Part shown: piece after piece, positions 1 to 44,716 of the stretch
How the letters are laid out: each line of letters opens with the position of its first letter
Numbering within the stretch: position 1 is the first letter of the stretch
Virus record (IMG/VR): IMGVR_UViG_3300027467_000178
Location: 1-44,716 of that record
Length of the DNA stretch: 44,716 nucleotides
Strand: one strand, 5' to 3'
From: a virus
Position numbers and translations under genes: made by a program
The notes under the pieces: generated by a model
Databases searched by the model: none
What the model was told of the DNA's origin: nothing
The model's input: the letters and a program-made list of their open reading frames with translations, nothing else

Positions 1-69
1 AGCTAAATCCACACCATCTCTGATGAGATTTGACTTTAAGAGCTGACCGGAAATACGACCAATAGCCAT
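1..69 (-). CDS. Phage tail-fibre/virion structural protein, N-terminal fragment (gene continues past window edge)
   Basis: Only the first 23 codons lie in the window. The ATG (67-69) is preceded by a good Shine-Dalgarno (AAGGAG on the minus strand, about 72-79). The translation starts MAIGRISGQLLKSNLIRDGV and closely matches residues 26-44 of the neighbouring 377-residue protein (LGRISGKLLTANLQRNGIDI). It is therefore probably a paralogous virion protein sharing an N-terminal attachment module, with the body in the next window. It has its own late promoter (201-208) and a long structured leader. Family assignment rests only on this similarity and on context, so the exact role (fibre, whisker or decoration) is unknown. 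Confidence 0.7.
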   Translation of the reverse strand, partial: MAIGRISGQLLKSNLIRDGVDLA

Positions 70-200
70 TAGCTCTCCTTAACAGACCCCGTGTTTCACG
101 GTTAACCTAATTTGGACTAACGTCCGCAGCCTTATGGCTCTTTGCTGGTTTACCACAGTCGGATCTTGCAAAAGTTTTGGTCTACCTTTGCAATTAGTAG
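70..200 (-). promoter_or_regulatory. Highly structured 5' leader of the gene starting at 69
   Basis: Between the late promoter (201-208) and the ATG at 69 the transcript would carry a chain of short perfect inverted repeats. They are 166-174 with 186-193 (TTGCAA-type stem), 146-155 (TGG/CCA, loop TAAA), 128-139 (AGCC/GGCT, loop ATAA), 114-125 (GGAC/GTCC, loop GTTA), the palindrome GGTTAACC (100-107) and 89-101 (CCGTG/CACGG, loop AAA). The Shine-Dalgarno follows directly. No reading frame of note is present. I do not recognise a known riboswitch family. A role in transcript stability or translational control is inference. Confidence 0.55.
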
Positions 201-208
201 TATTTATA
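201..208 (-). promoter_or_regulatory. T4-type late promoter TATAAATA
   Basis: The minus strand reads TATAAATA, an exact match to the T4 late consensus recognised by gp55-containing polymerase. It lies about 130 bases upstream of the gene starting at 69, so transcription should begin near 190-195, at the edge of the structured leader. Confidence 0.7.
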
Positions 209-220
209 CCAAATGGAGAA

Positions 221-1354
221 TTAGCCGAGGACTAGGGTCCAAATGTTTCCAATATCGTACATAAGTTCTTGTGTAACTTCGATACCACCACCTGTTGCCA
301 CTGACCATACAGTACCATCAAAACATTCCAGGTACCCTCTTTCTGTGTTGTATCTAGTTTCACCTACTTCTGGACTTAAAGGACGTTCGCTATCGGATCC
401 GTTAGGAACAACCATACCGTTTGTACCGGTAAACTGAATGTATCCTATTCCTGTAGACTGTAATAATAAAGGATTGTTTTCTGGATTTATTATAGCATTT
501 TCGTTAAATGCAATTTTTTCTAAGTATGTGTCTGCTGAATCGGCGGTTATTATTAAATCTTCATTGGACTGTGTTGTTGTAATTGTAGTTGTAACACCGT
601 TAATTTCTACTTGATCACTGATATAAGCATAAGACGTATGGATACCTAATCCTGAATTTCCTATCGAAGTCCAATCAGATTGATAAACTTTATCCCAACG
701 CTTTGTAGGTTTCCCTAGATCATAAACTTCATTGTTACCTAAGACAATTGTTTGAGTAAAATCGGTATTAATACTAGCAGTATCAGTAGTTTGGTCACCG
801 ATAGTTAGAGTACCAATTCCTGTTAAATCTCCCTGTAACGTTATGTTCCCTGTTACAGTTAAATTTCCTGTAATGTTTGTGTCTGCAATAAAATTAACTT
901 TGCCTGTTCCGTTAGGATCAAATACAATATTTGAATTGCTAATACTGCTAATTTGATTATCGTTGAATATTAAACTGCTGGTAGTTAATCTATCGTGAAA
1001 AATATCACTTCCGGCTATCATAACCTGTATGCCGCCAACTGAAGTTGTAAATGTATTTCCGTTATTAATTTTAAGATTTCCAGCAATTAACTGTGTATCA
1101 ACAGTTAAATTATGGCTATGAATATCTCCGTCTACATCTAAGTCGTAGGCAGGCGGAGATTTTTTTATACTAACTCGTTTATTTGTAACGTCAAGGTATA
1201 ATAAATCAGTTTCAACAGCGATGTCAATGCCGTTTCTTTGTAGGTTAGCGGTTAATAATTTTCCACTAATTCGGCCAAGCTGAGACGAATAATTAGGTTC
1301 ACTACCGTAGGTGTTTGAACCTAATAGACCGTCATCATCGCCCAATATACCCAT
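221..1354 (-). CDS. Phage tail-fibre-like virion structural protein
   Basis: This 377-residue protein has no recognisable enzyme motif. Residues about 26-44 form the module shared with the gene at 1-69. The middle is a run of beta-strand repeats typical of fibre shafts (G-N-L-T-V-T-G-N-I-T-L and similar, about 160-190). Near the C-terminus sits a conserved fibre motif (S-E-R-P ... G-E-T-R-Y-N-T ... G-Y-L-E ... W), which also occurs in the protein at 2323-2838. There is no signal peptide or membrane segment. The ATG is preceded by AAGGA at a good distance and lies 10 bases after the upstream stop, so it is probably cotranscribed with the genes to its right. Likely role: part of the virion surface or host-recognition apparatus. 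The exact location on the particle cannot be told. Confidence 0.75.
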   Translation of the reverse strand: MGILGDDDGLLGSNTYGSEPNYSSQLGRISGKLLTANLQRNGIDIAVETDLLYLDVTNKRVSIKKSPPAYDLDVDGDIHSHNLTVDTQLIAGNLKINNGNTFTTSVGGIQVMIAGSDIFHDRLTTSSLIFNDNQISSISNSNIVFDPNGTGKVNFIADTNITGNLTVTGNITLQGDLTGIGTLTIGDQTTDTASINTDFTQTIVLGNNEVYDLGKPTKRWDKVYQSDWTSIGNSGLGIHTSYAYISDQVEINGVTTTITTTQSNEDLIITADSADTYLEKIAFNENAIINPENNPLLLQSTGIGYIQFTGTNGMVVPNGSDSERPLSPEVGETRYNTERGYLECFDGTVWSVATGGGIEVTQELMYDIGNIWTLVLG

Positions 1355-1364
1355 AATTTAGTCC

Positions 1365-2279
1365 TTAATCGTTACTAGCCATTTCAATAGCGTGTACACT
1401 TGTTACTACGCTATTAGTTAAACTTGTTGGTCGACAAGTAATTTCTATTCTGTTTGTTGTAGAATTCCACTGTCCGTCAAAAGTAGCAAGAGGAGTGGCA
1501 CTTGAATATGTAACACCGTATGCAGTAACGTAAACAACGTCATTTACATATCCTCTTATAGCAATGATATCGCAGGCCTGTGTTTGCCAACTAAGTCCAC
1601 CATCTTCATAGCCTTCTACCATAACAAATAATTTAATAGCGTGTTGATATTGACCTGTTGAAGTGTAGATAACTGTATCAACACCTGCTAGACAAGATGT
1701 TGAATCCTGGTGACTCTGTTTAACATCTCCAGGATAATTTACATTACCTAATGTATCAATACTAACTTCATATCCATCTTGAGAAATTGCAGCAGGAATT
1801 GCACCCGAAGCTGCAAAAGTAATAGTATCCGTTGATGAATCAGTTGTAATTGTTATTCCAGGTCCTTCTACTAATGTCAGCGTATCACTCGAGCTATCTG
1901 CAATAACGTTTGATTGTCCTGCAACAACAATAGTTTTAAATGAATCTGATACTGCTCCAGAAACTATATTGTTTAATAGGTTAGAAGGAATAGTACAAAA
2001 TACTGTTTTGCCGCCTTCTAGAAAATTAACTGGGAAATTGCCGTTTGAAGAACTGTATATAACGTCTCTTGATAAAGATTCTGTTCCGCTAGAATTAGTA
2101 TATGTGCCTCTTCCTACTTCCCAATTGCCGGCAGCATCTTCAATTCCGTAATAACATTCATTTCCAGAACCAACTGCCGAAAACGATTGAAAACCGGGAA
2201 TTACAGTTTCTAATGTTATTGTACCTGTGCCGGTACTATATGTTCTAACTTTAACCTTATCAGCAACAACCAGGGCCAT
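1365..2279 (-). CDS. Phage tail-fibre-like virion structural protein
   Basis: This 304-residue protein starts MALVVADKVKVRTYSTGTGT, followed by residues of the type G-F-Q-S-F, W-E-V-G-R-G-T-Y and L-S-R-D-V. From memory, this N-terminal domain recurs in structural/fibre proteins of many T4-like aquatic phages and podoviruses. The rest is Ser/Thr/Gly/Val-rich and predicted beta, consistent with a trimeric fibre or adhesin. A late-promoter-like GGTAAATA lies 25 bases upstream, with a good ribosome site (TTGGAG) between. The gene is therefore probably the head of a small late unit with the 377-residue gene downstream. No catalytic motif was seen. Receptor binding is inferred from family and context. 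Confidence 0.75.
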   Translation of the reverse strand: MALVVADKVKVRTYSTGTGTITLETVIPGFQSFSAVGSGNECYYGIEDAAGNWEVGRGTYTNSSGTESLSRDVIYSSSNGNFPVNFLEGGKTVFCTIPSNLLNNIVSGAVSDSFKTIVVAGQSNVIADSSSDTLTLVEGPGITITTDSSTDTITFAASGAIPAAISQDGYEVSIDTLGNVNYPGDVKQSHQDSTSCLAGVDTVIYTSTGQYQHAIKLFVMVEGYEDGGLSWQTQACDIIAIRGYVNDVVYVTAYGVTYSSATPLATFDGQWNSTTNRIEITCRPTSLTNSVVTSVHAIEMASND

Positions 2280-2303
2280 TACATATCTCCAAATCGATAT
2301 GTA

Positions 2304-2311
2304 TATTTACC
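2304..2311 (-). promoter_or_regulatory. Late-promoter-like GGTAAATA
   Basis: The minus strand has GGTAAATA, matching the last six bases of the T4 late box, 25 bases upstream of the ATG at 2279 with a Shine-Dalgarno in between. The spacing matches the other late boxes in this window. The same octamer precedes the gp6 gene at 29080. Confidence 0.4.
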
Positions 2312-2322
2312 CGTTTTTGGTT

Positions 2323-2838
2323 TTAGTTAGCGAATCCAAAGTATACTGTTACGTATTTTCCTGTAGGAACTGGGCTTGTAAAAATAAGATATGCGTTTCC
2401 GCTACCACCGTAGTTTGAATTTAATGTAAAGTTAGTTGTAGAAATTTGAAATACATTTTCTACCAATACAATAATATTATCTGCTGAACTAGGAACAGCA
2501 TATAATGGGCCAAAGTCTGTCTGTATATCGTCACCTGGGCCTAAAGTTTGTTTATAAATTGAAGATGCGCCCGGAGCTCTAATAACTTCCCAGGCATTGC
2601 CTACGTAGCCTTCTATTGAATTTGTTGTTGTGTTATATCTAATTGTACCGTTAGCATCTGTAGGCTGACGAACTCCTGTTAGCTGAGGACGCTGAGATTG
2701 TGTGCCCTTAGGTAACATTAGGCCACCGTGGCTATTCATTACTACGCGGCCGCCAGGACCGTTAGCATCTGGATAGGCTATTAATGTTCTATCGTTGATA
2801 CTAAACTTAGAAATGTTTTTAGTCTTTAAGAATTTCAT
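2323..2838 (-). CDS. Small virion structural protein with fibre-tip-like module
   Basis: This 171-residue protein has a central motif (residues about 42-85: L-M-L-P-K-G-T-Q-S-Q-R-P ... G-T-I-R-Y-N-T ... W-E-V-I) like that at the C-terminus of the 377-residue protein. A C-terminal beta-sandwich-like module (about 95-171) reads D-N-I-I-V-L-V-E-N-V-F-Q ... F-T-S-P-V-P-T-G-K-Y-V-T-V. The same style of module recurs in the giant protein at 32519-44716. Its ATG overlaps the stop of the upstream gene by 4 bases (ATGA), so the two are translationally coupled. Probable fibre or baseplate-peripheral component; no enzyme motif. Confidence 0.7.
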   Translation of the reverse strand: MKFLKTKNISKFSINDRTLIAYPDANGPGGRVVMNSHGGLMLPKGTQSQRPQLTGVRQPTDANGTIRYNTTTNSIEGYVGNAWEVIRAPGASSIYKQTLGPGDDIQTDFGPLYAVPSSADNIIVLVENVFQISTTNFTLNSNYGGSGNAYLIFTSPVPTGKYVTVYFGFAN

Positions 2839-3239
2839 ACTTCTAATGCGCTCACTGTTACAGACAATTTGCTTGCAGAACTAGTACCTACCCAAATTTC
2901 GTCGCCACTTTCTAATACAACTCTTTCTTCACTAAAAAATACAGTTTCGCCTGCTGGAACGGTTAGGTTGTTTACAATTAAATTTCCGTTAGTTGCAGAT
3001 TTACCATTTCGAACCAAATAAACATTTACATTAACTGCATTTGTAGTTTCGTCGGCTGCGCTAGGTGCTGCTGTGTTACAAAATGCAATAGTAGTAATTG
3101 CATTAATTCTTCCAGTAGCTCCGCCGACACCAATTGCTGCACCAGTTGTTGAACTAGTAAAGACTTTTACGGGAGAAGTTACACTAATAGAATCAATTAA
3201 TGCTATTGTGCCTTCCGGAGTTTCGTAATTTCTAATCAT
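2835..3239 (-). CDS. Small phage virion protein, unknown role
   Basis: This 134-residue protein is rich in Ala, Thr, Val and Asn, with no membrane segment and an all-beta look. The C-terminal half (V-P-A-G-E-T-V-F-F ... V-L-E-S-G-D-E-I-W-V) resembles small jelly-roll decoration or fibre-accessory proteins. It lies 9 bases after the 353-residue fibre-like gene and overlaps the next gene by 4 bases, so it belongs to the same late unit. Proteins of this type are common in structural clusters of aquatic T4-like phages, but I cannot name a function. Confidence 0.65.
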   Translation of the reverse strand: MIRNYETPEGTIALIDSISVTSPVKVFTSSTTGAAIGVGGATGRINAITTIAFCNTAAPSAADETTNAVNVNVYLVRNGKSATNGNLIVNNLTVPAGETVFFSEERVVLESGDEIWVGTSSASKLSVTVSALEV

Positions 3240-3248
3240 ATTTTTCTC

Positions 3249-4310
3249 TTAAAATAACATACTGAACACAAGTGCTTTATTTTTACTTATTAACTCGCCA
3301 TTTCTTTTCGAAGTTTGTGTACTGTCGTTGACAAACCAAATTCCAGAAGAACCTACGCCCGGACTAGCAGCGTAAATTAAATTGCTGTCTGAAACATACG
3401 CAGGTGTTACAGCAATTTTATCTAATTGAACAGCGTAGTTAGTTTGTAATTTACCAGTTCCTTGTGTTCTAACATATATATTCTCGTTGGTAATACCTGC
3501 TTTGGAAGTAATTTCTGTTCGAGAAGGGCCACTACCTAATTCTAAATTTCCTAATTCAACTCGATTAGTAAAAAACTGGCTTACTAGATAAGAATCTACA
3601 ACAATAGAAACTGCACTTTCTCCAAACGTCGAATATCCAGTAGTGTTTGTAAAATATTCTAACGAACCTGCCTGAGTTGATATATTAGGTGTAATGTCTT
3701 TGTCAGAAATAATAACACTGGTATCTTGACTTTGAGGAGCAACAATCTGGAAGGTTGGGTTATTTAAAATTGCATTATCAACATATAACTTATTTGGAAT
3801 ATCATCGTCGTGTATAACGTGTTCCTCATATGTATCTGTTCCAAAAACGGATATTACTCCAGTTCCAGAACCAATCAATGTTAAGTCTCCGTATCGACCT
3901 TGACCTGAAAAATTTAAATTTTCAGTTTCATTATCTGTTAAAATTGTATTAACTTTAATACCAACTTCACTGTAGTTGAATGGGCCTGGAGAATCATTGG
4001 CTGCAAACAACCAAGTCTTTGATGATTCCTCAAATAACAACATTGCAGGAGTTAAATCACCCCTATCAATTTTTACTCCCGAATAACCTAAAGTTACTCC
4101 TGATCCTGTTTCTCCAGCATTTAGTGTTATAATATTGTCATTGATATCTAAATTTGTAGCAGCAACAGAAACTGTTTGACCTTCTACAACTAAGTCCCCT
4201 GTAACTATTACACTACCACCAGCAGAGGCTGGACCGGTGTCAAACTTTATTTTGGCACCGTCGGCAGTTTTAATGTTATAATCACCGTTTACACGGAGAA
4301 ACTGTCCCAT
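3249..4310 (-). CDS. Phage tail-fibre-like structural protein
   Basis: This 353-residue protein starts MGQFLRVNGDYNIKTADGAK. Residues about 30-75 carry a fibre motif that I associate with structural proteins of T4-like cyanophages and pelagiphages: G-D-L-V-V-E-G-Q-T ... L-D-I-N-D-N-I-I-T-L-N-A-G-E ... G-V-K-I-D-R-G, followed by a W-L-F-type segment. The remainder is repetitive beta and ends in a Lys/Asn-rich stretch. It lies 14 bases after the 127-residue gene and within 10 bases of the next, in one operon. Likely role: fibre or host-contact protein. The mapping to particular T4 fibres (gp34-37, gp12) is not supported by sequence. Confidence 0.75.
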   Translation of the reverse strand: MGQFLRVNGDYNIKTADGAKIKFDTGPASAGGSVIVTGDLVVEGQTVSVAATNLDINDNIITLNAGETGSGVTLGYSGVKIDRGDLTPAMLLFEESSKTWLFAANDSPGPFNYSEVGIKVNTILTDNETENLNFSGQGRYGDLTLIGSGTGVISVFGTDTYEEHVIHDDDIPNKLYVDNAILNNPTFQIVAPQSQDTSVIISDKDITPNISTQAGSLEYFTNTTGYSTFGESAVSIVVDSYLVSQFFTNRVELGNLELGSGPSRTEITSKAGITNENIYVRTQGTGKLQTNYAVQLDKIAVTPAYVSDSNLIYAASPGVGSSGIWFVNDSTQTSKRNGELISKNKALVFSMLF

Positions 4311-4324
4311 TGTTAATTCCTAAA

Positions 4325-4708
4325 TTAAGTTGGTGTTAAGAAAATTTGATCGCCTGTAGAGTCTGCATAGTTGCCTAATCTCCAAGTATATCTTACACCG
4401 TTAAAGTCAATAGCTGTACGCTTTTGTAGTTTAGCAATTCTAACAGCACTTGCATCAGCGCCTGTTTCTAAATAACCTGTTAGGCGCATTTCTCCAGCAG
4501 CACTAGGTGTTCCGCTGACTAATTTGCAAATTGCTTGTGTGCTAGATGAAGTATCTTGAACTAGGTATCTCTTAGAACCTTTTTGCTTAACAATAAACAC
4601 ATCAGTTTGATTAGAACCAATGTATGCTTCGCAGCGAATACCTGCATCGCCTGTGTAGGTGCCAAATACCTTAACACCATTCTTATCTGATTTTACTGGA
4701 CGTCCCAT
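4325..4708 (-). CDS. Small conserved virion protein, possibly head-associated
   Basis: This 127-residue protein starts MGRPVKSDKNGVKVFGTYTG and has two small domains: an N-terminal basic stretch and a beta-rich core ending in W-R-L-G-N-Y-A-D. It is the first gene after the capsid gene and its terminator. It has its own late-type promoter (4776-4783), a leader of about 60 bases with a short GCGG/CCGC hairpin and a strong AAGGAG ribosome site. Abundant expression is therefore likely, which fits a decoration or fibre-base protein. This is inference; no family motif identifies the function. Confidence 0.7.
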   Translation of the reverse strand: MGRPVKSDKNGVKVFGTYTGDAGIRCEAYIGSNQTDVFIVKQKGSKRYLVQDTSSSTQAICKLVSGTPSAAGEMRLTGYLETGADASAVRIAKLQKRTAIDFNGVRYTWRLGNYADSTGDQIFLTPT

Positions 4709-4775
4709 TTGTTTTCTCCTTGTGTTGACGTTCTAGGCCTACGCGGTGGGTGCCGCATAAATCACTTAGATACTT

Positions 4776-4783
4776 TATTTATC
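4776..4783 (-). promoter_or_regulatory. Late promoter GATAAATA for the structural gene cluster 1365-4708
   Basis: The minus strand reads GATAAATA, one mismatch from the T4 late box. It lies immediately downstream of the gp23 terminator and about 70 bases upstream of the ATG at 4708. It separates the fibre cluster from the capsid operon. Confidence 0.6.
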
Positions 4784-4792
4784 CAGCCAAAC

Positions 4793-4816
4793 AAAAAGCC
4801 CCTTTCGGGGCTTTTT
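4793..4816 (-). terminator. Rho-independent terminator after gp23
   Basis: A perfect 10-bp stem (AAAAAGCCCC, loop of four, GGGGCTTTTT) lies 27 bases past the gp23 stop. The T-run follows the stem on the transcribed strand, so it ends the head operon. The A-run on the other side makes it potentially bidirectional. Confidence 0.9.
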
Positions 4817-4843
4817 GAATACGTTGTATAATCTTTTTAAAGA

Positions 4844-6019
4844 TTAAGCAAAACGTAGGTTTGCAGATGTAACATCAACAAGAGCCAAGTAGTCAGCAGC
4901 ATTACCTAGAGATGATGCTGTGTTTGTTAACTCAACATAACCGTATCTGGTCATGAAAGAAACTACTGGTTCAAATGTAGATGGATCTAATACAACACCG
5001 CTGCTCATCAATGGAATGTATGGGCAGTAGAATGCTGCTGCGTCAGACTCGGAAGTACCTTTGTAACCAATCAATACTTTGTCGTCTTCTGCGTATGTGT
5101 TTACATACACTTTCATTGCGCTGTTCAATGTACCAACGAACTTGGTGTTTGTTGGAGCTTCGAAAGTGCCTTCTGTAGTGCGAGCAAAAGCAGAAGTTGT
5201 AGCAGACTGTAATAGTGTTAATACAGTTGGTGATACAACAGCCCAGTTACCTGCGCCACGACGTGTACGTTGTGCGATCAAGTTAGAAGCACGGTTGATT
5301 TGAACAGCTAGAGCAGCGTGTTCGTCACCAACGAATGTAGCTGTACCAGAAACTGCTGCTTGGTCGTATGTTAATACGGCTGTACCAGCTAGTGTCTTCA
5401 AGCTACGTAGAACTTCTTGATCAATCTCAGCTGTGATCTCTTGTGCAAGAGCAGCCATGATTTCTGCTTCGATGTCAATACCTTGTTGGGCTTGTGCATC
5501 TTGAGCAGCTTCAAATGTCCAGCGAGCAGACAACTTACGTGTCTTAGCTTCGACTGTTTGTTTCAAGATTTGAATGCTTAGTCTGTTACCTGCTACGCCT
5601 TCTAAAGCTGCTGTAGAAGCTGCCTTATCAGAACCAGATACACCAGAATAGCCTTCAGCAATCTTGAATGGGCTTAGTGCCTCATCGCCAGCTGTAGTGT
5701 TACCACCAGCAGAACCACTGAATGTGTCGCTGTAGCGAACACGTAGAGTATGGATCTGACCAACTGGGCCTGTCATTGGTTGTACACCAACTAGTTCATT
5801 AGCAATGACTGTTGGCATTACACGTCTGATCACAGGTAGGATCACACGATTTAGGGTTGCAACGTTACCGGCGGAAGTAGCACCAGCTGTAGCACTCTCT
5901 GCCAAATACTTGCGGGTATTCTCTAGAGTAGTTGCCATAACTGTACGCTTGTTACCTTGTAGGCCTTCTAATAGAGCCTCTTTAGTTTCCGACCAGCGTG
6001 ACTCGAGTAGTTGTGACAT
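4844..6019 (-). CDS. 23: Major capsid protein (gp23)
   Basis: This 391-residue protein carries T4-type gp23 hallmarks: the N-terminal helix L-E-N-T-R-K-Y, then L-N-R-V-I-L-P-V-I-R-R-V-M-P ... I-A-N-E-L-V-G-V-Q-P-M-T-G-P-V-G-Q (about 56-88), and C-terminal Y-C-P-Y-I-P-L-M-S-S-G-V and F-M-T-R-Y-G. It forms the hexamers of the head shell. Candidate gp21 processing sites are L-L-E/G (18/19) and L-A-E/S (41/42). At 391 residues it is much shorter than T4 gp23 (521), so the insertion domain is likely absent or reduced. The ATG is preceded by a strong AAGGAG. It follows gp22 by 11 bases and is followed by a strong terminator. Confidence 0.97.
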   Translation of the reverse strand: MSQLLESRWSETKEALLEGLQGNKRTVMATTLENTRKYLAESATAGATSAGNVATLNRVILPVIRRVMPTVIANELVGVQPMTGPVGQIHTLRVRYSDTFSGSAGGNTTAGDEALSPFKIAEGYSGVSGSDKAASTAALEGVAGNRLSIQILKQTVEAKTRKLSARWTFEAAQDAQAQQGIDIEAEIMAALAQEITAEIDQEVLRSLKTLAGTAVLTYDQAAVSGTATFVGDEHAALAVQINRASNLIAQRTRRGAGNWAVVSPTVLTLLQSATTSAFARTTEGTFEAPTNTKFVGTLNSAMKVYVNTYAEDDKVLIGYKGTSESDAAAFYCPYIPLMSSGVVLDPSTFEPVVSFMTRYGYVELTNTASSLGNAADYLALVDVTSANLRFA

Positions 6020-6030
6020 ATTTGTTCTCC

Positions 6031-7125
6031 TTAAACTTTAAGTCCCGCAAGCCTGCGGATGTCAAAAATTTCTGCGGTTTTTTCTTCTTTACCGCTAGAT
6101 TGTGGTGCCTGTTTATCGCCTGTAATTTCTTTAGCCTCTGAGAGTACTTTCTTCGCCGGTGTACCGCCATTCATTACTGCTGGCATATACTTGTCGAAAG
6201 CTGTACGTAGCTTTTCAGTTTGAACTGATTCTAATAGACTGCTCATTACTTCACGCTTATCTCCAGTCAACGGGCCTAGCAATTCGCTCATAACTTCCTT
6301 GCGTTGGTTGTTTTCTTTGATAATACGTAGTTCACGTTCTTTGCTTTCTACTAGTGATTGTGCTTCTGCAACAACTTTTGCTGCTTCTTCTAGCTCTGCT
6401 TCTTTGGTAGCAACTACCTTTAGAAGTTTTGCTGTTTCAGATTTCTCATTTAGGTGAGATGCAGCATACTCGCTTGCGAAAGATTCAAAAATTCTGCGAC
6501 CAAAGTCATTTCTACGAGCTGCATCAATGTCTTCACGTAGTTGAGACATTTCAGTGCGTAGACCGCCCTGAACTGTTTCTGCAACCATTGTAGAAGCTTT
6601 GCTAATAAATTCTTTCTTGAGAGATTCGAACTTAGCCTTAGACTCACGTACTAAACGTACTTTAGTTTCAGCTAGGTCTTTCTTATCTGTGTGGAATTCT
6701 GCGATTTCTTTCGCTAGAGCATCCACAATAAAAGATTCTAGTTTAGCAACATTGTTGGCAACTTGCTTACGATCTTCGTGTAGTTCTGCAAGTTCTTTCT
6801 TAAGATTTGAAAGAACAAATGATTCCATTGCTGCGGAATCGTCTTTCATCTTTTGAACATAACGAGCACGAGCTTCAATTAGACCTTGGCGATCTTCTGC
6901 AAGTTCGCCTAATTCTGCTTGTAAACGATCAGTTAGCATAGCTTCAACAGCTTCTACCATTGCTGATTTATCGTGTTCGTATTTTTGTGCAAATTCTTCA
7001 CGTAGTGTAGCAGTGACTTGCTCACGGTTTTCTTGAATTCTGCTTTCCCAAGCAGTTTCAATTTCCGATTTGATTTCTTCGGAAATCACATTGTTTTCGA
7101 ACAATTGTTTTACGATGTCTAGCAT
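6031..7125 (-). CDS. 22: Prohead core scaffolding protein (gp22)
   Basis: This 364-residue, highly charged protein is almost entirely alpha-helical. The opening L-D-I-V-K-Q-L-F-E-N-N-V-I-S-E-E and the long Glu/Lys/Ala heptad region (about 20-275) are typical of gp22-type scaffolds. The C-terminal part (about 280-330) repeats M-S-E-L-L-G-P-L and M-S-S-L-L-E-S segments. The protein would form the inner core around which gp23 assembles, then be degraded by gp21. It sits between gp21 and gp23, as in T4. It is longer than T4 gp22 (about 270 residues), mostly through an extended coiled coil. Confidence 0.9.
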   Translation of the reverse strand: MLDIVKQLFENNVISEEIKSEIETAWESRIQENREQVTATLREEFAQKYEHDKSAMVEAVEAMLTDRLQAELGELAEDRQGLIEARARYVQKMKDDSAAMESFVLSNLKKELAELHEDRKQVANNVAKLESFIVDALAKEIAEFHTDKKDLAETKVRLVRESKAKFESLKKEFISKASTMVAETVQGGLRTEMSQLREDIDAARRNDFGRRIFESFASEYAASHLNEKSETAKLLKVVATKEAELEEAAKVVAEAQSLVESKERELRIIKENNQRKEVMSELLGPLTGDKREVMSSLLESVQTEKLRTAFDKYMPAVMNGGTPAKKVLSEAKEITGDKQAPQSSGKEEKTAEIFDIRRLAGLKV

Positions 7126-7141
7126 TGTGATTCTCCTACTG

Positions 7142-7768
7142 TTATTTGAGTCCAGCGATTATTCGCTTAAGACCCTCTGCTAAGTATTTTTGTGCCTGTG
7201 GGTCGCCTTTAACTTCTTGTGCAATTCTATAAGCCTGATAGCCACCTGTGTTATTCATTAGGTGTTCATAAACTGGTGTTGGATAAGCGCCTGGTGCGCT
7301 AGGTTGAGCAACAACGTCAACTGTAATAATTTCAAACCCGTTAACTTTTCCTTCGTTATCAACTTCACCTGATCCACGAGAGGAAACGCCAAGTTTAACT
7401 CCTGACTCCAACATTGTCTGTACTAATTGACCCATTGGAGTTGGGAGGATTTTAAGTTTTCCGTAGCCGTTAGGACCATCCATCCACATCTTGGTAATCA
7501 TATGACTAACACGATCTAGATTGATTCTTAAATCCTGCGGGTGATCAACTTCGCCTAGCACTGAATATCCGCCAGCGATCTGTTCGTTGAGAGTCTTGAC
7601 AGCCCTGCCAATTTCTTGAGAAGAATAAACACGTTGATTTGCATTGCGAATGTCGCCCTGAATGCAAATCCCGTTTAGATAAAGGCTCTTACTCGAGCCT
7701 TCACCTTCACTCTCAAGGACAATCTTAGCCTGGTCGAAACTCAAATTTTCTGCTAGGGTAGATCTCAC
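7142..7768 (-). CDS. 21: Prohead core maturation protease (gp21)
   Basis: This 208-residue serine protease of the T4 gp21/herpes-assemblin fold should cleave core and capsid proteins after Glu in [L/I]-x-E sites inside the prohead. Visible motifs are N-x-N-x-R-V-Y (42-48), G-E-V-D-H-P with likely catalytic His76, and G-V-S-S-R-G-S-G (127-134) with the likely nucleophile Ser129 or Ser130. Its length matches T4 gp21. The only sensible start is GTG at 7768, with AGGAC about eight bases upstream; the next Met would remove the N-terminal domain. It lies 12 bases after the prohead core gene and 16 before gp22. Confidence 0.95.
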   Translation of the reverse strand: MRSTLAENLSFDQAKIVLESEGEGSSKSLYLNGICIQGDIRNANQRVYSSQEIGRAVKTLNEQIAGGYSVLGEVDHPQDLRINLDRVSHMITKMWMDGPNGYGKLKILPTPMGQLVQTMLESGVKLGVSSRGSGEVDNEGKVNGFEIITVDVVAQPSAPGAYPTPVYEHLMNNTGGYQAYRIAQEVKGDPQAQKYLAEGLKRIIAGLK

Positions 7769-7780
7769 GTTAGTGTCCTA

Positions 7781-8617
7781 TTATCTACGACCACGGAAAA
7801 GGCTTTGCTTGTTGTCAGCTGATTCTTTTGCACCAGCTTTCTCAGCACCGTGTCCTGGCTCTTTCTTGCTAAAAGCATTTCCTGCTTTGCCGCCTGGCAC
7901 GTTAATATTACCAGCGTTGTCTTCTGTTGGCTTTTGCTTGATTAAGCTAGAACCTTGCAATTGGCCTTTGTTTGCTTCAACGCCGCTTTCTGTTTTGCTT
8001 TGAGCGATGTTAGAAGCTGTACCGCCCATATCATTCTTACCAGCTACGATTGACTTGGTATTTGCACCGTTATCACCCATTTTTGCTGGAGCAACTTTTT
8101 CTACGTATTCACGAACTGTTTCTAGATCGTTGATATCGTCTTTCATTTCTTCGTCGTCACCGCCCATTTCGTCACCGAAATCGTCGCCGTGTTCTTTACC
8201 TTCAATACCTTTTAGCTCGTCAAACTTAGCTTGTAGCTCGTCAACAATAGATTCTAGGTCTTGAAACAATTCTTCTTCGCCCTTTTCTGCTGGCTCTTCT
8301 TCCCCGTCCATTTCGCCTTCTAGGTCGTCTGTTGGGTCGCCACCAAATTCTGGCATATCGTCACCGCCTTCAATTGCGATGTCTTCAAAGTTTTCGTCGA
8401 CTTTGTCTTCTTCAGCATCTTCATCAGAAGCTGCTTCTTCCATATCTTCGTCGTCTTCGTCTTTTTCTTCTTCTTCAGCAATTTCGCTGTCGATCATTGA
8501 TTCATAAATTTCACGTGATTGTTGTACAACGTAATCGTGAAATAATTCTTCTGCTTTGGCTTGATCGCCTTCAACAAGATGTGACAACATCTGTTGCAAT
8601 AATGTTTTATCTGCCAT
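7781..8617 (-). CDS. Acidic prohead core protein (gp67/gp68-like position)
   Basis: This 278-residue protein has an extremely acidic middle (about 45-180, runs of Glu and Asp) and a basic tail ending F-R-G-R-R. It occupies the place of T4 genes 67 and 68, between portal and protease. The opening (M-A-D-K-T-L-L-Q-Q-M-L-S-H-L-V-E-G) includes L-V-E/G at 16/17, a gp21-type cleavage site. T4 gp67 is a small acidic core protein that is cut to internal peptides. This one is much larger and may combine or replace gp67 and gp68. The start has a strong GAGGAG site, and a late-type box lies 38 bases upstream. Confidence 0.75.
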   Translation of the reverse strand: MADKTLLQQMLSHLVEGDQAKAEELFHDYVVQQSREIYESMIDSEIAEEEEKDEDDEDMEEAASDEDAEEDKVDENFEDIAIEGGDDMPEFGGDPTDDLEGEMDGEEEPAEKGEEELFQDLESIVDELQAKFDELKGIEGKEHGDDFGDEMGGDDEEMKDDINDLETVREYVEKVAPAKMGDNGANTKSIVAGKNDMGGTASNIAQSKTESGVEANKGQLQGSSLIKQKPTEDNAGNINVPGGKAGNAFSKKEPGHGAEKAGAKESADNKQSLFRGRR

Positions 8618-8654
8618 GTTAAAATCTCCTCAAGATGGTTTTAGGCTGTGTTTT

Positions 8655-8662
8655 TATTTACT
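8655..8662 (-). promoter_or_regulatory. Possible late promoter AGTAAATA before the prohead core gene
   Basis: The minus strand reads AGTAAATA, which keeps the TAAATA core of the late box, in the 65-base gap before the core gene at 8617. A 6-bp inverted repeat (8663-8668 with 8678-8683) lies just upstream. The box is weaker than others in this window. Confidence 0.3.
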
Positions 8663-8682
8663 ACGTAGATTAAAAAACTACG

Positions 8683-9339
8683 TTAAATGATAGTTTTTTG
8701 ATCGTTTTCATTTGAATATATAGTTCCCGGGAACGTTTTTTCAAAATCTTTAAAATTTATATGGGTTAAATTAGTTAGTGCAGGTCCCAATTTATCTGGA
8801 ATAAATGCACCATCTTGTATTACCCTAAAAAAATTAATGTGTCTAAACTCCTTTATAACTTTTTCTGTTTGACTAAGCCAATTTCCAAAGTACGTAGGTG
8901 CGTCTGTTGACTTTTTATAATTGTATGTATCTGCGTACACATTATTAAATTTTCCCTCTAATCCTTGATAATCGAACCCAAAAATGTATATATCTTTGTG
9001 TCCTTGTGTACAGGCTAACCATAATGCGGTAGGCCCTGAACTCCAGCCTTTATGAGGGTTAAAAAAGTTAATATGATGTTTAGTTTGTACACCTTTGTTA
9101 GGATTTGTCCATACTTGATGAGTTTTGTGATAGCCCGATGATATAATTTCATTGACCATTTTAACATCAACAGCTATTAGATAGTGAGGTTCATACTCTC
9201 TATACTGTGCATTACAGCCGTAGACAACTCCTTTAGTAAGTAAGGATTCTGGATTTATTGTTAATCGACTTGTACCGTTACCTAGAACAAAGGCCGGATT
9301 ATTGTGGTGGAGCTGCTTCTTCGCCAACTGGTGTTCCAT
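8683..9339 (-). CDS. Conserved phage protein, MptE-like/DUF115-type or glycosyltransferase-like fold
   Basis: This 218-residue soluble protein has an N-terminal Rossmann-like motif (about 17-25, F-V-L-G-N-G-T-S-R), then Y-G-C-N-A ... Y-L-I-A-V-D and S-S-G-P-T-A-L-W-L-A, then I-Y-I-F-G-F-D-Y. This order is like the nucleotide-binding proteins of the MptE/DUF115 family and some sialyltransferase-like proteins. A sugar- or nucleotide-modifying role is an inference. The ATG at 9339 overlaps the previous gene by 41 bases. A TTG four codons inside (9327) is an alternative, which still overlaps. Its place between portal and prohead core genes is known in aquatic T4-like phages, but its use in head formation is unclear. 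Confidence 0.65.
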   Translation of the reverse strand: MEHQLAKKQLHHNNPAFVLGNGTSRLTINPESLLTKGVVYGCNAQYREYEPHYLIAVDVKMVNEIISSGYHKTHQVWTNPNKGVQTKHHINFFNPHKGWSSGPTALWLACTQGHKDIYIFGFDYQGLEGKFNNVYADTYNYKKSTDAPTYFGNWLSQTEKVIKEFRHINFFRVIQDGAFIPDKLGPALTNLTHINFKDFEKTFPGTIYSNENDQKTII

Positions 9340-9550
9340 ACATTTGTCTAATAAAACCCAGTTCAGACTCTTCTTCCATTTGATGCGCTTCTGATTGAAG
9401 TCGCAATTGATTAATTTGACGTAGTGTCAAGCGAATTTTTCTATTATCTGTTAACTTAAGAATAGACTTATCTCTGCTAGAGTCGTATCTACGATCATTA
9501 GCAAAGTCGTTGTTTTTTTCGTTAAAATAAAAAAATTCGTTTAGAAGCAT
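9299..9550 (-). CDS. Small conserved protein downstream of the portal gene
   Basis: This 83-residue charged helical protein starts MLLNEFFYFNEKNNDF. It has a conserved-looking middle (R-K-I-R-L-T-L-R-Q-I-N-Q-L-R ... S-E-A-H) and an Ala/Pro tail. I recall proteins of this type just after gp20 in T4-like aquatic phages; the function is unknown. I chose the ATG at 9550 because the extension to a GTG at 9595 would overlap the portal gene by 35 bases and adds residues that do not look conserved. However, that GTG has the better ribosome site (AGGAG, about 7 bases away), so the longer 98-residue form is possible. Confidence 0.65.
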   Translation of the reverse strand: MLLNEFFYFNEKNNDFANDRRYDSSRDKSILKLTDNRKIRLTLRQINQLRLQSEAHQMEEESELGFIRQMYGTPVGEEAAPPQ

Positions 9551-9560
9551 AATGTATTTA

Positions 9561-11264
9561 TTACTGAACTGGTGCTTCTGCTGGAGCAGCTTCACCTTCG
9601 GCTCCTGGTTCGGCTTCAGCAGCCATATCAGGACTAGCTTCTGCTGATTGTCCAGCTAGGTCTGCTGCCATTCCTCCGGGAGTAATGCCTGCAGATCTTA
9701 ATTGACTCTGAGAATCCGGTGTTGCCTGTAGAGTATCGCCGTTTTCTTCTCTCCAAAGTTTTTCGTTTTCTTTGATCTCTTCCTCGGTCATTCCTAAGAA
9801 TCGCTTCATAGCAAAACGTTTACTTAGATGAGGAATTTGAACAACTTGACTGAATGTTGCTGCTCTTGCTGTGTCAAGTTCTGATTGACGATAAGCAGCA
9901 AAGTTTTGTGGTGAATTAAATTTTAGCTCAAATAAACTATTATCAATGTTAATACCGTTGTTGTTTAACCAAAGTTTAAATTCTAGATCAAATGTTTCTA
10001 CAATCATAGATTGTAAACGTTTGCAGTACTCGTTAAAACGTAATTCTTGAATATACGCTGTGCCTACTTTACCATCAGAGATGTTGTTAGGCTGTTCATC
10101 AATGGCAGTAGGAAGGTATGAAGCAGGTATACGCAAAGCCCTAAAGAGCTTGTTAGTAAAATAACGTAGGTCAGTAATTTCGCCAAGGTTGGTACCTCCA
10201 GGTAGTGTTTCAACTTTAGAACCACGACCTTCAGCAGTTTGTGGGAAGAAGTAATCTTCGTTTACACTTAGTGGATTATAACTAGCGTCTATAACGTTAT
10301 TTCCACCGCCGGTTGAACTAGGAATACGTCGTTGTTGAATTTCATTTTTAACCCGTTCAACAAAGCTCATAGCCATATGCGCTGGCATATTTCCAACGTC
10401 TACATAGAAAATACGTCTTTCTGGAGCACGTTGTATACGATAGATAATAATAGCATCTTCAAGCAATTCTTTCTGCTTGTAGACTTTAAATACTGATTCT
10501 AGAATACTATTACCAAAAGGATAATTTGTATCTAAACCTTCTGATAATGAAATATGGACTACGTGTTTTGCATCAACTGTGATTTCGTTTTGTGCATTAC
10601 TAAAACGTGTGCCAGGAGGCTGTGCTGCTGCACCAACCATCCCTCGGCCAAAGCCTCCGCCGGATGTGTAAGAGCTTGAACCACTAGGTGATGTGTTAGT
10701 TGTATTGTGTGGTGTTGTAGCAATTAAATTTACAAAATTAAAGTTAATATCTTTAATTCCGTACTGCTCAGGAACTTTACCTTCGCTTTCGTTAACAATA
10801 ATTTTATTAACCTTAGAAGGATCAACATATAACCATTTTTGAGTTTGTGGATCTCTAACAAAGAAACAATCTCCGTATTTTAATGTGTTACGGAAAATAC
10901 GGAAAATTCTAGTTTCAAACTGCTGTTCTTTAACCCACTTTTGTAGTGCGTCTTTTAAAATTTTAACTTCGGTTGAAGTAGGCGCACCTTTAAAAAATGT
11001 CTGGAATGGTGTGCGATTTTCTTTATCTTTTTGTGTGCAAAATTCTGCAAGAATATCAAGTGCAGCATTAACTTCACTGTCCATATCCATTGTATCGTAT
11101 TGCATATATTTTTCAACACGGTTTGGACTACCTGCATAAACATCCGGTAAAAAGCTAGAATAATTTGCTCTAGCAGGACCCGGACGGCCACGGCCCGAAA
11201 TTGGGCTCATTGAACCTCCGTTGTTGCTAACATTAACAGGTGTAAAGTATTTTTTCCAACTCAT
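9561..11264 (-). CDS. 20: Portal vertex protein (gp20)
   Basis: This 567-residue protein forms the dodecameric portal through which DNA is packaged and released. The gp20 pattern is clear: Y-D-T-M-D-M-D-S-E-V-N-A-A-L-D-I-L-A-E-F-C (about 54-74), I-Y-R-I-Q-R-A-P-E-R-R-I-F-Y-V-D-V-G-N-M (about 275-295), then F-F-P-Q-T-A-E-G-R-G-S-K-V-E-T-L-P-G-G and L-R-I-P-A-S-Y-L. Length is close to T4 gp20 (524), with an extra Ala/Glu/Pro-rich tail of about 40 residues. It starts three bases after the tape-measure stop, so the two genes are tightly coupled. The order portal, core, gp21, gp22, gp23 is that of T4. Confidence 0.97.
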   Translation of the reverse strand: MSWKKYFTPVNVSNNGGSMSPISGRGRPGPARANYSSFLPDVYAGSPNRVEKYMQYDTMDMDSEVNAALDILAEFCTQKDKENRTPFQTFFKGAPTSTEVKILKDALQKWVKEQQFETRIFRIFRNTLKYGDCFFVRDPQTQKWLYVDPSKVNKIIVNESEGKVPEQYGIKDINFNFVNLIATTPHNTTNTSPSGSSSYTSGGGFGRGMVGAAAQPPGTRFSNAQNEITVDAKHVVHISLSEGLDTNYPFGNSILESVFKVYKQKELLEDAIIIYRIQRAPERRIFYVDVGNMPAHMAMSFVERVKNEIQQRRIPSSTGGGNNVIDASYNPLSVNEDYFFPQTAEGRGSKVETLPGGTNLGEITDLRYFTNKLFRALRIPASYLPTAIDEQPNNISDGKVGTAYIQELRFNEYCKRLQSMIVETFDLEFKLWLNNNGINIDNSLFELKFNSPQNFAAYRQSELDTARAATFSQVVQIPHLSKRFAMKRFLGMTEEEIKENEKLWREENGDTLQATPDSQSQLRSAGITPGGMAADLAGQSAEASPDMAAEAEPGAEGEAAPAEAPVQ

Positions 11265-11267
11265 AGT

Positions 11268-14105
11268 TTATGCTCGATATAAGTTTCCAGACAAACTCTT
11301 AGTAGCATTGATTTGTTCATATGTGTTTGTTGTAGTCTGAGCACTTAGTTTAAGTAATTGTCCCATCTTAGTATTTAATTCCGCAAGCAGGGTTTCTGCT
11401 GATTCTTGAGTAGGTCCTCGTTCTTCAGCTCTTTTCTTTTCTTCTTCTTGTTTGGCTTTAGCAGCGGCTTCTTCCTCTGCTTTCTTAGCGGCTGCTGCAC
11501 GTTGAGATTCTTTATCAGCTTCTATTGCAGTTTTGGCAGCATCTGCTTTTGCGGATGCTTGTTGTTCTCTTGTAGTAGGACTAGCGGTTTTAGCAGCATC
11601 TGCTTTTGGCACTAGGGCACTACCTTCTCTTGTAGCGTATTGTTTTAATAGTTCTTCTGGACCGGCTGTATAATCTACAGATGCTTGTTCAGCGGCCTTA
11701 GCAGCGGCTTCTCTACCTGCAAGTTCTTTTTTGGATAACTTATTGTTAGCTTCAGTGAAAAGTTGTTTTTCAGCAAATTTTTTCTTTTCAGCTTTGACTT
11801 CTGCAAGTTGAGTTTGGATTTTTGCATCTTTCTCTTCTTTGGCAGCTACCAATGCTTCGTCTCTGGCTTTGGCTCTAGCTTCTCTGTCTTTTTTACGCTG
11901 TTCGTAAACTTCGTCACTCATTCCGCCAAATCTATTTGGAATTAAGTTTAAGATTTTGTCTATCATTGCTTCAAACCCATCATTTAGGTTTGCAAATATT
12001 GCCTTAATTCCTTCTACACTAAAATATTTTCTAAATGTTTGCCAAACATCAGATATAACTTCACCTAGTGTTTTAAAATACTTAGAAACCGTTTCCGATT
12101 TCATAACAACTTCATTGAACCATTTATAAACATCTGTGGCAGTATCTATTACCCACCCGAGTACTGCGCCTAGGATTTTAAATGCATCTCCTACTACCTG
12201 TCCAACTTCGAGTATAGTTCTTTCTAACCAATCAAGACTCCCTACTAACTCGTTGCCGCTGGTAAAAATATCAGTTACAGCTTTCCAAAGATTATCTAAA
12301 GGTTGCATTAGTCCTGTGACAGCTTCCCATAGGCCGCCAAAAGCTGTTTCTGTAGCTTTGACCACACTACTCAAAATACCAAATAACCAGTTTAATCCTT
12401 CGTCTACAAGATCTATAGCACCTTTAAAACTTTCAAATTGAAGGCTAACACCTTCTAATGTTTTGCTTATTTTTTGAATAATTGGTTCAAATATTATTTT
12501 AAGACCAAAGCCTATTTTTTCAAATAGTGCGCCTACGACTGCAAATACCGGAGGTAACACTCTTGTTAGAATATCAATTATTGGTCTAAATCCTGCATCT
12601 AATGCTTTGAGAGCAGGAGCCAGTACTCCTGTAAATATCTGTGCAACTAGTTCAACTCCAGAAATCATTAAATCTAAAAATCCACTAGATGCTAGTAGTT
12701 CTGTAAAAGTATTACTGATGCTATTAAGCACCTGAGACATCTTTTGCATTTTTTCGTTAAAGCCGTCTGTGTTTTTCTTAGTTGACTCTTGTTGTTCGCC
12801 CGCGGTTTTAATAGCGTCCTTATTGACCTTATTCCAACTTCCTAAGGCTGCGGCTGTTCCTCGCATTTCTTCGCTGGCTGCTGCTGCGTATTTGATATTT
12901 TTCAACGATGATGTTGCTTCGGCTCTACCAATATTCAAACTTTGATTCATTTGCTCTTGAGAAACCTTAACACCTCGTTGTGTTTGAGCGTGTAGGTTGG
13001 CAAACTGAGCACCTAGTTGAGGCATTTGAGCTAGCAATGCTCGGTTAGCATCTGTAGTAGCAGTTCCGTTGGCAATTAAATCTTTGGCAAAGTCCTGCAT
13101 TTCTTTGCTAGGCATACTTTGAATTAATGTCATTGCCGAAGCTTCAACCTCTGGTCCAAGACCTGCCATAGCCGCTCTAAACTGTCCGTCTGCTGCTAAT
13201 GCTTCTCTTTCTTTTTCTTTTGCAGCACGTTCTTCTCCAGTTACCTTGGCCAGCATATCCATTTCTTTAAGATAGCTCTTAGCACCTGCTGCTAACTCTG
13301 CATTGGACTTTGTTCCTTGAGCGCCTTGGGCTCTTAACAACTTACCATAATTTGCAAGACCTTGATTTATTTCCTGTGTATTATATCCTAGAGCATAAAG
13401 GTCTGAACTTGTTGTTCTTAATGTTTTAGATACCTGTGCAAATCTCTTTGAGCCGTCTTCAGTAGTAACACCGAACGCCCCCATAGCTTCACCATTCTTA
13501 GAAATTAAAGCACCAAATTCTGCAAGATTCATTCCAGCTGCTGATGCCGCTGCAGAAAATTGACCTATGCTTCCACCAAAGGTAGCACCAGATGCTGTAG
13601 CTTCACCGTAGGCTTTGACCATTTTATCAGCTGCACCTGCCACTGCTCCAAACACTTTAGCTAATAATCCGCCAACACCTGGAATCATTGATAATACTTC
13701 TGCTGCGGAAGCTGCTGATCCGTCTATTTTAGATAATTTTTCTGCGGTGTCTACACCCGATTCTGCAAGTTTTGCCATTTTTCCAACAACAAATCCTGCA
13801 CCAGTGGCTAATTTTCCAAGACCTCCTACAACTCCTCCTGCAGCTTTACCAAGGCCAAACATTGTCTTTCCTGCTGCGCCTGCGGCTTTGCTAAAAAACC
13901 CGCCACCGCCTCCGGCTGGAGTACCGCCACCGAGACCTCCTCCTCCACCAGGAGATCCTCCACCACCAGGACCACCGCCACCACCTCGACCTCCTAATCC
14001 ACCGCCTTTTATTGCTTTAAGGATTTCTTTTAAGGTAGCTTCAGTCGCGGCATTTTTGGCTTCAACGTTGCCAATTCCTGGGATATCAATGAATACACCT
14101 GCCAT
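11268..14105 (-). CDS. Tail tape measure protein, probable
   Basis: This 945-residue protein has a Gly-rich stretch (about 34-75) after a short N-terminal domain, then Ala/Gly-rich helices. Long helical regions contain a hydrophobic block (about 450-540, with F-A-V-V-G-A-L-F-E-K-I-G-F-G). A Lys/Glu/Ala coiled coil lies near 745-905. Length, helicity and the central hydrophobic block fit a tape measure that sets tail length and is ejected into the envelope. T4 gp29 is shorter (590). If helical throughout, this protein would span a tail of roughly 140 nm. It lies directly upstream of portal and opposite gp26, a different place from T4 gene 29. No similarity to gp29 can be claimed by eye. Confidence 0.7.
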   Translation of the reverse strand: MAGVFIDIPGIGNVEAKNAATEATLKEILKAIKGGGLGGRGGGGGPGGGGSPGGGGGLGGGTPAGGGGGFFSKAAGAAGKTMFGLGKAAGGVVGGLGKLATGAGFVVGKMAKLAESGVDTAEKLSKIDGSAASAAEVLSMIPGVGGLLAKVFGAVAGAADKMVKAYGEATASGATFGGSIGQFSAAASAAGMNLAEFGALISKNGEAMGAFGVTTEDGSKRFAQVSKTLRTTSSDLYALGYNTQEINQGLANYGKLLRAQGAQGTKSNAELAAGAKSYLKEMDMLAKVTGEERAAKEKEREALAADGQFRAAMAGLGPEVEASAMTLIQSMPSKEMQDFAKDLIANGTATTDANRALLAQMPQLGAQFANLHAQTQRGVKVSQEQMNQSLNIGRAEATSSLKNIKYAAAASEEMRGTAAALGSWNKVNKDAIKTAGEQQESTKKNTDGFNEKMQKMSQVLNSISNTFTELLASSGFLDLMISGVELVAQIFTGVLAPALKALDAGFRPIIDILTRVLPPVFAVVGALFEKIGFGLKIIFEPIIQKISKTLEGVSLQFESFKGAIDLVDEGLNWLFGILSSVVKATETAFGGLWEAVTGLMQPLDNLWKAVTDIFTSGNELVGSLDWLERTILEVGQVVGDAFKILGAVLGWVIDTATDVYKWFNEVVMKSETVSKYFKTLGEVISDVWQTFRKYFSVEGIKAIFANLNDGFEAMIDKILNLIPNRFGGMSDEVYEQRKKDREARAKARDEALVAAKEEKDAKIQTQLAEVKAEKKKFAEKQLFTEANNKLSKKELAGREAAAKAAEQASVDYTAGPEELLKQYATREGSALVPKADAAKTASPTTREQQASAKADAAKTAIEADKESQRAAAAKKAEEEAAAKAKQEEEKKRAEERGPTQESAETLLAELNTKMGQLLKLSAQTTTNTYEQINATKSLSGNLYRA

Positions 14106-14133
14106 TAGTTATTTTTCCTGGGTAAAATGCGCA

Positions 14134-14141
14134 TATAAATA
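14134..14141 (+). promoter_or_regulatory. T4-type late promoter TATAAATA for gp26
   Basis: Exact TATAAATA on the plus strand, 33 bases upstream of the gp26 ATG, with TTGGAG as ribosome site. It lies in the 69-base divergent gap and nearly abuts the opposing box at 14158-14165. Confidence 0.75.
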
Positions 14142-14157
14142 GATTAGAGCACTATTG

Positions 14158-14165
14158 TATTTATT
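14158..14165 (-). promoter_or_regulatory. Late promoter AATAAATA for the head operon
   Basis: The minus strand reads AATAAATA (one mismatch), 52 bases upstream of the tape-measure ATG at 14105. This is the only clear late box at the head of the capsid operon. The two divergent boxes are 16 bases apart, so polymerases on them may interfere with each other. Confidence 0.6.
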
Positions 14166-14174
14166 GGAGACAAA

Positions 14175-15038
14175 ATGAGTGAGATCACAAACCCTATGCA
14201 GTCTAAACGAAATCCTTTGGCAAGTTTTTATAGACAGCCAAAAATTTATGTAACATTACCTTCTAAAGGAAAGTTTTATCCAAAAGGTGCATTAGATGTA
14301 AGTGCTAATGAACAATATGCCGTCTATGCTATGACTGCCAAAGACGAACTAATGTTTAAAACACCGGATGCTCTATTGTCAGGACAATCAACTGTAGAAT
14401 TAATTAAAAGTTGTATTCCTGCAATATTAGATCCTTGGTCAATGCCTAGCATTGATTTAGATTTTGCTCTAATTGCTATTCGTATTGCTACCTACGGAGA
14501 AAAAATGGAAGTAGGCTGTAACTGTCCTCATTGTAATGCTGAAAACTCTTATGAAATAGATCTTACTTCTTGGTTCCAGGTCTTTAGCAGTTTTAACTAC
14601 GAAGATAATATTAATATAGATCCGTTAACAGTACATATTAGACCGTACTCTTATAGAGAAATCACTAAAACTAGTATTAAAACATTAGAACAACAAAGAA
14701 TTTTTAATATTGTCAACGATGAAAGTATGAGTGACGAAGAAAAATTAGAAAAGTTTGGCAAGAGTTTTGTTAAGTTAACTGAACTAACTGTTGATTTAAT
14801 TGCAGACTGCATTACTCAAATTGATGCACCGGAAGGTCCTGTTACAGACAAAACAATAATTAAAGATTTTATCAATAACTGTACCAAAGATATCTTTGAT
14901 AAAATTGCTGTGCATATTACATCAATGAAAGATCAGATTGAATTCAAAGCACAAGATGTTCAGTGCGGTGAATGCACTAAAGAATTTAGTTTGCCAATTA
15001 CTATGGATCAGGCAAATTTTTTCGGCGTAAAATCTTAA
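14175..15038 (+). CDS. 26: Baseplate hub subunit (gp26)
   Basis: This 287-residue protein resembles the T4 baseplate family that includes gp26. Visible features are L-P-S-K-G-K-F-Y-P (about 28-36), a central domain, and two Cys pairs: C-N-C-P-H-C (about 115-120) and C-G-E-C near the C-terminus (about 264-267). Together these look like a four-Cys metal site. It should act in the central hub of the baseplate. It is longer than T4 gp26 (208). Translation starts at the ATG preceded by TTGGAG. The 69-residue gene follows after two bases, as in a hub-assembly pair. Confidence 0.85.
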   Translation: MSEITNPMQSKRNPLASFYRQPKIYVTLPSKGKFYPKGALDVSANEQYAVYAMTAKDELMFKTPDALLSGQSTVELIKSCIPAILDPWSMPSIDLDFALIAIRIATYGEKMEVGCNCPHCNAENSYEIDLTSWFQVFSSFNYEDNINIDPLTVHIRPYSYREITKTSIKTLEQQRIFNIVNDESMSDEEKLEKFGKSFVKLTELTVDLIADCITQIDAPEGPVTDKTIIKDFINNCTKDIFDKIAVHITSMKDQIEFKAQDVQCGECTKEFSLPITMDQANFFGVKS

Positions 15039-15040
15039 CA

Positions 15041-15250
15041 ATGTCTTTGCCGGAGATTTTACGCGAGTCCGAAAAATTAGATACTGAGGCAAAGATAATT
15101 AAAAAAGATTGCTTGAAACTCTGTTGGTATATGAGAGGTTTAAGCTATGCTGAAATAATGAATATGAGTTGGGACGAAAGAGAAATTATTGGTGAAATAA
15201 TTAAAGAAAATTTAGAAACTACCAAAAAGACAGGATTAAGTTTCTTTTAA
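15041..15250 (+). CDS. Probable baseplate hub assembly protein (gp51-like)
   Basis: This 69-residue helical protein has the C-terminal pattern M-S-W-D-E-R-E-I-I ... E-N-L-E-T-T-K-K-T-G-L-S-F-F, which resembles the short C-terminal motif of T4 gp51, the hub assembly catalyst. That match is from memory and short, so it is tentative. The gene starts two bases after the gp26 stop. Its stop codon overlaps the stop of the convergent gene at 15247, leaving no room for a terminator between them. A Cys-containing K-D-C-L-K-L-C-W helix lies at about 22-29. Confidence 0.6.
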   Translation: MSLPEILRESEKLDTEAKIIKKDCLKLCWYMRGLSYAEIMNMSWDEREIIGEIIKENLETTKKTGLSFF

Positions 15251-15486
15251 ATTTTTTGATAAATTTTTGCTAATTGACTTTTTTGTCTGTAGTCAAGTTC
15301 TTTACCGTTAAGAATATTATATAAAATTTCTTTAGCTTCACTGTTTGATAATATACTAAAAGGAGAAGCAGCCGCAGGTGCTGCTTTTTTTTCTGGTCTA
15401 GCTTTAGAGGTTGGTTCTCCGTAGCCTTTTTTAAACCCGTCAATAAAACCTTCATCAACGGGTCTAACAAGATCAGCTAATTTCAT
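15247..15486 (-). CDS. Small protein with internal-head-protein-like N-terminus
   Basis: This 79-residue protein starts M-K-L-A-D-L, the same pattern as the two genes upstream, followed by V-D-E/G at 12/13, similar to a gp21 cut site. A basic Lys/Ala/Pro linker (about 28-40) precedes a helical C-terminal segment (S-E-A-K-E-I-L-Y-N-I-L-N-G-K-E-L). Its ATG overlaps the stop of the 320-residue gene by four bases, so expression is coupled. Function unknown. I infer packaging inside the head, together with the two upstream products, from the shared N-terminus and operon. Confidence 0.65.
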   Translation of the reverse strand: MKLADLVRPVDEGFIDGFKKGYGEPTSKARPEKKAAPAAASPFSILSNSEAKEILYNILNGKELDYRQKSQLAKIYQKI

Positions 15487-16445
15487 TTTTTAAAAATTTT
15501 AAAAGTACCGTTGGCAATGGATTCAGCTACCATACGTTGTTTATGGCGTTCAATTGAATCAGTGAAATTACCCATTAAACGATCTCGGTCTGCATCAATC
15601 TCAGCTTGAGTAGGAGCTGCTGCTTTTTTACGGCCACCTTTCTTCTTAGGAGCTGGTTCAGCTGCAGGAGCAGCCGCAGGAGCAGCCGCAGGTGCTACTT
15701 GTTGAGCAGGTTCAGCCGCTGGTGCCGCTGCTGGTTGTTGTGCTGGTGCTGCTTGAGGTTCAGCTGCTGGTTGTTGTGCAGGTGCTGCACCTTTAGCTGC
15801 TGGTTGCGCTGCTGGCTGACCTACTGATTTTTGTAGCAATTGTAAAATACGCTGTTTGCCTTTTTTGTCAAGTTGATCAATTTGTGATTTAACTTGAGCA
15901 TATGCTGTTTGATTAGGTTTTTCAGCCGCTGCTTGTTGAGCTCCTGGTTTTCCTGCTGCGGCTGCCGCTCCTCCGGCTTTGCCGCCAGGATATTTTGCAT
16001 CAGGACTTGCTGTGCCTCCAGGGGCTGCTGGTTGTGCGGCTGGTTCAGCTGCTGGTTGTGCTCCACCTTGTGCTGGTGCTGCTGGTTGTGCTCCGCCTTG
16101 TGCTGGTGCTGCTTGTTGAGCTGCGGGCTGTGCTCCGCCTTGTGCTGGTGCTGCTTGTTGAGCTGCGGGCTGTGCTCCGCCTTGTGCTGGTGCTGCTTGT
16201 TGCGCACCGCCTGCGGCTGGTGCTACTGCCGGAGCTTCGTCGCCGCCGCTTGCTACATTAGACTTACCTGCTTGGTAACCTTTCTTAAGCGCAGATCCAA
16301 GACCTGCTACTCCACCCGCTACTGCGCCAACACCTTTGGCTAGTGTACCAACACCTTTGCCTACTGCTGATCCAATTTTGTTTAATAGTGGACCTTCTTG
16401 TAGCTCTACTTGTTGACTTTCAGTTAATAATTCGTTGATTCTCAT
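15483..16445 (-). CDS. Ala/Pro/Gln-repeat protein, candidate internal virion protein
   Basis: This 320-residue protein starts M-R-I-N-E-L, followed by L-Q-E/G at 17/18, a good match to the [L/I]-x-E/[A/G] sites cut by T4-type prohead protease. A Gly/Ala helix (about 22-65) comes next, then a 14-residue tandem repeat (P-A-Q-G-G-A-Q-P-A-A-Q-Q-A-A) and other low-complexity stretches. A helical segment (about 182-209, Y-A-Q-V-K-S-Q-I ... R-I-L-Q-L-L-Q-K-S-V-G) recurs at the end of the 590-residue neighbour. The C-terminus has a basic patch (P-K-K-K-G-G-R-K-K) and a charged helix. There is no enzyme motif. A DNA-associated internal or ejected head protein fits best. Confidence 0.7.
   Translation of the reverse strand: MRINELLTESQQVELQEGPLLNKIGSAVGKGVGTLAKGVGAVAGGVAGLGSALKKGYQAGKSNVASGGDEAPAVAPAAGGAQQAAPAQGGAQPAAQQAAPAQGGAQPAAQQAAPAQGGAQPAAPAQGGAQPAAEPAAQPAAPGGTASPDAKYPGGKAGGAAAAAGKPGAQQAAAEKPNQTAYAQVKSQIDQLDKKGKQRILQLLQKSVGQPAAQPAAKGAAPAQQPAAEPQAAPAQQPAAAPAAEPAQQVAPAAAPAAAPAAEPAPKKKGGRKKAAAPTQAEIDADRDRLMGNFTDSIERHKQRMVAESIANGTFKIFKK
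16108..16191. repeat. Two identical 42-bp tandem repeats inside the 320-residue gene
   Basis: Two exact copies (16108-16149 and 16150-16191), with degenerate copies on both sides from about 16020 to 16205. Each unit encodes 14 residues and keeps frame, so copy number can change without breaking the gene. Confidence 0.9.
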
Positions 16446-16446
16446 G

Positions 16447-18219
16447 TTAAACGGTTCCTAATTGTTTGGTTACATACTGTAGCATTCTGGTCTTATCTTT
16501 CTTATTTAACGATAAAATAGCTTTCTCAACTGCTTTATAATCTACTTTAGCTGCTGCTGGCTGAGCTCCTTGTTCAGCACCTTGAGCTCCTTGTTCAGCA
16601 CCTTGAGCTGCCTGCCCGGCTGCGGGCAATTTTAAATCTGCAAACACCTTGTCGACAACACCTTTGTCAACACCTTGATCCTGTAAGAATTTTGCCACTT
16701 GATCAGAATCCATTGGCGATCCTGCTTTTTGCCAGGCTGAGTTTAATTTGTCTGCTGTAACTTTGGTTGTCAGGTTCTTAGCCTTGGTCTTAATCCAATC
16801 CATCGGCCCTTCTACTAGACGTCCTTCGGCAAGATAATGATCATTCTTGGCTGTTATTCTCTTGAACAACATATAGATCTGTCCTTCTGACAGTTTCTTA
16901 CCACCAGGCACATAGCTCATAGCTAATCTAGACGATGTTCCGGCTGGTACTTGATTTGGTGCAGGTCCTCTTGGACCCTGTTGTTTGGCTAGGTCGTAAG
17001 CGGCCTGAACTTTTGGATCAACAGGATTGCCGTTGGCCTGTGCCATATCCACCGCAGCCATTTGTCTAGCAGTCAATGGTTCTCCATCTCGTACATAGTC
17101 ACCACCAACTTTAATACCTTGACCTTGTGTAACTGTTCTAGTTCCACCGCCTGGTAGTTCTGATGTAGTTGTTGTAGCACCTGGAGGCATATCAGTATCT
17201 CTAGCAACGCTACCGCCACCACTGAATGCCTTAGGAGCGCCTGGAGCAAATCCTGGATTAACCTTTTCTAAGGCAGCATACATATCCCCAGGACGCACAC
17301 CCGGAGGAGCCTGAATAGTTGCAGCTACTTCTCCCGTGGCTTTGTCCATAACAACAAGACCGCTTTCTCCTTGTTGAACTGTGTACTTGTCAGGATTTAA
17401 TTTAGATAGTGTGTCTTGTTGTTGTGCAGTTAATTTTTTCAATGCAGGGTCTGCTGCAAACTCTCCTCCTGCTGTCTGAGCGGCATCTGCACTTTTGCCT
17501 TTGACAGCACCTGCTACAGCATCCACTGCGCCAGAGGCAAAGTTTGCAGCCATCTGACCAACTACAGCACCAGCAGCGCCTGCTAGTGCAGGTTTAATTG
17601 CGCCTTTAAATGCTTCTTTCCAACCTTTGCCCTGTAGCTTTGCCGATGCTATAGCAACACCGCCTGCAACAATAGCACCAGTTATGGCCACTGCGGCTGT
17701 GCCGCCGCCGGGAAAAAATGTAGCAATCAGCGGACCCGCTTTGCTCATTAGTCCACCTAGGACACCACCAACTAGACTCAGAACGATGCCCTGTGCTGCG
17801 GGATTTTGAACTGCTGCTGATACTATTTTCATTAGACCGCTCTTAGTATCTGCTGGAACGTCTAATTGCTGTACGGCCGCAGATGCTTTTTGTTCAAACT
17901 GAGGATCTGGTTGTGCCTGAGGATTGGGTTCAGGCAATGACTTTTCTAGCTTGCCTAAAAATGAATCAGGAATAATCTTATCTACAATCTTGCCCAGAGC
18001 CGTATTGTTTTCTCCACTGGCGCCAGCTTCTTTTTCAGCAGCCGCAAAGATCTGAGATATTTGATCCTGTGTCAGTGCTGCTTCAGATAGATATTTCTGC
18101 CAAGGTTTGAAGAATTCTTCGTCAATACGATCCCAATGTTGTGTGTATAAGGGATCTCTTCGAAGATCTTCGCTAAGGTAATGTTTAATAGTTGTATTGT
18201 CTAAATCGTTCAGTCTCAT
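16447..18219 (-). CDS. Large candidate internal/ejection virion protein with hydrophobic core
   Basis: This 590-residue protein starts M-R-L-N-D-L, with L-S-E/D (17/18) and L-S-E/A (46/47) as candidate gp21 cut sites. Residues about 140-245 are Gly/Ala-rich and strongly hydrophobic (V-G-G-V-L-G-G-L-M ... A-V-A-I-T-G-A-I-V-A-G-G-V-A-I-A), like a membrane-inserting or pore segment. The middle (about 250-420) is Gly/Pro/Asp-rich. The C-terminus has E-Q-G-A-Q-G-A repeats and a helix matching the 320-residue neighbour (Y-K-A-V-E-K-A-I ... R-M-L-Q-Y-V-T-K-Q-L-G). There is no signal peptide. A late-type box lies 23 bases upstream. A protein carried in the head and injected with DNA is my inference; a second tape-measure-like role is the alternative. 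Confidence 0.7.
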   Translation of the reverse strand: MRLNDLDNTTIKHYLSEDLRRDPLYTQHWDRIDEEFFKPWQKYLSEAALTQDQISQIFAAAEKEAGASGENNTALGKIVDKIIPDSFLGKLEKSLPEPNPQAQPDPQFEQKASAAVQQLDVPADTKSGLMKIVSAAVQNPAAQGIVLSLVGGVLGGLMSKAGPLIATFFPGGGTAAVAITGAIVAGGVAIASAKLQGKGWKEAFKGAIKPALAGAAGAVVGQMAANFASGAVDAVAGAVKGKSADAAQTAGGEFAADPALKKLTAQQQDTLSKLNPDKYTVQQGESGLVVMDKATGEVAATIQAPPGVRPGDMYAALEKVNPGFAPGAPKAFSGGGSVARDTDMPPGATTTTSELPGGGTRTVTQGQGIKVGGDYVRDGEPLTARQMAAVDMAQANGNPVDPKVQAAYDLAKQQGPRGPAPNQVPAGTSSRLAMSYVPGGKKLSEGQIYMLFKRITAKNDHYLAEGRLVEGPMDWIKTKAKNLTTKVTADKLNSAWQKAGSPMDSDQVAKFLQDQGVDKGVVDKVFADLKLPAAGQAAQGAEQGAQGAEQGAQPAAAKVDYKAVEKAILSLNKKDKTRMLQYVTKQLGTV

Positions 18220-18241
18220 AGGGCATTCTCGAATGATATAT

Positions 18242-18249
18242 TATTTATT
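18242..18249 (-). promoter_or_regulatory. Late promoter AATAAATA for the candidate internal-protein operon
   Basis: The minus strand reads AATAAATA, 23 bases upstream of the ATG at 18219. The leader would be very short and the ribosome site is weak. It is the boundary between the late unit and the GC-rich island. Confidence 0.55.
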
Positions 18250-18254
18250 TTAAT

Positions 18255-18272
18255 AACGAGCTAACGCTCGTT
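18255..18272. repeat. Perfect 7-bp inverted repeat (AACGAGC/GCTCGTT)
   Basis: The stem has a 4-base loop (TAAC on the plus strand), six bases upstream of the late box at 18242. It has no T-run on either strand, so it is not a standard terminator. It could protect the 3' end of the upstream transcript or mark the promoter. Confidence 0.6.
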
Positions 18273-18342
18273 TGCGTTTTCGCTTGCGCTCAACGCACTT
18301 TGTTTTCTTTTAATTATATCGAAGTTGTGCGAGATGATATAT

Positions 18343-18357
18343 TTGCGCGAAGCGCAA
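18343..18357. repeat. Perfect 6-bp inverted repeat (TTGCGC/GCGCAA, 3-base loop)
   Basis: A tight GC hairpin in an AT-rich setting, with GAA or TTC as loop depending on strand. Related GCG-rich words (TTGCG, GCGCT) occur at 18272-18296, so the area may be a small cluster of hairpin repeats. Confidence 0.55.
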
Positions 18358-18727
18358 TTTAAATATTATCCAGATCTTAATGGTCACACTAAGCCCGTTT
18401 CCGGGCAAAGATAACATTATCCGAGTCTGGCAAGTCACACAGCGTTATGGCAGTTACAGAGGCGGTTGTCCGGTACCTCGAGCCACGTCTTATTACAACG
18501 GCGGTTAGTAAATGTACGCTATCACACCTACTAACGTGCAGGATCTCCCTGCTCATTTCGCCTTTTATTTCCTTTTCAAACAGCAAAATCGCAGGGCTTA
18601 GGTAGCGATCTTCATCCAAATGGGTAGTTGCTGAGTACCACTGCGGCGTGGAATTCCGTCCCTGTGTACACCTATGACCAGGTTTAGAGCGCACGAACTT
18701 AGGCCTGCGCGAGCCAAAAAACCGCTT

Positions 18728-19162
18728 TTATTTTGCCTTTTTATGTTCTTCTAGACGCTGTCTAAGTATGTTTGATCCGCCAACTCTGACGTTTATAATG
18801 CCATTATAATAGTCATCTGTTTCTAAAACTCTGCGTTCAAACTGTTCTCTTGCTTCTAGATACGACATTTCTGCCTTGGATTTGCAAAGATAAAGTATTT
18901 CTCTTGTGAAATTTCCGGGACCTAATGCTTGGACGTCTGCGTTTAACCTATCAGATGATCCCCAGTAGTCGCGCCAATCGCTTTCAACTACAGACCTTCT
19001 TTTAAGTTTTTTGCCTTTGAGAGGTGGTTTCGTGCGTTTAAACTGTGCTAGTTTCTTGCCTATGTACTTTTGCCCGGTAGTTAGATTCGTGATGAGATAA
19101 ACAAAGCCAATATAGCCTTCTGGAATTTCTTCAACTATTTGATTTTGATACGTCCATTGCAC
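18728..19162 (-). CDS. GIY-YIG-type (Seg-like) putative nuclease
   Basis: In this 144-residue protein residues 18-37 (G-F-V-Y-L-I-T-N ... K-Y-I-G-K-K) match the GIY-YIG core, with G-F-V-Y and Y-I-G replacing the name motif. Further on are D-W-R-D-Y-W-G-S-S, E-A-R-E-Q-F-E and N-G-I-I-N-V-R-V-G-G, which give the usual Arg/Glu/Asn positions. Such small proteins are frequent in T4-like aquatic phages and may be homing endonucleases or repair or recombination accessories. The start is a GTG directly abutting the upstream stop (TGAGTG), so translation is coupled. It is in the gp46/gp47 operon rather than an intron, which argues for a resident role. Confidence 0.75.
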   Translation of the reverse strand: MQWTYQNQIVEEIPEGYIGFVYLITNLTTGQKYIGKKLAQFKRTKPPLKGKKLKRRSVVESDWRDYWGSSDRLNADVQALGPGNFTREILYLCKSKAEMSYLEAREQFERRVLETDDYYNGIINVRVGGSNILRQRLEEHKKAK

Positions 19163-19393
19163 TCACTTAGTTAGCTTGGGGGGTCTGCCTAATACGCCTT
19201 TTCTGGCTTTTTTTCGTGCCTGTCGTTTTTCTTGTATTTCTACTCGCCTTTTACTTGCTTCGTTTCTAATTTCTGATAGCCAATACCGTGCCTTAATGCC
19301 TGCTTCGTCTGAGCCTTTGTATTCAAAGCGATCCTGATATTTGAAATATTGCTGAAACGCTTCTATCATCTTATCATGACTGTCTGTTGCCAT
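19163..19393 (-). CDS. Small basic protein with AT-hook-like C-terminus
   Basis: This 76-residue protein has a helical N-terminal part with aromatic residues (F-Q-Q-Y-F-K-Y-Q-D-R-F-E-Y) and a central W-L-S-E-I-R-N-E-A segment. It ends in a strongly basic tail whose G-R-P-P-K motif resembles an AT-hook, which binds the minor groove of AT-rich DNA. Its ATG overlaps the gp46 stop by one base (TAATG). I recall similar small genes next to gp46 in aquatic T4-like phages. A DNA-binding accessory to recombination is plausible but unproven. Confidence 0.65.
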   Translation of the reverse strand: MATDSHDKMIEAFQQYFKYQDRFEYKGSDEAGIKARYWLSEIRNEASKRRVEIQEKRQARKKARKGVLGRPPKLTK

Positions 19394-21171
19394 TAGTTCA
19401 TAATCTCAATATCTGTAGAGTATGAAGTAAATCCATTCTCTTTAATAACTTTTAATACGTGATTTACACGACTGGTTAGATCGTCTCTGTGCGAAATCAA
19501 GAATACATTCTTGTCACGCTCTCGAGTCATACGCTTTAGAACAGCAATACTTGACTCCACACCAGACGCATCCATACCAGAGTCTACTAACTCGTCAATA
19601 AACAACAAGTTAATACTTTGATATAAGTTTTCCCACACATCTCGGAACGCCCACGATAATGACAGGATTAATCTGTTACGTTCACCTCGTGATAAGTTAT
19701 CAAAGTCGAGGTCTTGACCTAATTGAGTGATGATAACTGATAAATCATTTTGGAATTCAACAGTATGCGGTAATCCAATCTTATCAAGATAGTAGGTTAA
19801 GCGTTGATTTAAGAAAGCTAGGTTCTGATCGATGATGCGTTTACGAACAAAACTGTCTTTGTTAGTTAACAGTTTATGTAAGAACTCTTGATGATCTTTA
19901 ATTTTTACTAGTTCGTTGACAGCATCCCAGTTAATTTCCTGAACTGCGGTATTCTTAAGTTCTAATATTTGTTCGTCGTAGGGATTTTCTTCAGCATCTT
20001 TGATTGTAACGTCGCGCTCTAATCCATCTAAAGTATTTTTATGATTAAGAGCTTGTTCTAAACTGTCATAGGTAACAGTTGGACAATCACCTTGCTCACC
20101 TAAAAGCGACATAGCTTCGTTAAGTGTCGCCAGTTCTTCAAGATGTTCGTTAATAGCACCCTTGCTTTCTTCAACCTGCTGAGCTTTAGCACCTAACATT
20201 TCATCGTGTTTACTGTCGTGTACTTCTTGTCCACAAGCGTGACACTTATGATCAGCTAGACTTACTAATTCTTTTTCTAATTTAGATAATACTTTCTGTT
20301 CTTTTTCTAATGCTGCTGTTTGTTTTGCGATTAAAGAAGTAAGATTGTCTCGTTCTTTTTTAGTTTTAGTCCATTCGATTAAAGAACGCTGATTAGCTAT
20401 CTCTTCTTCAATGTCAATTTGCATCAAGCGATCAATACTCTTGAGCAAATTTTCCATAGCAGTTTCTTTATTGTCTGCCCATAGCTTTTGTTTACGCTCT
20501 AGAGATTCAATACTCTGCTGAATGCGCTCGTTGCTGGCTTTGATAGTTTCGATTCTAGTATTTTCTGTAGCAATAGCATCTTTAGATGCTTTGATAGCTT
20601 CTTTAAGTGCTTCTGCTTTTTCAGAAAGTATAGTAATACCCAACAACTGTTCAATGATAGCACGTTGATCGGCAGCTTTCATTGATAAGAAAGGTTCTGT
20701 ATAAGTGTTTAGAGCAACAAGATGTTTAAACATTTCGTGACTCATACCAAATACTTCTTCAATTGCTTTTTGAGTTTCCCGGCTATCGCCTTGACTTTCG
20801 TCTAAATCCTTAAGTTCTTGTTCTTGACCGTTAATACTAAACTTTAATAGATTAGGTTTGCGTCCACGTTCAATGTGGAATTCCTGCCCATCTTTGTCAA
20901 AAGTAACAGTAACTAACATTCCTTTACTGTTAATTTTGTTAATCAAGTTATCACGCTTGATATTAGTTAGGGCTTGACCGTAGATAGCATAGCTTAGTCC
21001 ATTGATGATTGTTGTTTTGCCCGTACCGTTGCGAGCCCCAGAATCATCACCTCCTAGATCTAGATTTTCACCAAGTACTAAGGTTAACTGTCCGCGGTCA
21101 AAGTCGATGGCTTGGGTTTGATTACCCACGCTCATAAAATTCTTGACTGTTAAATTTTTAATTTTAATCAT
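19393..21171 (-). CDS. 46: Recombination endonuclease subunit (gp46, SbcC/Rad50-like)
   Basis: This 592-residue SMC-type ATPase partners gp47 to resect DNA ends for recombination-dependent replication and host DNA breakdown. Motifs in order: Walker A G-A-R-N-G-T-G-K-T (45-53); coiled coils on both sides of a zinc hook C-H-A-C (about 309-312); ABC signature L-S-R-G-E-R (about 492); Walker B L-L-F-I-D-E-L-V-D-S-G-M-D (about 517-529); and a late His in the switch (I-S-H-R-D-D). Length is close to T4 gp46 (560). Its ATG overlaps the gp47 stop (ATGA). Confidence 0.97.
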   Translation of the reverse strand: MIKIKNLTVKNFMSVGNQTQAIDFDRGQLTLVLGENLDLGGDDSGARNGTGKTTIINGLSYAIYGQALTNIKRDNLINKINSKGMLVTVTFDKDGQEFHIERGRKPNLLKFSINGQEQELKDLDESQGDSRETQKAIEEVFGMSHEMFKHLVALNTYTEPFLSMKAADQRAIIEQLLGITILSEKAEALKEAIKASKDAIATENTRIETIKASNERIQQSIESLERKQKLWADNKETAMENLLKSIDRLMQIDIEEEIANQRSLIEWTKTKKERDNLTSLIAKQTAALEKEQKVLSKLEKELVSLADHKCHACGQEVHDSKHDEMLGAKAQQVEESKGAINEHLEELATLNEAMSLLGEQGDCPTVTYDSLEQALNHKNTLDGLERDVTIKDAEENPYDEQILELKNTAVQEINWDAVNELVKIKDHQEFLHKLLTNKDSFVRKRIIDQNLAFLNQRLTYYLDKIGLPHTVEFQNDLSVIITQLGQDLDFDNLSRGERNRLILSLSWAFRDVWENLYQSINLLFIDELVDSGMDASGVESSIAVLKRMTRERDKNVFLISHRDDLTSRVNHVLKVIKENGFTSYSTDIEIMN

Positions 21172-22178
21172 AGTTCGCTATAAATTTCCAATAACAGTTT
21201 TTTATTGTAGGTGTCGCTTTCAATTGCATTGATCTGATTCATAACAATTGTGTCAACACTTTCAAATTCTAAATCAATAGGAGTAACATTAGATTCAACT
21301 TCTACTTTTTCTGGAATCAGCATCAGCTCACGCAGATTATACTGCGGCATAAACTGTTCTTTAATAAAGTTTGCCTCTTCAAAAGTAATAGGCAGGTCAA
21401 TAGTTACACGGCAATGCATCTTTTCACGAAGCAGCTTATCTGGAGTATCAATAATTTGACTTAGTTTATATGTTCTATAAACAGGTTGTCCAGGCCAAGT
21501 CTTAAACTCTGGAGTACCTCCCCAGTCTAATAACATCATACCACGTTCGTCATCACCCGCATCTGCATAGTTGTGAGGGAAAGCATTACCAATATACACA
21601 ATCTTACCCTTTTGTTGACGCTTATGGAAGTGTCCTGAGAAGATATAGTCCTGATGTTGGAAGTGATCGCTTTGCAACTGTCCGTGATCGGGCATCTGCA
21701 CCATAGCGTTCATATAGAAATGCGGAAGTTCTAAGTGCCCAAAGATATATTTGCTTTTGATCTTAGGAACTTTTTGCCATTCATCTGCTACTAACCACGG
21801 AAGGATAGTAACATCTCCGTTTGTAAAAATTTCTCTAATTGGAACAACATTAGGAAATAGGCGCATAAACTCTACAGAGTTAATTTCACGTTTGTCTTTG
21901 TAGAACAGATCGTGGTTGCCAAGTATAAAGTAAACTTTTTCAAACGAAGCACTAAGTCTTTCTAAGTTTGAAAGAGTATAATTCATAGTACTAACGTCTG
22001 TGCTGGCACGATTGTGATGCCAGTCACCTAAAAAGATACACGTCTCTGCACCTTCTTCTTTGGCTGTATCACAAAACCACTTAACAAATTCTTCGCAGTC
22101 AATGTTATGTGTTCTGCTACCGCTTTTAAGACCAAAATGAATATCTGTGAAACAAGCTGCTTTTTTAAATAGATTCAT
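21168..22178 (-). CDS. 47: Recombination endonuclease subunit (gp47, SbcD/Mre11-like)
   Basis: In this 336-residue metallophosphoesterase all nuclease motifs are present: D-I-H-F (12-15), G-D-W-H-H-N (51-56), G-N-H-D (86-89), G-H-L-E (146-149) and G-H-F-H (181-184), the metal-binding set of Mre11. The length equals that of T4 gp47 (339). With gp46 it processes DNA ends. It lies 31 bases after gp55. No late box precedes it, in keeping with early or middle expression. Confidence 0.97.
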   Translation of the reverse strand: MNLFKKAACFTDIHFGLKSGSRTHNIDCEEFVKWFCDTAKEEGAETCIFLGDWHHNRASTDVSTMNYTLSNLERLSASFEKVYFILGNHDLFYKDKREINSVEFMRLFPNVVPIREIFTNGDVTILPWLVADEWQKVPKIKSKYIFGHLELPHFYMNAMVQMPDHGQLQSDHFQHQDYIFSGHFHKRQQKGKIVYIGNAFPHNYADAGDDERGMMLLDWGGTPEFKTWPGQPVYRTYKLSQIIDTPDKLLREKMHCRVTIDLPITFEEANFIKEQFMPQYNLRELMLIPEKVEVESNVTPIDLEFESVDTIVMNQINAIESDTYNKKLLLEIYSEL

Positions 22179-22209
22179 AGATTTATGTTACAGTATTTTT
22201 AATTAAAGG

Positions 22210-23055
22210 TCAATCCCAATCTTCGCCAGATGTGATTGTAACAGGTGCAGTATTAGCTCCACTGCTACCACTGTTCTGTCTGGTCCAGCTCGGATTCATA
22301 CCATTCATTTCAAGAATATCATCTCGAATATTTTGATTACGCTTCTCGATATTGATGATGCGAACAAAACTGTTAGTAACAGCAGCGGTATAATAAGCAA
22401 ACGGGTTATCGGATTTGCTTTCATCAAATTGTAAACCAATTTGGGTGAGCTGAAGTATCGCTTGACCACGCATTTCATCGTTGTAAGTATATCCACGGAC
22501 ATTTCCTCTAGTTGCATAACGCTCACATAATTTAATAAACATACGAGCTAAGTTATTAGTCATTTGTCCGTGATCTTTATCAAATTTACCTGTTTTAATT
22601 CCACCCTTCCAGTGACTTTTGCCTACACAGATCAATTCGTCATTGTCGTCAAACTTCCAGTGTTGATAAGGAGGAAAGTTTACTTTTTCGTGACTGTCGG
22701 CTGTATTCTTTAATGTCTTTTTACGACCGGGTGCTAGAGGAATATGATCAAATGTCATAACACGAAATACTAGATCGTGTTTGTCAATTTTCTTATAATC
22801 TATTTCGAATCCTTTTGCAGGAATTTTTTTACCCTGTTCTAGCATAGCTGCTTCGTGCGCTTGTTTTGCTAAACGTGCAGCCCTATTTCTTTTTGCTTCT
22901 GCTATAGTTCTAATGTTTATTTTTTCTAAGTTAGGAACAATTAAATCATATTCATGATATTCTTGTTTTGTATAAGAGCTATATGTAACTTTGCTTAAAT
23001 GTATCTCTCTTAGTAGGTCCTTATTAGTTAGGTACTTAACTTTTGGTTGGTTCAT
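22210..23055 (-). CDS. 55: Late-transcription sigma factor (gp55-like)
   Basis: In this 281-residue protein the C-terminal half holds the sigma region 2-like part: L-A-R-M-F-I-K-L-C-E-R-Y, then D-E-M-R-G-Q-A-I-L-Q-L, then N-P-F-A-Y-Y-T-A-A-V-T-N-S-F-V-R-I-I-N-I-E-K-R (about 176-250). This is the pattern of T4 gp55 and related phage sigma factors, and it should recognise the late boxes found in this window. T4 gp55 is only 185 residues. The extra N-terminal part starts with Y-L-T-N-K-D-L-L, a motif also seen in other phage sigma proteins. It contains a Lys/Arg/Ala helix (about 50-75) and a W-K-F-D-D-N-D-E-L segment of unknown use. Confidence 0.88.
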   Translation of the reverse strand: MNQPKVKYLTNKDLLREIHLSKVTYSSYTKQEYHEYDLIVPNLEKINIRTIAEAKRNRAARLAKQAHEAAMLEQGKKIPAKGFEIDYKKIDKHDLVFRVMTFDHIPLAPGRKKTLKNTADSHEKVNFPPYQHWKFDDNDELICVGKSHWKGGIKTGKFDKDHGQMTNNLARMFIKLCERYATRGNVRGYTYNDEMRGQAILQLTQIGLQFDESKSDNPFAYYTAAVTNSFVRIINIEKRNQNIRDDILEMNGMNPSWTRQNSGSSGANTAPVTITSGEDWD

Positions 23056-23082
23056 TATCTAGATTTCTCCACAATTAGTAAT

Positions 23083-23091
23083 ATAATAGCA
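23083..23091 (-). promoter_or_regulatory. Possible extended -10 promoter for gp55/gp47/gp46
   Basis: The minus strand reads TGCTATTAT, an extended -10 shape (TGn plus TATTAT), about 28 bases upstream of the gp55 ATG. No convincing -35 box is at the right distance. It is the only candidate host-type promoter in the gap. Confidence 0.3.
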
Positions 23092-23103
23092 CATTTTTTG
23101 TCG

Positions 23104-23111
23104 AATAAATA
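23104..23111 (+). promoter_or_regulatory. Late promoter AATAAATA for the baseplate operon
   Basis: Plus-strand AATAAATA, 20-29 bases before the two possible starts of the first baseplate gene, with AAGGAA between. It begins the long plus-strand operon. Confidence 0.6.
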
Positions 23112-23130
23112 GACTATATGACAAGGAAAT

Positions 23131-24264
23131 ATGCTCAAAATGTCTTTATCTATTAATCCTCTTGCTCAATTGGTATCAAACATATCGCAGAGCGTTTCAC
23201 AGGCTTCAAACGAAGCTGGCTCTGCAATGACTAGTTCTTTTTCTGAGCTATCGAAAATTGATTTAAACAGTAAAATTTCTTCCTTGTCGGGAGAAATTGG
23301 GTCAGGACTTAACGGGCTAACAGGAAATATTAAAAGTTTAGCAGGAAGTGCTTCCGGATCACTAGGTGGTATTTCTGGTTTAGGAAACATTTCGTCTGAA
23401 GTCCAGAGTAAGGTTGGAGGAGCAATTAATTCTTTGCAATCTGTAGCAGGTTCGACTAGTAACATAGCAGCAGACATCTCCGGGGGGTTAAACAAATTAG
23501 CTGGAGGTTCTGTTGGCGGCGGCCTAATGGCATTAGCAACAGGAATTAGTAAGACAGCTGGAATGCTCAACAATATACTTAGTCTAAAGCGAGGAGCAAA
23601 CATTCCATCGGGAGCAGATGCATTTGTTAAACAAGGCACGGCTATAAAATTAAACACAAATCCTGGAAATGATTGGCGTGTAAGAATTAATTGCCAATGG
23701 AATACTTTTAATAGTCCGATGTTTGAACTTTTAAAAAATACAGGAGGAGTTGTTTGGCCTTATAATCCAAATATAACTGTATCAACAAAGGCAGAATACA
23801 ATTCTCAAAGTATGATTCACAGTAACTACCAAGTACACTCTTACAAAAATAGTGTTGTGGATGATATTCAGATTAGTGGAGATTTTACCTGCGAAACAGA
23901 ATCTGATGCAGCATATTGGATTGCAGCAACTACATTCTTTAAAACAGCAACTAAAATGTTCTTTGGTCAAGGAGCATACGCAGGAAATCCACCGTTGGTA
24001 TGTAATTTATCTGGTTACGGTGCTAGTGTTTTTGATAACATTCCTGTAATTGTAAAATCTTTTTCGGTAGACTTAAAAGACGATGTAAACTACATTCACT
24101 GCGACAAGTGGAAAACAAATACGTGGGTTCCTGTTGTTAGCACTATAACAGTAACCGTTGCTCCTATATACAGCAGACAGCGTCTACGTCAATTCAGTTT
24201 ACAAGATTACGCCAGTGGCGGAATGTCTATGAAGGCCAGTGGCGGTGGTGTAGGATATCTATAA
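23131..24264 (+). CDS. Baseplate tail-tube cap/initiator protein (gp48/gp54-like)
   Basis: In this 377-residue protein the first 160 residues are Ser/Gly/Ala-rich and low in complexity. The C-terminal 200 hold the conserved part (V-V-W-P-Y-N-P-N-I-T-V-S, then H-S-N-Y-Q-V-H-S-Y-K-N-S, then I-S-G-D-F-T and A-A-Y-W-I-A-A-T-T-F-F-K-T), as in baseplate-tube junction proteins of T4-like phages. It should cap the baseplate and start tube assembly. Whether it equals gp48 or gp54 cannot be settled by eye. ATG 23131 has AAGGAA only 2-3 bases away. ATG 23140 (M-S-L-S-I-N) is spaced wider and could be the true start. Confidence 0.75.
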   Translation: MLKMSLSINPLAQLVSNISQSVSQASNEAGSAMTSSFSELSKIDLNSKISSLSGEIGSGLNGLTGNIKSLAGSASGSLGGISGLGNISSEVQSKVGGAINSLQSVAGSTSNIAADISGGLNKLAGGSVGGGLMALATGISKTAGMLNNILSLKRGANIPSGADAFVKQGTAIKLNTNPGNDWRVRINCQWNTFNSPMFELLKNTGGVVWPYNPNITVSTKAEYNSQSMIHSNYQVHSYKNSVVDDIQISGDFTCETESDAAYWIAATTFFKTATKMFFGQGAYAGNPPLVCNLSGYGASVFDNIPVIVKSFSVDLKDDVNYIHCDKWKTNTWVPVVSTITVTVAPIYSRQRLRQFSLQDYASGGMSMKASGGGVGYL

Positions 24265-24265
24265 T

Positions 24266-24565
24266 ATGGCAAAATATTCTAAAACAAGTCCTTGGTTAAC
24301 TACTCCTCAGAATTCTTTATATATGGAATTGCTGAACATTCGACCTGTTCCAGCAGAAGCAGATGATTTTCGTTATATTATAGAAAATCAATATAAACAC
24401 AGACCTGATTTGTTAGCATACGATGTATACGGCGATGCTAAGTTATGGTGGGTTTTCGTTCAAAGAAATATGAGCGTGTTAAAAGATCCAATTTACGATT
24501 TTACTCCTGGAACAACAATCTATCTTCCTAAAAAAACTAACTTAGAAAAATTCTTAGGAGTCTAA
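24266..24565 (+). CDS. 53: Baseplate wedge subunit (gp53)
   Basis: This 99-residue protein matches the short gp53 family: Y-I-I-E-N-Q-Y-K-H-R-P-D-L-L-A-Y-D-V-Y-G-D-A-K-L-W-W-V-F (about 43-70), followed by I-Y-D-F-T-P-G-T-T-I-Y-L-P. The last part resembles a LysM-like fold. It belongs to the baseplate wedge and links wedge to hub. T4 gp53 is about twice as long, so this is the minimal form. One base separates it from the previous gene and two from the next. Confidence 0.88.
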   Translation: MAKYSKTSPWLTTPQNSLYMELLNIRPVPAEADDFRYIIENQYKHRPDLLAYDVYGDAKLWWVFVQRNMSVLKDPIYDFTPGTTIYLPKKTNLEKFLGV

Positions 24566-24567
24566 AT

Positions 24568-27009
24568 ATGGCATCTATTTTAGATTATCTTGGAAAAGCA
24601 TTAGAAGTAAAAAAGCCCGACGGTACTCCTATTATTCCTAACCCTGTAAATTCTACTATTAACATAGGGTCAGTATCTAATATTACAAATTTAGTTGCAG
24701 GCGGTGCAACAAACTTTTTAAGAAACGGGCAATCATCAATACTTCCTGATACAAAAACTACAGCGGGTAGTGCAGTTCCTAATTTGCCAAATGTTAAACC
24801 AAACCCAATGGAACAATTTGCTTCTGTTAATGTGTTATGGACATTGGCTTGTTTAACTCCTGCACAATTTAATAACCCGTCGTCATATAGAAATTCACCA
24901 GCCGATTTAAAAAACATTGTATTTTCTTCAGCTGGAAGATTTGATGAACAACGTGTAAAAACATTTTATGGTACACCTGAATATTATGTTAATAATTTTC
25001 AAATGAAATGTATTATTGGTTCAACTGAAAAAACAGGAAACAGTAATGCTATTAAATTTGAATTTGACATCTACGAACCCTACAGTATGGGATTACTTTT
25101 ACAAAGTATGCAGGTTGCCGCAGTAAACTCTGGCTATGCAAATTATCTAGACAATACTCCATATTTGTTAAAAATGGACATTCAAGGTTTTGACGAATTA
25201 GGAGTTTCAATCAAAGCTGTTAAATCGAAATATTTTACACTAAAATTGGTTTCTATGAAATTTAGTGTAAACGAGGGAGGAAGCAGCTATAAAGTAGAAG
25301 GTATTCCATACAACCATCAAGGTTTTTCAGACGCAATGAATACAACTTTCAAAGATATAAAAATCTTTGGAAAACAAAATGGTGTAGGTAATGTAGTTGA
25401 AGTACTAAGCACAGGAGATAAAAGTCTTGCAGCAGTATTAAATGATAATGAATATAGATTAAAAAAAGAACAGCAGATTAAGGAACAAGACGAATACCAT
25501 ATTGAGTTCCCTATACTTGCCAGCGACCTGTATTCGACCGCAGGCAATCCTCCTAAGACAAATCGAGCAACAGTTAATCCTGCAATGACTGAACAGCAAA
25601 GGATGTTAGCAGAACAAACAGCAGACTTTGAAGAAGCAGATAGTAAACCAGTTAATCCTATTGGGCTTGCTAGCTTAGGATTTGATCAAACTAGAGGCGG
25701 TAATCATATTTTTAAACGTGCTCAAGATCAGTATGATCCAAAGACTGGTGTTGTTAAACGAGATAATATGACCATTGATCCTAAGTTGAGAGCATTTCAT
25801 TTTTCACAGGATCAAACTTTAACTTCAATTATAAATCAAATTGTGCTTAGTTCTAATTATGCATCAGATGCAATATCAAAAGCTAATCTAACCCCAGAAG
25901 GTTATATTAAATGGTTTAAACTAGATGTACAAATGAAATTGTTAAACTATGACGATTTAATTGGAGATTATGCAAAAAAAATAACATATAGAGTTGTTCC
26001 TTATTTCGTGCATCAATCTATATTTGCAAATCCGTCAGCAGCACCTGTTGGTTATGCTGAACTACAAAAGAGTGTATGTAAACATTATCAATATATCTAC
26101 ACAGGTCAGAACGTTGATATATTAAAATTTGACATAAACATTAACAATTTATTTTTTACAGGGGCAAATCCTTCTCCTGAAAGCAAGGCTGCAACAACAG
26201 CCAACCAAGACCAACAAGGGCCTGCTGAAAGAACTAACAGTTCTACAAAAAGCGGGCAAGGTCAAGATGCCAGCGCACAGGCAGCTCCAATGGGCAGAGC
26301 TAGGAAAAAAAGAGATCCTAAATTACTTGAAGGACTTAAAGGTGGTGCAGGATCTAAATCAACTGAACAGAATGTTGCTGAAAACTTTCAATATGCTTTC
26401 CTTTCTGGAAATAGTGCAGACTTAGTTACTGTTGATTTGGAAATCCTTGGCGATCCGTATTGGTTGGTTGACAGCGGTATGGGAGGATATTTTTCCGGAG
26501 CTCCCAGCGAAACTTCTCAGATTACAAACGATGGTACAATGAACTACGAAAGTGGAAACGTCTATGTATATCTAACATTTAGAACACCGTCTGATGTAAA
26601 TGAAACCACAGGCTTATACGATTTTTCAATTGCAGGAAAAGAAAGTCCGTTCGGTGGTATATATCGTGTTAATATGGTAGAAAATTACTTTTCAGATGGA
26701 TTTTGGAAACAGAAATTAAAATGTTTAAGAATGCCAGGACCACAGGGACCTGAGATTAATTCTGTAACAGGTGATACACCTGGACCAATTTCTAGAACAG
26801 ATAACCAAGCTACTGAGATTAGTGATGCTGAGCCTAAAGATACATCAGTTGTTGACGATGCTGCATCATCGTCAAATTCAACAACAGATACAGCAACCGC
26901 TAATGGAAATACTGGACAATCTGGGCAAACTACACAAACCGTGACAACATCTAACAAAACAAAACCTGTTGCTGGTTACAGATATTATAGAGACCTAGGA
27001 CAACAATAA
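24568..27009 (+). CDS. Large baseplate hub/structural protein (gp27-equivalent position)
   Basis: This 813-residue protein shows a conserved block at about 88-255 (V-N-V-L-W-T-L-A-C-L-T-P, then F-D-I-Y-E-P-Y-S-M-G-L-L-L-Q). A second lies near the C-terminus (about 620-730: V-D-L-E-I-L-G-D-P-Y-W-L, then L-T-F-R-T-P-S-D-V-N and F-K-like G-I-Y-R-V-N-M-V-E-N-Y-F). A Gln/Ala/Lys-rich linker lies between (about 545-595), and a Ser/Thr/Gln tail of about 80 residues ends the protein. From memory, similar large proteins stand next to gp5 in aquatic T4-like phages. The position between gp53 and gp5 suggests the hub scaffold role of gp27, but it is twice as large. Its stop overlaps the gp5 start by one base. 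Confidence 0.65.
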   Translation: MASILDYLGKALEVKKPDGTPIIPNPVNSTINIGSVSNITNLVAGGATNFLRNGQSSILPDTKTTAGSAVPNLPNVKPNPMEQFASVNVLWTLACLTPAQFNNPSSYRNSPADLKNIVFSSAGRFDEQRVKTFYGTPEYYVNNFQMKCIIGSTEKTGNSNAIKFEFDIYEPYSMGLLLQSMQVAAVNSGYANYLDNTPYLLKMDIQGFDELGVSIKAVKSKYFTLKLVSMKFSVNEGGSSYKVEGIPYNHQGFSDAMNTTFKDIKIFGKQNGVGNVVEVLSTGDKSLAAVLNDNEYRLKKEQQIKEQDEYHIEFPILASDLYSTAGNPPKTNRATVNPAMTEQQRMLAEQTADFEEADSKPVNPIGLASLGFDQTRGGNHIFKRAQDQYDPKTGVVKRDNMTIDPKLRAFHFSQDQTLTSIINQIVLSSNYASDAISKANLTPEGYIKWFKLDVQMKLLNYDDLIGDYAKKITYRVVPYFVHQSIFANPSAAPVGYAELQKSVCKHYQYIYTGQNVDILKFDININNLFFTGANPSPESKAATTANQDQQGPAERTNSSTKSGQGQDASAQAAPMGRARKKRDPKLLEGLKGGAGSKSTEQNVAENFQYAFLSGNSADLVTVDLEILGDPYWLVDSGMGGYFSGAPSETSQITNDGTMNYESGNVYVYLTFRTPSDVNETTGLYDFSIAGKESPFGGIYRVNMVENYFSDGFWKQKLKCLRMPGPQGPEINSVTGDTPGPISRTDNQATEISDAEPKDTSVVDDAASSSNSTTDTATANGNTGQSGQTTQTVTTSNKTKPVAGYRYYRDLGQQ

Positions 27010-28619
27010 TGGCAGAATTACAAAGACCCTCAGCAGAAAATGAAGGACGTTCCGGTACTCTTGGTAACGGAATATATCTTGCGAGGGTTATTAGTCATTT
27101 AGATCCTACGTTTATGGGATCTTTAGAAGTTAATTTATTAAAAGACCAAGCAAATACCTCCGGCGAAGATGCCGAAACGTATATTGTAAAATATGCTCCG
27201 CCGTTCTTTGGCCATACACCTTTTGAGTTTATGGGTAAGAATGATGGCGCCAGTTCAACAATTGACGGATATAACGACACACAAAAATCTTATGGTATGT
27301 GGTTTGTGCCTCCAGACATTGGTGTTAACGTTTTAGTATTATTTTTAAACGGAGATCCTGCTCAAGGATTTTGGTTTGCCTGCGCACCTGGTAGATACAT
27401 TAATAATATGGTTCCAGCTATTGCTGGATCAACTGAAAATTCTTTAGATGCTACAGATAAAGCACGATACGGTCCAATGAAATCCTTAGATGGTAAACCG
27501 TTGCCGTTGCCAGTTGCAGAAATTAACAAACGTCTAAATGCAGATAAAGACCAAGAAATTAATCCGGAAAAAATTAAAAAAGTTGTACATCCTATTGCCG
27601 ATAGATTCTTAGAACAAGGTTTATTAGAAGACGATGTTAGAGGAGTTGTTAATTCGTCTCCACGAAGAGAAGCACCATCTATGGTATTTGGTATTTCAAC
27701 ACCAGGACCAGTTGATAGACGAACTAATGCTAAGAAAGCAAAAGTAGGAAAATCAGATAGTCAGTCGGACCCTGTACCAGTCAGTCGTTTAGGCGGAACA
27801 CAAATTGTAATGGATGATGGAGATGATAGATATCATCGAGCAACAGCAGCAGCAGATGGTCCTGTAAAATATATTGACTTATTAAACGACAAAGAAAAAT
27901 ATGAACCGGAAGTTCCTTACGGAGAATATTTTAGAATTAGGACCAGAACTGGTCACCAGTTGTTAATGCATAATTCTGAAGATATCATTTATATTGCTAA
28001 TGCAAGAGGAACAGCTTGGATTGAAATGACCAGTAATGGTAAAATTGATATCTATGCCCAAGACAGCATCAGCATTCATACACAAAATGATTTAAATCTA
28101 CGTGCTGATAGAGATATCAATTTTGAGTGTGGCCGCAATATGAACTTTAGAACAGAGACAGGAAAGTGGCACGCTGAAATAGGCTCAGATATGGAGTTTT
28201 TAATTAATAAGGATGCAAAACTGACCGTAGGATCTAATCTAGATATTCTTATTGGTGCTGCAACAAAATTTTCTACAAACACTAACTTTGATATTGCTGC
28301 CGGTGGTGAACTTAGAGTTAGTTCTACCGGAGATTTAAGCATAGGTTCTGGAGCACAAATTATAGAAACGGCTCCAACAATCCACTTAAACGATACAACT
28401 AATGCAACACCTGCAGAAGTTGCAGATTTTGTTAAACCATACGACCTAAGAGATAACCCTGCAACAAGTACAACATCTAGTTGGGAAACTAAAAAGTATC
28501 AAGCTGGGGTTGTTCAGAGCTTTATGAAACGCATACCGATGCACGAACCTTGGGCCTTGCACGAGAATCAAGCACCAGAACAATTGACTCCAGATAAAAC
28601 AGATAGGGATGCAGACTAA
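27009..28619 (+). CDS. 5: Baseplate central spike protein (gp5), apparently without lysozyme domain
   Basis: In this 536-residue protein residues about 15-130 form the N-terminal OB-like domain (G-I-Y-L-A-R-V-I-S-H-L-D-P ... Y-G-M-W-F-V-P-P-D-I-G-V-N-V-L-V-L-F). A Lys/Asp/Pro-rich linker runs from about 140 to 300. From about 308 a VgrG/gp5-type triple-stranded beta-helix begins (R-T-R-T-G-H-Q-L-L-M-H-N), with repeats of the D-I-N-F/D-L-N-L-R-A-D kind up to about 470. This is the cell-puncturing spike. T4 gp5 carries a lysozyme domain between OB domain and helix; I see no lysozyme motif in the linker. Wall digestion must come from another protein. Confidence 0.9.
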   Translation: MAELQRPSAENEGRSGTLGNGIYLARVISHLDPTFMGSLEVNLLKDQANTSGEDAETYIVKYAPPFFGHTPFEFMGKNDGASSTIDGYNDTQKSYGMWFVPPDIGVNVLVLFLNGDPAQGFWFACAPGRYINNMVPAIAGSTENSLDATDKARYGPMKSLDGKPLPLPVAEINKRLNADKDQEINPEKIKKVVHPIADRFLEQGLLEDDVRGVVNSSPRREAPSMVFGISTPGPVDRRTNAKKAKVGKSDSQSDPVPVSRLGGTQIVMDDGDDRYHRATAAADGPVKYIDLLNDKEKYEPEVPYGEYFRIRTRTGHQLLMHNSEDIIYIANARGTAWIEMTSNGKIDIYAQDSISIHTQNDLNLRADRDINFECGRNMNFRTETGKWHAEIGSDMEFLINKDAKLTVGSNLDILIGAATKFSTNTNFDIAAGGELRVSSTGDLSIGSGAQIIETAPTIHLNDTTNATPAEVADFVKPYDLRDNPATSTTSSWETKKYQAGVVQSFMKRIPMHEPWALHENQAPEQLTPDKTDRDAD

Positions 28620-28621
28620 TT

Positions 28622-29059
28622 ATGGGAACAAAAATTTATAATCAAAAAACAGTTGCAACATCAAATGCACAAGTTACTACTAATTACGGAACTTTTACCT
28701 ATAGGGGATTTAGTTCTTCAAACGGAGCAAAAAATTATAAACTTTATGACATTGATCTAGTTAAACAAGATCTAATAAATCATTTTTATATCCGCAAAGG
28801 AGAAAAATTAGAAAACCCAGAGTTTGGTACAGTCATCTGGGATATGTTATTTGAGCAGTTCACTGAAGAAGTTAAAAAAATTATTGCAAAAGACGTCGAA
28901 GATATTATCAATTACGATCCTAGAATAGCAGTTAATGAGATTCAAATCGATACTACAGATCAAGGAATAAGAATTCAAGCAGATATCGTTTACGTTCCAT
29001 TTAATATTAGTGAGCGTATGACGTTTAATTTTGATAAAAACAATTCTATCATAGTATAA
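28622..29059 (+). CDS. 25: Baseplate wedge subunit (gp25)
   Basis: In this 145-residue protein the gp25-like fold is shown by D-L-V-K-Q-D-L-I-N-H-F-Y-I-R-K-G-E-K-L, then N-P-E-F-G-T-V-I-W-D-M-L-F-E-Q and I-I-N-Y-D-P-R-I. The E-K-L ... N-P-E-F-G core is the region that nucleates sheath and wedge contacts in contractile systems. Length is near T4 gp25 (132). Two bases separate it from gp5. It is followed by a late-type box (29080-29087) before gp6. Confidence 0.95.
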   Translation: MGTKIYNQKTVATSNAQVTTNYGTFTYRGFSSSNGAKNYKLYDIDLVKQDLINHFYIRKGEKLENPEFGTVIWDMLFEQFTEEVKKIIAKDVEDIINYDPRIAVNEIQIDTTDQGIRIQADIVYVPFNISERMTFNFDKNNSIIV

Positions 29060-29079
29060 AATACCCACATAATTTTTAT

Positions 29080-29087
29080 GGTAAATA
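29080..29087 (+). promoter_or_regulatory. Late-promoter-like GGTAAATA before gp6
   Basis: GGTAAATA on the plus strand, 18 bases before the gp6 ATG, with AGGA in between. It has the same octamer as 2304-2311. The gap of 46 bases is unusually long for this operon, which supports a real secondary promoter. Confidence 0.4.
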
Positions 29088-29105
29088 TTGGTATAGGGAT
29101 AGGAA

Positions 29106-32100
29106 ATGACTACTACAAGCAGACAAAATAATTTAATTCTAAACCAAGACTGGACTAGAATATATCAGACATTTAAAAATGCGGATTTCAAATCTTACGA
29201 CTTTGAAAATCTACGCCGCGTTATCATCACGTATCTGCGTGAAAACTACCCAGAAGATTTTAACGATTATATCGAATCTAGCGAATATATGGCGCTTATT
29301 GACGCTATTGCATTCTTAGGTCAAAGCCTATCCTTCCGCATTGATCTTGCTAGCCGTGAGAATTTTATTGAACTTGCGGAAACAAAAGAAAGCGTGTTAA
29401 GGATTGCTCGTATGCTTTCCTATAACGCTAAAAGAAATATAGCTGCTAGCGGTCTGTTAAAATTTACATCAGTGACTACTACAGATAGTATTGTTGACAG
29501 CAACGGAAAAAATCTTTCGCAACAGGTTATTTCTTGGAATGACCCAACAAACACTAACTGGTTAGAACAGTTTATTCTAGTTTTAAATTCTGCAATGGCA
29601 GATAACACAGAGTTTGGTCGAAGCCAAGGATCTGCTACAATTCAAGGAATTCCAACAGAACAGTATCGTTTTAGAACAACCACTGCTGACGTTCCTTTGT
29701 TTTCTTTTAGTAAATCTGTTGCTTCTAGAGGAATGCCTTTTGAGATAGTTTCTACAGCATTTGCTAACAGTGAAAATATCTACGAAGAACCACCAGTGCC
29801 GGGCAACCAGTTAGGTTTTGTTTATCGTAATGATAGCACTGGACCTGGTTCAGCAAATACTGGATTCTTTTTAATGTTTAAACAAGGCACTATGCAACTT
29901 GCTGATTTTAGCATAGATGCTCCTACTACTAATGAAAAAATTGCAGTTGATGCAAATAACATTAATAACAACGATGTTTGGTTATTTTCTTTAAATGCAG
30001 CCGGAGCCCAATTAGAAGAATGGACAAAAGTTTCAAGCCTTGTTGGAAATAATATTGCTTATAATAGTGTTAATCAGAACGTTAGAAATATCTATGCAGT
30101 CAACACAAAAGAAAATGATAACATTGATTTAGTGTTTGCTGACGGAGTCTATGGTAATTTGCCACAAGGCCCTTTTAGAGTTTATTATAGAACCAGCAAC
30201 GGATATAGATATACAATTTATCCAAACGATTTGCGAGGAATCAACATAAGCATTAATTATGTAAATGCTTCTGGCGTTGCTCATACTCTAACAATCGGGT
30301 TGGCACTACAGTCAACTATCACTAATTCTGCTGCTTCAGAAGATATCGATACAATTAGAACAAATGCTCCTGCTGTATATTATACACAGAATCGTATGAT
30401 TACCGCAGAAGATTATAATCTAGCACCGTTAACTAGTTCTCAAAATATTTTAAAAGTAAAATCTATTAATAGAACTTCTAGCGGAATATCTAGAAACTAC
30501 GATATCATCGATGCGTCTGGAAAATACAGTTCAGTTAATGTATTTGCTAATGACGGTTATATCTATAAAGAAGAAACAGAAGAAACTTTAACTTTTAAAT
30601 TTAATAATAGACTAGACATTATTAATTTTATAAGAGGTTACATCGAGCCTGTGTTTTCTAGTAACGAAGTATATAATTTTTATTTTACAAAATTTGATAA
30701 AATTTTATTCACAGACGATAAAACCGTTTGGGAAGCTGTCACCACAATAACACCAACTGGATACTTTAAAAATACAGTAGATTCATCTTTAACAAAAGTT
30801 GGTAGCTATTCTACTAACCTATTAAAATATTTTTATGTAGGATCTCTTATCAAGTTTGTACCAGAAGAAGGCAAAGCATTTAAAAACGGAGAAATGGTAG
30901 CAGCAGATCCTACAGATCCTTTACAGACTAATATGATATGGGCAGAGGCTGTTAAAATTACTGGAGATGGCACAAACACAGGAAGGGGTGCTTTGACTAA
31001 CGGATTGGGACCTATTGTATTAAACAAAACAGTTCCAACAGGAGCCATTGCTTCAAGAATTATTCCTAGATTTATAAACGATTTAAATGTTTCTTTAGAA
31101 AACGAAATAGTAAATCAAGCATATCAAAATTTAAATTTTGGCTTGAGATACGATGTTGAAACACTACAATGGTCGATTATAACATCATCTAATTTAAACT
31201 TAATTGATAATTTTACTCTAGGCAAATCTGGTGATATTTCAAACACCGGAGTCGACTCGTCATGGATTGTTGCTTTTGTAAAAGAGGCTGACAGCTATAC
31301 TGTTAGAGTAAGAAAGTTAAATTACATATTTGGAAGTTTACAACAAAATAGATTTTATTTTGATGCCAACGAAAAACGTTACAATGATCAAACAGGCAAT
31401 GTTGTCAAAGATACAGTTACAGTTTTAGGTATCAATACATCGAGTGATTTTATAACTGAATTAAAACAAGATGTTTCTTTTGAAATTAGTGATACTATAA
31501 AATTTGATGATGGATATGAAAGTACTTCAGAAATTAAATTATCATTCTATGATTCTAACAGTGATGGAATAATTGATAATCCTGAATCTTTTGAAACAAT
31601 TGTGGGCGACGATCAGTCTTTAAATTATTTGTTTTTTAAACAGTCTGTTGATCAGTACGGAACAGTTTACTACTCATTAATTGATAATTCAATTAACTCT
31701 GTGTTAGTTTTAGAAAAAGAATCAGTTGTTGATATTAACGATACTGCAACTTATCCAGACGGACAACTTATATATTTCTATGATGTTGACGAGGACGTGA
31801 TTAAACAAGTTAATAGAACAACAAATACATTAGATCTAGTTACATCCTACAAAGCAGTTTTAGGCCGTCGAAATTTAAAATTCCAGTATGTTCACAATGC
31901 TACAACTTATCGTAGAATTGATCCTTCATCGAGTAACATTATTGACACATATATGTTGGTAAGATCATATGACGAAGATTACAGAATGTATTTACAGGGC
32001 GGAATATCTACAGAACCAACTCCACCAGATACAGAAGTATTAAGAACTACGTTTGGCGGAACATTGTCTGCGATTAAATCTCTCAGCGACGAAATAGTTT

Positions 32101-32513
32101 ACCATTCAGCCAAATATAAAGTATTGTTTGGATCTAAAGCTGATCCAAAATTACAAGCAACATTTAAGGTAGTGAAAAACCCAAATAAAACTATTAACGA
32201 CAATGATTTAAAAGTGAGAGTAATAGGTGCAATTAACAATTTCTTTGATATTAACAATTGGGACTTTGGAGATAGATTTTATATGAGCGAATTGACAACT
32301 TATATTTTAAATTCCTGTGCTCCGGACCTAGCAAATATTGTTATTGTTCCAAAACAAACAAATCAGGTATTCGGAAGTCTTTTTGAGATTCAAAGTAGAT
32401 CGGACGAAATCTTAATTAGTGGTGCAACTGTTGATGATGTTGAAATAGTTTCGGCTATTACAGCAGCTGAATTGGGTGCAAGTATTACAACTATTGTTTC
32501 AACAACTTATTAA
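29106..32513 (+). CDS. 6: Baseplate wedge subunit (gp6)
   Basis: In this 1135-residue protein the conserved opening (N-L-I-L-N-Q-D-W-T-R-I-Y-Q-T-F-K-N-A-D-F, then Y-L-R-E-N-Y-P-E-D-F-N-D-Y-I-E-S-S-E-Y) and F-R-I-D-L-A-S-R-E-N-F (about 77-87) identify gp6, which forms the inner wedge ring of the baseplate. It is about 1.7 times longer than T4 gp6 (660), with extra beta-rich sequence in the middle (about 450-960). The C-terminus (about 1020-1135) again looks conserved (F-F-D-I-N-N-W-D-F-G-D-R-F-Y-M-S-E-L). It lies five bases before the giant wedge gene. Confidence 0.93.
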   Translation: MTTTSRQNNLILNQDWTRIYQTFKNADFKSYDFENLRRVIITYLRENYPEDFNDYIESSEYMALIDAIAFLGQSLSFRIDLASRENFIELAETKESVLRIARMLSYNAKRNIAASGLLKFTSVTTTDSIVDSNGKNLSQQVISWNDPTNTNWLEQFILVLNSAMADNTEFGRSQGSATIQGIPTEQYRFRTTTADVPLFSFSKSVASRGMPFEIVSTAFANSENIYEEPPVPGNQLGFVYRNDSTGPGSANTGFFLMFKQGTMQLADFSIDAPTTNEKIAVDANNINNNDVWLFSLNAAGAQLEEWTKVSSLVGNNIAYNSVNQNVRNIYAVNTKENDNIDLVFADGVYGNLPQGPFRVYYRTSNGYRYTIYPNDLRGINISINYVNASGVAHTLTIGLALQSTITNSAASEDIDTIRTNAPAVYYTQNRMITAEDYNLAPLTSSQNILKVKSINRTSSGISRNYDIIDASGKYSSVNVFANDGYIYKEETEETLTFKFNNRLDIINFIRGYIEPVFSSNEVYNFYFTKFDKILFTDDKTVWEAVTTITPTGYFKNTVDSSLTKVGSYSTNLLKYFYVGSLIKFVPEEGKAFKNGEMVAADPTDPLQTNMIWAEAVKITGDGTNTGRGALTNGLGPIVLNKTVPTGAIASRIIPRFINDLNVSLENEIVNQAYQNLNFGLRYDVETLQWSIITSSNLNLIDNFTLGKSGDISNTGVDSSWIVAFVKEADSYTVRVRKLNYIFGSLQQNRFYFDANEKRYNDQTGNVVKDTVTVLGINTSSDFITELKQDVSFEISDTIKFDDGYESTSEIKLSFYDSNSDGIIDNPESFETIVGDDQSLNYLFFKQSVDQYGTVYYSLIDNSINSVLVLEKESVVDINDTATYPDGQLIYFYDVDEDVIKQVNRTTNTLDLVTSYKAVLGRRNLKFQYVHNATTYRRIDPSSSNIIDTYMLVRSYDEDYRMYLQGGISTEPTPPDTEVLRTTFGGTLSAIKSLSDEIVYHSAKYKVLFGSKADPKLQATFKVVKNPNKTINDNDLKVRVIGAINNFFDINNWDFGDRFYMSELTTYILNSCAPDLANIVIVPKQTNQVFGSLFEIQSRSDEILISGATVDDVEIVSAITAAELGASITTIVSTTY

Positions 32514-32518
32514 TAATT

Positions 32519-35500
32519 ATGGCAGATAAATTTTATCCTAAGAGCAACTTACCAATTAGAAGAACAGTTGAGCTATTGCCTTCTGTTTTTCAAACATCTA
32601 GTAACGATAAGTTTTTATCAGGAGTATTAGATCCTTTAGTCCAGCCTGGCGTATTAGATAAGGTTGTTGGATATGTAGGAAGAAGATACGAAAAAACTTA
32701 CACTGGCACTGATGTATATGTAGATACAGACAATACTTTAAGAAGCAGATACCAATTAGAACCCGGTGTTGTTTATAAAAATCTTAATAAAATTGAAAAT
32801 TTTTATGACTACCTTGACTTTAAAAATCAGTTAAAGTTTTTTGGAAACATTGATGAGCGTGACGACAAGATAACAGAACAAGAACATTATACTTGGAATC
32901 CTCCTGTTGATTGGGATAAGTTTATTAATTACAGAGAATACTACTGGCAACCAAGCGGTCCGCCAAGTTTACCTATATACGGCCAAACCGCCAAGGTAAC
33001 AAGTACATATAAAGTTGTTTTAGGAACAACAGGAAACTCTTTTGTATTCACTCCTGATTCTTATACAAACAATCCTACAATTACTTTGTACAGGGGACAA
33101 ACATATAAGTTTAAAGTTAATGCTCCGGGAGAAGGATTTTCTATTAGAACAAACTATGATACCGGTTCATTAATTTTCCAACCTTATCACTCTTATAAAG
33201 CAGGAAGCCTTGCAGTTTATGATGGAAACCTATGGAAAGCTAAAAGAGATATTTCGCCAAGTGACGGCAGCTCTATTAGTATAGATAGTCAAGACTGGGA
33301 GTTTGTCGACCTAGCATCGTCGACTACTGCGTTAGAATATTCTAACGGTGTAACAAATAACGGAACTCAGAATGGTACTTTAACATTTGAAGTGCCCTAC
33401 GATGCTCCGGACACTTTATATTATCAAGGATTAATAACTCCAGATCGCTTTGGAAAATTTTTAATTGCCGACATAGAATCAAATTCTTTCATTAATATTA
33501 ATAAAGATATTATTGGAAAATCTCAATACACTTCTAGCAACGGAATAGAATTATCAAGTGGAATGATTGTCGAATTTAGAGGAAACGTAACTCCTGCTGA
33601 GTACTCTCATAATAATTGGTTAGTCGAAGGAGTAGGCGATGCTATTACACTAACAAGATTCGATAGTCTGGTCGTTCCTGTATTGACAACAGATGTACCG
33701 GAAGTTTTATTTGACAATGAAGGATTTGATACGCAACCGTTTGACGATGCGACCGCATATCCAACATATAAAGATTATACAACAATTCGAAGAGATAGTA
33801 GAGATTTAAATCCCTGGAGTCGATATAACAGATGGTTTCATAGATCTGTTTTAGAAAAATCATATTCCTTAAGAGGAGAAGATTTTCCAGCAACTGAATC
33901 TTTAAGAGCAAAAAGACCTATTATCGAATTTAAACCAAATCTACAGTTATATAACTTTGGTTCTGTAGCTAAACAAACAGTTGATTATTTAGATACAAAT
34001 ACTACTGATATTTTTAGTATCATAGAAGGTAGTTCTGGTTACAACATTGACGGTGAGTTTTTATTTGAAGGCGCAAGAGTTTTATTTGTTGCTGATACTG
34101 ATAGTCTTGCAAATAATAAAATTTATGAAGTACAATTTATAACACATAATAATCTACGCCAAATACATTTAAAAGAAGCCTTAGATAGCGAATCTGCTGT
34201 TGGTAGTTGTTTATTAATTAGACGCGGCAATAAAAATTCTGGCAAGATGTTCCATTTCACAGGAACAGCTTGGAAAGAAAGCCAGCAAAAAATTACAGTT
34301 AATCAAAGTCCAATGTTTGACGGGTTTGACAACAACGGAATAAGTTTTTCTAATGAAGATACATATCCGACTAATACGTTTGTTGGTACTGAAATTTTAA
34401 GTTATAAAGTTGGCTCTAGTGTTGTTGATAAAGAATTAGGATTTAGTATAAGTTATCTCAACATCAATAATATCGGAGACATACAATTTAATTGGTCTTG
34501 GGATTCTGCTAAATTTGAATATGTGATCGATAGAGTTACATATTCTAAAGATCTAGCCACCGGCTTCTATAAATTTAACAACATCAACGGAGATGATTAT
34601 CAAAACGGTTGGTTGCTAGCAGATACAAAATATTTTCAACCTATCATTGACAGTCAAATTGTAAAAGAATCTACAAACATTTTAACTTTTAATACTGTAA
34701 GATGGGAAAATCTCAAAGAAGATAACGAAATTAATTTTTATGTTAACGGTACAAAGTATCTTGGAGACTGGACACGAACTCTAGGAACTTTTACATTCTC
34801 AACAACATTTGAAATAAATGATGCAGTTTCTTTGAAATTAATTTCAGACATTGAACCAGACCAAGGATATTACGAAATTCCTGTAGGTCTTGAAAAGAAT
34901 CCATTTAACGATAATTTAATAACATTTACTCTTGGCCAAGCAATTGATCATTTAACAACTGCATTAGAGTTTAATATTGATATTACTGGCATAGTTCCAG
35001 GAAATTCTAATTTGCGTGATATATCTAATTTCCAAAAATTTGGAAAACGATTTTTAAAACATTCTGGTTTAACTCCAGTAGTGTTGATGTCGCTATGCGA
35101 TAAAACTCATAATATTGTTAAATCAATACAGTATTCTAAGCAGTCATATACAGAATTTAAAAATAATTTCTTATCAAGAGCATTAGAAATAGATTACAAT
35201 GATAATATTCCAGATTTTGTCGATGAGATTATAAACAGTTTAACAAAAACTAAAAATTCAACAAATCAATTTTCAGAGTCCGATATGATTGGTAGCGGAG
35301 CATTCACTTCAATAGTATATGAAGTTGATGATCCAGGAATAAAAACATTTTCTCTTAGCACGAAATTTGATTTATCTACTCCTAGCAGTAGAGCCGTTTA
35401 CGTTTATTTTAACGGAAACCAATTATTAAATTCTCAAGATTACACATTTAATTCTACTTTTGGTTTTGTACAGTTATCAGTTAATTTAACCGAAGGTGAT

Positions 35501-38500
35501 GTAATTGAAATTAGAGAATATGTTTCTACATCTTCGAACTATATTCCAGCAACTCCAACGTCAATGGGATTGTATAAAAAATATACTCCAATGAAATTTG
35601 TTGATGATACCTATGTAGAACCAAGAGAAGTTATTCAAGGTCACGACGGTAGCATTTCAGCAACATATGGCGATTTTAGAGATGATCTATTATTAGAATT
35701 AGAATATAGAATTTATAATAATATCAAACAAGAATACAATGAAGACATTTTTAATATAGACGATATTGTTGGCGGTTACTACGGTGTCGGATTATATAAA
35801 AAATCTCAATTGGACATTATAGTGTCTCAAGAATTTTTAAAATGGATTCAAAATACAAATATTAATTATACATTAAATTCTTATTTTGACAGTCAAAATT
35901 CTTTTACATATACCTACACAAATATGACAGATCCTACAAGGTCTGAAAATTTACCAGGGTATTGGAGAGGTGTGTATCAATATTTCTACGATACTGATCG
36001 ACCACATCGTTGTCCTTGGGAAATGTTGGGCTTTAGTGAAAAACCAACTTGGTGGGAAAGTGAATACGGCCCTGCACCTTATACTAGAGGAAATTTAATT
36101 CTTTGGGAAGATTTAGCAAACGGAATTATACGTCAAGGTACAAGAAAGGGCAGATACGCTCGATATACAAGGGATACATTACTATCTCATATTCCTGTAG
36201 ACGACGAAGGTCGTTTATTGAGCCCATTAGATTCTGGATTAGCTAGAGATTTTTCATTAATTAACAATCAAGGATCGTTCGTATTAGGCGATATAGCTCC
36301 TGTCGAATACGCATGGAGATCAAGTTCTGAATGGCCATTTGCTGTTGTAATAGCAATGGCATTAATGAGACCGTTTGAATTTATTTCGAATAATTTTAAC
36401 AAAGACGGAGTATCTTTAAACAACCTAGGACAAACAATTTATTCGTCTACTGGCAAATTTATTACAAAAGAAAATTATGGTCAATCAACTGACAATATAG
36501 TTGGTCTTGGAAAATATATTATCGATTATGTAAAATCAAAAGGTATCGATGAAACTACCTTATGGGATAAGATTAATAATATTGATGTACAAATATCGCA
36601 TAGAATGTCTGGATTTGTTGACCAGCAACAACAAAAATTTTTATTAGACTCTAAGAGTCCAGCAGCATCGTCATCTAGCGTATATGTTCCTCCAGAGAAC
36701 TACGATATTATTTTTAATGTAAGTTCTCCTATTGCTAGCTTGTCTTACAGCGGAGTAATTATAGAAAAAAATTCAAGCGGGTGGGTGTTAAAAGGCTATG
36801 ACGATATACAACCATATTTTAATTATTTCCAAGCACTTCCAAACCAACGAGATCCTATTATATCTGTTGGCGGCACAAGTGAGAATTTCTTAGACTGGCA
36901 AGCTAATAAATTATACTCTAATGGAATATTAGTGAGATATGCCAACGAATTTTATAGAGCACTTAAATCTCACACCAGCGGAGATGTATTTGACATTGAT
37001 CTATGGAAAAAAGTAGCAGGAATTCCAAAAACTGGAGCAGTAGAAGCAAGCGGTAGAAGAACATTTAACACACTGGTAGTTAAACGTCTAAGTTACGGAA
37101 CACAATTTACAACTATTCAACAGGTTGTTGATTTCCTATTGGGGTACGAAGCCTATCTCAAATCAGTAGGATTTATATTTGATAATTACGATCCTGAAAA
37201 TAAAGTATCGCAAGACTGGCTATCTGCTGCAAAAGAATTTATGTTCTGGACCAAGCACAGCTGGCAAGTCGGATCGTTGATCTCACTAAGCCCTGCAGCA
37301 CAAAAAGTTAACATAACAGTTCCTGTTGGCGTTGCTGATAGCGTATTAGAAGGATTTTACAATTATCAAGTTCTTAAAGGTGACGGTAAACCTCTGCAAC
37401 CAAAATATATTGATGTTAGCAGAAATTTTCAAAATATCACAGTTACTACCACAAATACCACTGACGGTATTTACTATCTAAAGTTATTTTATGTTCTGAA
37501 AGAACACGTAACTATTTTTGACGATAAAACAGTTTTTAACGATACTATCTATGACAAGACAACCGGTTACCGTCAAGGAAGAATAAAAGTACACGGATAT
37601 AGAACAACCGATTGGGACGGAGATTATACCAGCCCAGGATTCTTATTTGATAATGTTAATATACAACCTTGGGTACCATATACTGATTACAAGTTAGGCG
37701 ATATTGTTTCTTATAAATCTTACAATTGGACTAGCTTGATTAATCAGCCGGGCTCTCAAACATTTAATGATGCCTATTGGAGCAAGTTAGATACAACTCC
37801 AGAAAAACAGTTAGTTCCTAACTTCGATTACAAAATTAAAGGGTTCTCTGATTATTTTGAAGTAACGTCAGACGGCCTAGACAAGAGTCACAGAGATTTA
37901 GCTCGTCATACAATAGGATATCAAACTAGAAATTATCTACAGAATCTTTCAGAAGATCCAGTTACACAATTTCAAATATATCAAGGATTTGTTCGTGAAA
38001 AAGGAACAGCAAATTCGATTACAAAAATATTTGGAAAATTAAGTCGTTCAGAAACTGATAGTATTTCTCTCAACGAAGAATGGGCATTTTTAGTAGGAAA
38101 AGTCGGAGGCGTTGATCAGCTTACTGAAGTTGAAATACAAATTGAAAAAAATAAATTAGAAGTTAACCCTCAACAATTTTTAATAGAAACTACTAAGTCT
38201 GCTTTAACTACAGATCAAAAGTATAGAATAACTTCTTCTGATTTTACAATAGTACCAACCCCATTTAATGTTAATATATCACCCACTGCTGATTTATCTT
38301 GCCCTTATACCGCAGGATATATTACTTCGACTACTATTGATCATTCTATTAAGACAAGAGAAGATTTATTAACTTTAGATATAAATTCTATAAAAGAAAA
38401 TGATCACATTTGGGTTACGTTTGAAAAAGATTCTTGGACAGTATTAAGAGTTAACGAATCTGCCACTCTTGAAATAACTGACGTCACTCGTCCATCGGAT

Positions 38501-41500
38501 ACAACAGTTGTTATTACATTTAATCGTCCGCACTCTATTCAAATCGACGAGTATGTGGGCTTTAGAAACATATTAAATTTAGTAGGCTTTTATAAAGTTT
38601 CTAATAAAACTACTGCAACAATCACTGTTAATGTATCGTCAACGATTCAAGATCCTGTAATTGATTACAGTACAATTACACGAGTTCAGTTAATAACTGA
38701 ATGCAGATTTGCTGATTATCAATCTATAGACAACCAACAAGCAGCGTTATTAAAAAATAAATCTAGATTATTTGTTGATTCTAATGATACAGGAAATTGG
38801 GAAGTTGTTGAAAAAAATAAACAGTATTCTCCTAAAACAATTTCTGACTACGGTGTAACTAATCCGCTATTTGCCGGATCGTCAGTTCTGTACGACAATA
38901 TTAATAAACAAATAATTTCAAGTATTCCAGGATCGGGAATAGTTGTAGTTTATGTTGAAACTGATACCGGCCTACAAATAAAACAAATATTGTCTCCTCC
39001 AGTTAACACATATAGTAATGCAGTTGGATCGTTTGGTAAATCAATGGCGTTGTCACCGGACGGAAGATTTTTAATTATTGGAACGCCTGAAGCCAGCGGA
39101 TTAAAAACAAATTACCAAGGACCTTGGGAGTCTCAGGTAAGATATCAAACAAACGATATTGTGCTTTATTCCGGACAAATCTGGAGAGCCAAGAATCCTA
39201 ACTATCTAGGTACTGACGGAAGTACAGTAGCAGCAGTTAACACTGATGATTGGGAAATTGCAACTAATATTCCAGTACTAACATCAGGAAGAGTTTCTGG
39301 TTTTTACAATCAAGGAATGATTGCAATATATGAATTTTCAAATGGAAGATACACAAATGCAAAAGCATTTGTAAGTCCTCGACCTGTTGAAAATGAAAAA
39401 TTTGGATCTAATGTAACTGTAAGTTATGACGGTACAAATTATTATATGGCAGTTAGTGCTGTAGGATCAGTAAACAGTTCCGGAAGAGTTTATTTGTTTA
39501 AAAACACAGGAACCGACTGGGAACATTTAGAAAATTCTCACTATAAAGGAATTTATAATCCTTCAACAATTTATCGTGAAGGCGATATTGTATGGCAACC
39601 TGCACAAGATCCAATTGTAGAAGAAGTCAAGGGCAACCTATGGCAGGCACTTGAAACACAACAAGGTGACGGCAGCACATTAACACTAGAATCATCTGGT
39701 TGGATAAAAGTTAGTGATGTTTCTACAAGCTGCTCTTTACCAACAAATGTGTCTATAGAAGACGACGGCTCAACAGTTGCAGCTGGAATAATTTCAGTGG
39801 ATCAACTTACAGAAATTATAAAACAAGATGAACAATTTGGTTATAGTTTAACAATGAGCCGAGACGGAAGTATATTAGTTGTTGGCGCTCCGTATGCCGA
39901 CGGTCAATATTTTTCTAACTACAAAGGATTGTGGAGAGCCGATGTAGAATATGCAGAAGGAGAAGTTGTCAAATATTCAGATATCTATTATCGATTAGGA
40001 GATGCGTCAGGAAACCCAGATTCTACTTACAGAAGTCAAGGAGAAGATCCGTCGTCCAGTGCCAATTGGCAAGAAGTAGGCGATAGTGCTGCTAATCCTT
40101 CAGGAAAAGTTTTTGTATACAAGAAAACTAGTTATGATTTATATCAGTTAATCCAGACACTAACATCTGCAAACATATCATCTTATTCAGATGTGAGCAT
40201 GGAAATAAATGTTGGAGATCAATTTGGATATTCTGTAGATGTTGACTCATCCGGTACTACATTGATTATTTCTAGCCCACGATCAGACATAAATTATCAA
40301 AATCAAGGATCAGTATATGTTCTTAATTTTGATTCCAATATTTCTGAATTTAAAGTAAAACAAAAATTAGAAAGTTATGAAATGTATCCAAGTGAATACT
40401 TTGGATACGGCGTTTCTATTAGCCCGGACGGATATAAAATAGCCATCGGTTCTAAAAACACTTATTCGCATTATCCTATAATATTTGATTCAATGAGCGG
40501 AACACTCTTTGATCAAGGAAGAACTAGTTTCTATGTTGACCAAGGATACACCGGCGGCGTTTATATATTTGATAAAAAAGACAACGAATTTTTCTTAACA
40601 GAAAAATTAGAATCTGTACTTGTTGAAAATGAAAGTTTTGGTTATAGTATTGATTGTGTTGGATCAAAAGTATTAGTAGGGTCTCCTTATTATAGAAAAG
40701 ATAATACAGGAGATTACATTGGTAATATAAGATTATTCAGCAAAGATTCTTCTGTTGATTCTTGGACTATTATATCTCAACAATCTCCTTTAGTTGACAT
40801 AAGAAAAATTAATAGTGTTGAGTTATACGACAATATTAAAAATGTTAAAATACAGGATATAGATTTTATAGATCCTGCTAAAGGTAAAATCCTTAATTTA
40901 GCAGAAGAAGAAATTAAATTTAAAACACCATACGACCCTGCGGTCTATACTGTAGGAACTGAAGACGTAGTAGTTGATAGTTCTATTAACTGGCTAGAAA
41001 AAAATGTTGGACAGCTATGGTGGAATGTAGGTAATGCAAAATGGATGTATTCTGAAATTGGAGACATTTCCTACAGACAAGGTAATTGGACACAACTAGT
41101 AACTGGCGCAAGTATTGATGTTTACGAATGGGTGGAAACTCCGTTGTTGCCTAGCGAGTGGGCTGCTTTAGCTGATACAAACGAAGGCCTAGCAGTTGGA
41201 ATTTCCGGCCAGCCATTATATCCTAATGATGATACCTATAGCACAAAACAATTTTATAATTCTATCAGTGGTCAAGTGAACAAGACTCTTTATTATTACT
41301 GGGTAAAGAATAAATCTACAGTTCCTTCTAATTTAAATTTTAGAAGAAAATCTTGCTCTGAAGTAGCTAGTTTGATATCAAACCCAGTAGGAACTGGACT
41401 ACCGTTTATAGCATTTGTTGATTCTGATAAATTTATAACCTATAATTTTGATTCTATTATTCAATCAGATACTGCATTGCTTAATATAAAATATAAGAAC

Positions 41501-44500
41501 GAATTAGGTATATCAATCCCAGTACATAAAGAATATCAATTAATGACTGAAGGTATTGCTAGCAGCTTACCAACACCTAAACTTGAAAATAAATGGATAG
41601 ACAGTTTAGTTGGTTTTGATATTATCGGTAATAGAGTTCCTGATATCAACATTCCGGCAAAACAAAAATACGGAATAGATTTTAGACCTCGTCAAAGTAT
41701 GTTTGTTAACAAAGATGCAGCATTAAAACTTGTTGTTAACAAAATAAATTCTGTATTGTTAAAACAACCGTTTGCAACTATTATTGATTTTACAAATTTA
41801 AACTTAAAAGATTCAGCCCCTGCTGAAATCTTAAATCTATACGATGTTCAAGTTGACACTGAAATAGATTTGCAAAATGTAGGTACCATAAGAACCAAAA
41901 AAGCTGTGCTGTCTGCAAATATTGTAAACGGTGAATTAGACACTATTGATATTATAGATCCTGGTTTCGGTTATAAAGTAGTTCCTAATGTTGTTATTAA
42001 TGGGGATGGCAAAGGTGCATCTGCAGAAGTAACTCTTGACAACCAAGGAAGAATTAGAACAGTAACAGTATTAACTAGAGGAAAAAAATACAGTACAATT
42101 AATGCGTCTGTTCGTTATTTCTCTGTATTAGTAAACTCTGATTCTACTATTAACAATTTCTGGAGTATATATTCTTGGGACGATGTAAGAAAAACTTTCT
42201 TTAGAACTCAATCACAAGCATACGATACTACAAGATATTGGAGTTATATTGATTGGTGGAAATCTGGATACAATAACAAATCTAGAATTACCAAAGAACT
42301 ATTAAGCATACACGACGAAGTAATTTATAAAATTTCCGTCGGCGACCTGATAAGAGTTAAAGAATATGGATCAGGTGGATGGGCAGTATTTGAAAAGGTC
42401 TCAGATACAGGCAGTACTTTCTTAGACAGATTTGAATTAATTTCGAGAGAAAACGGAACTATAAAATTAAGTGACTCATTATACGACGCTTCAATCTTTG
42501 GAATTGGATTTGATAGATCGCAGGCGTATGATGATACAAATTACGATATTAACACATCTTTAGAATTAAGAAATATTTTAAAAGCTGTTAAAGAAGATAT
42601 TTTCGTTGGCGATTTTAATATCGAATGGAACAATTTATTTTTTGCATCTATGAGATATGTGTTGTCTGAGCAACAATATGTTGACTGGATGTTTAAAACA
42701 AGTTTTGTAAATGCAACACACAACGTAGGAGCATTTAGTCAGCCAACTAACTATAAAAATGATAATTTATCAAGTTATCAAGAATATATTAACGAAGTAA
42801 AACCTTTTAGAACTACTGTTAGAGAGTATGTTAGCCAATACACAACTCCTGAAAAATATGATTTATCTGTAGCAGACTTTGATTTAGAACCAACGTTTTC
42901 TGTTAAAGATGGAAAAGTTATTCCGATCAAACTTGATAATGATTTATTAAATGTTTATCCTTGGAAGTGGTGGTCTGATAATAACGGATATTCGATTACA
43001 GATATACAAGTATACGATTCGGGAGAATTATACAAAACTCCACCTAAAGTATTAATTGAAGGATCTGGCACTGGCGCAACAGCACAGGCTTATATTTCTA
43101 ATGGTAAAGTATCCGGCATTGTAGTTCTTAATGCTGGCCAAGGATACTTGTCTGCTCCTACTGTTTCATTGGTTGGAGGAAATTCAGCCGGAGCTAGATC
43201 GGCCAAAGCAGTTGCAATCATTGGAAACAGTTTAATTAGATCACTTCATGTATCAGTTAAATTTGATAGGTTAACAACTTCTGGATTGTATACTAGTTTT
43301 TCACAATCTGAAAGATTTGTTGCAACAGGAACAACATCGGTGTTTAATTTATCTTACGCACCTTCCAGAGATAAAAATAAAATATCAGTTTATAAAAATA
43401 ATCAATTATTATTAAATTCTGATTACACAATTACATTATATTATTCAACAGTTCCTGGATTTAAGAGTCTACAAGGAAAATTAAATTTTGCAATAGCACC
43501 GTCTGCAGGAGATATTATAGTAGTAAACTACGATAAAAATATTGAATTGTTTGATGCTGTTAATAGAATTGAACAGAAGTATAATCCTAAGGCGGGAATG
43601 ATAGGAAAGGATCTAGGACAGTTAATGACAGGTATTGACTTTGGAGGTGTTCAAATCCAAGGTACTACCTTTGATGTTACTGGTGGATGGGACGCTCTGC
43701 CTTGGTTCACTGACAACTGGGATAGTGTTGAAGCAAATTCAGATTATTACCATGTCTGTGATGGAAGCACAACATATGTTACTTTACCGTATGTTCCTGC
43801 AAACGGTCAAATTATTAACATCTACATAAAAAATTCAGTAACAGGAGAAATTATTAGAATTGACGATCCTAACTATACAGATGCTTGGGATTCGTCGGTT
43901 GCAATTAATCCTAACGCACAAATGCCATCTTTTGTCGGCGACGGTAATACTTCAAATATTGAAATTGGAACGTATATTTCTACCAGTGCCGGAGACATTT
44001 TAATTTTCCGCCCAATTGAAAGTGACGGCTCTGTAACTATTACAGATGACAACTTACTAGATACAAAGGTTAGCGGAGGAACACTTTCTGCAATTGACGG
44101 AGCATATGTTACAGCCAATGGAGCAACGGTTGAAGAAATTATTATTAATGGTGGGTCGTTTATTAGCCCTGAACAGGTACCAGCACCAGAAGAAAATGTT
44201 CCCGGCCAAGTATTAGATAGCGTATCTATCAAAGTATACAATAATATAATTAATGGCTCTGCTCCGTTGCACACAAAATTAATTCGAAGCACTGGAGTTG
44301 ATACTAGTTTTAATATTGGTCAACCAGTGTTGCAAAATAGTTCAGTGATTGTTTATATTGATAAAATTAAACAAGTAATCAATATAGATTATACACTTGA
44401 TCTGATAAATCAGAAAGTTAATTTTGCATCAAGTCCACCAGCCGATTCCTTAGTTGAAATATTATCAATTGGATTGGGCGGTCTTGGAATTATCGACTAT

Positions 44501-44716
44501 CAAGAATTTATTGCTGACGGTAATACAAATTTATTTTTAACAAATGCAGATTACGATAATACTTCTAATGTTTATGTAACATTAAACGGTAGATTATTTG
44601 ATACAGGATTTAAAAATAGCACAGGGATAATTGATACAAACGGAAAAACTTTAGTTGAGTTTGGATTTAATCCCGAAGCCGGTGATACAATTAAGATTGT
44701 ATGTTTATCAGCAACA
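32519..44716 (+). CDS. Giant baseplate wedge protein (gp7 position), at least 4066 residues, runs off window
   Basis: The ATG lies five bases after gp6 and the frame stays open to the last base. I checked translated segments near 36.0, 38.0, 41.0 and 44.6 kb; all are in frame and free of stops. The opening is M-A-D-K-F-Y-P-K-S-N-L-P-I-R-R-T-V-E-L. Parts: carbohydrate-binding-like modules near residues 222-265, 1457-1499 and 1717-1758; a FG-GAP-type propeller with three more such modules at about 2165-2725; paired G-x-G-Y ... P-x-V-x-I repeats near 3144-3192 and 3498-3566; and beta-sandwich modules near 934-1003 and from 3599 to the end. Position after gp6 equals T4 gene 7 (1032 residues). Probably a host-contacting wedge protein; gp7 homology itself is not visible. 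Confidence 0.85.
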   Translation, partial: MADKFYPKSNLPIRRTVELLPSVFQTSSNDKFLSGVLDPLVQPGVLDKVVGYVGRRYEKTYTGTDVYVDTDNTLRSRYQLEPGVVYKNLNKIENFYDYLDFKNQLKFFGNIDERDDKITEQEHYTWNPPVDWDKFINYREYYWQPSGPPSLPIYGQTAKVTSTYKVVLGTTGNSFVFTPDSYTNNPTITLYRGQTYKFKVNAPGEGFSIRTNYDTGSLIFQPYHSYKAGSLAVYDGNLWKAKRDISPSDGSSISIDSQDWEFVDLASSTTALEYSNGVTNNGTQNGTLTFEVPYDAPDTLYYQGLITPDRFGKFLIADIESNSFININKDIIGKSQYTSSNGIELSSGMIVEFRGNVTPAEYSHNNWLVEGVGDAITLTRFDSLVVPVLTTDVPEVLFDNEGFDTQPFDDATAYPTYKDYTTIRRDSRDLNPWSRYNRWFHRSVLEKSYSLRGEDFPATESLRAKRPIIEFKPNLQLYNFGSVAKQTVDYLDTNTTDIFSIIEGSSGYNIDGEFLFEGARVLFVADTDSLANNKIYEVQFITHNNLRQIHLKEALDSESAVGSCLLIRRGNKNSGKMFHFTGTAWKESQQKITVNQSPMFDGFDNNGISFSNEDTYPTNTFVGTEILSYKVGSSVVDKELGFSISYLNINNIGDIQFNWSWDSAKFEYVIDRVTYSKDLATGFYKFNNINGDDYQNGWLLADTKYFQPIIDSQIVKESTNILTFNTVRWENLKEDNEINFYVNGTKYLGDWTRTLGTFTFSTTFEINDAVSLKLISDIEPDQGYYEIPVGLEKNPFNDNLITFTLGQAIDHLTTALEFNIDITGIVPGNSNLRDISNFQKFGKRFLKHSGLTPVVLMSLCDKTHNIVKSIQYSKQSYTEFKNNFLSRALEIDYNDNIPDFVDEIINSLTKTKNSTNQFSESDMIGSGAFTSIVYEVDDPGIKTFSLSTKFDLSTPSSRAVYVYFNGNQLLNSQDYTFNSTFGFVQLSVNLTEGDVIEIREYVSTSSNYIPATPTSMGLYKKYTPMKFVDDTYVEPREVIQGHDGSISATYGDFRDDLLLELEYRIYNNIKQEYNEDIFNIDDIVGGYYGVGLYKKSQLDIIVSQEFLKWIQNTNINYTLNSYFDSQNSFTYTYTNMTDPTRSENLPGYWRGVYQYFYDTDRPHRCPWEMLGFSEKPTWWESEYGPAPYTRGNLILWEDLANGIIRQGTRKGRYARYTRDTLLSHIPVDDEGRLLSPLDSGLARDFSLINNQGSFVLGDIAPVEYAWRSSSEWPFAVVIAMALMRPFEFISNNFNKDGVSLNNLGQTIYSSTGKFITKENYGQSTDNIVGLGKYIIDYVKSKGIDETTLWDKINNIDVQISHRMSGFVDQQQQKFLLDSKSPAASSSSVYVPPENYDIIFNVSSPIASLSYSGVIIEKNSSGWVLKGYDDIQPYFNYFQALPNQRDPIISVGGTSENFLDWQANKLYSNGILVRYANEFYRALKSHTSGDVFDIDLWKKVAGIPKTGAVEASGRRTFNTLVVKRLSYGTQFTTIQQVVDFLLGYEAYLKSVGFIFDNYDPENKVSQDWLSAAKEFMFWTKHSWQVGSLISLSPAAQKVNITVPVGVADSVLEGFYNYQVLKGDGKPLQPKYIDVSRNFQNITVTTTNTTDGIYYLKLFYVLKEHVTIFDDKTVFNDTIYDKTTGYRQGRIKVHGYRTTDWDGDYTSPGFLFDNVNIQPWVPYTDYKLGDIVSYKSYNWTSLINQPGSQTFNDAYWSKLDTTPEKQLVPNFDYKIKGFSDYFEVTSDGLDKSHRDLARHTIGYQTRNYLQNLSEDPVTQFQIYQGFVREKGTANSITKIFGKLSRSETDSISLNEEWAFLVGKVGGVDQLTEVEIQIEKNKLEVNPQQFLIETTKSALTTDQKYRITSSDFTIVPTPFNVNISPTADLSCPYTAGYITSTTIDHSIKTREDLLTLDINSIKENDHIWVTFEKDSWTVLRVNESATLEITDVTRPSDTTVVITFNRPHSIQIDEYVGFRNILNLVGFYKVSNKTTATITVNVSSTIQDPVIDYSTITRVQLITECRFADYQSIDNQQAALLKNKSRLFVDSNDTGNWEVVEKNKQYSPKTISDYGVTNPLFAGSSVLYDNINKQIISSIPGSGIVVVYVETDTGLQIKQILSPPVNTYSNAVGSFGKSMALSPDGRFLIIGTPEASGLKTNYQGPWESQVRYQTNDIVLYSGQIWRAKNPNYLGTDGSTVAAVNTDDWEIATNIPVLTSGRVSGFYNQGMIAIYEFSNGRYTNAKAFVSPRPVENEKFGSNVTVSYDGTNYYMAVSAVGSVNSSGRVYLFKNTGTDWEHLENSHYKGIYNPSTIYREGDIVWQPAQDPIVEEVKGNLWQALETQQGDGSTLTLESSGWIKVSDVSTSCSLPTNVSIEDDGSTVAAGIISVDQLTEIIKQDEQFGYSLTMSRDGSILVVGAPYADGQYFSNYKGLWRADVEYAEGEVVKYSDIYYRLGDASGNPDSTYRSQGEDPSSSANWQEVGDSAANPSGKVFVYKKTSYDLYQLIQTLTSANISSYSDVSMEINVGDQFGYSVDVDSSGTTLIISSPRSDINYQNQGSVYVLNFDSNISEFKVKQKLESYEMYPSEYFGYGVSISPDGYKIAIGSKNTYSHYPIIFDSMSGTLFDQGRTSFYVDQGYTGGVYIFDKKDNEFFLTEKLESVLVENESFGYSIDCVGSKVLVGSPYYRKDNTGDYIGNIRLFSKDSSVDSWTIISQQSPLVDIRKINSVELYDNIKNVKIQDIDFIDPAKGKILNLAEEEIKFKTPYDPAVYTVGTEDVVVDSSINWLEKNVGQLWWNVGNAKWMYSEIGDISYRQGNWTQLVTGASIDVYEWVETPLLPSEWAALADTNEGLAVGISGQPLYPNDDTYSTKQFYNSISGQVNKTLYYYWVKNKSTVPSNLNFRRKSCSEVASLISNPVGTGLPFIAFVDSDKFITYNFDSIIQSDTALLNIKYKNELGISIPVHKEYQLMTEGIASSLPTPKLENKWIDSLVGFDIIGNRVPDINIPAKQKYGIDFRPRQSMFVNKDAALKLVVNKINSVLLKQPFATIIDFTNLNLKDSAPAEILNLYDVQVDTEIDLQNVGTIRTKKAVLSANIVNGELDTIDIIDPGFGYKVVPNVVINGDGKGASAEVTLDNQGRIRTVTVLTRGKKYSTINASVRYFSVLVNSDSTINNFWSIYSWDDVRKTFFRTQSQAYDTTRYWSYIDWWKSGYNNKSRITKELLSIHDEVIYKISVGDLIRVKEYGSGGWAVFEKVSDTGSTFLDRFELISRENGTIKLSDSLYDASIFGIGFDRSQAYDDTNYDINTSLELRNILKAVKEDIFVGDFNIEWNNLFFASMRYVLSEQQYVDWMFKTSFVNATHNVGAFSQPTNYKNDNLSSYQEYINEVKPFRTTVREYVSQYTTPEKYDLSVADFDLEPTFSVKDGKVIPIKLDNDLLNVYPWKWWSDNNGYSITDIQVYDSGELYKTPPKVLIEGSGTGATAQAYISNGKVSGIVVLNAGQGYLSAPTVSLVGGNSAGARSAKAVAIIGNSLIRSLHVSVKFDRLTTSGLYTSFSQSERFVATGTTSVFNLSYAPSRDKNKISVYKNNQLLLNSDYTITLYYSTVPGFKSLQGKLNFAIAPSAGDIIVVNYDKNIELFDAVNRIEQKYNPKAGMIGKDLGQLMTGIDFGGVQIQGTTFDVTGGWDALPWFTDNWDSVEANSDYYHVCDGSTTYVTLPYVPANGQIINIYIKNSVTGEIIRIDDPNYTDAWDSSVAINPNAQMPSFVGDGNTSNIEIGTYISTSAGDILIFRPIESDGSVTITDDNLLDTKVSGGTLSAIDGAYVTANGATVEEIIINGGSFISPEQVPAPEENVPGQVLDSVSIKVYNNIINGSAPLHTKLIRSTGVDTSFNIGQPVLQNSSVIVYIDKIKQVINIDYTLDLINQKVNFASSPPADSLVEILSIGLGGLGIIDYQEFIADGNTNLFLTNADYDNTSNVYVTLNGRLFDTGFKNSTGIIDTNGKTLVEFGFNPEAGDTIKIVCLSAT
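33185..33312 (+). repeat. Carbohydrate-binding-like module 1 in the giant protein
   Basis: Residues about 222-265 read Y-K-A-G-S-L-A-V-Y-D-G-N-L-W-K-A, then D-G-S-S and finally D-W-E-F-V. This is the Y-x-x-G-x-x-V-x-Y-x-G-x-x-W/Y-x-A ... W pattern of CBM5/12-type chitin-binding domains. Related modules are at 36889-37016, 37671-37795, 39112-39262, 39541-39717 and 39919-40086. Confidence 0.5.
39028..40690 (+). repeat. FG-GAP-type beta-propeller region with interleaved binding modules
   Basis: Six F-G-x-S/G-[V/L/M]-x-[V/L/I]-S-x-D-G-like motifs, several followed by [V/I]-[G/S]-[A/S/T]-P. They start near residues 2172, 2294, 2439, 2568, 2627 and 2706. They resemble the blades of integrin-type propellers. 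Between the first four blades lie three modules with W/Y ... G-D-I-V-x-Y ... W-R/Q-A, matching the module at 33185. The interleaving is seen directly; the fold and ligand are inferred. Confidence 0.6.

Follow-up and report, generated by a model that had tools for sequence, protein, structure and literature searches.

The 44,716-base virus record analysed here over its whole length (the window) carries late genes of a contractile-tail phage, among them the gene of a giant virion protein in which FG-GAP-like motifs alternate with stretches resembling chitin-binding modules. What fold does this part of the protein adopt, and what could the interleaved modules do? A preliminary description had proposed that the modules sit in the same loop of successive blades of a β-propeller, giving a ring that displays several sugar-binding faces.

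The giant gene (Table 1) has an intact copy in a related viral contig (L006, 3611–17467), which encodes 4,618 amino acids. The profile of PHROG 10938 (virion structural protein) matched the giant protein over its core with 1063.5 bits, in four stretches. The first 3,000 residues matched 60 of 50,697 phage records, including PA5oct, Atu_ph07, RaK2 and GAP32, which encode homologous proteins (24.8–29.5% identity in the 40 listed of these 60 records). The giant gene directly follows a gp6-like gene, as in the gp6-gp7 order of T4 and the gp25-gp6-gp7 order of cyanophage S-SSM7, and its homologues are found downstream of the wedge genes in those opened records that annotate wedge genes. In the PA5oct record, the homologue comes directly after two wedge genes and bears the note 'ESI-MS/MS'. 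The giant protein is most likely a component of the baseplate wedge, an assignment based on gene order and on the mass spectrometry note of this distant homologue and not on detected homology to T4 gp7: profile comparisons against single gp7 sequences of T4 and cyanophages revealed no such relationship (hhalign probability 0.1–0.4%). Fold searches with residues 1–1195 named no gp7 in the rows shown, but these lists were filled by the cupredoxin domain; a sequence search of the whole giant protein against solved structures gave no match.

Several other features of these genomes were observed. A module of the CBM5/12 type lies inside the span of the cupredoxin-fold domain, as if the same plug-in habit recurred in a second fold of the giant protein. 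Near the end of the window, positions 44288–44470 (residues 3924–3984) bear a weak resemblance to the N-terminal domain of the T7 tail fibre (20.9 bits, cut-off 25.2). In L006, the giant gene is followed by protein-coding frames at 17472–18146 and 18150–20261; the second encodes a 703-residue protein with an apparent tail-collar domain, likely a short or collar-type tail fibre. Elsewhere in the window (15483–16445, minus strand), an Ala/Pro/Gln-rich protein contains tandem repeats of 42-base units with 97% matches.

Table 1. Features of the 44,716-base window; residues are numbered along the giant virion protein.
Feature	Coordinates	Strand	Basis or remark
gp25-like baseplate wedge subunit	28622..29059	+	PHROGs 261 and 43; upstream of the gp6-like gene
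gp6-like baseplate wedge subunit	29106..32513	+	PHROG 10646, E 7.2e-293; directly upstream of the giant gene
Giant virion protein gene	32519..44716	+	4,066 aa, open at window end; PHROG 10938 virion structural protein
Cupredoxin-fold domain, residues 159-323	32993..33487	+	VIA Z 11.5, rmsd 2.0, 96 aligned over model residues 159-322
CBM5/12-like module, residues 218-268	33170..33322	+	Inside span of cupredoxin-fold domain
Conserved core, residues 768-1767	34820..37819	+	Used for tree; two further CBM5/12-like modules at ~1460 and ~1717
Seven-bladed FG-GAP propeller domain, residues 2119-2755	38873..40783	+	FG-GAP_2, AlphaFold model, VIA
Blade 1, degenerate motif, residues 2123-2158	38885..38992	+	Four strands in model; before the stretch of the preliminary description
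Blade 2, with module 1 inserted in its b-c loop	39041..39373	+	Model
CBM5/12-like module 1, residues 2198-2250	39110..39268	+	b-c loop of blade 2
Blade 3	39401..39526	+	Model
CBM5/12-like module 2, residues 2341-2399	39539..39715	+	Blade 3 end / connection to blade 4
Blade 4, with module 3 inserted in its b-c loop	39845..40165	+	Model
CBM5/12-like module 3, residues 2467-2522	39917..40084	+	b-c loop of blade 4
Blade 5	40235..40372	+	Model
Blade 6, extra strands between b and c	40394..40609	+	Model
Blade 7	40646..40783	+	Model

Six strict FG-GAP motifs occur in the 4,066-residue frame (starts at 2172, 2295, 2440, 2569, 2628 and 2707), all of them inside the stretch singled out by the preliminary description and none elsewhere. 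The strict regular expression, composed after the sequence had been seen, matched shuffled residues 2161–2760 on average 0.0015 times and never more than once per shuffle (2,000 shuffles); a looser one recovered the same six sites and two elsewhere (shuffle mean 0.29, maximum 3). The six motifs previously reported were confirmed in this way, but as a blade count they are incomplete, a degenerate first blade preceding them. The profile search that had been suggested assigned the protein to Pfam FG-GAP_2 (PF14312; 60.7 bits against a cut-off of 23, in two stretches), and PF01839 remained below its cut-off in the giant protein (11.5 against 22.1). DxDxDG is the calcium-binding motif of integrin-type alpha propeller blades, and this exact motif is missing from the 4,066-residue frame. 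Lacking both DxDxDG and PF01839, the domain is described as working like an integrin-type propeller, not as a member of that class.

An AlphaFold2 model of residues 2061–2800, built on 35 sequences, reached a mean pLDDT of 78.0 and a pTM of 0.78, and its strands could be read as seven blades of four. Six blades were considered and rejected, since blade 1 has four strands in the model despite its lack of a strict motif; this count is also contradicted by a relative free of modules (L243), in which seven blades are discerned by eye. Structural comparison with VIA placed integrin alpha-L in the top row (Z 25.2, rmsd 3.1 Å, 357 aligned residues), tied with other integrins and with WD40 propellers (Z 24.8). 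Solved propellers were aligned over 276–368 residues at 2.2–3.4 Å; for the designed seven-bladed 7bie_A, the alignment takes in 276 of the 286 residues (2.2 Å). Foldseek gave a weaker signal than VIA for the whole model, with query-normalised TM-scores of at most 0.38 among the rows listed, as expected from the large inserts. The preliminary description had named the lack of a propeller as grounds for abandoning its proposal; the predicted structure contains one. A row of independent tandem domains could draw on the poorly predicted linker that follows module 2, between blades 3 and 4 (mean pLDDT 36 and 43, model residues 351–370). It is nevertheless very improbable, given the VIA alignments with solved propellers, nearly complete for 7bie_A, and a relative (L082) whose blades close where modules are missing. 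A propeller with an open ring was likewise dismissed as unlikely from the model and these alignments. Taken together, the predicted structure has a ring of seven four-stranded blades, as integrin-type alpha propellers do. Residues 2131–2760 (630 amino acids) are 100% identical in five other viral contigs, and cellular relatives were found at eight loci in bacterial genomes (23–27% identity).

The three CBM5/12-like stretches lie at the residues first proposed for them. Over the whole giant protein, CBM_5_12 (PF02839) scored 37.4 bits against a cut-off of 26.2, but no single stretch exceeded the cut-off alone (best 24.9 bits), and module 1 was the only one of the three propeller modules reported by this search (39125–39193). 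With a profile made from first modules only, modules 2 and 3 of this virus scored 26 and 18 bits, indicating that the three resemble one another. The placement directly after a blade motif is correct for modules 1 and 3 but not for module 2, which begins about 28 residues after the blade 3 motif, past the third and a short fourth strand. The predicted structure has three small β modules inserted into a seven-bladed propeller, six or seven blades having been anticipated in the preliminary description, but the loops are not equivalent, and the idea of one loop used by successive blades had to be given up: modules 1 and 3 split blades 2 and 4, which do not follow one another, and module 2 occupies the connection from blade 3 to blade 4. 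In a meander of four strands, one face carries the b-c and d-a connections, the opposite face the a-b and c-d connections. By this topology, all three modules are expected to project from the same face of the propeller. Integrins bind their ligands on the b-c/d-a face.

Are these modules made to bind sugars? Among solved structures, the module profile matched best a fibre protein of the contractile injection system of Anabaena, All3316 (E 7e-7), followed by the chitinase domains 2rts (E 2e-6) and 1ed7 (E 0.0016); deacetylases were matched as well, together with two phage spike or fibre proteins (8fqc and 9rkv) in which the modules are near the N-terminus (best stretches residues 29–55). All3316 is Cis13, described as bound to the baseplate by its N-terminal domain (PMC8894136). 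In an alignment of 101 modules from 35 proteins, the positions of the Tyr-Trp pair of 2rts were aromatic in four modules and the pair was missing in the other 97. The surface expected for several sugar-binding faces is therefore partly lacking, but 1ed7 is also without the pair in the same alignment, so the pair does not define the family and its absence is not decisive. Other positions were strongly kept, the last Trp in 101/101, a core Tyr in 100/101 and an aromatic first residue in 98/101. We consequently call the modules CBM5/12-like and do not claim chitin binding; from sequence, sugar binding is unproven.

These observations bear on two readings. We tentatively favour, as a best guess, that the propeller and its modules act as an accessory adhesin, a function to which the 2rts match points. 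A precedent is found in Bacillus phage Vp4, where the wedge protein Gp119 has CBM folds and is reported to decorate host cells, the Deep-Blue homologue without these folds failing to do so (PMC11406892). The folds of Gp119 differ, being of CBM16 and xylanase type, and no propeller is mentioned in that text (PMC11406892). Speaking against the adhesin are the missing aromatic pair, the best solved match falling in a baseplate-binding domain, and the neck fibre of A-1(L), whose distal carbohydrate-binding module is reported not to bind the host (PMC10966104). The serious second candidate, for which there is a real though smaller chance, is a docking platform whose modules are protein-protein joints for tail fibres or neighbouring baseplate subunits, the face being an internal assembly surface with no sugar role. 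The match to Cis13, the N-terminal modules of 8fqc and 9rkv and the lack of a 2rts-type pair all fit such joints.

The distribution of modules along the protein and their conservation also fit docking. At a loose threshold of 4 bits, 71 of 79 relatives had a module-like match near residue 1460 and 76 of 79 had one near residue 1717, both in the conserved core; near residue 225, the count was 52 of 76. Their frequency in the core fits a structural role, which weakens the adhesin reading. In 31 rows with three modules, mean identity was 0.51, 0.57 and 0.63 for modules 1, 2 and 3 and 0.54–0.69 for the blades. Of 15 segments, module 1 has the lowest conservation; modules 2 and 3 roughly match the blades, which speaks for joints and against the adhesin. 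Hypervariable receptor-binding modules as a general rule were not supported by the same figures.

Comparison with isolated phages indicated that the propeller fills a slot of variable length. Between the matched blocks, PA5oct has about 287 residues against about 828 in the giant protein and GAP32 about 222 against about 867; the corresponding lengths are about 1,480 in Atu_ph07 and 1,515 in Phosso. Unlike the giant protein, the five isolated homologues examined have other content in this slot (248–1,570 residues). No FG-GAP family of Pfam was detected in the giant proteins of PA5oct, Atu_ph07, SCTP-2 and GAP32, and FG-GAP_2 had no match in the giant gene when the whole records of five isolated phages, Phosso included, were searched. 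Likewise, a tblastn search of 50,697 phage records with residues 2131–2760 was without a match. Slots of other relatives did match phage records: that of L239 matched 15 of them through its downstream flank, and that of L226 matched 11 through parts of an inserted β-repeat region. Isolated phages do have the domain, since FG-GAP_2 is found outside the giant gene in the Atu_ph07 and Phosso records. In the variable slot, the propeller seems to be a filling specific to one clade. In Sinorhizobium phage Phosso (PV764938.1), the region from about 48,000 to 69,000 has frames of 3,702 and 3,182 residues rich in FG-GAP_2; the whole record has 42 matches, including a few in a pair of shorter frames around 92,000–94,000.

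Relatives were taken as the best 80 each of 281, 237 and 579 from three scans of viral contigs, and 118 distinct sequences with both slot flanks were counted. In these best-80 lists, slots with 0, 1, 2, 3 and 4 module matches numbered 6, 2, 23, 83 and 4, respectively. The six without a module are the five isolated phages (L009–L013), which have no propeller in the slot, and L243, a bare propeller with 95 bits for the propeller profile, 14 bits for FG-GAP_2, below its cut-off, and a motif legible by eye at the position of blade 1. Module 2 is missing in L074, L080 and L082. The last of these also lacks module 3; nine residues join both halves of its blade 4, and FG-GAP_2 gives 103.9 bits on the joined stretch. 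Used as a scan query, the L082 propeller retrieved no sequence other than L082 itself.

A tree was computed from 84 conserved cores, of which 79 belong to propeller-bearing proteins. Among these 79, the minimum numbers of changes were at least one for module 1, at least four for module 2 and at least three for module 3; the tree came from a quick search and has long outgroup branches, and module states in the two-module rows were partly assigned by eye. Judging from contig names, sample 3300027396 holds both the three-module L006 and L074, which lacks module 2, and sample 3300024298 both the three-module L004 and the bare L243. Repeated gain or loss of modules among relatives is supported by these sequences and by the model. 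The series from zero to four modules, the repeated changes and the variants within one sample all favour the adhesin. They count against docking, as a load-bearing joint should be harder to lose than modules 2 and 3, which change repeatedly while the propeller is kept; that differing variants seem to share samples, and that the five isolated homologues have no propeller in the slot, weigh in the same direction.

Loops of a propeller may also tolerate small folded domains that come and go with no role of their own. Such neutral, purely architectural insertion would accommodate the other inserts seen by eye in the same propeller: two in L080, one in the c-d loop of blade 3 in L090, and one with β repeats in the a-b loop of blade 3, on the opposite face, in L226. 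The module spanned by the cupredoxin domain would suit it too. We nevertheless regard it as unlikely, because fold-determining residues such as the last Trp are kept throughout and three module matches persist in 83 of the 118 slots. A fourth CBM-like module was observed in the slots of L226, L220, L224 and L255; in L226 it sits with the β repeats in blade 3, and a stretch of this slot resembles part of S-SSM7 gp7.

The closest known arrangements are the integrin I domains and the lectin-type insert of Vibrio cholerae sialidase. Integrins alpha-L, alpha-M and alpha-X share with the giant protein a seven-bladed FG-GAP-type propeller and a ligand-binding domain inserted between blades, the I domain being placed between blades 2 and 3 (PMC3192720, PMC12422189). 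The giant protein differs in having no DxDxDG, several small β modules in place of one vWA domain and different insertion points, with 18–20% identity over the aligned residues in the integrin VIA rows. In the sialidase, the lectin-type domain is described as interrupting the blades of a single propeller (PMC2716378); this protein is, unlike ours, an enzyme with a 'type 2' Asp-box propeller and a different module. β-Propellers are likewise present in phage host-recognition or virion proteins such as the phi11 receptor-binding protein Gp45, phiKZ gp131C, a seven-bladed propeller at the baseplate periphery (PMC4901313), and CBB_552, of Kelch type and present in the virion (PMC5259590). Gp45 has five blades and the CBB propellers are of Kelch type, and the passages cited on Gp45, gp131C and the CBB proteins do not mention inserted modules. 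The best Foldseek matches among the predicted viral structures of BFVD included giant-virus FG-GAP proteins and an 'FG-GAP repeat' protein of an uncultured Caudovirales phage, along with a 393-residue Atu_ph07 protein and a cyanophage S-TIM5 protein, with query-normalised TM-scores of at most 0.46 among the rows listed. Mosquito SGS1 is described as having propellers and a CBM on one shell, with no CBM inside a propeller in the passages concerned (PMC9935623), and the passages on MIJ3 say nothing about the giant protein (PMC6892783). In the open-access literature, no phage baseplate protein was found described as a propeller with inserted modules, in line with the preliminary description.

Taken together, the architecture, that is seven blades, the module positions and module gain and loss, is well supported by the sequences and the model. 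The accessory adhesin, our tentative choice, would work as follows. A giant protein, most likely part of the baseplate wedge, has a variable slot which, in one virus clade, would have been filled by a seven-bladed FG-GAP propeller. This propeller may serve as a rigid scaffold; small CBM5/12-like modules would have entered its b-c loops and the connection between blades 3 and 4, all on one face, in the way that the I domain entered integrin alpha subunits. From a place at the baseplate periphery, the module-bearing face would make accessory contacts with the host surface, probably with glycans, when the tail lands. Primary recognition would be left to fibre proteins encoded downstream, where a collar-type fibre (the 703-residue protein) is apparently encoded; loss or gain of a module would shift avidity or range and leave the propeller undisturbed. 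The want of a sequence link to gp7 and the low Foldseek TM-scores count against this scheme.

It is known that phage tails exchange fibre tips. Here, the exchangeable parts are apparently small domains in the propeller loops of a giant virion protein, and the many relatives found in nature show which sockets can take a module. This might, rather speculatively, be a phage counterpart of the integrin I-domain trick, in which the ligand face of a baseplate propeller offers sockets for interchangeable modules, contacts are retuned by gain or loss of whole modules rather than by point changes, and variants coexist. If the modules contact the host, they would form a second, modular attachment layer outside the tail fibres; if they are joints, they would reveal how the components of the baseplate are connected in large myoviruses. 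In both cases, variants with 0, 1, 2, 3 and 4 modules make the question of function directly testable.
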